IMG/VR virus record: IMGVR_UViG_3300033150_001590
Span: 1-45,780 of that record
Source: a virus
Reading direction: 5' to 3' (one strand)
Length of the DNA stretch: 45,780 nt
The notes beneath the pieces were generated by a model that made no database searches, was not told the origin of the DNA, and saw only the letters and a list, made by a program, of their open reading frames with translations. Position numbers and translations under genes: made by a program. Position 1 is the first letter of the stretch. Each line of letters starts with the position of its first letter. Below, piece by piece: positions 1 through 45,780 of the stretch.

Positions 1-802
1 ATGTGGTGCTGCCCAGAGTTGTAAACAAATATGTACTATCTTGCAAATCAATACTGGCTTGGAGTCCTATTCTTAATCTTGTTCCTCTTGGGCCCGCGAT
101 CGAACTAGCGCCTGCCGCGACATATGAACTAATATCTTGGATAGGGTATTCGGCCGAGGTCGTATATGCCACTGAATATGTGGCAATAGAATCATCATCT
201 ATAAAAGAAACATCAATGGCGGAATTATTTCCGTCTGTTAAGCTAATTAAGCGATTGTCCATTTGAATAGAATATTGCGTCTCAAATAAGTCTGATGGAA
301 GTCCCGATTCTGTGGGGGGTATCCTAGTAGTGTCCAAGCCTTGATCAGTTATGACTGCGATGCCTAAGGCCGTCTCTGCATTGTAAAAGTTTGATGAACC
401 GGCAACGGTGTCGAGTGAGTCATTGGTTGTTTTATCAACCGACACGGGAATTGTTCCGGCCAAACCGGTAATAGTGCTTAAACCCAACCCTCCAGCGGAG
501 TCAAAAAGTCTCAAAACGGGCAAATATAAAACGTTCGTTCTAGTAATTGTAATTAATTTCGATTTCATAGAGGAAGTATTGTTTGTAAACGCCTCCAAGA
601 TTGGAGTTTGTAAAATCTCCAAATCAAAAAATGCAGACCCCCTCGGATCGTCAAGGTTATAAAGAGCATAGTCGATTTCATCATCACCTAAAGCAAATTT
701 AGTAATCTTAAAGCTCCCATCACCTCTTGCCAATCGTTCTCTGCCGGCGTCTGTCAAAACGGCATCCAGTATGATGTCTCCGCTGTTATCTAAAAATGAC
801 AT
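1..802 (-). CDS. Virion structural protein, C-terminally cut by window edge
   Basis: I translated the minus strand from the ATG at 802-800 and the frame stays open for 267 codons to the window edge, so the C-terminus is missing. A ribosome site (AGAGGA) lies about 9 bases upstream. The N-terminus reads MSFLDNSGDIILDAVLTDAG, followed by a basic stretch and FALGDDEIDY. This pattern (LT..G...L..G.F....A..DD...Y) also occurs at the start of the 345-aa protein at 6688-7725. I know similar heads from uncharacterised structural proteins of marine T4-like phages. The rest is Thr/Ser/Asp-rich, consistent with a beta-rich tail or neck component. The plus-strand frames over this stretch are shadows. The structural role is inferred from position at the end of the tail-gene run; no specific function is recognised. 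Confidence 0.75.
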   Translation of the reverse strand, partial: MSFLDNSGDIILDAVLTDAGRERLARGDGSFKITKFALGDDEIDYALYNLDDPRGSAFFDLEILQTPILEAFTNNTSSMKSKLITITRTNVLYLPVLRLFDSAGGLGLSTITGLAGTIPVSVDKTTNDSLDTVAGSSNFYNAETALGIAVITDQGLDTTRIPPTESGLPSDLFETQYSIQMDNRLISLTDGNNSAIDVSFIDDDSIATYSVAYTTSAEYPIQDISSYVAAGASSIAGPRGTRLRIGLQASIDLQDSTYLFTTLGSTT

Positions 803-886
803 TAATAAATCCTCTTTTTCATTTAAAATGTTTTTCCTATAATAAATAGTTTAATTTTATCAATTTTTCCAAAACATTTTCTTTTA
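803..886 (-). other. Intergenic gap in the tail gene run
   Basis: This 84-base AT-rich gap is the longest break in the structural run, where neighbouring genes otherwise abut. On the minus strand it ends in the ribosome site for the gene starting at 802. It holds a 10-bp AT-only-core inverted repeat (825-834 with 871-880) separated by 36 bases. I see no T4-type late promoter octamer TATAAATA, no convincing -35/-10 pair and no GC-rich terminator stem. It may carry a phage late promoter of unknown consensus. Confidence 0.4.
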
Positions 887-3877
887 TTATTCGTGTTCAA
901 CAGTTGAATCAAAACTTACATTCAAATCTACTGCTTTTCCTGTTTTTTTAGAAGTTAATCTAATCTTAAATGTCTTACCAAAAAGGGGCGCTTCTTTAAG
1001 TCCAAGTTTGATATCTCCCTTCTCGGTAAAACTACCTACTGAAACATCCGGTAAGACTTGTGTAAGTCTGGGAAGTATATTAAATAGTCTCTTGAAGCTT
1101 TTTAATGTTTGTTTCGAATCCTTCGCGACTTCATAAGATTCTATAAGTGGATATATGGCTCCGCTATTTTCAACTAATTCAACCTGATAAATCGCTGTTG
1201 GGTTTGAAACGGTTCCCCTTCTGTCAACGGCTCTGAACATATAATAATATTTCTTATTTGGTTCTATATTATCCAAAAAGGCGGCGGCAGAAGCGAAATG
1301 ATTTATACCATATGGCGTCGTTATTATAGAAGTATTCGCATCTTTAAAATCTTCATAACTTTTTGGGGGAGTTGATAGCCTCCTTACTTCAAAAATGGCA
1401 GCAAGATTTTCAAACTCATCAGATTTAAATAATATTTTTTGAAAATCGTTCATTTTTCTTGCTTCTCGGAATAATGTATAATATTTTTCCTCTTTTTCAC
1501 TAAAAGTAATCGGATCTTCTTCGAGACTTCCTTGGCTAGAATTTAAAAATAAAGATAGTTTGCTATCTCTACCCCTATAAGTAATAAAATTAATATTCGG
1601 AAATAAGGGGGGATTGTCTAATATTGTTCCACGGCTTTCATAATAAGGAATTTGTACAAATTTCAATGATGGCTTCGTTTTTACTACAAGTTGAGCTTCG
1701 TCCTGGTCGCCCGGTCTGAAGATTAAATTAAATGTTGAATTCTTGTCTGCATCAGTGAAAAATGACAGAAATATATCTTGGATGGCCAAAAATTGGGCCC
1801 AGAGATCAGCAACACCTATAATTGATGCACTTATTTCCTCTCGTGATTTCTCGGTGGCCTTTCCTCCGCCATCGATGGTAGTGATAGCATTTGTAACGCG
1901 CTCTTGAAAATCACTCGATGAAATAAAATCAGAAGCATCAGAAATTTTATCAAACCACTCAGGATAGAAGTTATTCCACTTCTGATTTATTTCTTGTAAT
2001 ATTAAAATTTGTTCATTATCAAATGCCTCAATTGGAACTAAAGCCTCAATACCCGCCGAATCGGTCCAGATGGCCGCGCCATCATTTATAATGCCCTCCG
2101 AGAATAAGATTATTTTATCACGCAAACTCTCAGCATTAGTTTTCCAATCGGGAATAGAAACCGACAACAGAGCGTCTCTTACCGATCTTGCTTCCGTGTA
2201 TCCAGTAGATTTTTCAAGAGCGGCCCGATTCGCCTTTACATAATCTATTTGTTTTTGGATTGTCTTCCTAGAGTCTCCTATTTGCCCCTCGAAACGACCT
2301 ACAGGCGGCAAGAACTCTACATTTGTATTTATTATCCACTGTTCATATGAATATTGCGACCCCACCATTAATTTATATGCATAAATTTTATATTCGTATT
2401 TCTTTCCATATTTTACTTGTGTATCAACATAATCCAGCCCAAGATAAATGCTTTCTGCTGGAATCCAGAAATTTTGGATTGGTGTTGTAGACCCAAATTC
2501 AAATTTAGCTATTCTGTAGAACATAACATTTGAAAGATATGGTTTTTTACCGGAGAGGATCTGTGCAAAAGATCGTGTTTCGCTATGTAAAAGATCCTGA
2601 ATCTCTTTTTTGATGGCCGAAAGTCCCACCCCATAAGCTAAGGCGACCGATGTTCCTCTTTTGTGAATTTGGCTGACTCTATATTTAAGCTCCGTTGAGC
2701 GTCCTCCAGTCATATCTAGATATCCCGATTTATCTTCTAAAATATATTTATTTGCATCTTCCTCGGAAATGTCTGGCGCTTCGGATAGGGCTAGAAGCAA
2801 TATATCTACATCTATCAGTTTGATATTTTCATCTTTTAGTGCGTAAACTTCCTTGAATTCCTGTTGAGTTTCGTCTAAATATGATGATGCAAGATAAGAA
2901 TTGGTAAAGGATCTTTCCAGAGCCGTATAAGATAACTGAGTTATTGGTGCGTCTTCTGAGAGGCCGATATTTATTGCATCGCAGAAAGCCGTGGTAAAAT
3001 CATTTTCAAATATTGCATCCCGTGCGCGATCAGACTCCGAAGTTCCCGGTGGATTTGAAAACGATATCATATTATAAAATGGAAATACATCTTTATATTG
3101 GAATAGGGCTGTACTTTCTTTGTAGGATTTTTGAGTTATGAAAAAATCTTTATAATCAGTGGTTCTAGCCTTGGATGGATCTGAAACACTTTTTATTAGG
3201 TAATCTCCTATGGAATATTCAGATTTTAAGGGATCCGCCTCGGAAGGTCTTTTATAATATTTTGTAACGTCAGTTTCTTGACTTACAACTTGAAAAAAGT
3301 TATAAAAATTATCAATCTCGGTTTCTTTAACCTCGGCTGAATTTATTGCTCTTTCATATTTTTCTAATCCGTAGTTATAACGATAATCAACGGTTCCCTC
3401 TATAAGACTTATGTTATCAACATTAGAAATATACTCTATCGGGGCTGCTATGTCAAAATAATAATCGTAAAAGACTGTCTTTTCTGATGGTACTATATTG
3501 TTTTCTATAAAATCCCTAAAAAGGATATCTGGGTTTGGATCATCGGCTGTGGTCGCACTATCGTCTGCGTGATCACCCGGTAATTTAGCTCTTATTCCGA
3601 TCGTCTCGATATGGGTGGTAATAAATAATTTGGAAAAACCACCAGGAGCGGCCGCTAGATCAATTGATTTATATTCGTAATCAACTTGACTCGTAGGTAA
3701 TCCGAACTTGTCACCTATATCCAGACTATATTTTTGTAAAATCCGAAATGTCTCTTCACCACCAAATTGAGTGCTCCAATAATTTTTTAAATCATTTCGA
3801 ATGGGATCCGTTGAAGAATTGAAATTATCAGTTAAAACAAATGCTTTATTATTCGCAATTGCGCCTTCGTCAGCCAT
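887..3877 (-). CDS. Large virion structural protein with FN3-like segments
   Basis: This 996-aa protein has no signal peptide or membrane segment. Two stretches read like fibronectin type III strands: around residues 475-510 (YGKKYEYKIYAYKL) and around 865-900 (KKYYYMFRAVDRRG followed by a Gln-Val-Glu-Leu strand). FN3-like folds are common in phage tail and adhesion proteins. The remainder is not recognised. The start is firm: the ATG directly follows the stop of the gene at 3878 (TAA then ATG) and is preceded by a very strong ribosome site, GGGGAGGAAA. It is the second-to-last gene in the structural run and probably forms part of the tail tip or fibre apparatus. That role comes from context only. 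Confidence 0.75.
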   Translation of the reverse strand: MADEGAIANNKAFVLTDNFNSSTDPIRNDLKNYWSTQFGGEETFRILQKYSLDIGDKFGLPTSQVDYEYKSIDLAAAPGGFSKLFITTHIETIGIRAKLPGDHADDSATTADDPNPDILFRDFIENNIVPSEKTVFYDYYFDIAAPIEYISNVDNISLIEGTVDYRYNYGLEKYERAINSAEVKETEIDNFYNFFQVVSQETDVTKYYKRPSEADPLKSEYSIGDYLIKSVSDPSKARTTDYKDFFITQKSYKESTALFQYKDVFPFYNMISFSNPPGTSESDRARDAIFENDFTTAFCDAINIGLSEDAPITQLSYTALERSFTNSYLASSYLDETQQEFKEVYALKDENIKLIDVDILLLALSEAPDISEEDANKYILEDKSGYLDMTGGRSTELKYRVSQIHKRGTSVALAYGVGLSAIKKEIQDLLHSETRSFAQILSGKKPYLSNVMFYRIAKFEFGSTTPIQNFWIPAESIYLGLDYVDTQVKYGKKYEYKIYAYKLMVGSQYSYEQWIINTNVEFLPPVGRFEGQIGDSRKTIQKQIDYVKANRAALEKSTGYTEARSVRDALLSVSIPDWKTNAESLRDKIILFSEGIINDGAAIWTDSAGIEALVPIEAFDNEQILILQEINQKWNNFYPEWFDKISDASDFISSSDFQERVTNAITTIDGGGKATEKSREEISASIIGVADLWAQFLAIQDIFLSFFTDADKNSTFNLIFRPGDQDEAQLVVKTKPSLKFVQIPYYESRGTILDNPPLFPNINFITYRGRDSKLSLFLNSSQGSLEEDPITFSEKEEKYYTLFREARKMNDFQKILFKSDEFENLAAIFEVRRLSTPPKSYEDFKDANTSIITTPYGINHFASAAAFLDNIEPNKKYYYMFRAVDRRGTVSNPTAIYQVELVENSGAIYPLIESYEVAKDSKQTLKSFKRLFNILPRLTQVLPDVSVGSFTEKGDIKLGLKEAPLFGKTFKIRLTSKKTGKAVDLNVSFDSTVEHE

Positions 3878-6688
3878 TTAATTTCCTCCCCTTCGATTAG
3901 TAAATCCGTCAATTATAAACTGTGGTACATCTCTGATACTAAATTCTTCTTCTGGGGTTATATCTCCGGTGGGGTCGGAAATTCCAAGATCGAGACCAGA
4001 GATCTCTGCGGCGCCTGCGAGATTTAAGAGAAAATATCTATCGGGATAATTTCTCTCTTCAAATCCAATGCCAACTTTGAAAGCCTGATCATCGTACAGT
4101 GATAGTTTGCAGAGAAACTTTCCTGCCTGATTTATGTCATTCGTCTTAAACCTTCTAAATAGTGGCATTTTTAAACTTGGTATTCCATTTACATCGTTTC
4201 CAAAGCTATGTAAAATTTCTATTTTAACTAAATTCATATAATTTTCTTTCATCATATAGTAAGTATCTGGATTATCAAAATAATCACCTTCTGTTGCCAA
4301 CCATTTGTTGGTACACTTGTCGGATTTACCGGCAAATAAAGCGCGGATTTGATTTGGCATATTTTTTACTTTTTTTAGTTCTTGAGAGCCGACAGATGTG
4401 GCCAATTTGATGTTGAATAAGTTTGCTATAGTAGATTCTATATTATTAAAAAATTCCTTGCTCAAATTCCAATCTTCTTCTTGCTTTAAGATGGCGTTTA
4501 TAAATAATCTATATCTATCTCTTGTGTCTGTTGGTCCTTCGAATTCACTTTTTATCAACTCCGCAGGTTCTGATTCGTAGGAAGTCACTTCAACTCCATC
4601 TAGACTTGTTGCGTTAGTATAGGTTTCTTCTTTTTTTGGATCCGCTTTAGATTCTAGTTCATAAAAAGATCTTGCTTGAAGTGATATGCCAAGTTGTTGC
4701 ATAAAATAAGAAACAGACAAGTCGGGGTCCATAAGCGTACTATGTTTATTTTGATAATGTATATTGTTTAATACTTCATTATTAAATATATTAAACTTTG
4801 TAAGCTCGACACCACTTATTATTTTGGGAGCCAAATAGGAATAGCGAGTTTGGTCAAAATTAAAATATGAATTTCCCAATTCATTGGATGGGCCCGGCGA
4901 GGAGAAGAATGTATCCCCAAATATTTCAATTGATAAGTCGCGAAATGATTCTGGGCGGTTTTTTATTAATTTTCCAAACTCAAAACCACACCTATCGACA
5001 AAATCTATCTCGGACATTGAAGAAATTCCAAGGTCATCGTTCGCCGTAATATTAATATAATCATAATTTAAATTTCTTAATTCATCAAAGTTCACAATTG
5101 TATTAAACTTTGTTTGAAATTCCAAAAAGAATAAATGTGCATTATCTTTTGCATAACCAGTAGATAATGAAAAATTTATTTGAGAAGTTAGAGCCGATGA
5201 ACCAATGAAGACAGAGATTTTATTTACAAAATTATCCACATATCTCATTAGTTCTAGGGTGGTTTTCTCATAAACTAAAAGATTTAGGAACTCATATTGT
5301 AATTCAGGCGTTACATCAATATTAGAATTTAGTGTACTTAAGATATCCACCAGAGTATTGATGGCGGCGATGTTTTGGCTGATCAGGGCAGCTTCGGCGG
5401 CAGCGGCATCGGTGCCAAAAAAGTCGAAGTCGGTGGAACCACTCTTTGCACTTAAATTTATATATTTTACTAGATAATAATTTTTAAAGGTATTTTGTGC
5501 ATCGACAAGTTTTTCTAATGAGTTCAATAACCACAATAAAATACCATCTTCCATCTTTAACCCGACAAAATATGCATACTTACCATCGTTGGCTGTATCA
5601 TAATCATTAAAAGCGATCACCTTGTAATATTTTTCAGGAAATCCCAGACTTATTTCTCCAATTCTTGACATTGGAAGATTTGAAGTGTTAAAGGTCCTCG
5701 TGGCATCTTGTATTTTGTTGTCATTCTCGAACGTTTCAATGAGAAGCTCTTTTATCTCGTTTTTAGAGGCTGCTATCGAGTTGTTTTTAAAATCTCTTGT
5801 GTTCTTTTGTTTTTGCCTATAGATTCGAATGCTATTTAAACATGAACTTGACATAATTTCATCTTTGATTTTTGGCTTTATTTTAGGATTACTTAATATC
5901 TTGCCAAATGTGCTGTTATCTCTCAAAAAATTTAATTTATCAAAAACAAACATCGACTTAATTTCATTTTTCTTGCCATAAGAGGGCATAAGGTCAGAAA
6001 TATTAGCCTTTTTAATAGGCTTTTCACGAAATAAGTCGAAATTGAACAAATTATTGTAATAATTTTGCCTCAAATCTTCAATGCTTGATTCTTTTGGCGC
6101 CAGAGATCCCTTTTCTATGACTGTTTGGGAGATCGCAGTATCATATTCTCTGCTTGAGAATGTTGCTGCCGATGCTTGGTCAAATCCACGCCTCTCTACC
6201 TCTCCCTGCTCTCCTAAAATTGATTCCAAATACGGCAAAACAATAATTTGTAAATTTTCACTCTTATTTAATGTTGTTTTAAATAAGAAAGGATATTTTA
6301 TTACTGTACCCGACCTTAAGTCTTCTTTTTTAATGGTATATAGGCTTGGATTTAGTTCATTGGCACCTATAAATGTTTGATATTCTAATTTTCTTGTCTG
6401 AATTATAAAATGGTCTGGTGGTTTTTCGACTGAAAAAATTAAAGACCGGGCGCTCGTCCGATCGCTCGTGGATATTGGGGCTCCATAATTATATATCACT
6501 TTAACATACAGCGGGAGGCCCAAAGATAGATCCAAATCTGGTATCAATCTCTTATTTTCCTCTGCTATGAGTCTAGTGTTGATGGAAATATTCACGCCTA
6601 TGGCATATTCTTCTTCGGTAGAATCAGAAGATGTTATATTAGTAATGGATGTTTTATCAATTTTTAATGCACCGTTAAGAAACCCCAT
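3878..6688 (-). CDS. Large virion structural protein, family not recognised
   Basis: This 936-aa, Asn/Asp/Ser-rich, mostly beta-looking protein begins MGFLNGALKIDKTSIT. I see no enzymatic motif, signal peptide or membrane segment. Its start codon overlaps the stop of the gene at 6688 by one base (TGATG), and its stop is followed immediately by the start of the 996-aa gene. The three are therefore almost certainly translated from one message. Length, composition and position between other tail-type genes support a virion component. The N-terminal 150 residues describe a beta-strand series (for example PLYVKVIYNYGAP) that could form an attachment domain, but this is weak. Confidence 0.7.
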   Translation of the reverse strand: MGFLNGALKIDKTSITNITSSDSTEEEYAIGVNISINTRLIAEENKRLIPDLDLSLGLPLYVKVIYNYGAPISTSDRTSARSLIFSVEKPPDHFIIQTRKLEYQTFIGANELNPSLYTIKKEDLRSGTVIKYPFLFKTTLNKSENLQIIVLPYLESILGEQGEVERRGFDQASAATFSSREYDTAISQTVIEKGSLAPKESSIEDLRQNYYNNLFNFDLFREKPIKKANISDLMPSYGKKNEIKSMFVFDKLNFLRDNSTFGKILSNPKIKPKIKDEIMSSSCLNSIRIYRQKQKNTRDFKNNSIAASKNEIKELLIETFENDNKIQDATRTFNTSNLPMSRIGEISLGFPEKYYKVIAFNDYDTANDGKYAYFVGLKMEDGILLWLLNSLEKLVDAQNTFKNYYLVKYINLSAKSGSTDFDFFGTDAAAAEAALISQNIAAINTLVDILSTLNSNIDVTPELQYEFLNLLVYEKTTLELMRYVDNFVNKISVFIGSSALTSQINFSLSTGYAKDNAHLFFLEFQTKFNTIVNFDELRNLNYDYINITANDDLGISSMSEIDFVDRCGFEFGKLIKNRPESFRDLSIEIFGDTFFSSPGPSNELGNSYFNFDQTRYSYLAPKIISGVELTKFNIFNNEVLNNIHYQNKHSTLMDPDLSVSYFMQQLGISLQARSFYELESKADPKKEETYTNATSLDGVEVTSYESEPAELIKSEFEGPTDTRDRYRLFINAILKQEEDWNLSKEFFNNIESTIANLFNIKLATSVGSQELKKVKNMPNQIRALFAGKSDKCTNKWLATEGDYFDNPDTYYMMKENYMNLVKIEILHSFGNDVNGIPSLKMPLFRRFKTNDINQAGKFLCKLSLYDDQAFKVGIGFEERNYPDRYFLLNLAGAAEISGLDLGISDPTGDITPEEEFSIRDVPQFIIDGFTNRRGGN

Positions 6689-7725
6689 CAGCTACAGTCC
6701 TCCACATCAGCAGAAGTTACATTTGTACCATATATATCCGCCACTGCCTTTATTACATTGGGTGCCCTATCAGATGTATAGCCATTATCAGTATAAAACC
6801 CCCTTGATTTAATTTCACTGATAGAATTTGCTATTATTTCTTTATCGATGTTAGAGTCGCAATATATATCGAAGTAATATTCAACATTTGTCGTCTCTAA
6901 GATAATTTCTTCGTCATCCTCCGCGTCATCCTCGTCAAGCAAAATATTATTGACAATTTTCTGCTTTTTCTGTTTTTTAGCAAAAGTCAAAGGAATCAAC
7001 TCTTCTTCTCCGCTGTCGCTAGAATCTATTTTAAAAACCTCAATATCAAAGTTCTCCATTTTAAAATTAGTATTTTCTTCTAAAATATCAGCTAAAATAT
7101 AATCATTTTTTATGAATAAAAAACTACCATCATCTGCAAGTTGTGATGTGATATAGGAATCGGTTAATTCAGCTACCTGATTCTCATCGATGGGGCTAAA
7201 ATTATCATCAAAATCCATAGGCAAACCATCTCCAGACGTAAAAAGAGATTTTTGAATATATATCTTATAATTTACCGATGCACTCAATTGAGGAATTATT
7301 TTTTTACCAAATTTAGTCTCATAAGTCAAATCATAAGAATTTACGCCCCCCTTCAAGAATTTCATCACAATTGCTGGATATTTATCATTGGATACTTGAG
7401 ATGTTCCCAAGTCTCGACTTAAAGAATCCCTCTTAGATGGAGCGGTGGGAACTATTTTATCTCCCCCTCCAAAATCAACTTCAATTCCTTCTTGAAATTT
7501 TCCTGTAAACTTGTATTGAGTTTGTAATTGGGGAGTTGTGCTCCTTATTCTATTGTCAATTTCATTTTGATTTTCGGTTGTGCCGCCATATTGAGAGTCA
7601 TAAAGCATATTATCATCAAAAAACGCATAGTAAGCTGGTCTAAATTTGCCCTTCGAAAGTAAATATTTACCATATGGAGTTAATTCGATGTCCAAGACTT
7701 CTTCTTTTTTATTCATAAAAAGCAT
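6688..7725 (-). CDS. Structural protein with phage LTPYG-type N-terminal head
   Basis: This 345-aa protein has an N-terminus of MNKKEEVLDIELTPYGKYLL followed by SKGKF and YYAFFDDNMLYD. I know this block from uncharacterised virion proteins of T4-like marine phages. It matches, at motif level, the head of the truncated gene ending at 802. The centre is acidic (a DDAEDDEE run near residue 265) and the C-terminus ends in Asp-Cys-Ser. Two in-frame ATGs exist (7725 and 7716). The first sits about 10 bases from a strong GGAGG that overlaps the end of the giant gene upstream, so I keep it. It probably attaches to the tail or neck; no enzymatic function is visible. Confidence 0.75.
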   Translation of the reverse strand: MLFMNKKEEVLDIELTPYGKYLLSKGKFRPAYYAFFDDNMLYDSQYGGTTENQNEIDNRIRSTTPQLQTQYKFTGKFQEGIEVDFGGGDKIVPTAPSKRDSLSRDLGTSQVSNDKYPAIVMKFLKGGVNSYDLTYETKFGKKIIPQLSASVNYKIYIQKSLFTSGDGLPMDFDDNFSPIDENQVAELTDSYITSQLADDGSFLFIKNDYILADILEENTNFKMENFDIEVFKIDSSDSGEEELIPLTFAKKQKKQKIVNNILLDEDDAEDDEEIILETTNVEYYFDIYCDSNIDKEIIANSISEIKSRGFYTDNGYTSDRAPNVIKAVADIYGTNVTSADVEDCS

Positions 7726-7730
7726 TTATT

Positions 7731-10700
7731 TTAATCCTCCTCCGATGGTGGTATTGTCGGAGTGAAGCCCGAACTAGGACCAATGTCTCTTTTCTGTATA
7801 TCTATATTTGCTACCACTCCCGCTTGTACGGCAGCGGCGGAGTTCTTATTCTGCGCGGCGGATGAGGCATTTGCTTGGCCAACATCTGTGTTTAAGTCTG
7901 GTGGGAGGCCAGTGGTGGAAACCGGTGCTGTTTTTGCGAGTGCTGGCAGCCCACTATCTCCATAAGAAACAGTTGCATCTATTTTGGCAAATTCAACCAT
8001 TGAGAAATAATCATAAGGCCAGTTGTAGCCGAATTGTTTTTCCCCTTCTTTGGGAGAGCCGGCAACTGTATTATAATAATTAGTTTCTGCCCTTTGTTTT
8101 ACTTTGAATACCATCCATTTTACTTTATCTTTTAAATCATCTAACAATTCTTTCTTGTCTAAGCTACTTGCCAGCGACTCAAAAAGTGGGTGGGATATTG
8201 TTGCAGTCGATTCCTTGAATTGTGTTCCAAATTTTGGAGCAATGTTTTGCCATATGTAAGATAAATCATCTTTATCAAATGTGTGTTCAAATTCAAAAAT
8301 ATACATGGCGACGGGTTTTGTACTTAAATTTCTAATGAAATCAAATTCAGGTGGGAAAACATATCTGTTCTTAACCTTATCGGCCATTTCGAGAATAGAA
8401 TGCCCTGTCGGATACCACGGAAAAATAGTTCTTGGATCTCGGTTCTCAATAACCGGAACGTGCGATTCCCAAAATGTGGGAAAAGAATCATCAGTCTTCA
8501 ATTCAAAAAAGAGTCTATTTCTGATATTTTTGTCTTTTGTTTTGCGAACAGTTTTGTCCAAATTTATTCTCTCAATAAATGGAATAGCTACAATTGCCTC
8601 ATAAACTGTCTTTGAATCTGAGAGTTGACCGAGTAAAGAAGGCTCTGTATTAAACCCAATTTTTTCATTAAGAGATTTTACGGCTCCAGCACTATAGTTT
8701 GCTGTTGTATCGCTCTGGGGTGCGCGGAGTTTTAACCAAGAAGGATCAATGTCGCCTATTTCCAAGAAAACACCCTGATTATCTGTTGGAATGGTACCAA
8801 ATTGGTGCCACATTCCAATTGAGGTTGTTGTTCTCCCGCAAGAACCAGACCACGGTACCCCAGTTCTGCTTGGGAGGGCTATTCCCTCTAAATAATTATT
8901 ATATGTACTGGAATAATTTGCCTTAGTAAAGGGCCCAAAGTTTAAAATTGGAGTTTCATATTTTGTCTGAATTACCCATGCCTGATTTTTAATATCTGGA
9001 TCTATAACGGAATCTATAAAATCTTTATTAAAAAGATTTAAAGATGCGGAAAGTTGCATCGCGTAATTATTAACACTAGCACTATGCATCGGATAATTTG
9101 GATCGTCTCCGCTGGGCCAAAATCTTGATTCTTCATCATCGCCATCAACTCTCCAATATATCTTTTTGGATGTTTCAAAAATATCTCCGATTTTTGGGTT
9201 TCCATCTACATCAAATGATTCAGCCGTGGGGGTCCACAAAATATCCACCCAAGCTTCGCCATCATAATATGGGGGTGTGTAGCTTGGGTTATATCCATAT
9301 AAACCATCGTTAACAGAGCCGTGATGAAACTGATTATTTCCAAAGCCACTGCCTTGTGAGTACACTGGCGTAGGATGGGCGCCCAACAAAAACCCGTTTC
9401 CGTCGAAAGAAGAAGTTCCCGCCATGGGAGGTCCGAAGGCTGTGGGACGACTATACATATTTAATGTTGCCATTCGATAAGACGAAGATCCATATGTAAA
9501 TATTGTTTCCGCATCATGATTTGAAAAATATTCTTGCGGAAAAGGATAGTCAGTCACCTCTTTGGTCCCCTGCATACTTCTTCTCATTTTTATTCTCAAT
9601 CCATAGGTTTCGCCAATTTCAAACCCCTTCCATTCATTCCTTTGTTTAGAAACTAGGGATGTTAATTGAGAGCCCTTCAAAAAGAATCTTGTTGTTTCTC
9701 CCAGAAAATTGTTCATCGCACTTTTATAAGAATTGTTTTCCGAGGTCAAATCTGCAAGCCGGCTAGAATAGGTGTTTCTGGGCACCAAAACACCTATTCC
9801 GGAGCGCCCCAGACTTGCGCTTGGGTGTGGCTCCATATCCATAATATCTATATTGCTAATCCTTTCTGGTTCTAAAAGAGTTTCGAAATTCACTCGCTCG
9901 TGGAACCCCGAACTATTATCACTAGAGGTACCTATGGCATAATAATCGGAAAAATCGTCCGAAGTGGGAGCGGCTGCGGTACCACTATTATTATAATAAT
10001 TAACGGTCTCGAACGAAGAGGTATATATCGGGAAATCGACTGCGATACCTGATTTGATTGTGTTATATAATACGCCGGGGGAAAACAAAGTGGCGTATAC
10101 GGGGCGAGATACATTTTCATCCTGATTTAATGTTGTTGATACACCAGTTTCTCCTTCAATGTTGTCACTATAATTTTCTTTAAAAAGTTGTGCAATTTGG
10201 ATAGTTCTTTCAGCCGGATAAAAGCCATCATAAGGAATAAATTTCATCAAGGCTTTACAGGAAAGAGTTAGATTCTTTGGCAAGCCCGTAAATTGATCAT
10301 GCTCATCGGAAATAATTTCAAAATGTTCCATAAAATCAGAAAAGGAGTAAATTTTGTAAAAATCAGCTTCAGAGCTATTCTGCGGGGTGTTATCTGATGT
10401 TTGGATAGCATATGAGGCGCCATTTCCATCTGTTTTTGTATATAAGGCTGTTTGAGTATTGTCCTCATTAACTCCAAAAATTGAAAATTGTGAAGAATTC
10501 GACGCGAGCCACCCATTGCTGTTATTTAAATATTTAGAAATATGATCACTTATTCTAAATTCCGGAATAAGAGACATATCTTTGTTCTTTAATCTCATAT
10601 TGAGATTATATAATTCGTACTTATCATAAAATGGTGTTGAAGGAGAAGAGATAAATACTCCATCCTCGACATAGCCTGCCATTTCGTGAGCTTCAAATTT

Positions 10701-13700
10701 AGCATTTCCGCCAAAAATTGAAACATATCCTAAGTAATCATACAAGCTGTTTCCTGGCCACGGGCTTGGCGTTTTGACGCTGGCGAGGCCGACTGGATGG
10801 GGTCTCATATACAACTCCGACTCATATTCGGCGCACAGATAACCCAAAGTATCAACGGTGCCTGTCCATGCGAGGATCGACGTTGCAATTGCAGAGCCAC
10901 TCCACTGATAAATAGTGCGGGGATTTATAACAGAATAACAACTACCCATCATGTGTTTTCTTGCATAGATTGGAGAAGGTTTGATGTCTTCAGTTTCTCC
11001 ATTTGCTGAACCGATAAGGCTCCAAGCAAAAGTATAATCGTTTTGAAGCTCGCCTGCGGCGCCAATAGACGCGCTTTCAGCTATATATGTCGAAAGACCT
11101 GTTCCAAATTGCTCTGCTGCATCCAATCCCCAGGCGCTTTGGGAAACCACAAATCCTTGTGAGTTTTCTCCTCCTCCGAATTTAGATTCGCCAAGAGTTG
11201 TTCTATTTAATCTGGAATCTCTCCAAAAAGTATTTTGATATCCAACCCTTGCTCTATTTCTGGTGCTGTAACAATTAATGGCTGCTGGGTATACTTGTTC
11301 TCCATAGGCAAAATAATCAATTCCCTGTATAGGGTTATTTATATTAAGCAGGGCGCCATTTGTATATAAAGATAGAATGCGTTCATAGGAGGTCGTAACA
11401 TTATCATTTGTTATGTTTAGATCTGTCGAAATCGCGCGATTAGCAAAAAATGTTTTTTCACTTCCGTAGGAACTATTGATTCTTATGGTTGTTAAAGAAG
11501 GGGTATAGGGCCCCGAGGTTAAGTTTGGAGTTGCCGTTGTTAATATATGTCTAAGCGACTTATATTTGGAAATGATGGGAGGATCTTCTCTCAATTTAAA
11601 GCTGTCATCTTCCAAATTATATGCAGTTATATTCGAGCTATTCCACTTTTTAACCAATGGATTTTCATATCCTCGGATTTGTTTCCAAGAGGGGTGTTGA
11701 TATGGGCCGTTTCTTTTGAGGAGAGTGGCGTTCAATAAAGAGGGCTTTCCGGAGCCAGTTAAACCAAGGGGAATTAAATCACTATTAAAAGAACTTGAAA
11801 TGTCCACATCTTCTGGACTGAATCCTATAAAAGAATTCAAATATTCCAGCGGCTCATAGACATTATAATTTAACCAATTATAGACTGTTGGGATTACTTC
11901 CTTAAAAGAATAGGAGGGTAGCGGAAATAGGTGAAATATTAATTCTTTTTTGTCTTTTCCAAATGCAGTACTATGCGAGAATGAGCCAATTATATTTTTA
12001 AATGATACATAATCACTCGCAGAAGAGAATGTCACCAGATCACCCTCTCCGCTATAAGGAAGATACCCAAATGTATCATAAGAAGTGGCCGAAGCTGTTA
12101 TCCAAGCATACTGTAAGTCTGTTCTTGGAATTGGGTGCTGGACATAAAAGTTGTCATAGACCGATGCCGTAATTGTTGTTGCTCCAGAATCCTTCATTTG
12201 TTTGATCGGGTTGCGATTAACCTGATATATACTGCCGGTTCCGTCATAATTTAATGAATTAACTGAAGAAGAGCCAACACCGATGTTAAATGTATCGGCA
12301 TAATACCCAAATTGGTTTACATGTGATGCCAGCAAGAGTCTATAAGGATCTCTTACAGCGAAATTTCTATAATTTATATCATTATACGCCGAAAATTCAG
12401 CAGCCTCTATATCCAAGCCGGGCCCGCCGTCAGAATCGCCGGCTGTAGATGCATCTCCCGGACAAGAAAACCGATTCACAAAGACCCACGCCGATCTTCC
12501 TCTTTGTAGTTTTGCGTAATCATCTAATCCAGCGATGAAAGGAGATGGAACTTCAAGCGCCTCAAAGCCGCCGGCTTTTACAAAAGCAGAATTGTTCTCG
12601 GTTCTTCCGCAAGTTTGAACAATTTGATAATCTTGACTATAATTTCCAAGTTCCCCTGTGGTTGTGTTATCTTTAATATTTTTGATATTAAGCGGCCTTT
12701 TTGCTACCAAATCTCGATAAAACACGGCTCGGGGCAAGTTCACAGGCTGATGTACAAATTTCATCGCCGTTGGGCCGGTCTGGAATTCTAATGCCCATGC
12801 TTCTGGTCGGTCTATGACAGTATCTGTACCCTGATTAAGAGGAACGTGTCTGTGTTGGTTTCCGCCAACCCATTTCTCAGTAAATGGGCCCTGTAACGGC
12901 ACCTCATAATCTTCATAAGAATCAATATGCAGGTTATCTACTCCAAATCCTGGTTTGAAGTCTGTATTTATCTTGCTATTGTACCCTGTCGTGACAGATG
13001 AACTAATTGGGACGAATGGAACTAGGAAATCACCTTCACCAGTCGCATAGCCAGATTCATCAGCCGTATTTGTAGCCTCAAAAGAAAACTTCTTCTTTAA
13101 AAGAGGATCTAAAACATCATTACAATCTTTAAGCCCTTTTACCTGAGATTCTCGGATGATGACTCCGGAAGAATTTCCAAACTGGATAGCACTTTTTACG
13201 TTAGTTCTGATATTGTTGTTATTTGAAGTGAGGCCACCATGTATATCATTAGATCTTATAATATTTAATCTAAGGGGTGTAGAAAGTTTTCTATTCAAAG
13301 CTGAAAGCGTGACTGATAGGATTTGTTCTTTATCGGCGTCAACTCCTGCATCACCAGTAGCTAATGGTGCTTTATCTCTCTCTGCTTTTTCTTTCCACCA
13401 AAAACATGACTCATTTTGAGCATCAGAAACTGGATGGTGACCAGATTCCCAGTCATATAACATCTCATTAATTCCGCGAGCGGCGGATTCAGGGTCATCT
13501 TGTTTTAGATCGACAGTTGGATATTTATTCCAATACTTATTTCGCTCCAAAATATGACTTTCGACAACGGTTCTTATCCCATCCTGCTTAACAACACTGG
13601 CAGGGAATAGCTCCATTATCATTTTGCCTAAAGAACTATCAATCCATTTGTAATACTCAATATATCTCTCTATATCGGGCTCATTTTGAACTTTTTCAAA

Positions 13701-16700
13701 AAATAAATGTCTTAATTTTTGGAGATCTTTGTATTCTTGACGATATCTGTTAACCGGGTTACCGATTAAATTATTAAAATCTAAAATTGTTGCGAAATAA
13801 TTGATAATTTGTTGAGTTATCGCGCGATACATACTCTTTTCTACCATAAAATAGAAATTAGATGGTCTGGTCTGCTTTGTAAAAAGTTGATCATCCTCAA
13901 TATTAAAAACTTTGACCGTATCGTAAGAATTAACAATTTCCGGAGTTGTTTGCTGGGCAACTGGAACAAATTCCATGTTTATAATACTCGTATCATTGGG
14001 ATAAAAGAGATCTCCTCGCCCAGTATGTTGAGATCCTAAAACATTTCCCAACCAATCATATCTTTGGCGCGCAATCGCAGATCCAGAGGAGAAATCAACT
14101 ATATTAAAGCCAGCATCTGGCACAGTTGGCACCCCACCTCCGACATCGGTAGTTGTTATTTGATCGAAGCTCCAATAAAGAGCGAGTGTCTCCATTTGTG
14201 GTATTTCTACATTTCCAATTGATGTAACAAAATTATATGTATTTTGATAAGGAGAATATACTCCAAAATTATCATTGTCGCGGGCGTGCGACTTAATAAC
14301 AGAATTATTAAGGTAACTCATCCAATATCTCGTGGATGAAAACTTAAGATCTGAACTCTGAATAAGAGAGCCTGTGAAATTTTGCCTATGTGCCCCCATA
14401 TACACCCTCTTGGGCGTCGTCAATAGCTTATCTCCGTCGACTGCGATTGAAGAAGTTAATATTCTTTCTTCTTGGACAACATCAACTATGGTATTAAGCG
14501 CGTATAACTCTACAAGATAGTTTGTTATTGTAGAACCAGACACAAGATCCGCGTCTATTTTCTCTGGAGACACCCTTAGGGCAAGATTCCACTTCTTATT
14601 ATCATAAAGATCCTTTATAATTGGACTTCTTTCTTCAATTCCGAAAAAAGAACTCGTAATCATAAGGTGGCCGTCCTTAATATTGCTATTTGTGTCGGGC
14701 CTTATGGCATATACTTGCAAATCATAATCGGTTGCTGGCCAAGTAAAGTCAGTTGGGGCTGTAGAATCTGCTGAATGGAATCCAAAGATTGAAGATGTGA
14801 TAAACGGAGTGGGATAATATACATTATTGCTAATAATCTTCTTTTTGGGAAATATAACTTCTGTTTCATAGGTAAAAGAAGTATAAGTTTCTAAAGTTCC
14901 TCCAGATGCTGATATAAAAGATACCGAATCTGGGTTTCCAGAAGCAGTCTGTTGATAAATCGTGCCTGCGAAGTTGTCGGGCTTATAAAAGTCTATGAAT
15001 TTTTTCTTTGTCGACGAAAAATCATAATTTTCATTTAGATTATAAACAAGATTGTTGGCATATGCGTTAATTTTTATTAAATTTTCATCTACGCCGTAAC
15101 AACGGATTAGTTGCTTAAAAGATTTTGAAGTACCCTTCGATTTATAAATATCAACTATATTATTATAGATATTTTTATAAATCATATTCTTTGTATCAAA
15201 CAAGCTGTCCGCGAACTCTTTTTCCTCATCTCTATTAAAAATTTGATTTATAACAGATGAATCTACAAATATTTCTGGCGCAACAAGGCCGAGGCCCTCC
15301 AACAACTCTCCAGCAAAGGGGATTGGCTTATCACTGGAGCTTACATAAGAAATGTTCTTAATTTTATTTATTTGCTCTATCTGTAAATGGAGAGTGTCAA
15401 AATAGCTAGACATAATTTGAGTTAGGAGTTTTAATTCTCCATCGCTGTCGTTGTCACCATCTATAATCCAATTTGGGAAACCATTATATAGAGATGTTGT
15501 ATTATTATAATCATGATATGAGCCAGATGCCAACATTTCTGTCAAAACGGTTTGAACTGCTGGATTTTCGGGATAAATAATCGGATCTTTGAATTCGGAT
15601 GCTGCCGCGTTTGCCTCTACCATCGCTGAATCTGTTGTTCTGGAATTTGTGGTATAACCTGTCCACGATCCATTTGAAACGCGGCCGGAATAGTCGAGGA
15701 CGCTAGAATCGATTGAATTAATTCCGGAGATTCCTTCATTAAATTTATAATAAACACCAAGAGTTGTGTTTGCTATATCTGTATTGGTCCCGCCGTAAAC
15801 CTGTGTGAACCAATATCGACCAATATCTTCCGAGGTTCTCTGAGTTTTCCAATAACGGAGTTCATCAAGGGAGCCGGTTAATTTACCATCGCCAAGAATT
15901 GTGTCCGAGCCAGGATAATTAGCAACCAATGCCCCAATGTTGGCTTGCAGGGATCCCGTTATTTCCACTGGCTGCGGGTTTTCCGGCTCTGTATCTACCA
16001 AATCTCCGTTTAAATATAGCCGCCAAAGAGCGCCGGAGCCGCTATTGGCGTAAGAAACAGCAACGTGATTCCAAGAGCCCACCGTCATTAGTGTCGTGAG
16101 ATCTGGACTCAAATATGTATTTACTACTCCTTCCGCTTGGTATAAACAATCAATATAAGTATCGACTGCGCTGTCGGTGCGCGCGGCCGATATATTAAAT
16201 CTTCCATCATTTGTGCCACTTAAATCAAATATAGTTTCCATCATCAGGGCGGCGCCAAGGCCGGGAGGGGGATACCAAGATGGCTTTTTAAGCCAAAATT
16301 CAACCGTCACGCCGCTATCTGGATCACATTTAAGATTACTCTCTCGTGTTCCCTTTCCTGTATAGCCAACATCATCATATATGTCTTCATCATATATATT
16401 TGAATCATCGAAGGTTTCTTGTAGTGGTTTCCCAATCATTCCTTGAGACGCAGTATGCGGGCCCCCCTTTACGTTGATATATTCTATGGGGACTCCCGTA
16501 GACCACTGGTGGGTAACCCCCAGCGTGTGATAGCTGATACCCGTATAACCACTCTCTCCGTGGTTTATATATCCATTTCTTCTTGGATATTTATTATCCA
16601 ATAACCATAGGTCGACATATGTTGACTCATTTAGGAATTCTTGTTTTTCTTTTGAGGATCCGTCATAAGGATATTCTTCATAAATCCTTGTTATGGCGTC

Positions 16701-16898
16701 TTGATAATATTGTTCAGCAGATCCATATCTGGCGAAGTTTTCTGGATTTGAAAAGTCTACTTGGGGAATAAATCGATTTTTATTTTTCCAAGTCTCTGTA
16801 ATATTTTCCAGAGACTCTCCATCCTTTCGTATATTTTCGGGTGTTTCTGAAAATACTTGGGATGGGGCGTCTCCATCAAAAAGGTTTCTTATACTCAT
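7731..16898 (-). CDS. Giant virion adhesion protein with LamG-like domain
   Basis: This is a very large protein of 3055 aa. I start it at the ATG at 16898, which overlaps the previous stop (ATGA), rather than at an in-frame GTG at 16922. Residues about 195-360 form a clear laminin-G/concanavalin-like sandwich: VTVEFWLKKP opens it, SWNHVAVSY and WRLYLNGDLVD lie in the middle, and GSLDELRYWKTQR closes it. Such domains usually bind sugars or proteins. The long remainder is Ser/Thr/Asn/Tyr-rich and beta-like. It contains a stretch around residues 1480-1540 (VFVNRFSCPGD, then RDPYRLLLASHVNQFG) that I recall from giant structural proteins of marine phages. Its place right after gp6 and a DNRLRE-like protein suggests a baseplate-anchored fibre or host-recognition component. 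No peptidase or glycan-hydrolase motif was recognised. Confidence 0.8.
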   Translation of the reverse strand: MSIRNLFDGDAPSQVFSETPENIRKDGESLENITETWKNKNRFIPQVDFSNPENFARYGSAEQYYQDAITRIYEEYPYDGSSKEKQEFLNESTYVDLWLLDNKYPRRNGYINHGESGYTGISYHTLGVTHQWSTGVPIEYINVKGGPHTASQGMIGKPLQETFDDSNIYDEDIYDDVGYTGKGTRESNLKCDPDSGVTVEFWLKKPSWYPPPGLGAALMMETIFDLSGTNDGRFNISAARTDSAVDTYIDCLYQAEGVVNTYLSPDLTTLMTVGSWNHVAVSYANSGSGALWRLYLNGDLVDTEPENPQPVEITGSLQANIGALVANYPGSDTILGDGKLTGSLDELRYWKTQRTSEDIGRYWFTQVYGGTNTDIANTTLGVYYKFNEGISGINSIDSSVLDYSGRVSNGSWTGYTTNSRTTDSAMVEANAAASEFKDPIIYPENPAVQTVLTEMLASGSYHDYNNTTSLYNGFPNWIIDGDNDSDGELKLLTQIMSSYFDTLHLQIEQINKIKNISYVSSSDKPIPFAGELLEGLGLVAPEIFVDSSVINQIFNRDEEKEFADSLFDTKNMIYKNIYNNIVDIYKSKGTSKSFKQLIRCYGVDENLIKINAYANNLVYNLNENYDFSSTKKKFIDFYKPDNFAGTIYQQTASGNPDSVSFISASGGTLETYTSFTYETEVIFPKKKIISNNVYYPTPFITSSIFGFHSADSTAPTDFTWPATDYDLQVYAIRPDTNSNIKDGHLMITSSFFGIEERSPIIKDLYDNKKWNLALRVSPEKIDADLVSGSTITNYLVELYALNTIVDVVQEERILTSSIAVDGDKLLTTPKRVYMGAHRQNFTGSLIQSSDLKFSSTRYWMSYLNNSVIKSHARDNDNFGVYSPYQNTYNFVTSIGNVEIPQMETLALYWSFDQITTTDVGGGVPTVPDAGFNIVDFSSGSAIARQRYDWLGNVLGSQHTGRGDLFYPNDTSIINMEFVPVAQQTTPEIVNSYDTVKVFNIEDDQLFTKQTRPSNFYFMVEKSMYRAITQQIINYFATILDFNNLIGNPVNRYRQEYKDLQKLRHLFFEKVQNEPDIERYIEYYKWIDSSLGKMIMELFPASVVKQDGIRTVVESHILERNKYWNKYPTVDLKQDDPESAARGINEMLYDWESGHHPVSDAQNESCFWWKEKAERDKAPLATGDAGVDADKEQILSVTLSALNRKLSTPLRLNIIRSNDIHGGLTSNNNNIRTNVKSAIQFGNSSGVIIRESQVKGLKDCNDVLDPLLKKKFSFEATNTADESGYATGEGDFLVPFVPISSSVTTGYNSKINTDFKPGFGVDNLHIDSYEDYEVPLQGPFTEKWVGGNQHRHVPLNQGTDTVIDRPEAWALEFQTGPTAMKFVHQPVNLPRAVFYRDLVAKRPLNIKNIKDNTTTGELGNYSQDYQIVQTCGRTENNSAFVKAGGFEALEVPSPFIAGLDDYAKLQRGRSAWVFVNRFSCPGDASTAGDSDGGPGLDIEAAEFSAYNDINYRNFAVRDPYRLLLASHVNQFGYYADTFNIGVGSSSVNSLNYDGTGSIYQVNRNPIKQMKDSGATTITASVYDNFYVQHPIPRTDLQYAWITASATSYDTFGYLPYSGEGDLVTFSSASDYVSFKNIIGSFSHSTAFGKDKKELIFHLFPLPSYSFKEVIPTVYNWLNYNVYEPLEYLNSFIGFSPEDVDISSSFNSDLIPLGLTGSGKPSLLNATLLKRNGPYQHPSWKQIRGYENPLVKKWNSSNITAYNLEDDSFKLREDPPIISKYKSLRHILTTATPNLTSGPYTPSLTTIRINSSYGSEKTFFANRAISTDLNITNDNVTTSYERILSLYTNGALLNINNPIQGIDYFAYGEQVYPAAINCYSTRNRARVGYQNTFWRDSRLNRTTLGESKFGGGENSQGFVVSQSAWGLDAAEQFGTGLSTYIAESASIGAAGELQNDYTFAWSLIGSANGETEDIKPSPIYARKHMMGSCYSVINPRTIYQWSGSAIATSILAWTGTVDTLGYLCAEYESELYMRPHPVGLASVKTPSPWPGNSLYDYLGYVSIFGGNAKFEAHEMAGYVEDGVFISSPSTPFYDKYELYNLNMRLKNKDMSLIPEFRISDHISKYLNNSNGWLASNSSQFSIFGVNEDNTQTALYTKTDGNGASYAIQTSDNTPQNSSEADFYKIYSFSDFMEHFEIISDEHDQFTGLPKNLTLSCKALMKFIPYDGFYPAERTIQIAQLFKENYSDNIEGETGVSTTLNQDENVSRPVYATLFSPGVLYNTIKSGIAVDFPIYTSSFETVNYYNNSGTAAAPTSDDFSDYYAIGTSSDNSSGFHERVNFETLLEPERISNIDIMDMEPHPSASLGRSGIGVLVPRNTYSSRLADLTSENNSYKSAMNNFLGETTRFFLKGSQLTSLVSKQRNEWKGFEIGETYGLRIKMRRSMQGTKEVTDYPFPQEYFSNHDAETIFTYGSSSYRMATLNMYSRPTAFGPPMAGTSSFDGNGFLLGAHPTPVYSQGSGFGNNQFHHGSVNDGLYGYNPSYTPPYYDGEAWVDILWTPTAESFDVDGNPKIGDIFETSKKIYWRVDGDDEESRFWPSGDDPNYPMHSASVNNYAMQLSASLNLFNKDFIDSVIDPDIKNQAWVIQTKYETPILNFGPFTKANYSSTYNNYLEGIALPSRTGVPWSGSCGRTTTSIGMWHQFGTIPTDNQGVFLEIGDIDPSWLKLRAPQSDTTANYSAGAVKSLNEKIGFNTEPSLLGQLSDSKTVYEAIVAIPFIERINLDKTVRKTKDKNIRNRLFFELKTDDSFPTFWESHVPVIENRDPRTIFPWYPTGHSILEMADKVKNRYVFPPEFDFIRNLSTKPVAMYIFEFEHTFDKDDLSYIWQNIAPKFGTQFKESTATISHPLFESLASSLDKKELLDDLKDKVKWMVFKVKQRAETNYYNTVAGSPKEGEKQFGYNWPYDYFSMVEFAKIDATVSYGDSGLPALAKTAPVSTTGLPPDLNTDVGQANASSAAQNKNSAAAVQAGVVANIDIQKRDIGPSSGFTPTIPPSEED

Positions 16899-18364
16899 AC
16901 TTCTTCTACCCTGAATTTCCACTCATGAGATTGCTCGACATAGCTGTTAACTGTTTCATTATAATAAGCTATTTTAATCCCATAAGAATACCCAGGCTCT
17001 AGAAGATCTATTTCCAAATCAAAATAATTTCCGCTTACATCAAAAGACATTTGTGTCCCTCTGTCGCTTCCCGTATTATATGGAATCACAACTAAATCAT
17101 CAATTATCCTATGAACCTGATAAGATGCACTTTCATTAACAAGTGTATCTGTTACCGTGGTGGCTACTGTATAAATAGTCGGGCTCCAATCTTTTTCTCT
17201 CTCATAAAATCTGAATCTTGCCGTTTCAGAAGTTGTATAAACCGACCTGAGATTTGTAAGTGCTGTCACTAAATTTCCATATGGATTATGTGTGCTTGCT
17301 GCATATTGCTTTACATCAAAAGTTCCGGTATGATAAACGCTTGTCAACCCGGAACTATACCATCTATCATATACCGTACTGGCAGTTGTATCTAGAACGA
17401 AAGAGGCCGAATAGATACCCAGAGAATCATATCCGCCCGTTATAACTGTAGGAGTTAAATCTACGCCGGCTGATGCGGATGTATACACTTTAACATAAAT
17501 TTCTCCCGTTCCAACTGCCGGAATATTTCTTAATCTTCCCCCGATCACATTATAAAGATAAAGCGTTCTCGTATTGTCGACTGCGGGAACTAGAGAGCTA
17601 CTTGCATAGAAGTTTCCCCTATCATCTTTTATTGAGGAATCCCATCGGGCCTGAATTGTCGGTTTTGAGAAAAAGAATTCTGTTCCTCTTCCGAAAAACT
17701 TCTTTGTATAATAAGTCTCTGTAGCTCCCACTAAATTTATTAACTGACTTCCAGTATCGGCAGAGCTTGAGAAGTAAGCTTCTTGACTCGATGTTAGATG
17801 AACTCCAATGCCGTAATTTGTAATTGTCCCAGCAATCCAGTCCTCAACAAGTGGAGTTATATCAATTTCTAAATCTTCATTTCCTATTGGAAAAATTTGA
17901 GAATACGAAGAAGTTAAATAATCTCCACCTTCCCTTGTCCAAGGATCGCCTTGTCCTGCATTAATCCAGTTGGATCCGACATTTCCTTTTGTTACATCTT
18001 TATATTCTTCCATATCAAGGCCGGTGCCTTCCTGCCATGATTGTGATATAGGGAGCACAACCAAATTGAGTTCCCGAGGCAATGTTTGGTTACTTCGTGC
18101 ATTATACATATTTAAATAAAAACTCACGCTTCCCGATGCCGGAATAATGTTGCTTGCTCTATCTGTCGTAATTTGACTAACTGGGAACTCAATCAAAATT
18201 CTTTCAAGTTCGGTTGATCCAGATGATTGTTGTGCATAAATAGAAAATGTTTCAAGGACATCCGAAAGTCCCATATTTGCACCAGTGCCACGAGTTTGCA
18301 AATTGGCCCTAAATGCATTGGTTATGGTGTTGTTTTTATCAGCGTAATATTTTTTTATAGCCAT
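16895..18364 (-). CDS. Tail-associated protein with DNRLRE-like fold
   Basis: This 489-aa protein has an N-terminal half that resembles the DNRLRE / CBM-like domain of secreted surface proteins. A strand pair near residues 60-72 (ELERILIEFPVSQI) is followed near 165-190 by the typical DITPLVEDWIAGTITNYGIG segment; in that family a V.DVT..V..W..G...N.G pattern is characteristic. The C-terminal half is beta-rich. Its start codon overlaps the gp6 stop by one base at 18364 (TAATG), and its stop overlaps the start of the 3055-aa protein. It may link the baseplate wedge to the giant adhesin. The domain call is by pattern and of moderate certainty; the virion role is from context. Confidence 0.65.
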   Translation of the reverse strand: MAIKKYYADKNNTITNAFRANLQTRGTGANMGLSDVLETFSIYAQQSSGSTELERILIEFPVSQITTDRASNIIPASGSVSFYLNMYNARSNQTLPRELNLVVLPISQSWQEGTGLDMEEYKDVTKGNVGSNWINAGQGDPWTREGGDYLTSSYSQIFPIGNEDLEIDITPLVEDWIAGTITNYGIGVHLTSSQEAYFSSSADTGSQLINLVGATETYYTKKFFGRGTEFFFSKPTIQARWDSSIKDDRGNFYASSSLVPAVDNTRTLYLYNVIGGRLRNIPAVGTGEIYVKVYTSASAGVDLTPTVITGGYDSLGIYSASFVLDTTASTVYDRWYSSGLTSVYHTGTFDVKQYAASTHNPYGNLVTALTNLRSVYTTSETARFRFYEREKDWSPTIYTVATTVTDTLVNESASYQVHRIIDDLVVIPYNTGSDRGTQMSFDVSGNYFDLEIDLLEPGYSYGIKIAYYNETVNSYVEQSHEWKFRVEEV

Positions 18365-20157
18365 TACCTAACGACTCCTCGGATATCTACGGTGGGAAAT
18401 TTGATTTCGAAACAAACATTAGATGGACATGACAAGTATCTACCATCTGCTGACATATTTTCTTCTATGGAAAAAGACAAATCAGAGTATCTCGTGCCAT
18501 TTTTATTTACCAGAAAAACATTTTGCGTATCAACGACGCCTCGAACACGATTAAGTTCATAATAAATATCTGTTAAATAAAACGGTTCTCCCATTTGTAG
18601 CGCCCTACTGTATCTTTCTGCTAAAATATTTATACACTTAGCATATACGTCGGATGCATTATAATCTGGATCTCCAATGATCTCAAAATTAATTTCAATA
18701 TTAACAATTTTTCCGTTTATAATATCAACTGTATCATTGATCATTTTATAATCAGATATCCAAAACCTAAGATTTTCTTTTTGTGTATTATTGGATGAGA
18801 TAAGTTTTCCATTTTGATCAGAAGATAGGACGTATAAATTTAAATTTCTTTTAAAAGAATCCTGATCTAAAATAACATTGCAGCGCGCGATGGAGCCATA
18901 CTGTGCAGGCATCGAGTATACCATTGATTCATAATCATTACTTGTAACTGCTCTTTTTTGTGTTGCAAAATGCGATAAAGCTCTTTGTTTTATTTCTTCA
19001 CCAGATGGCGAAACAGAGCTTCCTACAATAGGGTTCTCGTTAGTACACTCCAAAGATCTTCTTACTGATAGAATTTTTGAAGAATTTAGAGTTGTTATGT
19101 CATCAAAGGCGGATATTATATTTGTTATGTTTCTAACTGTTCCTGTTTTTGCATTTGAATTAGCATTTGAGTTTTTTCTATAAGTTATTGTTAGTGTTGT
19201 ATTCGAAGGAGAAACTCCTAATTTATCACTGGTCAACAATTTAGATGGATCCAAATTTACATCTGAAACATAGTCACGACCATATAATTGTATAGCAACC
19301 GAAGAAGGGTCTGCAATCGGATTTATTTTTATTTCATCCTCGGAGCCATAACCAAATTGCAAGAAATAATTATCACCATCATAATCAAAAGTGAATCTCC
19401 TGGGAACAATTACTGGTCTTAAATATTCTTTTACTGTATCTGTATTTTGACCCAAATTTGAAAAAGATTTATATATTGTATTTTGTGTTAAATTGTCTAC
19501 TTGAAAATATTCATTTCCGTCTGAATCTTCTACTGACATAATTTCGACAACATCTGTATCATCTAAGTCAATTTTTCTAAATCTAATATAATCTCCAACT
19601 GTGTATAAGCCTTGCTTGATCTCTCCAGATATTACCGCCCCTTTTGCTTTTACTGCGTAAGAGGTTGGAAGACCTGTTGTACCGTCTACTCGACCTACAA
19701 CAATTTCATTAGCGGGATTATCAAATCTAATATCTTCTACAGTTGTGAAGCTATTACCATTTGTTGTAGAAAATGTGGATCCTTGTTTTATTATAAGATA
19801 ATAATTAGAATCAGGGCCAACGCCTAGTTCATTGGTTGGGATTAGTGCATACAGGGATATTTCTCCTAGCGACGAGGCCACGTTCTGATATTTATATCCA
19901 AGCTGCCTAGATAGCTTAATTATGTTAGATGTTTCAAACGCCGTATCCAAGAAAGATTCATTGACCTGATAATCAATAAAGTAAGACATTATATCGCCAA
20001 CATATGAAACTGTATCTATCATCAAGGAACCAAACGAAGCGTCATTAAAATCTTGATAAACTTGGGGATAATATCTTTGCGCATAATCAACTAAAGATCT
20101 TTTAATAGAATTAAAATCCCTAGCAGTATAATCTATTGAAACTTTTTTCTTGGCCAT
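18364..20157 (-). CDS. 6: Baseplate wedge subunit, gp6 / baseplate-J family
   Basis: This 597-aa protein is close to T4 gp6 (660 aa). The N-terminus (YTARDFNSIKRSLVDYAQRY, then FNDASFGSLMIDTVSYVGDIM and ESFLDTAFETSNIIKLSRQLGY) is the hallmark of gp6/baseplate-J wedge proteins. In T4, gp6 forms the dimeric ring that holds the inner baseplate wedges together and changes shape during sheath contraction. The usual partner, a gp25-like gene, lies directly upstream. The start ATG follows an AAGGA site about 9 bases away. This is one of the firmest identifications in the window and marks the phage, or a contractile-injection relative, as a contractile-tail system. Confidence 0.92.
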   Translation of the reverse strand: MAKKKVSIDYTARDFNSIKRSLVDYAQRYYPQVYQDFNDASFGSLMIDTVSYVGDIMSYFIDYQVNESFLDTAFETSNIIKLSRQLGYKYQNVASSLGEISLYALIPTNELGVGPDSNYYLIIKQGSTFSTTNGNSFTTVEDIRFDNPANEIVVGRVDGTTGLPTSYAVKAKGAVISGEIKQGLYTVGDYIRFRKIDLDDTDVVEIMSVEDSDGNEYFQVDNLTQNTIYKSFSNLGQNTDTVKEYLRPVIVPRRFTFDYDGDNYFLQFGYGSEDEIKINPIADPSSVAIQLYGRDYVSDVNLDPSKLLTSDKLGVSPSNTTLTITYRKNSNANSNAKTGTVRNITNIISAFDDITTLNSSKILSVRRSLECTNENPIVGSSVSPSGEEIKQRALSHFATQKRAVTSNDYESMVYSMPAQYGSIARCNVILDQDSFKRNLNLYVLSSDQNGKLISSNNTQKENLRFWISDYKMINDTVDIINGKIVNIEINFEIIGDPDYNASDVYAKCINILAERYSRALQMGEPFYLTDIYYELNRVRGVVDTQNVFLVNKNGTRYSDLSFSIEENMSADGRYLSCPSNVCFEIKFPTVDIRGVVR

Positions 20158-20170
20158 TTAATGTTTTTCC

Positions 20171-20572
20171 TTAAATAAAATCTGTATCGTTTGAGTCAAT
20201 ATCTAAATAAAGTACCTCTTTCGATGCGAATGATGGAATAAAATATGATATTTTTAGGCGCTTAGTGTTACTATTAAGCTCGTCAGACTCAATTTGTATA
20301 TTTGTTATGTTCACATATGGAATATATTTAGCTACTTGAGATAAGATATTTTGTTCAATAATCCCCGTATCAAAAAATCCCTCCTGATTAAAGAGATATC
20401 TGCTTATACCAACTCCAAAAGTCGGATCCATTACCCTTTCTCCAGGATTGGTTAATATTATCATTTTTAAATTCTGCTTTCCCACGTCCTTAATAGTTTT
20501 TAACGACAAATACGGCCCATCTGTATCATCGTATTTTAATGGTAGCTTTGGAGAAAATCCATAAGACGACAT
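20171..20572 (-). CDS. 25: Baseplate wedge subunit, gp25-like
   Basis: This 133-aa protein matches the usual size of T4 gp25 (132 aa). Motifs of the GPW/gp25 family are visible: KQNLKMIILTNPGERVMDP followed by FGVGISRYLF. The NPGER segment is the best conserved part of this family. In T4, gp25 joins gp6 and gp53 in the wedge core and helps start sheath polymerisation. The gene sits between the 1501-aa protein and gp6, with gaps of only 1 and 13 bases, the gp25-gp6 order found in many myoviruses and contractile injection systems. A GGAAA ribosome site precedes the ATG. Confidence 0.93.
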   Translation of the reverse strand: MSSYGFSPKLPLKYDDTDGPYLSLKTIKDVGKQNLKMIILTNPGERVMDPTFGVGISRYLFNQEGFFDTGIIEQNILSQVAKYIPYVNITNIQIESDELNSNTKRLKISYFIPSFASKEVLYLDIDSNDTDFI

Positions 20573-20573
20573 A

Positions 20574-23500
20574 TTAGTTTTCCTTTATCAATTGCATTGC
20601 AAAATTTTGTGAGTCTTCGAACAATTTTTTACTCCAATTCGGAGGCGGTGCGATATTTCCCAACGATTCATAGTTATAAATAGTTACCAAAGTCAATAAA
20701 TTTTCTATATTCATACCAGCATAATAAAAATCAACAAATTTTTCTGAATTTATTAAATTGTTTATCATTTCATTGTTATTATATGAACCTATTATTGATT
20801 TATTAGTTGTCTGATCGGGGATCTCCTCTTCAAAAGATATAATTGGCAATAAAAAAGAGGACCCCATTGTGCCACCCTTTAATAAAAAGGCTTTATTTTT
20901 ATATCTTTCTGAATTTAAATCAGGATGATCTGTGGGATCAAAATCAGACTCTTCCACCCCTGATATATCAAGTGGGTACACCGAAGATATTCTAATTCCA
21001 TATTTCCAACCATCTGGCCACGAGTCTGATATTTTATTGTGAACGGTTGTTGTCGAACTAATATAAGATTCCAAATCCGTAAGTCGTTGAATCCCACTTG
21101 GAATGCTCTCGGCGACTGAAGCACCTACATTAATATATTTCTCCACTCTTAGATAAGGGATATCTGTAGTACGAGCAAAAGAATCAACATTTCCCCACAC
21201 ATCCTTGACCTCTCCATTGTTGAGAGTGGCGTCGAGCGATAGTGTTTTGACATCATATAGACCTCCAATCTGAATCAAGCCTTTGATTATCGCGTAACTG
21301 GTACTATTAAAATATTCCGATATTCTTTCGGTCACAAACAGCGAAACTATATAATCGATGTCATCTTTATTGTCGTTCAAAACATCGCTCCTATTAGATG
21401 ATTCTCCCCTTATCCAACTTCTTATGACTTCATTAAAATTTTCCGTTATCTCTTCCAGATTATCATCTGCACTTTCAACAATTCCAGTCTCAATCAATTT
21501 TAGATAAATTTGACAAATTGTTTCATAAAAATTTAGTTTTTCAGTGCCAAATGTTTGTGATAAATTATTTTTCACTAATTCGGATAACATTTTTTTGGTT
21601 TCGAATGTCTCAGGATTAAAACCAGCAAAAATTGAAGTACCCCTTAAAATAATCTCAGAAATTATTATATTGGTCAATAAAATCAAACCGGCATAGTTGG
21701 TGGTCAATTCTTCGGACGAGGTTGCCACATTAAATGGCACATATAAAGAGCCTTCTAAATTTAAATTTGCTTTTTTATATAAATCTCCCACTTGTTTCTC
21801 TATATCAGAGCTTCCCACTAAAACACTAGAATTATCCTCAAGTCTATCATATAATTTTGTCCAATAAGACTTATCGTATGCTGTTTTACCCGAAGTGGGC
21901 AATATTTTATCTTTTATTACATTCTGGTATCGAAATACATGAGTTTGCAAGGGAGAATCCGGCTCTTCGAGCGGAGTTGAAACTAAAAATCCAGTTTTTA
22001 TTTTATTTCTCAGGCTTGCGACTGGAGAAAGAGAATCTTCTAGCAATTCAGAAATTTTATGGGCCCCAGATTCCAAATTAGTTGTCGGAGGTACTTTATA
22101 ACTTAAAATATTCTCCTTGTTAAAAGAGACACTCATATTTCCATTTGATTTCTGTGAAGATGCTACCTTGGGCGGATCATCGGATGACATTTGAAAATTA
22201 TCACCGTTAATTTCTGAGTTATATCCCACATTTTTTAAGCGGTCTGCGCGATTTTTGAAAGCTTTCAATACAGTCGATGACAGCGCCGATGACAAAAATG
22301 CGGCTGGATCGAAAGGCAGGAGGGCCAAAAACTTTTGATCATTATAACCCACAAAGGGAACACCATTGTTTCCCAGTATAACATCAAAAAATCCCTTGTT
22401 TTTATATAAATCATTATGATAACTTTTATAAAATATCTCCAACTGCTTACTTATTCCTTCGACGAAATATTCCGCTTGTTTTTCTTTGATTTTTCCGTAT
22501 ACTGGTCCGTCTGGAGCCAATATACTTTCCATAGCTTGACCAAAAATGGGTGCCTGAGCATTCCCTATAGTGTTTGCTGAAAAACATAGTTTATCTTTCT
22601 GGATATTCTTTAAGACATCCTCCATTCTGGAAATTTGTTCTTCTGTTATGCCAGGTTTATTTTGAAGATATGCCCTGTCCAGCATATCTGTTTCTATTAT
22701 ACAAAATTCTACGGGAAGAGACGCATTATATAGATTATTAAAATAGTCTGCTTCCATCTTTGAAACATCCAGAAGTTTTCCAATTTCCAAGAATATTTGC
22801 TCTATATCAGAATAATTTTTTAAATAAACTTCGAGGGGGGTATCAGCAACCAACTGTCTTACTTTTTCGTAGGTTGTTCCTCCGGCTTCACCTTTAAATA
22901 ATTTTATCTTTTCATATTCACCCAAAGACACTGAAATTATTTTTAAAAAAGAATCAACTTCTTCAAGACTCAATTCCTGTGTTATATTTGCGGGTTCTCT
23001 AGCATCATATATTATTTGCCTGACACACTCATTAACTTCGGAACTCTCTTCTTTCTTATTATTTGCAACTTTATAAAAGGCATCGTGCATAAAATTTTCA
23101 TTTTGAAATAAATCTGGAATATATCCGCCTCTCTTAAAATAATCGGTATCTCCCGAAACGCCTGCCGATATAATTTGAAATAATTGAGACATAGTAGATG
23201 TTATCAATCGGACAATGAGTCCAATAATTATATTTTTTATTTCTTCCACTACGATTGTTGCAAGAGAGGAAAATACTGAAGAGCCACCACCTTTAATCTC
23301 TGGTAATTTTGGCATATTTATTCTTTTGCACGGATTTAAAGCTATTTTAGTTTTAATAATTCCTGAATGGCCGGCGGTGCACTTGCTTAAAACCCCAGTA
23401 GTTAAATCTGTAAAAAAACCAATCCACCCCATCTCATCTGGGAACATATCTAACAGTGTGCTCAATAAGTCGTTAGGATTAATATATAAATTTACCGATT

Positions 23501-25079
23501 CTTTATATGCTCGGAACCTAACATCAATATCAGCAGTTTCCTCATCTGATGTTGGAACTTTTAATGTGTATTTTTCATACAGCGCGTCGTCTGTTTTTAA
23601 ATTTTTATTATAATCAGGAGGATTATAACCTTTTGCTTTCCACGGAAGGATAGTGTCGCCCACTAGTTGTCTGTATTTTTCCACTATTTCTGTAGATTTA
23701 CCAAATTTCCCTATATTTTTAGATAAGGCATATAGCTTATCATTATCTAAATTTTCTAAAGCACATTTAGAAATTTCCTCAGAATATTCATCTGCGTTTA
23801 GGTAGGACATAGCAGTATTTGCCACCAACGATATTAAATCTCCCAAACCACAAACACCAAGTCGGTTTAAAACATCTTTTCCTAGTGATTGGAGAGCTTC
23901 TTTGCCTTGTTTTTTGGATACCTTTTGTAAAATATCAGGAAGACTATTTAAAAAGGCATCTCCAATTTGATTTTTAACATCCTCTGCAAATGTTAGCTTT
24001 TCTTCTTCGGATTCTTCTAATTCTTTATCTTTTTTTGCTTTTAATTCTGGAGTCAAGCATGGTTTATCGTAAATGGAATCCAAAACTGCATTTTGAAACA
24101 ATTTTACTGATCTTTTAGAGATTTCTTTAAAAGCCGCTGTCCCTTTATCTATATCTTTATTCGAAATTCCATAAGAAGTGCTATTTTTGTCTGTTCTTTT
24201 TATTATATTGCTATTTGAGGCACTATTTTTAGACGGAGTATCGAGAAACCTTGTTTCAATGATATTTTGATATGTTATAGATGCAGATTTGCACAACGCA
24301 TATAGCTCGTCCAAAAAATAAATGAAATAATTTGTTTGTGGTCTATTTTGAGGATTTGTATTTATGAAATCACTAAAAGAAACCGCCAAGGTCGTTCTTG
24401 TTAAGAAGCCAAGTAAAGAAATATATACTATTTCGTATGAATTGTTGAAATGAATTTCTACGTTTTCATAAATTGAAGAATCTATATCGTTTGAGGTTAT
24501 TAAATTATTTAAATTTGAAGAAAAAGAATAAAGATTGTCAGCTTCCAAGATAAAATCCAGACCTTTATAACCAGAATTTTTCATTTTAGAAATATCTTCA
24601 ATATAATCTGCCTGAAACTGTTGAAATTTCTCTGCGACCAGATCAATCTTGTCATAAAATGAATCTAAACTATAAGAAGACTTTAAAGAATCTTCTAAAT
24701 CAGGTGGAGGAGCATCAGATAATCTATCTATTTGATCTTTTGGGATTCCCAATAAGATTTTTTGTTTTATATTGGGAAATGGACTAATAAAATCCTGAAT
24801 TACTTCAATCTTTTTAATTAAATCTGCCCTATATTTTCCATATGTAATGGCTGATGCTTCTGTACCGTCTGCGGTCTCTTTTGCTAGGGCGGCCAATATA
24901 TTATCTAAAAATAAAGAATAATAACTTGAAAATACACCATTTTTTGCGTCTTCTGCGACAACTTCTTGGTTTAATAAGATTGTAGAAACATATTGATCAG
25001 TTGAGCTATCGTAATATGTTTTATTGGCAGGTATTATTGTCCAATCTTTGGGTATCTCTGATAACGCAGAAGTTGTCAT
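20574..25079 (-). CDS. Very large virion protein, family not recognised
   Basis: This 1501-aa protein lies between the spike/lysin genes and gp25. It has highly charged helical stretches in the first half (for example a Lys/Glu-rich run near residues 345-365 containing ELEESEEEK). A hydrophobic helical stretch near residues 615-640 (IKNIIIGLIVRLITSTMSQL) might be a membrane-active or buried helix. The C-terminal third looks more globular. No known catalytic motif was seen. Its start overlaps the previous stop at 25079 by one base. Position suggests a baseplate hub or wedge component, or an internal virion protein. It is too early in the run and the wrong composition for me to call it a tape measure. 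Function unknown. Confidence 0.7.
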   Translation of the reverse strand: MTTSALSEIPKDWTIIPANKTYYDSSTDQYVSTILLNQEVVAEDAKNGVFSSYYSLFLDNILAALAKETADGTEASAITYGKYRADLIKKIEVIQDFISPFPNIKQKILLGIPKDQIDRLSDAPPPDLEDSLKSSYSLDSFYDKIDLVAEKFQQFQADYIEDISKMKNSGYKGLDFILEADNLYSFSSNLNNLITSNDIDSSIYENVEIHFNNSYEIVYISLLGFLTRTTLAVSFSDFINTNPQNRPQTNYFIYFLDELYALCKSASITYQNIIETRFLDTPSKNSASNSNIIKRTDKNSTSYGISNKDIDKGTAAFKEISKRSVKLFQNAVLDSIYDKPCLTPELKAKKDKELEESEEEKLTFAEDVKNQIGDAFLNSLPDILQKVSKKQGKEALQSLGKDVLNRLGVCGLGDLISLVANTAMSYLNADEYSEEISKCALENLDNDKLYALSKNIGKFGKSTEIVEKYRQLVGDTILPWKAKGYNPPDYNKNLKTDDALYEKYTLKVPTSDEETADIDVRFRAYKESVNLYINPNDLLSTLLDMFPDEMGWIGFFTDLTTGVLSKCTAGHSGIIKTKIALNPCKRINMPKLPEIKGGGSSVFSSLATIVVEEIKNIIIGLIVRLITSTMSQLFQIISAGVSGDTDYFKRGGYIPDLFQNENFMHDAFYKVANNKKEESSEVNECVRQIIYDAREPANITQELSLEEVDSFLKIISVSLGEYEKIKLFKGEAGGTTYEKVRQLVADTPLEVYLKNYSDIEQIFLEIGKLLDVSKMEADYFNNLYNASLPVEFCIIETDMLDRAYLQNKPGITEEQISRMEDVLKNIQKDKLCFSANTIGNAQAPIFGQAMESILAPDGPVYGKIKEKQAEYFVEGISKQLEIFYKSYHNDLYKNKGFFDVILGNNGVPFVGYNDQKFLALLPFDPAAFLSSALSSTVLKAFKNRADRLKNVGYNSEINGDNFQMSSDDPPKVASSQKSNGNMSVSFNKENILSYKVPPTTNLESGAHKISELLEDSLSPVASLRNKIKTGFLVSTPLEEPDSPLQTHVFRYQNVIKDKILPTSGKTAYDKSYWTKLYDRLEDNSSVLVGSSDIEKQVGDLYKKANLNLEGSLYVPFNVATSSEELTTNYAGLILLTNIIISEIILRGTSIFAGFNPETFETKKMLSELVKNNLSQTFGTEKLNFYETICQIYLKLIETGIVESADDNLEEITENFNEVIRSWIRGESSNRSDVLNDNKDDIDYIVSLFVTERISEYFNSTSYAIIKGLIQIGGLYDVKTLSLDATLNNGEVKDVWGNVDSFARTTDIPYLRVEKYINVGASVAESIPSGIQRLTDLESYISSTTTVHNKISDSWPDGWKYGIRISSVYPLDISGVEESDFDPTDHPDLNSERYKNKAFLLKGGTMGSSFLLPIISFEEEIPDQTTNKSIIGSYNNNEMINNLINSEKFVDFYYAGMNIENLLTLVTIYNYESLGNIAPPPNWSKKLFEDSQNFAMQLIKEN

Positions 25080-26047
25080 TAATTTGTCCTATTAAAATCA
25101 CTATTGATATAGGAATTACCAAGTGAATAGGTATAGTTAAACTCATCGAAAAATAAATTTGTTTTGACGCCAAGTCCTCCGACCAAGCCAACATTTATAT
25201 TTGTAGCAACAAATTTTGCAGCGAGTGGTGCTAAAGCTTCCGAGGGTGCTGCGAGCAACCCAATTGGTGTCGGTGCAACTGTGTGGGTATGGAGGCCCAA
25301 AGCTAAACCAAGCGTTGCATTTTCTCCAGCTACATCCATTACCATATCTGCAAGCTTATCTATTCTTTTATATATTGCATATATACAATCTATAAGATTA
25401 TCACCTTTTACTAGTGGCTGTAAGTCACTGTCATTATTGTTGGCTATAAGTTCAACTCCTGTTCCAGAACTTATCTTACCACTCTTTGAATTATGATCTC
25501 CATTTGGGGAAGTCACAATCTTGACGCCCAGCCTTCCTTTGATGGCAACATTATCAGCTATAATAGCAACACCTGAACGATTTTCAAATTTTGGATTATC
25601 ACCTTCTGCTAGTTTACAAGCTTTGTCTAAATCAGTAGTTTGAGATATATATAATCTAGCAGCATCGTGATCAAAGTCATCATTGACGAATAAATTAGAG
25701 TTTTTTGCAGCTTCGGCTACGGCTGATACTCTCCCACAAACGAGGTCTATGGACGCGGCGGGTGCTCCAGTGGCGCTGTAACCGGTTCCTGGACCTCTGG
25801 GTGCGTCCTGAGCCATCGTGATATAACTTCCGTTGTGTTCGTTGGTTTTTGCAGCGTCGATGGCATTATAAGTCGGTAAGGATACAATTCTGTTTTTTCC
25901 ATTGATACCTCGACCTGAAACATCCTTCTTGGGGCTAAGTGAATTATTTAAAGAAAGAAAATTTTGTTGTGTTTGGTTGAACTGATTATCGGCTAAATTA
26001 GTATAGTATGGAGAATTTAGCCATGGTGGTAGTAAATTTTGACTCAT
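25079..26047 (-). CDS. Putative spike- or hub-associated baseplate protein
   Basis: This 322-aa protein has an N-terminus rich in Asn/Gln/Pro. The centre carries short turn-rich strands (SGVAIIADNVAIKGRLGVKI, then a GVELIAGNN-like segment) that resemble a beta-helix or OB-like spike scaffold. After it comes GDNLIDCIYAIYKRIDKLAD and a Gly/Ala/Leu-rich region containing LGLHTHTVAPTP, a His-x-His tip-like motif. It overlaps the 1501-aa gene by one base and follows the M23 lysin directly, the usual neighbourhood of central spike proteins. I recall similar sequences only as uncharacterised virion proteins of T4-like marine phages, so the spike role is a hypothesis. Confidence 0.6.
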   Translation of the reverse strand: MSQNLLPPWLNSPYYTNLADNQFNQTQQNFLSLNNSLSPKKDVSGRGINGKNRIVSLPTYNAIDAAKTNEHNGSYITMAQDAPRGPGTGYSATGAPAASIDLVCGRVSAVAEAAKNSNLFVNDDFDHDAARLYISQTTDLDKACKLAEGDNPKFENRSGVAIIADNVAIKGRLGVKIVTSPNGDHNSKSGKISSGTGVELIANNNDSDLQPLVKGDNLIDCIYAIYKRIDKLADMVMDVAGENATLGLALGLHTHTVAPTPIGLLAAPSEALAPLAAKFVATNINVGLVGGLGVKTNLFFDEFNYTYSLGNSYINSDFNRTN

Positions 26048-27562
26048 TTATTTTTTCTTCTTTTGTGTTAGCGGCCCGAATAATTCTATATGCTTTCCGA
26101 CAACGGCTGTCTTATAATTATCGAGATATTTTTGATTTTCGGTCACGATTGCTGTGATTTCGGCATCTGAAAATCTTTTTACTTTAGGATATTTGAAAGA
26201 AAGGGGATCAACATTGACTTTTTGACCTCCCTTTACAACCTGTACTCCAAAATGAAGATGGACACCGGTAGACCCACCGCTTCCAGGCCATGAACAGTAT
26301 AAACGGCCGGCCGGCGGATTGCGGTCTGGATTCGGAGTTGTATAACCCCAGTTCCCGCCGCCGACATATGCAATAACGTGTCCTGCTGGCACAGCGTCCC
26401 CAGACCTGAGTTGTACGGGCTTCCCATCTTTTATTTTTGTAGGGTGATTTCCCACCCTTACTATATGACAATAGCCAGTATATACTTTATAATCTTTATC
26501 TCCCGTGGGGTGATTCATCCCCATAGAGGCGCCGGCGGTTGTGGGGGCCCCAATTGGTTTTATTTCTGCAAACCCCTTAGAAGCATGATTTTTGTTCGGG
26601 ATCGCCTTATATCTTCTTTCCATCGCTCTTTTGGGGCTTGTTATGTATCGAATAGTGCCAGCGGCGGGAGCTACGATTGGCATTAACGCGGAGACCCAGC
26701 AATCTATCCCCGTATGGGGTCTAGTTGTTCCTGACCCCATAGGATCTTTTCTTCCTGGCTTAAGCGCAAACTTACTTCCGCAATGGATTTTTGAATTTTT
26801 TGTTGTGCCAGTTGCTAAAGGATTGAATTCCATCTGCCAATTTAATTCTTCGGTTATATGTTTGACCGCTGGAGCGGGTGGATCCACGCTTATGGGAAAT
26901 GAACTCAATTCTGAGGATTCATAAAACCCACCTGCCGGAACAACAAGAGCGCCATTCACAAAGACTGGCATTGCTCCTCCCCAATTTCCCGCAGGAGGGG
27001 TTGTTACGAAGTCTGCTGTTAGGCCGGTCTGGCCGACCACTTTATCAATTTTACACATATTTTTATCATCATTTGTATATGTTTGATATACCTCTGATCC
27101 CAACTTGATTATAGGACTTCCGCTTTCGCCCTTCTTTATGATAGCTTGCGGGTGTAAATAGGTCATTATTCGCCTCGTAAGATCTACACTTCCGCTATCA
27201 TAGTAATAAGGGGGATGACCGGCGCGTTCGGGGCCCTCGGCGCACCTAGTACTTATTGTCTTGTGATTCTGGCGTACCGTTGACAAATTTGTATTCTCGG
27301 TCTCGCCTATATTTAGTTGAAATGCTTCAAGGTAGGAGGGGAGGCGTTCATCGACGCATACAGAAAGCCTTACATCTGATTTTGTTTTTGTACTGCTTTC
27401 CCCGATCACCCTATCTATTATAGATGGAACTACGGTGCTGGCATTTGTTTGAATTGCAAAGGCGGCAGGAACAGCATCAATTGATCTTTTAAAAGAGTTA
27501 AATTCTCCCAATTGTTCTCTTAGATATAGTTCTTCTGCCAATTGCTCTTTGGTTTTAGGCAT
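26048..27562 (-). CDS. Virion-associated M23 (LytM-type) endopeptidase
   Basis: This 504-aa protein has a C-terminal half (about residues 255-460) that is a zinc metallopeptidase of family M23. It shows the HTGID motif (His and Asp zinc ligands, near 283-287), the later YCHI segment and HLHFGV near 434, which supplies the third His ligand and the catalytic His. M23 enzymes cut peptide cross-bridges of peptidoglycan. The N-terminal ~240 residues are not recognised and probably anchor the enzyme. There is no signal peptide, so it likely acts from the virion during penetration, as T4 gp5 lysozyme does, rather than by secretion. It lies next to the spike candidate and overlaps the 99-aa gene by 8 bases; a GAGGGGGGA ribosome site sits in that overlap. 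Confidence 0.88.
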   Translation of the reverse strand: MPKTKEQLAEELYLREQLGEFNSFKRSIDAVPAAFAIQTNASTVVPSIIDRVIGESSTKTKSDVRLSVCVDERLPSYLEAFQLNIGETENTNLSTVRQNHKTISTRCAEGPERAGHPPYYYDSGSVDLTRRIMTYLHPQAIIKKGESGSPIIKLGSEVYQTYTNDDKNMCKIDKVVGQTGLTADFVTTPPAGNWGGAMPVFVNGALVVPAGGFYESSELSSFPISVDPPAPAVKHITEELNWQMEFNPLATGTTKNSKIHCGSKFALKPGRKDPMGSGTTRPHTGIDCWVSALMPIVAPAAGTIRYITSPKRAMERRYKAIPNKNHASKGFAEIKPIGAPTTAGASMGMNHPTGDKDYKVYTGYCHIVRVGNHPTKIKDGKPVQLRSGDAVPAGHVIAYVGGGNWGYTTPNPDRNPPAGRLYCSWPGSGGSTGVHLHFGVQVVKGGQKVNVDPLSFKYPKVKRFSDAEITAIVTENQKYLDNYKTAVVGKHIELFGPLTQKKKK

Positions 27563-27854
27563 TTTTTAATCCCCCCTCTTCCTGCAATAAATCAAAGATA
27601 CCTTTCTTATCGTCTTCGGTTAGGCCAATTTTTTTCGATTCATCCTTTTGTAGAAGAGCAGAAATTTTGACCAATTGTTCGTTTGATCTTTGAAGGGTCT
27701 CGACATATTTAGCGGCAGTTAGTCCGACCTCTTTGTGTCTTTCTTCGCTTTTACTAAGATAAACCATAACATCATCAAGAAGACGACGAGTTATGTCTCT
27801 ATCGTTTCTAATGTTTTTGATAGCTTCTTCAATATATTTCTCTGTTTTTTTCAT
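27555..27854 (-). CDS. Small helical T4-like phage protein, unknown function
   Basis: This 99-aa protein is almost entirely alpha-helical and charged. It contains KYIEEAIKNIRNDRDITRRL near the start and the recognisable segment KYVETLQRSNEQLVKISALL in the middle. I recall this pattern from small conserved proteins of T4-like marine phages without assigned function. It lies between the gp55-like sigma factor and the virion lysin, overlapping the lysin start by 8 bases. It could be a coiled-coil adaptor, either a virion hub component or a partner of the transcription machinery. No further evidence is visible. Confidence 0.65.
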   Translation of the reverse strand: MKKTEKYIEEAIKNIRNDRDITRRLLDDVMVYLSKSEERHKEVGLTAAKYVETLQRSNEQLVKISALLQKDESKKIGLTEDDKKGIFDLLQEEGGLKNA

Positions 27855-27857
27855 ATT

Positions 27858-28589
27858 TCATTGATCTCCCCGATCCCATTTTGTCTTGAACGTTTTATAT
27901 TTTTTTCTCATCCTGTTCAAAGAGTTTACAATTTGTTTTGTGTTCAAGCCAGTAATCTCTCTCATGTACAAATAAATAGCTTTCTTATTAAAAATTTCTA
28001 TATCATCTGGTGAACTTAGTAAGATTTTTACAGCTTCAAGGACTTTTTTCTCATTTTCCTTTAATTTATCAGTATCCCACGTTTCTATTTCGGTCCAAAG
28101 ATGCTTCCAAAACTCATCTTTCTCCCTGTTCTCGTCATAATCGTTGGTGGTGGAAACGTGTTTTAACTCAAGCTCCCTCGAAAGCTCAGAAAGCTCAATT
28201 TCTCTTTGATTTTTCTTCTTATTTTTTTTAACTTGCTGTATGAACCAATTTTTTGTTATGACTGAAAAATATGAAAATGCCTTCGATCCCTTAGAAGGAT
28301 CAAATTTATTTAAAACAGTAATCAACCAAATTTTGCACTCGTCTCTTAATACCTCAATATTTGGTAAAATTGTAAATCTATATGTAAAAACAATCTTGTC
28401 AACTAATTGACTAAATACTGGCTGCAATAATTTGACATATAATTCTTCTCTTCTTTTGAATGTGGTCTCTGGAAGATTGTATTCATTAATTGCGTCTTCG
28501 TGGATTTGAGTGAAATAATTTTTTGAATTTTTACTTCTTCGTATTCTTCGGCGCTTCTTCTTAGGCGCGGGGTTCTGTAATGTCGTCAT
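27858..28589 (-). CDS. 55: gp55-like sigma factor for late transcription
   Basis: This 243-aa protein has a basic N-terminal tail (PKKKRRRIRRSK) followed by NYFTQIHEDAINEYN, the opening typical of T4 gp55-like factors. The central GSKAFSYFSVITKNWFIQQV matches the sigma region-2 core (KAFSYFS...K...I), which contacts the polymerase clamp and the -10 element. The C-terminal helical region contains YLYMREITGLNTKQIVNSL, a helix-turn-helix-like segment. T4 gp55 (185 aa) redirects host RNA polymerase to late promoters, with gp33 and the sliding clamp. The start is chosen for its GAGGA ribosome site about 9 bases upstream; it overlaps the preceding gene by 29 bases. It heads the structural run, consistent with a switch gene. 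Confidence 0.87.
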   Translation of the reverse strand: MTTLQNPAPKKKRRRIRRSKNSKNYFTQIHEDAINEYNLPETTFKRREELYVKLLQPVFSQLVDKIVFTYRFTILPNIEVLRDECKIWLITVLNKFDPSKGSKAFSYFSVITKNWFIQQVKKNKKKNQREIELSELSRELELKHVSTTNDYDENREKDEFWKHLWTEIETWDTDKLKENEKKVLEAVKILLSSPDDIEIFNKKAIYLYMREITGLNTKQIVNSLNRMRKKYKTFKTKWDRGDQ

Positions 28590-28896
28590 TAATAAATTCC
28601 TCTTCTGTTATATCGTCTTCCGTATATAAATTAGGCTCGTCAAACGCTTCGGTCAGGTCTTGCGCGTGTCGCAACAAGTGTCTCAATGTTTCATCCCCGT
28701 AAAACATTTCCAATTCATATACGGATTTAAGATGATTTGTAAAATTATGAACAACAGTCATAGTTTCTGTTAATTCATTATCATAATATTTTATTTGTTG
28801 TATAGATTTCCATCCATACCACAGCAGTAATCCATTTAGTAATACCGATAAAAGCAATAGTAAAAATAAAATTACTGCTATTAGTGCCCAATTCAT
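28561..28896 (-). CDS. Small membrane-anchored phage protein
   Basis: This 111-aa protein has one clear N-terminal transmembrane helix (about residues 4-26, WALIAVILFLLLLLSVLLNG). A mostly helical, acidic cytoplasmic domain follows and ends in Asp/Glu-rich repeats (EDDITEEEFINDDITE). The short N-terminus favours a type II or signal-anchor orientation. It overlaps the FmdB-like gene by 4 bases (ATGA) and the sigma factor gene by 29 bases, so these are translationally coupled. I do not recognise the family. It could be an inner-membrane anchor or an inhibitor of a host process; neither is shown by sequence. Confidence 0.7.
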   Translation of the reverse strand: MNWALIAVILFLLLLLSVLLNGLLLWYGWKSIQQIKYYDNELTETMTVVHNFTNHLKSVYELEMFYGDETLRHLLRHAQDLTEAFDEPNLYTEDDITEEEFINDDITEPRA

Positions 28897-29150
28897 GCTT
28901 TATATTCCTTCTCTTTTAACTTTTTCTTTTCTTCTACAACAGACTTTTTATTCTTTTCTATATATTCTTCAACTAAGGATCCAACTTTTCTGTCAGGTTT
29001 ATTGATCTTACTGATATAAGTTGGAATAGAAGGAATACGACGGAAAGTCTGGGAGTCACAAAAAGTGCAGTTCTCCAGACTTTCCGTCATAGAATGTCTT
29101 ATTTCGAAGTATTCATCACAATTTTTGCAATGATAATTATACCTCGGCAT
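28893..29150 (-). CDS. FmdB-family zinc-ribbon protein
   Basis: This 85-aa protein begins MPRYNYHCKNCDEYFEIRHS, the classic start of FmdB-type putative regulatory zinc ribbons. Four cysteines (C8, C11, C28, C31) form two CxxC knuckles for one zinc. A basic, Lys/Glu-rich helical tail follows. I choose the ATG at 29150 rather than the longer frame to 29267, because the zinc ribbon conventionally starts here and the extra residues merely antisense-shift through the overlapping 67-aa gene. The two genes overlap by 14 bases. Its role in phages is unknown; small zinc ribbons often bind nucleic acid or RNA polymerase, and its place beside the late sigma gene fits that idea without proving it. Confidence 0.8.
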   Translation of the reverse strand: MPRYNYHCKNCDEYFEIRHSMTESLENCTFCDSQTFRRIPSIPTYISKINKPDRKVGSLVEEYIEKNKKSVVEEKKKLKEKEYKA

Positions 29151-29340
29151 CTGTTTGTTCTTCTTCCTCTTTAGCCTCGCCAGTATCCAATTCAACAATG
29201 GGCGGATTTTCAACAATAAGCCCGTCATCTGTTTCTTTAAGAACAAATTTTTGAAAAACTGGAACAATGTCTGATTGATCCATTAAAGATTTTTGAAGAG
29301 CCATCATGACGGCTCCGATTGCTTGATTTGATAAGTGCAT
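29137..29340 (-). CDS. Small acidic T4-like phage protein, unknown function
   Basis: This 67-aa protein begins MHLSNQAIGAVMMALQKSLM and ends in a strongly acidic tail (EAKEEEEQTDAEV). The head resembles small conserved proteins of T4-like cyanophages and marine phages that have no assigned function. It is the first gene after the promoter at 29360-29388. An excellent AAGGAG ribosome site lies 7 bases before its ATG, so it should be well expressed. An acidic tail on a small helical protein could suit a regulator that binds polymerase, but that is speculation. Confidence 0.7.
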   Translation of the reverse strand: MHLSNQAIGAVMMALQKSLMDQSDIVPVFQKFVLKETDDGLIVENPPIVELDTGEAKEEEEQTDAEV

Positions 29341-29347
29341 ATCTATT

Positions 29348-29353
29348 CTCCTT
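29348..29353 (-). promoter_or_regulatory. Strong ribosome binding site, 67-aa gene
   Basis: On the minus strand, AAGGAG lies 7 bases before the ATG at 29340 and just downstream of the predicted transcription start. The resulting leader is very short. Confidence 0.75.
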
Positions 29354-29359
29354 GTATAT

Positions 29360-29388
29360 ATTATAACCCATTATTCCGAGATTGTCAA
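29360..29388 (-). promoter_or_regulatory. Consensus sigma70-type promoter
   Basis: Reading the minus strand, TTGACA (29388-29383) is followed after exactly 17 bases by TATAAT (29365-29360). Both hexamers match the bacterial housekeeping consensus perfectly. The predicted start site is near 29353, leaving a very short leader before the ATG at 29340. It would drive the 67-aa, FmdB, membrane, sigma and possibly downstream structural genes using unmodified host polymerase. Confidence 0.85.
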
Positions 29389-29395
29389 GGAATAA
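29371..29395. promoter_or_regulatory. Inverted repeat around the -35 box, operator candidate
   Basis: TTATTCC (29371-29377) and GGAATAA (29389-29395) are perfect 7-bp inverted arms separated by 11 bases. The -35 hexamer of the promoter lies inside the loop and touches one arm. This geometry suits a dimeric repressor that blocks polymerase. It has no T-run after it on the minus strand, so it does not look like a terminator. Confidence 0.5.
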
Positions 29396-29406
29396 AGTGA
29401 ATTATT

Positions 29407-29766
29407 TTAATCGCCCTTGGTTATTCGATAACTATCGCTATCAAAATGTTGTGTTGAAAATTCGAACAATTCTGTGTCTTCTAGGGCCAACATCTGGTGT
29501 CGTAGGCCTCTATAAACATGGAAATTATCTCCTTTTTCTAAAATTATTGATTCAGCGCTTTCGATGTCATCCCGATCGGAATAAAAAACGCGGAGTTTTC
29601 CAGACTGGACGTAGAAAACCTCATCTTTCAATTTATGATAATGCCAGGAGCATTTTTTTCCTTTGACAAAATATAATAATTTGCCACAATATTCCTCGCA
29701 ATTAACAATCCACTTTTCAAATCCCCAGCCTTTGGGGACAAATTTAATTGGTAAAGAATTCGACAT
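29407..29766 (-). CDS. Cupin-fold sugar-binding or isomerase-like protein
   Basis: This 119-aa single-domain cupin carries the metal-binding set: H42-x-H44-x4-E49 (WHYHKLKDEVF) and a later His near residue 91 (GLRHQM). The opening PKGWGFEKWIV resembles the C-terminal cupin of mannose-6-phosphate isomerase / GDP-mannose pyrophosphorylase fusions. It may isomerise or epimerise a sugar, or sense one. The start is the ATG at 29766, with an AAGGGG site 7 bases upstream; a GTG directly before it is less likely. It overlaps the HAD phosphatase by 23 bases and is the last gene of the glycan cluster. Confidence 0.75.
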   Translation of the reverse strand: MSNSLPIKFVPKGWGFEKWIVNCEEYCGKLLYFVKGKKCSWHYHKLKDEVFYVQSGKLRVFYSDRDDIESAESIILEKGDNFHVYRGLRHQMLALEDTELFEFSTQHFDSDSYRITKGD

Positions 29767-30076
29767 CACTCATCCCCTTGTCGTCTATATAGAAATCGCC
29801 GGACGGCTTTCCTAAAAACAATTCATGATATTTAACTCCCCAGGTCTTTAATTGTTTCAGGGTTAAATTATAGAACAAAGAATAAGCGGCTAACTGATCA
29901 TTGTTGCTTCGGCCCATACCCCTGGCGGTAAGCATTATTATAGTATGGCCCTCGTCGTATAATTTATTAATTTTTGCTATTCTATCTTGGTAAGGTCTGG
30001 CATCTCTATAATTTTGACCCTTGTTTTCACACAAGCTTTCACAAATTGTTCCATCGATATCAAACACATATGTCAT
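29744..30076 (-). CDS. HAD-family sugar-phosphate phosphatase
   Basis: This short (110 aa) HAD phosphatase has all core motifs: motif I D6-x-D8-G-T (FDIDGT), motif II Thr in LTARG, and motifs III/IV in GKPSGDFYIDDKG, with Lys and an Asp-Asp pair. It lacks a large cap, like the small phosphatases annotated in capsule biosynthesis. Its coding sequence overlaps the adenylyltransferase by 4 bases and the cupin by 23. The kinase-nucleotidyltransferase-phosphatase order suggests it removes the C7 phosphate of a heptose bisphosphate, the step GmhB performs elsewhere. It belongs to a different HAD branch from GmhB as judged by the DIDGT motif (GmhB has DRDGT), so the substrate is inferred. Confidence 0.8.
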   Translation of the reverse strand: MTYVFDIDGTICESLCENKGQNYRDARPYQDRIAKINKLYDEGHTIIMLTARGMGRSNNDQLAAYSLFYNLTLKQLKTWGVKYHELFLGKPSGDFYIDDKGMSDVEFFTN

Positions 30077-30462
30077 AATTTCTCCAATATTTCTGTAGTT
30101 GAATAACTACTGATTCTTTTAAAAAATTCTATTTCATCCACGAAACGAGATCCTACCACGTTTTTACCTCTGTACTCAGAACCAACAACGATAATCGATG
30201 CGTTACTTAATAATATTTGGTTTTCAAGCTCGCAATCAATATCAAAACTTTTCACTTCATCAATATATTTTATAGATTCTAGCATGGCTATTCTATCTTC
30301 CAGCGTGTTCACTGGGCGACGGGGGCCCTTGGAAGCGCTGACTCTTTCATCACCGTCCACTCCCACGATTAACCGGTCCCCTAGAGACTTCGCGTGTTTA
30401 AACAACTCAATGTGTCCGCGATGTAAAATATCAAAACATCCATTTGTCCATACAATTTTCAT
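30073..30462 (-). CDS. Heptose-1-phosphate adenylyltransferase-like (HldE C-domain type)
   Basis: This 129-aa protein has a cytidylyltransferase/Rossmann fold with the nucleotide-binding TNGCFDILHRGHIELF (HxGH at residues 14-17). The segment VGVDGDERVSASKGPRRPVN, then the RIAMLESIKYID region, is characteristic of the RfaE/HldE C-terminal domain. That enzyme transfers AMP (or, in relatives, CMP/GMP) to sugar 1-phosphates. Here it is a separate polypeptide, with the kinase as the adjacent gene, overlapping by 4 bases at each end (ATGA). The domain assignment is firm; whether the sugar is a heptose and the nucleotide ATP is an inference from the kinase partner. Confidence 0.85.
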   Translation of the reverse strand: MKIVWTNGCFDILHRGHIELFKHAKSLGDRLIVGVDGDERVSASKGPRRPVNTLEDRIAMLESIKYIDEVKSFDIDCELENQILLSNASIIVVGSEYRGKNVVGSRFVDEIEFFKRISSYSTTEILEKL

Positions 30463-31196
30463 GCTATGGAGACTCCCTTCTTTTGAACAACTAGGGTGGC
30501 ACAGTAATTAGCGTGCCTGATGGACTCTTGTATACTGTTGGTCTCAGTATATTTAGCGACCAAGGCGGCAATAAAAGTATCTCCGGCACCTGAAGTGTCT
30601 TTTATTTCAACCTTCGGCACAGAATAGACAATATCTTGATATTTCGCGCCATTTGGGCCCAAAGTGATTATCATTCGAGATATGGTATCCTCGTCAATTC
30701 GATGTTTAGTTCTCTCAAATTCAAATTCATTAATCTTTATAAAAGTAATGTTCTTGCACCAATCTCCTAAGATTTTTTTTGTATCTAAAAAAGTAATTTG
30801 ATGATTTTTAGATATATATTCAATATCTGACTCGGTAAGAAACCCTTTATTATAATCAGAGATTACTACAATATCATATTTTGAAAAGCTAATTTCTTCT
30901 AACTTGCAGCGGCCATAAGATTCGTCCTTTTCATCAACCCTCAAAACTATACAGTTTGTTCTATAATCAACATATCTTGTTTTAGTTATTTGTTTCCAAT
31001 TGCTATTAGTTATAAGTTCGGCGCTGGATTTGGATAAAGATTTGATATTATTAAGTACATTCATCGCCATCCCCCCGTTTGTCTTATTAATTTTATTGCT
31101 ATCAAATACAGGGACAGGGGCTTCTGGGCATAGGCGGGTGCAGTCTCCGTATTGATAGACGTCTCTACAACTTTCTCCTATAACTAGTATTTTCAT
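30459..31196 (-). CDS. PfkB-family sugar kinase (HldE N-domain type)
   Basis: This 245-aa protein is a ribokinase-fold kinase. It shows ILVIGESCRDVYQYG at the start, the substrate Gly-Gly motif NGGMAMNVLNN and the catalytic DTSGAGDTFIAAL motif near the C-terminus, where the last Asp is the base. The opening CPEAPVPVF is typical of heptose 7-phosphate kinases (HldE/RfaE N-domain). It is shorter than the usual ~310-330 aa, so some peripheral loops are missing. An AAGGAG site lies 5 bases before the ATG. It overlaps the adenylyltransferase downstream and the 3-dehydratase upstream by 4 bases each. It probably phosphorylates C1 of a heptose 7-phosphate. Confidence 0.83.
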   Translation of the reverse strand: MKILVIGESCRDVYQYGDCTRLCPEAPVPVFDSNKINKTNGGMAMNVLNNIKSLSKSSAELITNSNWKQITKTRYVDYRTNCIVLRVDEKDESYGRCKLEEISFSKYDIVVISDYNKGFLTESDIEYISKNHQITFLDTKKILGDWCKNITFIKINEFEFERTKHRIDEDTISRMIITLGPNGAKYQDIVYSVPKVEIKDTSGAGDTFIAALVAKYTETNSIQESIRHANYCATLVVQKKGVSIA

Positions 31197-32359
31197 AGCT
31201 CTCCTTTGACTACTTTGCAGATGTGGTCAATCTCGCTCTCGGTTAATTCTGGATAATTTGGAATAAAAAACCCGCAAGAGTGGATTCTATCGCTTAGTTC
31301 ATCCACAAACTCGTCATATTTGTCTGTCCAAAAAGGATGTCGACCCAAATTTCCAGCGCTATAAATTCTTGTTTCAATTCCCTCGTCAATGAGTCTTGTA
31401 ACAATTTCTCTTCTATGCTCAGTGCTGTTTGCCAAAGCGCCAAAAGAAATAGATACGGGTACATTTTCTCCCCAGTTCTGGAATTCAACATACCCTTTTA
31501 ACTTTTTAGCGTATAGAAGGTGATTCCTGTTCCTCTTATCTGCCACCAAATTTGCTTTCTTAATTTGTCTAATTCCCAAAAAAGCCTGTAAATCTGTAGA
31601 TCTAAGATTATATCCTGGCATAAAAAATGTGAATGGAGAATGGAAGTCTTCAATGCCGTGTTTTTCCATCATGTCATCGTAGGTCTCGCTGTCTAAATCC
31701 TTAGCCCAGCCATGACTGCGTAACATTAAAAGCATATCATAAAGATTTTTATCATTAACATTAACCATCCCCCCTTCAATTGTGGACAGTTGGTGGCCAA
31801 AATAAAATGAGAATGAGGCCATGTCCCCAATAGTACCTACCATACTTCCATCAGAGTATGAGGATCCTAGAGCGGCGCATGCATCTTCCAATAACAAAAA
31901 TCCATATTTTTCTTTTAATGCCAAGAGGCGCCTCTTGTGGTGTGGAACCCCAAGAACTTGAACAAAAATAACCGCATCTGGGCGCTCGTTTTCGCATATT
32001 TTCTCAAGCTGATCTAAATTAATCCCATAAGTATCTTTATCGGCGCCGCACATTATTGGCTTTAGGCCGAGTTGCATCGCTGGAGAAATTGTAGTTACCC
32101 AGCCAACAGACGGGACAACAATCTTCTTATTGGGGATCAATCCGCATTGAACTGCTGTTGCGATCATCAAAAGATTAGCTGATGAGCCAGAGTTATTGAA
32201 GACAGCGTATTTGGTTCCTATATACCGGGCCCAGTCGTTTTCGACTTTCCAAGTCAAATCGCCTTTGGTTAATCGCGGATATCCTTTAAGCCACTCACAG
32301 AGGGCATCTATATCTTCACTGTTAATCGTTTCTTTTGCTAGCGGGTATTTAATTTTCAT
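31193..32359 (-). CDS. PLP-dependent nucleotide-sugar 3-dehydratase (ColD-like)
   Basis: This 388-aa protein has the DegT/DnrJ aminotransferase fold. It shows VFNNSGSSANLL (cofactor phosphate loop), VPSVGWVTTISP, EDACAALGSS (Asp of EDA holding the PLP ring) and the lysine-motif region SFYFGHQLSTIEGG. At the position where aminotransferases have the Schiff-base Lys, this protein has His189. A His there marks the 3-dehydratases ColD (His188) and E1/AscC/DdhC, which remove the C3 hydroxyl of a 4-keto-6-deoxy sugar instead of adding an amine. It should yield a 3-deoxy sugar. The fold is certain; the ColD-type activity rests on this residue. An AGGA ribosome site precedes the ATG. Confidence 0.9.
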   Translation of the reverse strand: MKIKYPLAKETINSEDIDALCEWLKGYPRLTKGDLTWKVENDWARYIGTKYAVFNNSGSSANLLMIATAVQCGLIPNKKIVVPSVGWVTTISPAMQLGLKPIMCGADKDTYGINLDQLEKICENERPDAVIFVQVLGVPHHKRRLLALKEKYGFLLLEDACAALGSSYSDGSMVGTIGDMASFSFYFGHQLSTIEGGMVNVNDKNLYDMLLMLRSHGWAKDLDSETYDDMMEKHGIEDFHSPFTFFMPGYNLRSTDLQAFLGIRQIKKANLVADKRNRNHLLYAKKLKGYVEFQNWGENVPVSISFGALANSTEHRREIVTRLIDEGIETRIYSAGNLGRHPFWTDKYDEFVDELSDRIHSCGFFIPNYPELTESEIDHICKVVKGEL

Positions 32360-32369
32360 TTTATTTCCT

Positions 32370-32921
32370 TTATTTAATTGCTTGAAGGTTTAAGCTCATA
32401 AGCTTGCCATTTATTTTATCCATGTGGGGGAGATAAGCCTGACTATAATCATCTACATAAAAATGTTCTGTCTTTCGCCAGTCATATTGCTTTACTTCGC
32501 CAAAACCAACCTCCTCTAGTGCCTCCTTTAAAGTATTGAAAGACCATCCGTGATAATGAAAATCAAAATCATATTTTTGACCCCCATAAAATAAAGTTTT
32601 AACGCTATCGAAGTCGTTTGTCTCAAGGTAATATTCACAAGCGGCTTTTATATCTGGCACCGATAGTCGTAAAATTCCGCCTGGTTTCAAAGTCTTGTGC
32701 CAATTCGTCAAAACTTCCCTCCAAGTGATTGGTTGGAACAAAAACGCTTGTGTTGGAAAATGTTCCAACACATGACATGAATAAATTAGATCTACATCTT
32801 GGAATTTCTCATGAATCTTCGCAATGTTATATACAACATCGGGGTCCATGTCGTTTCTGGCATCAATATTAATGAACCCGTGCAGTTTTCGGTCTCCGCA
32901 TCCTAAATTTAGTTTTGTCAT
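32370..32921 (-). CDS. SAM-dependent methyltransferase, class I
   Basis: This 183-aa protein has a Rossmann methyltransferase core. Motif I is LNLGCGDRKLHGFINID, an acidic residue ends strand 2, HVLEHFP is the post-II motif, and LKPGGILRLSVPD is motif III. The variant family is common in polysaccharide clusters as sugar or lipid methyltransferases. A GGAG ribosome site lies about 9 bases upstream of the ATG. It lies between the 3-dehydratase and the RmlC-like epimerase, so O- or C-methylation of the nucleotide sugar or of the finished glycan is the likely job. The acceptor cannot be told from sequence. Confidence 0.85.
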   Translation of the reverse strand: MTKLNLGCGDRKLHGFINIDARNDMDPDVVYNIAKIHEKFQDVDLIYSCHVLEHFPTQAFLFQPITWREVLTNWHKTLKPGGILRLSVPDIKAACEYYLETNDFDSVKTLFYGGQKYDFDFHYHGWSFNTLKEALEEVGFGEVKQYDWRKTEHFYVDDYSQAYLPHMDKINGKLMSLNLQAIK

Positions 32922-32937
32922 TAAAATATCTCCAATT

Positions 32938-33450
32938 TTAAATTAATTTAGCGTTCTTATCTCTATCAGATAAGTGCGGTTTATTCTCTATTAAATCCCA
33001 GTCTATTGCCAAACTTGGGCTATTCCAATTTACAGAAATTTGTTGATCTGCCGGTACATATCCAGAAGACCACTTATAGTAAAAATAAGTATTATTCTCT
33101 AAATTATAGTGCCCATTTAAAAAATATTTAGGTACAAAAACTGCAAAGTCGCTCTGCTCATCCATATCAAAATATGATTTTTGCAAAAATTGCTCATGAT
33201 TTTTATTATAATTAACTACAACGAGCTTAAATCTTCCCCTAATACAATAGATTAATTTATCATTCACCGTGTCGGTGTGTAGTCCTCTTAGAACATTTTT
33301 TTTAGATATTGTTAGTTTATCTAATAAATATTTTTTCCCACTGGGATGATAATCAAGTAAATTTATTATTTGGCCCCTATCATCAAAATATTTTTCTAAA
33401 TAAACCTTACAAACCCCTTCTAATTTAGTTTTTTCAATATTAAAATTCAT
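32938..33450 (-). CDS. RmlC-like nucleotide-sugar 3,5-epimerase
   Basis: This 170-aa protein is close to RmlC (~180 aa). The cupin core shows NVLRGLHTDTVNDKLIYCIR, which corresponds to the RGLHxQ segment holding the catalytic His, and a later FVPKYFLNGHY. The C-terminus YKWSSGYVPADQQISVNW matches the family's closing Y..P..E..I.W pattern. The Gln after RGLH is changed to Asp and the paired Tyr is not obvious, so it could epimerise at one carbon only or have a different substrate. The start is the ATG at 33450, with AGAGG 6 bases upstream. A TTG at 33465 would overlap the previous stop and is less likely. Confidence 0.8.
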   Translation of the reverse strand: MNFNIEKTKLEGVCKVYLEKYFDDRGQIINLLDYHPSGKKYLLDKLTISKKNVLRGLHTDTVNDKLIYCIRGRFKLVVVNYNKNHEQFLQKSYFDMDEQSDFAVFVPKYFLNGHYNLENNTYFYYKWSSGYVPADQQISVNWNSPSLAIDWDLIENKPHLSDRDKNAKLI

Positions 33451-33458
33451 TTTTACCT

Positions 33459-34175
33459 CTAACAATATTTTGGATCCTTTGACGTAAACAATTCACGGCG
33501 TAGATCTAAAAAAATTTTTAAACAGGCATCAAATCCTTTTTTATCTTCCTCTGTTGGTTTCCAAAAGGAATTAAAAAGAGAATATCTAATTTTTGTAACC
33601 TCAATCGTCTCCTCTCCCTTAAACCACAAATAATAAGATAAATAATTATCTGCAAAATGCGGAGATCTAATATTGAAATTTGGATGAAAGATCTTACCCC
33701 CCAATAACTCTAAAGTCTTTTTATTTAAAATAGGAAACCTGCACATCAATATTCTTGGTAAAGATTTTGTCTCTGGTTTTGGTCCGTATGGGTGGTTTAA
33801 CGGAATTGGCTCAAGATAGCAGCGGCCGTCGATGGCTGCTGTGAATATCTTATATTTTCTATTAATAAATAAATCACTTGCTAGAATTTCGGGCGCCCGG
33901 ATGATTTCTGGGGTCACCAGATTATCATCAGTAAGGACCACTAAGGTGTCTCCTTTGGATTTCGTGGCACCATAATTGAAAGCTTGCGGGCCATTAATAC
34001 ACATATTATCTTTTATAAATCTGATTCGTTTATCGTTAATTTCATCTGGAGAAATGACTAGAATTTCTCCGTTATCAAGCGCTCCGGCGGACTCCAGACA
34101 ATCTATGACTCTTTTAGGTGATTCTTCATAATTTCTATTTGTGGCAATCAAATAAGATATGTCTATATTTTTCAT
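33459..34175 (-). CDS. Glycosyltransferase, GT-A fold (family 2-like)
   Basis: This 238-aa protein opens DISYLIATNRNYEESPKRVI, followed by a Rossmann-type strand series. The metal/nucleotide motif VVLTDDNLV sits near residue 82, where family-2 transferases carry DxD. The C-terminal half has LGGKIF and a WFKGEE segment similar in layout to the two longer paralogues at 36576 and 39171. It presumably adds one sugar to the growing glycan at the cytoplasmic face of the membrane or in the cytosol. There is no transmembrane helix. A GAGG ribosome site lies about 7 bases from the ATG. Confidence 0.75.
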   Translation of the reverse strand: MKNIDISYLIATNRNYEESPKRVIDCLESAGALDNGEILVISPDEINDKRIRFIKDNMCINGPQAFNYGATKSKGDTLVVLTDDNLVTPEIIRAPEILASDLFINRKYKIFTAAIDGRCYLEPIPLNHPYGPKPETKSLPRILMCRFPILNKKTLELLGGKIFHPNFNIRSPHFADNYLSYYLWFKGEETIEVTKIRYSLFNSFWKPTEEDKKGFDACLKIFLDLRRELFTSKDPKYC

Positions 34176-34201
34176 TTTTGTTTCCTCATTTCAAATTAAG
34201 C

Positions 34202-34453
34202 TTAATCTACACAACAATTTTCCACTATTTTTTCCACACTATCTAGATCTTCAAGGGGCAGTTTCATATTTGAATTTGTAGATAACGGCCTTAAACGGAT
34301 ACCGGATCTTTCTATATTTATCAATAAATCAAACATTTCAATACTCTCCAACAAGCCAGAAGAATAGAGAGCGTCTTTAGATTCTACCTTTCCCTTATTG
34401 TTCTGTTCTAAAAAAATATTAACAATAGCTAACACCCTTTCCATTATAGGCAT
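34202..34453 (-). CDS. Acyl carrier protein-like protein
   Basis: This 83-aa protein is the usual ACP size. LYSSGLLESIEMFDLLINIE corresponds to the ACP helix-2 region, in which the consensus Asp-Ser-Leu is Glu-Ser-Ile. Ser37 would carry 4'-phosphopantetheine. The neighbour upstream is an acyl-AMP ligase that overlaps it by 10 bases; together they make an activate-and-load pair. The start ATG follows an AAGGA site; a second ATG three codons later is possible. The Asp-to-Glu change and the absence of a typical DSLD block make the assignment slightly less than certain, but size, position and context agree. Confidence 0.75.
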   Translation of the reverse strand: MPIMERVLAIVNIFLEQNNKGKVESKDALYSSGLLESIEMFDLLINIERSGIRLRPLSTNSNMKLPLEDLDSVEKIVENCCVD

Positions 34454-36579
34454 AATTTTTTCCTTGTCAACGAACGACTAATTTTTCCACTAGATGTTTT
34501 AATTAGAAACCCCTCCCCTAGAAGATGAATCGTGGCGGATAAATTAAAAATATCTTTTATTTTTTTAATTATCATATTTATTGTTTCTTTTTTTCCCTCA
34601 TTCGTGCCCGTGTACTCTGCGCAGATGTGAACTTCTGAGGTGCCTTTTATTCGATTCGGTACCCCAAAGCAAGCCACCCTTCCGGGTTTAATATTATTAA
34701 TTTTAGCGGTCTCGCGCTCTATAGGAGATGGATATATATTAATTCCAAAAGAAACGAAAGAATCTTTTTGGCGATCCACAATATATAGATGACCGCCTTG
34801 CATAAATCCGATATCGCCAGTATTATAATAATCATAATAACTTTCTTCATCTCGGTTTGTTTTTGGGCAGCTAGAAGATTTGACATACACCATTCCAATT
34901 TTTTCATTGGTAACATCTTTGTTTTCACTCACAATTAAAACCGAAACGCCAGGAATAATTTTGCCACAACTTGTATATTTTTTCCCATGATAAATTTCTT
35001 CTCTTATTCCCTCCGATTGGGAAACGGCAAACACATTTTCCGCCAAGGCATAGCACACTGATAACGCGTTTCTAGATAATCCAAACTGTTTAAATTTATT
35101 ATAAAAATTATTTAAATCTTCATAATAAGCTGGTTCAGAACAGCTTATAAATTTTTTAACGGTGGATAAATCATAGATTTTATCTCCAACATTGATCCTG
35201 CTGGTCATATAATTAAATGCAAAATTGGGCATCCAAATGTGGGTAGCTGCGTGGGATTCTATAAGAGCCATGAAAATTTCCGGATCTCTGAGCCATACAA
35301 AGGGGTCAATAATGTGAAACTTAGCGTCGGACAGCAAAGGCAACAGGAATCCAGCCACAAGACCCATATCGTGATAAAGTGGAAGCCAAGATACTACAGA
35401 GCTATTCTTGTTTAAATCAATAGTTTTCTTATATTCCTCGCAATTCTCAAGTATTTCTCGGTGAGTAACATATAAAATTTTTGGAGTACCAGTAGTACCC
35501 GAAGACATCTGGATGAATGCTACACTATCAGAATCCGCAGTCGGAGGTGACGATATATCGGGGGAAACATCCAGGTTACTACGCGTATTAAAATATTTTT
35601 TATAAATTGATGTATGCTGTTCCTCCGATAAACACAAAGAAGGCGCCAGTTGTTGTTTTACATATCTCATTTTTTTATCAAATTCATCAAAATGAATTTT
35701 ATTAGAAGGATATTGTAAAATTATAGGCTTTCGACCATATAAAATGCTGCCAATGAATTCGGAAAATAGATCCTCACCGCTCGGCTTGGTTAAGACTACC
35801 ACATCTCCCTCGCTAGTAAGATTACTAATTCTAGCACCAACGCGAGCCGCCTTATCAAAAAAATCTCTATTATTAGAATTATGTTTCAAAATATTGGGGA
35901 TTGTTTTACCTAGTCTCCCCATATATCGATTCAAATAATTTGCTATGAATTCAACCCCCTTGTTATTATAATGAATACCATCACCAGTTGGATACCCATG
36001 CTCTCGAACCCAGTCCACATCCATTGACATATTTAAAAAATCAACACCAACTGATGAAAAAGATTTATTCATCTTTAAAACATCGTAATGATGTTTGGTA
36101 CCTTCCTGATATTCTTTATCTAAATCATTTTTGTTTTTCAAAGTATGCATTCCCACAAATAAAACGCGCTTTGACTTTTTTTTAAATGTTTCAAAAACTT
36201 CTTTTTGGCCTTCGGGGTCTGAGTACAAATAAACTTTTTGATTTGTATTGGGCTTGTCCCGTTCGTCAATTAAACATTCTTCTTTAAAATGTTTTGCGGT
36301 TATCCCTCTGAATACATTTTCTGGCCAATAACAGACGCCTTCGTGCCATCCGGCTTGTATAATTATCAGATCATACCACTTGTCTGGTACACTTTTTATA
36401 TGTTCTTCTAATATAAAAATAGAAAATAGCCAATGGTTGTACTCTGCGCGAACGGTGTGTATCTCGTGGACGTTGTTGGTTATTGAAACAAATTTTTGTA
36501 CCCAATCGAGACCCAGGCACTGACCGCTGTGTTGTTTTGGCCATATGGCGCGCGAATCGGCGCCGATCAGAATTTTCAT
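34444..36579 (-). CDS. SGNH hydrolase fused to fatty-acyl-AMP ligase
   Basis: This 711-aa protein has two domains in order. Residues 1-~225 form an SGNH/GDSL hydrolase: block I is GADSR (Ser9), an IIQAGWHE stretch occupies the block-III place, and block V is DGIHYNNKG (Asp198-His201). Residues ~235-711 form an adenylate-forming enzyme: the phosphate loop MSSGTTGTPK near 355, YYNTGDIGF near 583, DRQKDSFVSFG, and a C-terminal SSGKISRSL whose Lys completes catalysis. The set resembles fatty-acyl-AMP ligases more than CoA ligases. The partner is the ACP next door. The fusion suggests one protein that both installs and trims or transfers acyl groups. It overlaps the glycosyltransferase upstream by 4 bases. 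Confidence 0.85.
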   Translation of the reverse strand: MKILIGADSRAIWPKQHSGQCLGLDWVQKFVSITNNVHEIHTVRAEYNHWLFSIFILEEHIKSVPDKWYDLIIIQAGWHEGVCYWPENVFRGITAKHFKEECLIDERDKPNTNQKVYLYSDPEGQKEVFETFKKKSKRVLFVGMHTLKNKNDLDKEYQEGTKHHYDVLKMNKSFSSVGVDFLNMSMDVDWVREHGYPTGDGIHYNNKGVEFIANYLNRYMGRLGKTIPNILKHNSNNRDFFDKAARVGARISNLTSEGDVVVLTKPSGEDLFSEFIGSILYGRKPIILQYPSNKIHFDEFDKKMRYVKQQLAPSLCLSEEQHTSIYKKYFNTRSNLDVSPDISSPPTADSDSVAFIQMSSGTTGTPKILYVTHREILENCEEYKKTIDLNKNSSVVSWLPLYHDMGLVAGFLLPLLSDAKFHIIDPFVWLRDPEIFMALIESHAATHIWMPNFAFNYMTSRINVGDKIYDLSTVKKFISCSEPAYYEDLNNFYNKFKQFGLSRNALSVCYALAENVFAVSQSEGIREEIYHGKKYTSCGKIIPGVSVLIVSENKDVTNEKIGMVYVKSSSCPKTNRDEESYYDYYNTGDIGFMQGGHLYIVDRQKDSFVSFGINIYPSPIERETAKINNIKPGRVACFGVPNRIKGTSEVHICAEYTGTNEGKKETINMIIKKIKDIFNLSATIHLLGEGFLIKTSSGKISRSLTRKKLCL

Positions 36580-37379
36580 TTTCCCACCGTTTTGTTGAAT
36601 CGTCTAGTCCAAATAGCTGGTGCGCTTTTCCAATTATCTATTTTAATCTTTGGTGTAATATTTGTTGTCCACAAAGGATCGCGATATTTCTGTTGCAGGA
36701 GAGGTTCGTCATGCTGGTGTTGACAAGCGAAGATAGGCGCATGATCTCCACTATCGGCCGGCATATGATCACACTCAAAAAGGGGGATTTGAGCCATTTT
36801 AACAATTGCGCCGCTGTATTGGGCTCGAATGGCCATATCTGCGTGCGATGCCCAAGTTCCTTCGTAGCTGCAATCCCAGCCGCCCAGAGAATTAAAATAG
36901 TCTGCGTACATAAACGCTATATTAAATAACCACCACTCTTTTGGAAGGTGAGGTGATTTAGCTGGAGTGTTACATAATTTGAAATAAGGGTCTGGCTGTA
37001 GATTTTTTCTTTCTTCGCTCCCTTGTTGCCCTTCATAATATTTTGCCACTAAAACATTATTATTCGATGGGCCCATATTATAAAATTCTTCCATACATTG
37101 ATCCAGAGAATTCTCAAAAAACAAACAATCATCTGCGAGCCATGTATACACTTTACCCTCACAAAGAGAGGCTGCGATATTTGATGCTCTCACCGGTGAG
37201 CCATAATCTTTGATATATTTAATATTTTTTAAGTCCTTTAACGCGTCTGGAAGAGGACTTGGTCCACAAATTATTAATTCAAAAGTCCGATTTGTAGAAT
37301 TGAGGATAGTTTGATATAGTTTTTCGAGCCTTTCTGGTCGTATGCTTGGCAAAATGAGGGAAATTTCTGGCTTTTTCAT
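36576..37379 (-). CDS. Glycosyltransferase, GT-A fold
   Basis: This 267-aa protein opens PEISLILPSIRPERLEKLYQ. It has FIKDYG-type and KVYTWLADDCLFF motifs, the latter carrying the DD pair of the nucleotide-sugar site near residue 83. Further on come LGGWDCSYEG and a C-terminal WKSAPAIWTRRFNKTVG. Several of these segments also occur, in the same order, in the 276-aa protein at 39171, so the two are paralogues. It is a probable glycosyltransferase with an unknown donor. There is no signal or membrane segment. It overlaps the neighbours by 4 bases at both ends, arguing for coupled translation. Confidence 0.8.
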   Translation of the reverse strand: MKKPEISLILPSIRPERLEKLYQTILNSTNRTFELIICGPSPLPDALKDLKNIKYIKDYGSPVRASNIAASLCEGKVYTWLADDCLFFENSLDQCMEEFYNMGPSNNNVLVAKYYEGQQGSEERKNLQPDPYFKLCNTPAKSPHLPKEWWLFNIAFMYADYFNSLGGWDCSYEGTWASHADMAIRAQYSGAIVKMAQIPLFECDHMPADSGDHAPIFACQHQHDEPLLQQKYRDPLWTTNITPKIKIDNWKSAPAIWTRRFNKTVGK

Positions 37380-38389
37380 TGTTTCCTCTCCATATATTCA
37401 ATCACTTCTAGGATAGACTCTTCCAAGTTTATCTCCGCCTCAAAACCTAGTAGTTTTGTAGCCTTCGTCGTGTCAGGTATTCTCTTTTGGACGTCATATT
37501 TGTATGACGCGTCTGAAACTGTTATGAATTCCAAATTTGGATTCAGAATTTTCCATACGAATCTCGATAATTCAAGTACAGATGTAGCAACAGATGTAGA
37601 AATATTAAAATCTTCATTCTCGGCTTGTGAACTTTCTAGTGCCATTCTTATGCCTCTGGCAATATCTTTTCCGTTAGTATAACACCTAATCTGATCTCCA
37701 GTTCCCAGAATATGAAGAGGATTTTGACCTTTAAGAATTTTGTTAATAATGTCTGGCAATACATGACTCATCATCAATTTTATATTTCCCGATTGGACTT
37801 TGTGTTCCCCTATCGCGTCTTCTTCTCCGACGCCGACACAGTTAAACGGGCGTATAATTGTGTAAGGAAGTCCATATTGTTCATAAGCTCCTTTGCAAAA
37901 ATATTCAGTAGCTAACTTTTGGAATCCATAGGTACTCAGAGGGGGACTGCATGTTGTAATTTCACTTTCCGGTGTGGGGTGTACTTTGGTATTTTCGAAA
38001 ACCATACTGCTAGACAGGACAAGAATTCTTTTGAGGATCTTTTTTTGGTGTAATTTGATCCCCAAATCAAAAGTTGAAGCTAAAATTCGCTCGTTTGTTG
38101 CTAACAAATCATAAGCATATTTATGAAAATAAGTAATTCCCCCGATCATTGCAGCGCCGGCGACTATATATTCAACATTGTTCAATAAAGGAGGGATATT
38201 ATCTGAATCTATATCTATTATGTCCATTTCAATTAAATTAAAATTAGGATGCTGGTCGTGAGGGCGAGTGATGGGACCATATTTAGAAAAATTGTCTATT
38301 CCCACTACTTGATATCCTCTATTTAAAAATTCAGCGCACAAATATGATCCAATGAATCCCTGGCTTCCAGTAATCAAAATTTTACTCAT
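37376..38389 (-). CDS. Extended SDR nucleotide-sugar epimerase/reductase
   Basis: This 337-aa protein has ILITGSQGFIGSYLCAEFLN, the Gly-rich NAD(P) loop (GxxGxxG), and a later LVLSSSMVFE, then TYGFQKLATEYF, the catalytic YxxxK. This is the extended short-chain dehydrogenase family that includes GDP-fucose synthase, UDP-glucose 4-epimerase and dTDP-glucose dehydratases. The IRPFNCVG and IRCYTNGKDIARG segments resemble epimerase/dehydratase members. It is likely to act on the same 4-keto intermediate as the RmlC-like epimerase. The exact step is not determined. It overlaps both neighbours by 4 bases. Confidence 0.85.
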   Translation of the reverse strand: MSKILITGSQGFIGSYLCAEFLNRGYQVVGIDNFSKYGPITRPHDQHPNFNLIEMDIIDIDSDNIPPLLNNVEYIVAGAAMIGGITYFHKYAYDLLATNERILASTFDLGIKLHQKKILKRILVLSSSMVFENTKVHPTPESEITTCSPPLSTYGFQKLATEYFCKGAYEQYGLPYTIIRPFNCVGVGEEDAIGEHKVQSGNIKLMMSHVLPDIINKILKGQNPLHILGTGDQIRCYTNGKDIARGIRMALESSQAENEDFNISTSVATSVLELSRFVWKILNPNLEFITVSDASYKYDVQKRIPDTTKATKLLGFEAEINLEESILEVIEYMERKQ

Positions 38390-39174
38390 TTTCTCATTCC
38401 CTCAAAAACAGTAGTTCGATATTTGTTGTTTTCATCTAACAGATTCTCAAAAAAGTCTACACCTGTTTTCTGCATCATCTTTGCCATGGCAGAAACGTCT
38501 TTTGGCAAACACATCCCCCCGAATCCTCTAAAGTGATCATTACATTCTAAATAATTCCCATGAATATGTTTTCTCTTAACTACGGCATTTTTTACATTAG
38601 TATAATTAACATTTTGTAATTTACACGCTTCGTAAAAACTATTAGCGAAGATAATTAACATTGCATTGTAGACGTTGTTAAAATATTTACAAAACTCTGC
38701 TTCCGAGGGGGTTAATCTAACAAATTCATCTGGGTATGAGCCATGACAATCTTTAAGTATTTTGAATGTTGTATCATCCATACACCCCAAAATACAAACA
38801 TCATGATTTTCAGTAAAATCTGTAATTGCGCAGCGTTCTCTTAAAAATTCTGGCACAAAACAAATGTTTAATTCTGTCTCTGTTCTTAATCGTTCTGTTG
38901 TGCCCGGGACTACTGTAGATTTAATCGCTACAATTCCAGAATAGCTTAAGTTTTGAAGATTGTGAACAACTTGTTCCACAATAGAAAGGTCGCACGAGCC
39001 GTCCTCACCTCGGGGAGTCGGAACACAGATATAGACTACGTCAGTTCCCAAAACATTTTCTATCTTGGTATCCAACACTATATCGTGAATTGCGACATCA
39101 TGACCCAACAATTCAAAACCAAACTTACAGGCGCCGCCAACGACTCCCGATGATCCTATAACTCCAATTTTCAT
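38386..39174 (-). CDS. Shortened UDP-sugar 6-dehydrogenase-like protein
   Basis: This 262-aa protein resembles UDP-glucose/GDP-mannose dehydrogenases. The N-terminal NAD loop is IGVIGSSGVVGG. The middle contains FVPEFLRERCAITDF and FCKYFNNVYNAMLIIFANSF (Lys/Asn of the active centre). The signature FGGMCLPKD holds the catalytic Cys222. The family usually has ~400-450 residues with a separate C-terminal UDP-binding domain. Here the protein stops about 40 residues after the Cys, so that domain is missing. The frame is closed by a normal stop overlapping the next gene's start. It may be a shortened but active oxidase, a different nucleotide-sugar dehydrogenase, or a remnant. Confidence 0.75.
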   Translation of the reverse strand: MKIGVIGSSGVVGGACKFGFELLGHDVAIHDIVLDTKIENVLGTDVVYICVPTPRGEDGSCDLSIVEQVVHNLQNLSYSGIVAIKSTVVPGTTERLRTETELNICFVPEFLRERCAITDFTENHDVCILGCMDDTTFKILKDCHGSYPDEFVRLTPSEAEFCKYFNNVYNAMLIIFANSFYEACKLQNVNYTNVKNAVVKRKHIHGNYLECNDHFRGFGGMCLPKDVSAMAKMMQKTGVDFFENLLDENNKYRTTVFEGMRK

Positions 39175-40001
39175 TTGTATCCAAGCTCCTTATAGCTCTG
39201 CGGGAGTTTTCCATCTTTAAATTTAAATCTTCTTTTCCAAATTGGAGAAGATTGCTGCCAGTTATTGATATCTAAACGGATTCGGGTTTTTGCGCCTGAC
39301 GCTTGCATATATATTTCATCAAATTTGGGCTTATCCGAAAATGTCTGAGCATCATAAATTGGCCCATGATCCTTGGTCTTATTTACATAGTGATTACAAG
39401 TTGTCGCGTCTGTTTCCGAGTCGAATAGGTGCCCTCCATCAGCCTGTACTCTAAACATAAGATCGTGTAAAGGGTGGTTAATATATTCAAATTGGCAATC
39501 CCATCCGCCAAGCTCCTTAAAATAATCCGTCACCATGAAATGGTGAAGAGAAATTTTATATTCCCTGGGGATACCAAGAAGTTTTAACTCATGATGAAAA
39601 TGTGCTGTCCAAAATCCCATCGGCAGCGTCTGGCCAGAATATAATGCCCCTTCTCGGTAGCGCATATTAATTACGTCCTTTTTTGAACAATTTGCGCGAT
39701 GGAAGTTTACTGCGTTATCAATAGCATCTGGTAGGAAAATGGCATCATCCACGCAATGATACATGTACTCGCCCTCGCATTGCAAAGCTCCAATTTGGGC
39801 TGCTCGGGTAGGGGCGCCATAATCTTTTATCAATTTTACATTACTAAAATGAACCATTTCGGGGGGTAGATCGAAAGGGCTAACCAAGACCAGTTCCCAT
39901 GAATAATTTTTACAAGCATTAAATAAGCTTCCATACATCATTAACCACTGGTGGCTTCTGATTGCCGGCATCAAAATTGAAACATCGTATTTAGATGTCA
40001 T
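39171..40001 (-). CDS. Glycosyltransferase, GT-A fold, paralogue of 36576 gene
   Basis: This 276-aa protein opens KYDVSILMPAIRSHQWLMMY. It has LIKDYGAPTRAAQI, then CVDDAIFLPD with the DD pair. LGGWDCQFE and the closing WQQSSPIWKRRFK follow, all aligning with the 267-aa protein. Compared with the paralogue, the acceptor region between these anchors differs, so it probably uses another acceptor. It overlaps the dehydrogenase-like gene by 4 bases and the GT-B gene by 11. It likely adds sugars to the same glycan. Confidence 0.8.
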   Translation of the reverse strand: MTSKYDVSILMPAIRSHQWLMMYGSLFNACKNYSWELVLVSPFDLPPEMVHFSNVKLIKDYGAPTRAAQIGALQCEGEYMYHCVDDAIFLPDAIDNAVNFHRANCSKKDVINMRYREGALYSGQTLPMGFWTAHFHHELKLLGIPREYKISLHHFMVTDYFKELGGWDCQFEYINHPLHDLMFRVQADGGHLFDSETDATTCNHYVNKTKDHGPIYDAQTFSDKPKFDEIYMQASGAKTRIRLDINNWQQSSPIWKRRFKFKDGKLPQSYKELGYK

Positions 40002-40953
40002 ATCCCACCTCTTTCATAATTGTTTTCCAAAAAACGTTTGCGTTGTATTTTTTCTTATAAATTTCATATCCCCGATCTATGATATAATTCCGTTCTTTTT
40101 CGTTCTCAAGATAATAATTTATTTTTTTCACTAAATCTTCTTCGTCAAGAAACTCAACATAATGAACATTTGGCTTAAGATAGTTTTCAACGGCGCTATT
40201 TTTTCTCTCTAACAAGAGTGATTTGCTGGCTAAAACTTCCCATACTCGACCTTTACACTGGTCGTAGCCAGAGGGCCCTTCGGGAAAATTAAGACTAATT
40301 TTGCTACTTCTCATTAATTCAGCGTAATGTTTGGGACTTAGCGCTTCTTCTCTCTGTCCCCCTCCAATGTGGATTGGAATTGTATTAGTAACTAAATAGG
40401 TTAAATATTTTTGTCTCTCTGCATAGCGAGGGGACCCTAAAAAACTAACATCGATGTTTTGTTCCTCCGAAGGATAATACAACCCTTCGTCTTGGGGGGC
40501 CCATAGCCAAATTAAATTTTTAATATCATCCGATATATTTTTCTCTGATCCCCAGCAAACGTGTAAGTCTGCGAATCCTTGATTGTTTAATTTTTTAATC
40601 TCAGGAATTCCCCAACTGTCGAAAACGTCAGGCCACATAAATATTGTTTTGCACCCAGTATTCTTAATATGCTGGTAACTCTCTTCTGTTGGGTTGAGGT
40701 GTGATTTTCCTAATAGAGAAAAGATAACCAGATCAGGATTTATTTTGTCTATTAGCGTTGGCAAGAATCCATCAATATGCTTTTTCTTTATTAATGAATA
40801 TTCATCCATATGTACAATATCAAATTTAGTATTTGGAGATACTGTTTTCAAGGTTCGAAATAAATTATGATAATTATTTGTGAGGCCCTTTTTTGGATCA
40901 GCATCACACCATTTTTCTGTTACAAATAAAACTTTTGGATTATTTTTCTCCAT
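39991..40953 (-). CDS. Glycosyltransferase, GT-B fold (CgeB/family-1-like)
   Basis: This 320-aa protein starts at the ATG at 40953, chosen because GGAG lies 6 bases upstream; the frame is open upstream to 41043 but only through the gene before it. The N-terminal Rossmann half carries KVLFVTEKWCDA. The C-terminal half carries ISLNFPEGPSGYDQCKGRVW and EVLASKSLLLE, typical of the CgeB/Glyco_trans_1_2 branch, where a G-R-x-(W/F)-E-x-L-A segment binds the nucleotide donor. A further HYAELMRSS stretch belongs to the same fold. It overlaps the TPP beta gene by 14 bases. It is the only GT-B enzyme among the cluster's transferases. Confidence 0.8.
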   Translation of the reverse strand: MEKNNPKVLFVTEKWCDADPKKGLTNNYHNLFRTLKTVSPNTKFDIVHMDEYSLIKKKHIDGFLPTLIDKINPDLVIFSLLGKSHLNPTEESYQHIKNTGCKTIFMWPDVFDSWGIPEIKKLNNQGFADLHVCWGSEKNISDDIKNLIWLWAPQDEGLYYPSEEQNIDVSFLGSPRYAERQKYLTYLVTNTIPIHIGGGQREEALSPKHYAELMRSSKISLNFPEGPSGYDQCKGRVWEVLASKSLLLERKNSAVENYLKPNVHYVEFLDEEDLVKKINYYLENEKERNYIIDRGYEIYKKKYNANVFWKTIMKEVGYDI

Positions 40954-41479
40954 AATAATCTCCATATTCCACAACGATGGTGCTTTTACCATCGGTTCTG
41001 TTGTATGCCTTGCGATATGCTGGGAAAATATCTTTAGGGTCATCGCATCTTATCACCTCAATATTTCTTAACATGCCCCGAAACACTTGAGTAAAATCTC
41101 CAGTATGCTGGACTTGAGGATTAAGCGGTCTCTCTGACCCTATTCCTACGCGGATTATAACTTTAGGAATATATTCTCCATGAGAGAATTCCTTCATTCT
41201 ATCGAGGTGATTAACTAATTGGTTAATTGCTAATAGTAAAAAATTCCATCGTGGATAGATACTAATAGGGACTGATCCGTTAAGAGCTAGCCCATTAGTG
41301 ATCCCCATTTGCATTTCTTCGTCGACGGGCATCTCTAATAATTTTTCTCTCGGAACGTTTATGAGGGTGTTTGTCATTGATGTTCCTTTATACTCTACCG
41401 CTTGGCCTAAAAATATTGTATCTGGCTGATCTCCCAGCCATCTCATTGATTTTTCTAGTTCATCAAAATAGTTACCCAT
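40940..41479 (-). CDS. TPP enzyme, beta (pyrimidine-binding) subunit, minimal
   Basis: This 179-aa protein corresponds to the pyrimidine domain of transketolase / 2-oxoacid dehydrogenase E1-beta: FLGQAVEYKG, then LLEMPVDEEMQMGITNGLAL (Glu activating the TPP pyrimidine) and RVGIGSERPLNPQVQHTGD. The C-terminal transketolase domain (~130 aa) that full-length E1-beta has is absent. The start overlaps the alpha gene stop in TAATG, so the two subunits are probably made together. A small alpha/beta TPP pair in a sugar cluster suggests a decarboxylating or ketol-transfer step rather than a full dehydrogenase complex. Confidence 0.85.
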   Translation of the reverse strand: MGNYFDELEKSMRWLGDQPDTIFLGQAVEYKGTSMTNTLINVPREKLLEMPVDEEMQMGITNGLALNGSVPISIYPRWNFLLLAINQLVNHLDRMKEFSHGEYIPKVIIRVGIGSERPLNPQVQHTGDFTQVFRGMLRNIEVIRCDDPKDIFPAYRKAYNRTDGKSTIVVEYGDYYGEK

Positions 41480-42090
41480 TAGAATTGCACTCTCTTTCCC
41501 GCGCCGGCGTGCGGATATTTATCTAACTTATATTTATAATATGTAATATATTCATCATTAATACCTTCGTATGTTAACTTTTCTTGATTCCAAGTTTCTC
41601 TAGTGTTTGTGCAGACAGATTTGCCGTTGTCTTCAATAATAAAATGAATTGGGAGTTTATGGTTACGCGCATATTTAATGCATTCATGAGCAACACCAGT
41701 TTCGGAAGTCATTTCTCCTATAAAACAATATACTTTGTTAGTGCCCCCTTCACGTTTGATTCCCAATGCTATTCCTGTAGCGATGGGGAGGGTCCCGGTA
41801 ACGATACCAGAACAAAATACGCGCTGCTTTTTAAAACAAAGAGAAATTGATCGACCCTGAAGAATCGCGTCTTTTAATGTATCTTTAGGAACCCCTTTCA
41901 ATAAACACTGATAATGACTTCTCCACGAACAAAGAACCCAGTCTTCTGGACCTATATTATTATCTCTAAATACCTTTATAATTTGATTTTCATTTCCGTG
42001 GTAAAGGTGGACTGGGGCCCTGATCATTGCTGCGTCGAAACATGTGGCCATTTCTGTTTCAAATTTAATCAACTCTTCTTTTGTTAACAT
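41479..42090 (-). CDS. TPP enzyme, alpha (pyrophosphate-binding) subunit, minimal
   Basis: This 203-aa protein matches the diphosphate-binding domain of E1-alpha. The TPP signature starts GEM (residues 125-127) and ends EDN (153-155), the usual GDG...N(N) spacing with the first Asp replaced by Glu. WRSHYQCLLKGVP and SGIVTGTLPIATGIALGI are also typical. Natural E1-alpha chains are ~320-400 aa, so this is a stripped-down form. The beta partner follows at once. Downstream chemistry could be an acyloin or branched-chain sugar addition, as in other TPP sugar enzymes. The consensus promoter at 42112-42140 lies immediately upstream; the ribosome site (GAGAA) is weak. Confidence 0.85.
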   Translation of the reverse strand: MLTKEELIKFETEMATCFDAAMIRAPVHLYHGNENQIIKVFRDNNIGPEDWVLCSWRSHYQCLLKGVPKDTLKDAILQGRSISLCFKKQRVFCSGIVTGTLPIATGIALGIKREGGTNKVYCFIGEMTSETGVAHECIKYARNHKLPIHFIIEDNGKSVCTNTRETWNQEKLTYEGINDEYITYYKYKLDKYPHAGAGKRVQF

Positions 42091-42111
42091 CTAATTCTCG
42101 TTCTTATATAT

Positions 42112-42140
42112 AATATAACATTTTTTTGAATGCTTGTCAA
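42112..42140 (-). promoter_or_regulatory. Consensus sigma70-type promoter
   Basis: On the minus strand TTGACA (42140-42135) is followed after 17 bases by TATATT (42117-42112), preceded by TG one base upstream (extended -10, TGTTATATT). It lies in the 67-base gap between the radical SAM gene and the TPP alpha gene, and would transcribe the glycan genes from 42090 down to 29407. The -35 box lies within the 9-base palindrome CTTGACAAG. The leader to the ATG at 42090 is short. Confidence 0.8.
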
Positions 42141-42157
42141 GTATTATTTTGATTTTT

Positions 42158-43666
42158 TTAATCTCCCAGCAATTTTCGTTTAAGCTTAATTTTTGTCATA
42201 TTTTTAATATCTAGCCGGATTTTTAAACCATATTTTTCTTCAATCATTCTAAGATATTTCTCATCTTTATAATATGTGTTAAAAGCTTCATCTCGGAATC
42301 GCAAGACCTCAGATGACGAAATGTGTTTTGTAGAGAGCGGGGTAGTTTCATAAGAATGCTGAGAATATCCCACGAAGGTATCGGGGAGGGCCCAGCCTTC
42401 TCGGAGAGCATCTAAGTATAGTTTGGAGCCCGGGTAGGCCATGGTAGAATAAAAATTAGCAAATTCACAATTAAGCTCTTGAGCCATATTTAAAGTATCC
42501 TGCATAGTTTCAATATTATCTTCCGGTAATCCAAAAATATAATTTCCAATAACACTAATTCCCGCGTTTTGTATCTTGTCAACTAAGTCTTGTATTTTAA
42601 TATCAGAAAACACTCCCTTTATGACATCTTTTCTGACTTCTGTATTTCCAGATTCAATTCCCAAAGCCAACCAATTAATCCCTGCTTTTTTAAGAGTTTC
42701 TAAATATTCTTCTTTAACTGTGTCGATACGAGCATATGCCCATATATTAAAATTATACCCGCGATCTATAATCAGGTTACAAAGTTTAAGGAAGTGATCT
42801 TTATTTAATACGAACATTTCATCAGCTAATTTGATATTTTTAATTCCCATATTATGCAAAGTATCGAATTCAGTAATCATGAACTCCGGATCCCAGAATC
42901 TAAATTTATTTCTCCCGTAATCCCAATTTTCTAAATTATTATTTCCGAAAGGGGCGTTAATACAACAAAAACTACATCTGAATGGGCATCCCAGACTCGT
43001 GTACAGAGAGGCAAAAGAATATCTGTCTCCGCCATTTGTCATGGCATGCCAGTTAGAAGTGCGATATTTTTCCATTGGTAGGAGATCCCAAGCCATACCG
43101 GGCAGTTCTGTTGCGAGTTCTTCCTGTGGTATTAATGGTGCGGGCTTCGTATAACAAACAACGCCCTCATTCTGATACCATAGTCCGGGGACAGTTCTTA
43201 GTTCTTCCATATTATTCATATTTATGCTTAAAAGTCTTTTTATAGTATGGGGGCCCTCGCCCTGACAAACAAAATCGGCTTGCTCCTCTTCAATAGTGTT
43301 TCTCGCTACGGCTGATGGGTGTAACCCTAGTAAAATTATTTTGAATTTGGGATTATTTTTTTTTAAACTTTCTATTAATAATCTTGCACCGACCATGTTT
43401 TGTGTGGAAGCAGACGGTTGCTGTCCATAAACCACGATTGCAACCAATCTTGGATTGAATTCTAGAATAGAACGGGAAGATTCTTCCGCAGTTATTCTCT
43501 CTACTTCGCAATCCAAAATTTTAACAGAAAAGCCATTCTTAAGCGAGTTTTTTGCCAAAAGGGCTGCCCAGATAGGTGGCTCAAAGGCTGAGTACTCTTT
43601 ACTCAATTCTTGATATATCAGTGGCGCGCCGTTAGGATGTACAAATAATATGTCTAGTTGTTTCAT
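42158..43666 (-). CDS. B12-binding-type radical SAM enzyme
   Basis: This 502-aa protein has an N-terminal ~160 residues that look like a cobalamin-binding Rossmann domain (DILFVHPNGAPLIY, then VAIVVYGQQPS and KIILLGLHPSA). From ~215 a radical SAM barrel carries SLGCPFRCSFCC, with C227, C231 and C234 holding the 4Fe-4S cluster; the later GIESGNTEVRKDV supports SAM binding. Such enzymes methylate unactivated carbons or rearrange carbon skeletons, often in natural-product and lipid pathways. The base-off His motif is not seen, as in several class B members. The gene lies just upstream of the 42,112-42,140 promoter. Substrate unknown. Confidence 0.85.
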   Translation of the reverse strand: MKQLDILFVHPNGAPLIYQELSKEYSAFEPPIWAALLAKNSLKNGFSVKILDCEVERITAEESSRSILEFNPRLVAIVVYGQQPSASTQNMVGARLLIESLKKNNPKFKIILLGLHPSAVARNTIEEEQADFVCQGEGPHTIKRLLSINMNNMEELRTVPGLWYQNEGVVCYTKPAPLIPQEELATELPGMAWDLLPMEKYRTSNWHAMTNGGDRYSFASLYTSLGCPFRCSFCCINAPFGNNNLENWDYGRNKFRFWDPEFMITEFDTLHNMGIKNIKLADEMFVLNKDHFLKLCNLIIDRGYNFNIWAYARIDTVKEEYLETLKKAGINWLALGIESGNTEVRKDVIKGVFSDIKIQDLVDKIQNAGISVIGNYIFGLPEDNIETMQDTLNMAQELNCEFANFYSTMAYPGSKLYLDALREGWALPDTFVGYSQHSYETTPLSTKHISSSEVLRFRDEAFNTYYKDEKYLRMIEEKYGLKIRLDIKNMTKIKLKRKLLGD

Positions 43667-43675
43667 TTTTTACTC

Positions 43676-44608
43676 TTAATAGTTAGCATACCAAGGCGAT
43701 TCTATGATAGAATAAGCCGTGATCAATTGACGAATTCCGTCATCTAAATTATATTTACATTTATAGCCTTTTTTATATATTTTATCGCTACTAACAATAT
43801 AATCGCGGGTATCTGGATCACTATTAATTTCCGCCCTTATGATTTCGAGTGGCAAGTGGTCTTTAATTTTTTCAGCTAATTGTAATTTGTTCATATTCAG
43901 TTTATCATTTCCAAGGTTGTATGTTTGGTTTTTACACTCGCTCCAGTTATTAAGTATAAACATAAATCCTCGACATACATCATGTAGGTGTACATAATTT
44001 CTCATGAAATCACACTCGTATAATACTAAAACTTTATCTCTCAAGGTTCTAAGTACAAAATTATTGACCAGTAAATCAGTTCTCATTCTTGATCCGGGGC
44101 CAAACACCGTTGCCAGTCTGAATGTAACATGATTATTTGCCCTTTGATAATCTTTTTCAGCAGCGACCTTGGTGCGCCCGTAAAGGGAAATAGGGTTGAG
44201 TGGGGAATCTTCTGTACACACAGATCCATCGACGCTGACTCCATACCCGGAATTAGTACAAGGATATATAACTTTTTGATTTGGCCGTTTTGTTTCTGCG
44301 ATCCAAGTATTTACATCGTGGTTAATTTCTTGTGCTGATCTAGGGTCCTCATCGCAGAGGGGAAATCCGACGAGGGCAGCTAGTGGTATAATAATATCCG
44401 CGTCTTTCATTAATTTTGACATTAAATTCTTATTTCGGACGTCGCCCTTAATAAAATTAAAATTTGGATTATTTGTGTATCTTAATAGAGACGTCGGGTC
44501 ATACATTAGATTATCAATTACTTCTACTAAATATCCATCTTCTAGTAAATAATTTATTAATTCACTCCCAATATACCCCGCTCCACCAGTTATTAATACT
44601 GTACTCAT
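43676..44608 (-). CDS. Extended SDR nucleotide-sugar epimerase/dehydratase
   Basis: This 310-aa protein starts at the ATG at 44608, with a strong GGGAGG 6 bases upstream; it overlaps the preceding stop in ATGA. TVLITGGAGYIGSELINYLL is the NAD loop, CTNSGYGVSVDG contains the Ser-Gly-Tyr-Gly site, and YGRTKVAAEKD is the YxxxK catalytic pair. RNYVHLHDVCRGF is typical of UDP-glucose 4-epimerase/GDP-sugar dehydratase relatives. It probably makes or interconverts one nucleotide sugar for this cluster. It lies upstream of the radical SAM gene with a 9-base gap. Confidence 0.85.
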   Translation of the reverse strand: MSTVLITGGAGYIGSELINYLLEDGYLVEVIDNLMYDPTSLLRYTNNPNFNFIKGDVRNKNLMSKLMKDADIIIPLAALVGFPLCDEDPRSAQEINHDVNTWIAETKRPNQKVIYPCTNSGYGVSVDGSVCTEDSPLNPISLYGRTKVAAEKDYQRANNHVTFRLATVFGPGSRMRTDLLVNNFVLRTLRDKVLVLYECDFMRNYVHLHDVCRGFMFILNNWSECKNQTYNLGNDKLNMNKLQLAEKIKDHLPLEIIRAEINSDPDTRDYIVSSDKIYKKGYKCKYNLDDGIRQLITAYSIIESPWYANY

Positions 44609-44904
44609 TTTATCCTCCCAATTAACATATCTTTTAACATAACCCAATCACACATTTTTGCCCAAACTGGGTTTGAAAAAGCGGCGGGAATATTCTTTTC
44701 AAAAAAGAAATGGCCGGCCCAAGCAAATGGGTAAACTATGAAAGGAGCCAGTATTAAAAGATATAAATATCCGCTATAAAGGGTCATTGTTATGTAAACT
44801 ACCGTAGCTAACTGCCCAAAAGCGTGTAGCCGGCGGCACCATTTATTTTGATGTAGGGTTAAATAGTATTTATAATATTCCCCGAATGTCATTTTTTTAT
44901 TCAT
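44605..44904 (-). CDS. Mpo1/DUF962-like membrane protein
   Basis: This 99-aa protein starts at the ATG at 44904, which overlaps the previous stop by 8 bases; an ATG four codons later is also possible. EYYKYYLTLHQNKWCRRLHA is followed by two hydrophobic stretches (residues ~33-45 and 47-62). Then come WAGHFFFEKNIPAAFSNPVW and a LKDMLIGRIK tail, the characteristic DUF962/YGL010w pattern. His18, His27 and His65 are the likely iron ligands. Yeast Mpo1 is an Fe(II)-dependent dioxygenase that shortens 2-hydroxy fatty acids by one carbon; bacterial members are small and uncharacterised. In this cluster, it may modify an acyl chain that is later activated by the FAAL. That link is a hypothesis. Confidence 0.8.
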   Translation of the reverse strand: MNKKMTFGEYYKYYLTLHQNKWCRRLHAFGQLATVVYITMTLYSGYLYLLILAPFIVYPFAWAGHFFFEKNIPAAFSNPVWAKMCDWVMLKDMLIGRIK

Positions 44905-45310
44905 CCCAGCTAATTTCCCAGTCTTTAAAGTCTGCGGCGAGGCAATCAATCTTATAATCTTTTCTTCCGCCAGATAATTCTTGTATTTTATTTTTTGCAG
45001 TATTTCTGATGCCATTTAGCCCGTGTGTAAGTTCGAGATTATTTCCATCTTTAATCCCTTTTCTATAGTTTGTCTCATTATGCCAAATATGCAAATTCAT
45101 TTGAGATAAAACAACTATAGCCCTTAAGGATTTGGCATCCATTATAATTTCTTTATCCGCGAGCAGAAGATCAATATCATGTAGAATATTTTCAATCTCT
45201 CTAGAATATTCCTCTTTGTGCTCGACTATAAAGACTTCTTTTAATTGAGCTATTGATAATCTGTCTATCAGTTCAGAAAGAGTTGGTAAGTATTTTCTTT
45301 GGTTTTTCAT
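44897..45310 (-). CDS. Conserved helical protein of glycan clusters, unknown function
   Basis: This 137-aa protein contains LPTLSELIDRLSIAQLKEVF near the start and a later LSQMNLHIWHNETNYRKGIK. Uncharacterised proteins with a similar PT...L.DRL...NLK.WH layout occur in marine phage and bacterial gene clusters for surface sugars, and I know no function for them. It is helical, has no membrane segment and no visible catalytic motif. It overlaps the truncated glycosyltransferase upstream by 4 bases and the Mpo1-like gene by 8. A scaffold or regulatory role is conceivable but not supported by sequence. Confidence 0.65.
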   Translation of the reverse strand: MKNQRKYLPTLSELIDRLSIAQLKEVFIVEHKEEYSREIENILHDIDLLLADKEIIMDAKSLRAIVVLSQMNLHIWHNETNYRKGIKDGNNLELTHGLNGIRNTAKNKIQELSGGRKDYKIDCLAADFKDWEISWDE

Positions 45311-45780
45311 CTATTGGCCCCTATAAATTGTGAAAAATATTTTTTATATATATTATAATTGTTTTCTCCAAGCACATGTTTGTATTTAAAAAATACAAGC
45401 GCCTCTTCGGCGCCTCTTGGAACAGAATATTTATCAGAGGTGGAGAGACCTTCTGAATTGTGGTAGTATAGTCCAAGCGGAATATCTATTTTTTTGAATT
45501 TACGGCCAGAATCAACCATGCGCAAAAACATTTCCCAGTCCCCAGCATAAGATAGTTTATCATCGAAATATCCAACCTCTTCGTGTACAGATTTTTTCCA
45601 CATCGGCATTGGGCCTGGGAGACATTTTATCATATTTTCACTAGAGAATTCCCGCAATGAGTGTTCATATTTTTTACCATTAGAAGAATTAGATTCAAAA
45701 ATTTCATTTGGAATATTGGTTTGATAACAATCTGAGTAAACAAGATCAATACCTTCTGAGAAGTGGAGATTTTTTGCCAT
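45307..45780 (-). CDS. Glycosyltransferase, GT-A fold, N-terminus off window
   Basis: An open frame of 157 codons runs to the window edge. The Met at 45780 need not be the start; a GT-A transferase usually has ~90-150 more residues before it, with the nucleotide-binding strands. What is visible is LVYSDCYQTNIP (the DxD-like YSDC block), GPMPMWKKSVHEEVGYFDD and YAGDWEMFLRMVDSGRKFKK (the acceptor/base region of family 2), then IPLGLYYHNSEG. It is a good match to the C-terminal half of a family-2 glycosyltransferase. It overlaps the 137-aa gene by 4 bases. The glycan cluster therefore continues beyond this end of the window. Confidence 0.8.
   Translation of the reverse strand: MAKNLHFSEGIDLVYSDCYQTNIPNEIFESNSSNGKKYEHSLREFSSENMIKCLPGPMPMWKKSVHEEVGYFDDKLSYAGDWEMFLRMVDSGRKFKKIDIPLGLYYHNSEGLSTSDKYSVPRGAEEALVFFKYKHVLGENNYNIYKKYFSQFIGANR

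Follow-up and report, generated by a model that had tools for sequence, protein, structure and literature searches.

A conserved sigma70-type promoter predicted ahead of the late-sigma gene block of an uncultured T4-like marine myovirus

The late-sigma gene block and its upstream gap

The window, the whole stretch of 45,780 nucleotides analyzed here (IMG/VR virus record IMGVR_UViG_3300033150_001590, positions 1-45,780), represents an incomplete genome whose long ORFs are encoded on the minus strand, most of them touching or overlapping. It holds baseplate-wedge-like genes and, directly upstream of the block described below, a large sugar-biosynthesis cassette (29407-44647, minus strand) comprising cupin, HAD-like, cytidylyltransferase, PfkB kinase, DegT aminotransferase, dTDP-sugar isomerase, AMP-ligase, epimerase and radical SAM/B12 genes. 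When ORFs of 60 aa and more are counted, the coding (minus) strand leaves just three intergenic gaps of at least 30 nt, each containing a promoter-like site: (i) 42091-42157, with TTGACA-17-TATATT; (ii) 29341-29406 (66 nt), with an exact TTGACA-17-TATAAT promoter before the gene of P67; and (iii) 803-886, with ACTATTTA. No Rfam families were found in the window. The block downstream of the second gap and the elements within and around this gap are the following:

27555-27854, minus strand: conserved 99-aa ORF (o99) after the sigma gene, recognized by synteny in relatives
27858-28589, minus strand: late-sigma-like protein of 243 aa, distant gp55 type (PHROG 234, E 1.3e-7)
28561-28896, minus strand: small protein whose translation shows a single hydrophobic segment, at the N-terminus (TM protein), syntenic in most relatives
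28893-29150, minus strand: FmdB-like zinc-ribbon protein starting MPRYNYHC... (PF09723, E 3e-9; PHROG 1076)
29137-29340, minus strand: P67, a 67-aa conserved phage protein and first gene of the block (alignment; 363 IMG/VR relatives)
29341-29353, minus strand: predicted leader AAGGAGAATAGAT with Shine-Dalgarno AAGGAG, its start placed by spacing
29360-29365, minus strand: -10 hexamer TATAAT, preceded by GT (GGGTTATAAT), identical in nine relatives
29371-29395, no strand assigned: 7-bp inverted repeat TTATTCC-11-GGAATAA, arms at 29371-29377 and 29389-29395 (plus strand), with the -35 box in the 11-nt loop
29383-29388, minus strand: -35 hexamer TTGACA, preceded by C, identical in nine relatives
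29389-29410, minus strand: conserved A/T-rich UP-like element TTAAAATAATTCACTTTATTCC, which includes the left arm of the repeat

The gene order P67-FmdB/zinc-ribbon-TM protein-late sigma-o99 is kept in nearly all of 80 relatives compared, whereas the genes directly upstream of the block differ in most of them. P67 itself carries the conserved stretch LSxQAxGAVMMALQKSLMEQSDIVPV, and its gene stands just before the FmdB, TM and sigma genes in many IMG/VR phage contigs. Its AlphaFold model displays a helix-helix-hairpin (pLDDT 74); no match was found in INPHARED, no PHROG was assigned to the window protein, and no consistent PHROG emerged across the alignment.

The product of 27858-28589 is likely a late sigma factor, though distant from gp55. 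In the sigma alignment, 45 of the 49 members match PHROG 234 'late sigma transcription factor', a similarity of the gp55 type; Pfam Sigma70_r2 is detected in only four of them (best value 0.017), and a PDB sequence search with the protein found nothing. The AlphaFold model (pLDDT 83) retrieves mostly sigma factors as top PDB matches, all of them weak and none with E below 0.001, the best local match being the SigE N-terminal domain (8b3z; 69 columns, TMt 0.75; likewise not below that E value). The PHROG matches, together with the conserved gene order, bear out the view of a preliminary description of this DNA that the promoter is placed to transcribe the late-sigma block.

On the minus strand, the region reads TTAAAATAATTCACTTTATTCC-TTGACA-ATCTCGGAATAATGGGT-TATAAT-ATATACAAGGAGAATAGAT-ATG, with a transcript start predicted at about 29353 from the spacing to the -10 hexamer. 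Both hexamers, at 29388-29360, match the sigma70 consensus at 12 of 12 positions with a 17-nt spacer, inside the 16-18 nt range; this promoter reading assumes that the host sigma prefers the bacterial sigma70 consensus. The sequence and coordinates had been described correctly, as had the rarity of such a site: in dinucleotide shuffles, the two strands of the window together are expected to hold 0.09 exact TTGACA-15..19-TATAAT sites, and two were found. The second, TTGACA-16-TATAAT at 34443-34470 (minus strand), lies where two ORFs overlap, across the stop codon of the first and the start codon of the second; it has no preceding C, its predicted start falls downstream of the ATG of the next gene, and as a promoter it is probably a chance match.

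Conservation of the promoter and the inverted repeat

P67 relatives were confirmed 363 times in IMG/VR, and the best 80 of the 363 were fetched for comparison. A 12/12 promoter is found within 150 nt upstream of P67 in nine of these 80, where shuffles predict 0.1; all nine have a 17-nt spacer and share an upstream block ACTTTWWTMC. An 11/12 site precedes P67 in three relatives (L021, L045 and L046). The exact promoter is absent in 71 of the 80, and it is thus not essential to the layout of the sigma block; weaker promoters or read-through may serve the relatives that lack it.

Comparison of the window with eight of the nine relatives discloses a promoter conserved as a unit while the surrounding DNA diverges. 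The two hexamers agree in every pair (identity 1.0); pairwise identity is 0.77-0.88 over the 24 nt before the -35 box, 0.47-0.68 in the spacer and 0.25-0.30, the background level, more than 30 nt upstream of the -35 box. This profile is what selection on a promoter and its upstream element looks like in sequence comparison. Chance matches to the consensus do occur in AT-rich gaps, that at 34470-34443 probably being one, but a coincidence without promoter function is highly improbable at P67: all 12 positions are kept in nine relatives despite the diverged spacer and upstream DNA, so the promoter is almost certainly real, and the exact sites of the relatives show a strict strand bias.

The preliminary description had also noted the arms TTATTCC/GGAATAA around the -35 box, which are present as described, and had proposed a dimeric repressor that keeps the promoter off until needed. 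In favor of such an operator, bound over the -35 box by a phage or host repressor, the arms are exact and located where many repressors act. In addition, the window and its six closest relatives share the right-arm GAATA, which lies in the spacer, despite differences in the bases that immediately precede it, and 5-7 of the 7 arm positions are complementary in these seven promoters. Even so, the proposal is improbable and did not hold up in the comparison of the ten orthologous promoters. Arm pairing is perfect only in the window and L007, falls to 6/7 in L003 and L004 and to 5/7 in L005, L006 and L008, and reaches 4/7 in L010 and 3/7 in L009 and L014, the last three, which have the least similar spacers, keeping an intact promoter without the repeat. 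In addition, a T/A difference in the left arm (L004-L006 and L008) is matched by no compensating change in the right arm, so that the dyad is neither conserved nor co-varying. The absence of conservation in relatives, which the earlier description had named as evidence against its own proposal, is therefore largely what is seen, perfect arms occurring in two of ten promoters, while the GAATA half persists in the seven closest.

The frequency of such repeats argues in the same direction. Some 7-bp repeat with a loop of 3-20 arises in 10% of shuffles of the 66-nt gap with the hexamers fixed, and in 15% under a first-order model, that is, at chance level per gap; the window totals 158 repeats of this kind, and the zero expectation for the exact arm string covers only that 7-mer pair, picked after the fact. 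A search for TTATTCC-11-GGAATAA, which had been suggested, returned a single copy in the 45.8-kb window of this incomplete genome, and the arms are missing both from the promoter at 42140-42112 and from promoters of the same class at other loci of the relatives. The left arm is conserved jointly with flanking bases outside the repeat, as part of the upstream element, and since it lies inside this longer conserved block the dyad is unnecessary to explain it. Most likely, the repeat results incidentally from a left half that is conserved and a spacer rich in A/T; an imperfect operator specific to a lineage or subclade, which the GAATA kept in the seven closest promoters would allow, is about as improbable as the general one. 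The RNA fold of the gap (z -1.5) was set aside as irrelevant, the repeat lying upstream of the predicted start.

The upstream block raises a different possibility, namely a regulated promoter of the middle type, rather than a factor-free early one, at which a phage activator or co-factor binds the conserved ACTTTAWTCC box (about -46 to -37). The block is more conserved than the spacer, and its CTTTA resembles in letters the core of the T4 MotA box (TGCTTtA). This reading is nevertheless unlikely, though a shade less so than a repressor: a perfect -35 box should need no help, the T4 Mot box lies at -30 in promoters without a good -35 (PMC1524935) whereas the block here is upstream of an intact one, and other promoters of the class have different A/T-rich sequences at that place. 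The sequence data are very probably explained by a strong, conserved sigma70-type promoter that serves the late-sigma block and that host RNA polymerase reads independently of additional factors.

A class of sigma70 promoters and a candidate late promoter motif

Exact sigma70 sites with spacers of 16-18 nt number 36 in the contigs of the nine relatives, all on the coding strand, with none on the opposite strand and none in a reversed-pattern control; 21 further relatives also have exact sites, mostly on the coding strand. Together with the window, the class comprises 38 sites, some of which lie inside ORFs and may be chance. They share (i) C before TTGACA (32/38), (ii) A after it (31/38), (iii) G at -14 (32/38), (iv) a 17-nt spacer (28/38), and (v) an A+T content of 79% at -59 to -38 against a background of 60%, as in a UP-element tract. 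In a spacing control, a pattern with spacer 14 gave 64 stretches, compared with at least 120 with spacer 17. A looser pattern, A/T-rich DNA plus CTTGACA and TTATA, is common in viral contigs generally, among the matches listed, and the upstream element is therefore not specific to this lineage. The other two gaps of the window hold the following sites:

42112-42140, minus strand: further member of this promoter class, TTGACA-17-TATATT preceded by AAAATAATAC; its gap lies ahead of the TPP-enzyme/sugar cassette, and the TTATTCC/GGAATAA arms are missing
843-850, minus strand: ACTATTTA as a late-promoter candidate, within the third gap; the ORF that starts at 802 follows 40 nt downstream

The first of these leads TPP-enzyme, glycosyltransferase and nucleotide-sugar genes. 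In addition to that of P67, at least two promoters of the class recur across several relatives, one before an ORF of 253-257 aa (MPHISFSELKNWNFCP...), which by eye looks like a RecB-type nuclease, and the other before an ORF of 82-98 aa. In the 193-kb relative G007, a GroEL-type chaperonin gene (PF00118; L326:13246-14784) lies behind an exact sigma70 promoter. In G013 (L344), positions 1938-11562 hold six exact sigma70 promoters in about 10 kb, two of them with near-identical spacers (TTGACACCCGACACCCTTCMGGTTATAAT), and this is likely an early region.

A strand-specific word count in intergenic DNA pointed to a second motif, CTATTTA. Intergenic forward/reverse counts of ACTATTTA are 17/1 in G007, 14/0 in G013 and 10/1 in G024, with shuffle means of at most 0.4. 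CTATTTA lies mostly 14-50 nt before a start codon and never in the same gap as an exact sigma70 site, and the genes that follow ACTATTTA encode tail sheath (in two phages), tail tube, baseplate wedge and other proteins. The motif, written ACTATTTA(T), stands in the window at 843-850 (minus strand) and in L319-L328 and L344-L361. In 30 relatives, ACTATTTAT occurs 197 times on the coding strand and four times on the other, as the sum of a table that takes in coding DNA, where codon use adds bias, against about 40 per strand for the reversed control. GG and T-rich positions upstream of ACTATTTA look like the terminator tails of preceding genes and were left out of the motif. On the other hand, the T4 late promoter sequence TATAAATA shows no forward excess, with five and five occurrences by strand in the window and intergenic forward/reverse counts of 4/9, 0/4 and 0/5. 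Judged by titles, nothing obviously relevant was found in the literature on ACTATTTA or CTATTTA as a phage late promoter. ACTATTTA is the best candidate for the late promoter read by the sigma of this lineage.

Relation to known systems and proposed transcription programme

T4-like phages combine sigma70-type early promoters, which carry an A-rich UP-like tract, with late promoters near TATAAATA (PMC1524935, PMC2988020). The promoters described here resemble the early promoters of T4, RB69, RB49, 44RR and Aeh1 in that they look like host sigma70-type promoters independent of phage factors and have an A-rich UP-like tract immediately before the -35 box (PMC1524935), and in being numerous per genome and oriented with the genes (36 in nine relatives, 0 opposite). 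They differ in that the T4-type early promoters center on a GTTTAC-like -35 box, whereas the exact (C)TTGACA is here paired with exact TATAAT; because this -35 box is nearer the bacterial consensus, the P67 promoter is assigned to the sigma70 consensus promoters rather than to the early promoters of T4 sequence. Its TTGACA-17-TATAAT with A/T-rich DNA at -59 to -38 is also like a bacterial sigma70 promoter with UP element (Estrem et al., cited in PMC1524935). The UP element of P67 is putative, recognized by composition and conservation. Its distal half resembles the UP consensus, whereas the proximal half (CTTTATTCC) does not.

The likeness to the T4 gp55/late promoter system is that the block encodes a distant gp55-type sigma and that a short motif precedes structural genes with no exact sigma70 site in the same gap; the difference lies in the motif, a candidate ACTATTTA(T) in place of TATAAATA. 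In Aeromonas phage Aeh1, (a/g)C is reported to replace TA at -13/-12 of the late promoter (PMC2988020), and this variant has the AC start in common with ACTATTTA. The closest isolates by sigma and a gp6-like protein are Microcystis phage Mel-JY01 and Flavobacterium phage immuto, whose sigma-like proteins show about 29% identity and whose downstream baseplate genes keep the same order; neither P67 (profile search) nor an exact sigma70 promoter was found in the 45-48 kb covered in these two.

According to the mechanism proposed for this uncultured T4-like marine myovirus, host RNA polymerase would read the P67 promoter without phage factors. This promoter combines C-TTGACA with GT-TATAAT at a spacing of 17 nt between the hexamers, and an A/T-rich UP-like element precedes them at about -59 to -38. 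The mRNA would begin about 13 nt before P67 and continue through the FmdB-like zinc-ribbon, membrane-protein and late sigma genes, so that the host holoenzyme would make the phage sigma early in infection, and this sigma would then steer the polymerase to late promoters, the candidate for these being the ACTATTTA motif ahead of structural genes. The sequence, its conservation, the strand bias, the synteny and the promoter classes are observed; we infer the activity of the P67 promoter, its timing, the use of the UP element and the pairing of sigma with motif, the early timing being read from the promoter type. It is somewhat more likely than not that the lineage has a transcription programme of two classes, with exact sigma70 promoters driving synthesis of a divergent gp55-type sigma, and this sigma in turn recognizing ACTATTTA(T), a late promoter of novel sequence that lacks a -35 box.

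The P67 promoter is ordinary in kind, and more novelty attaches to the ACTATTTA motif. The promoter illustrates how the late sigma gene is probably transcribed in an uncultured lineage of marine phages, and it lies at the boundary that separates the variable sugar-biosynthesis cassette from the conserved core of sigma and structural genes. The second motif, before structural genes, makes the early/late switch testable by matching the sigma to the motif.
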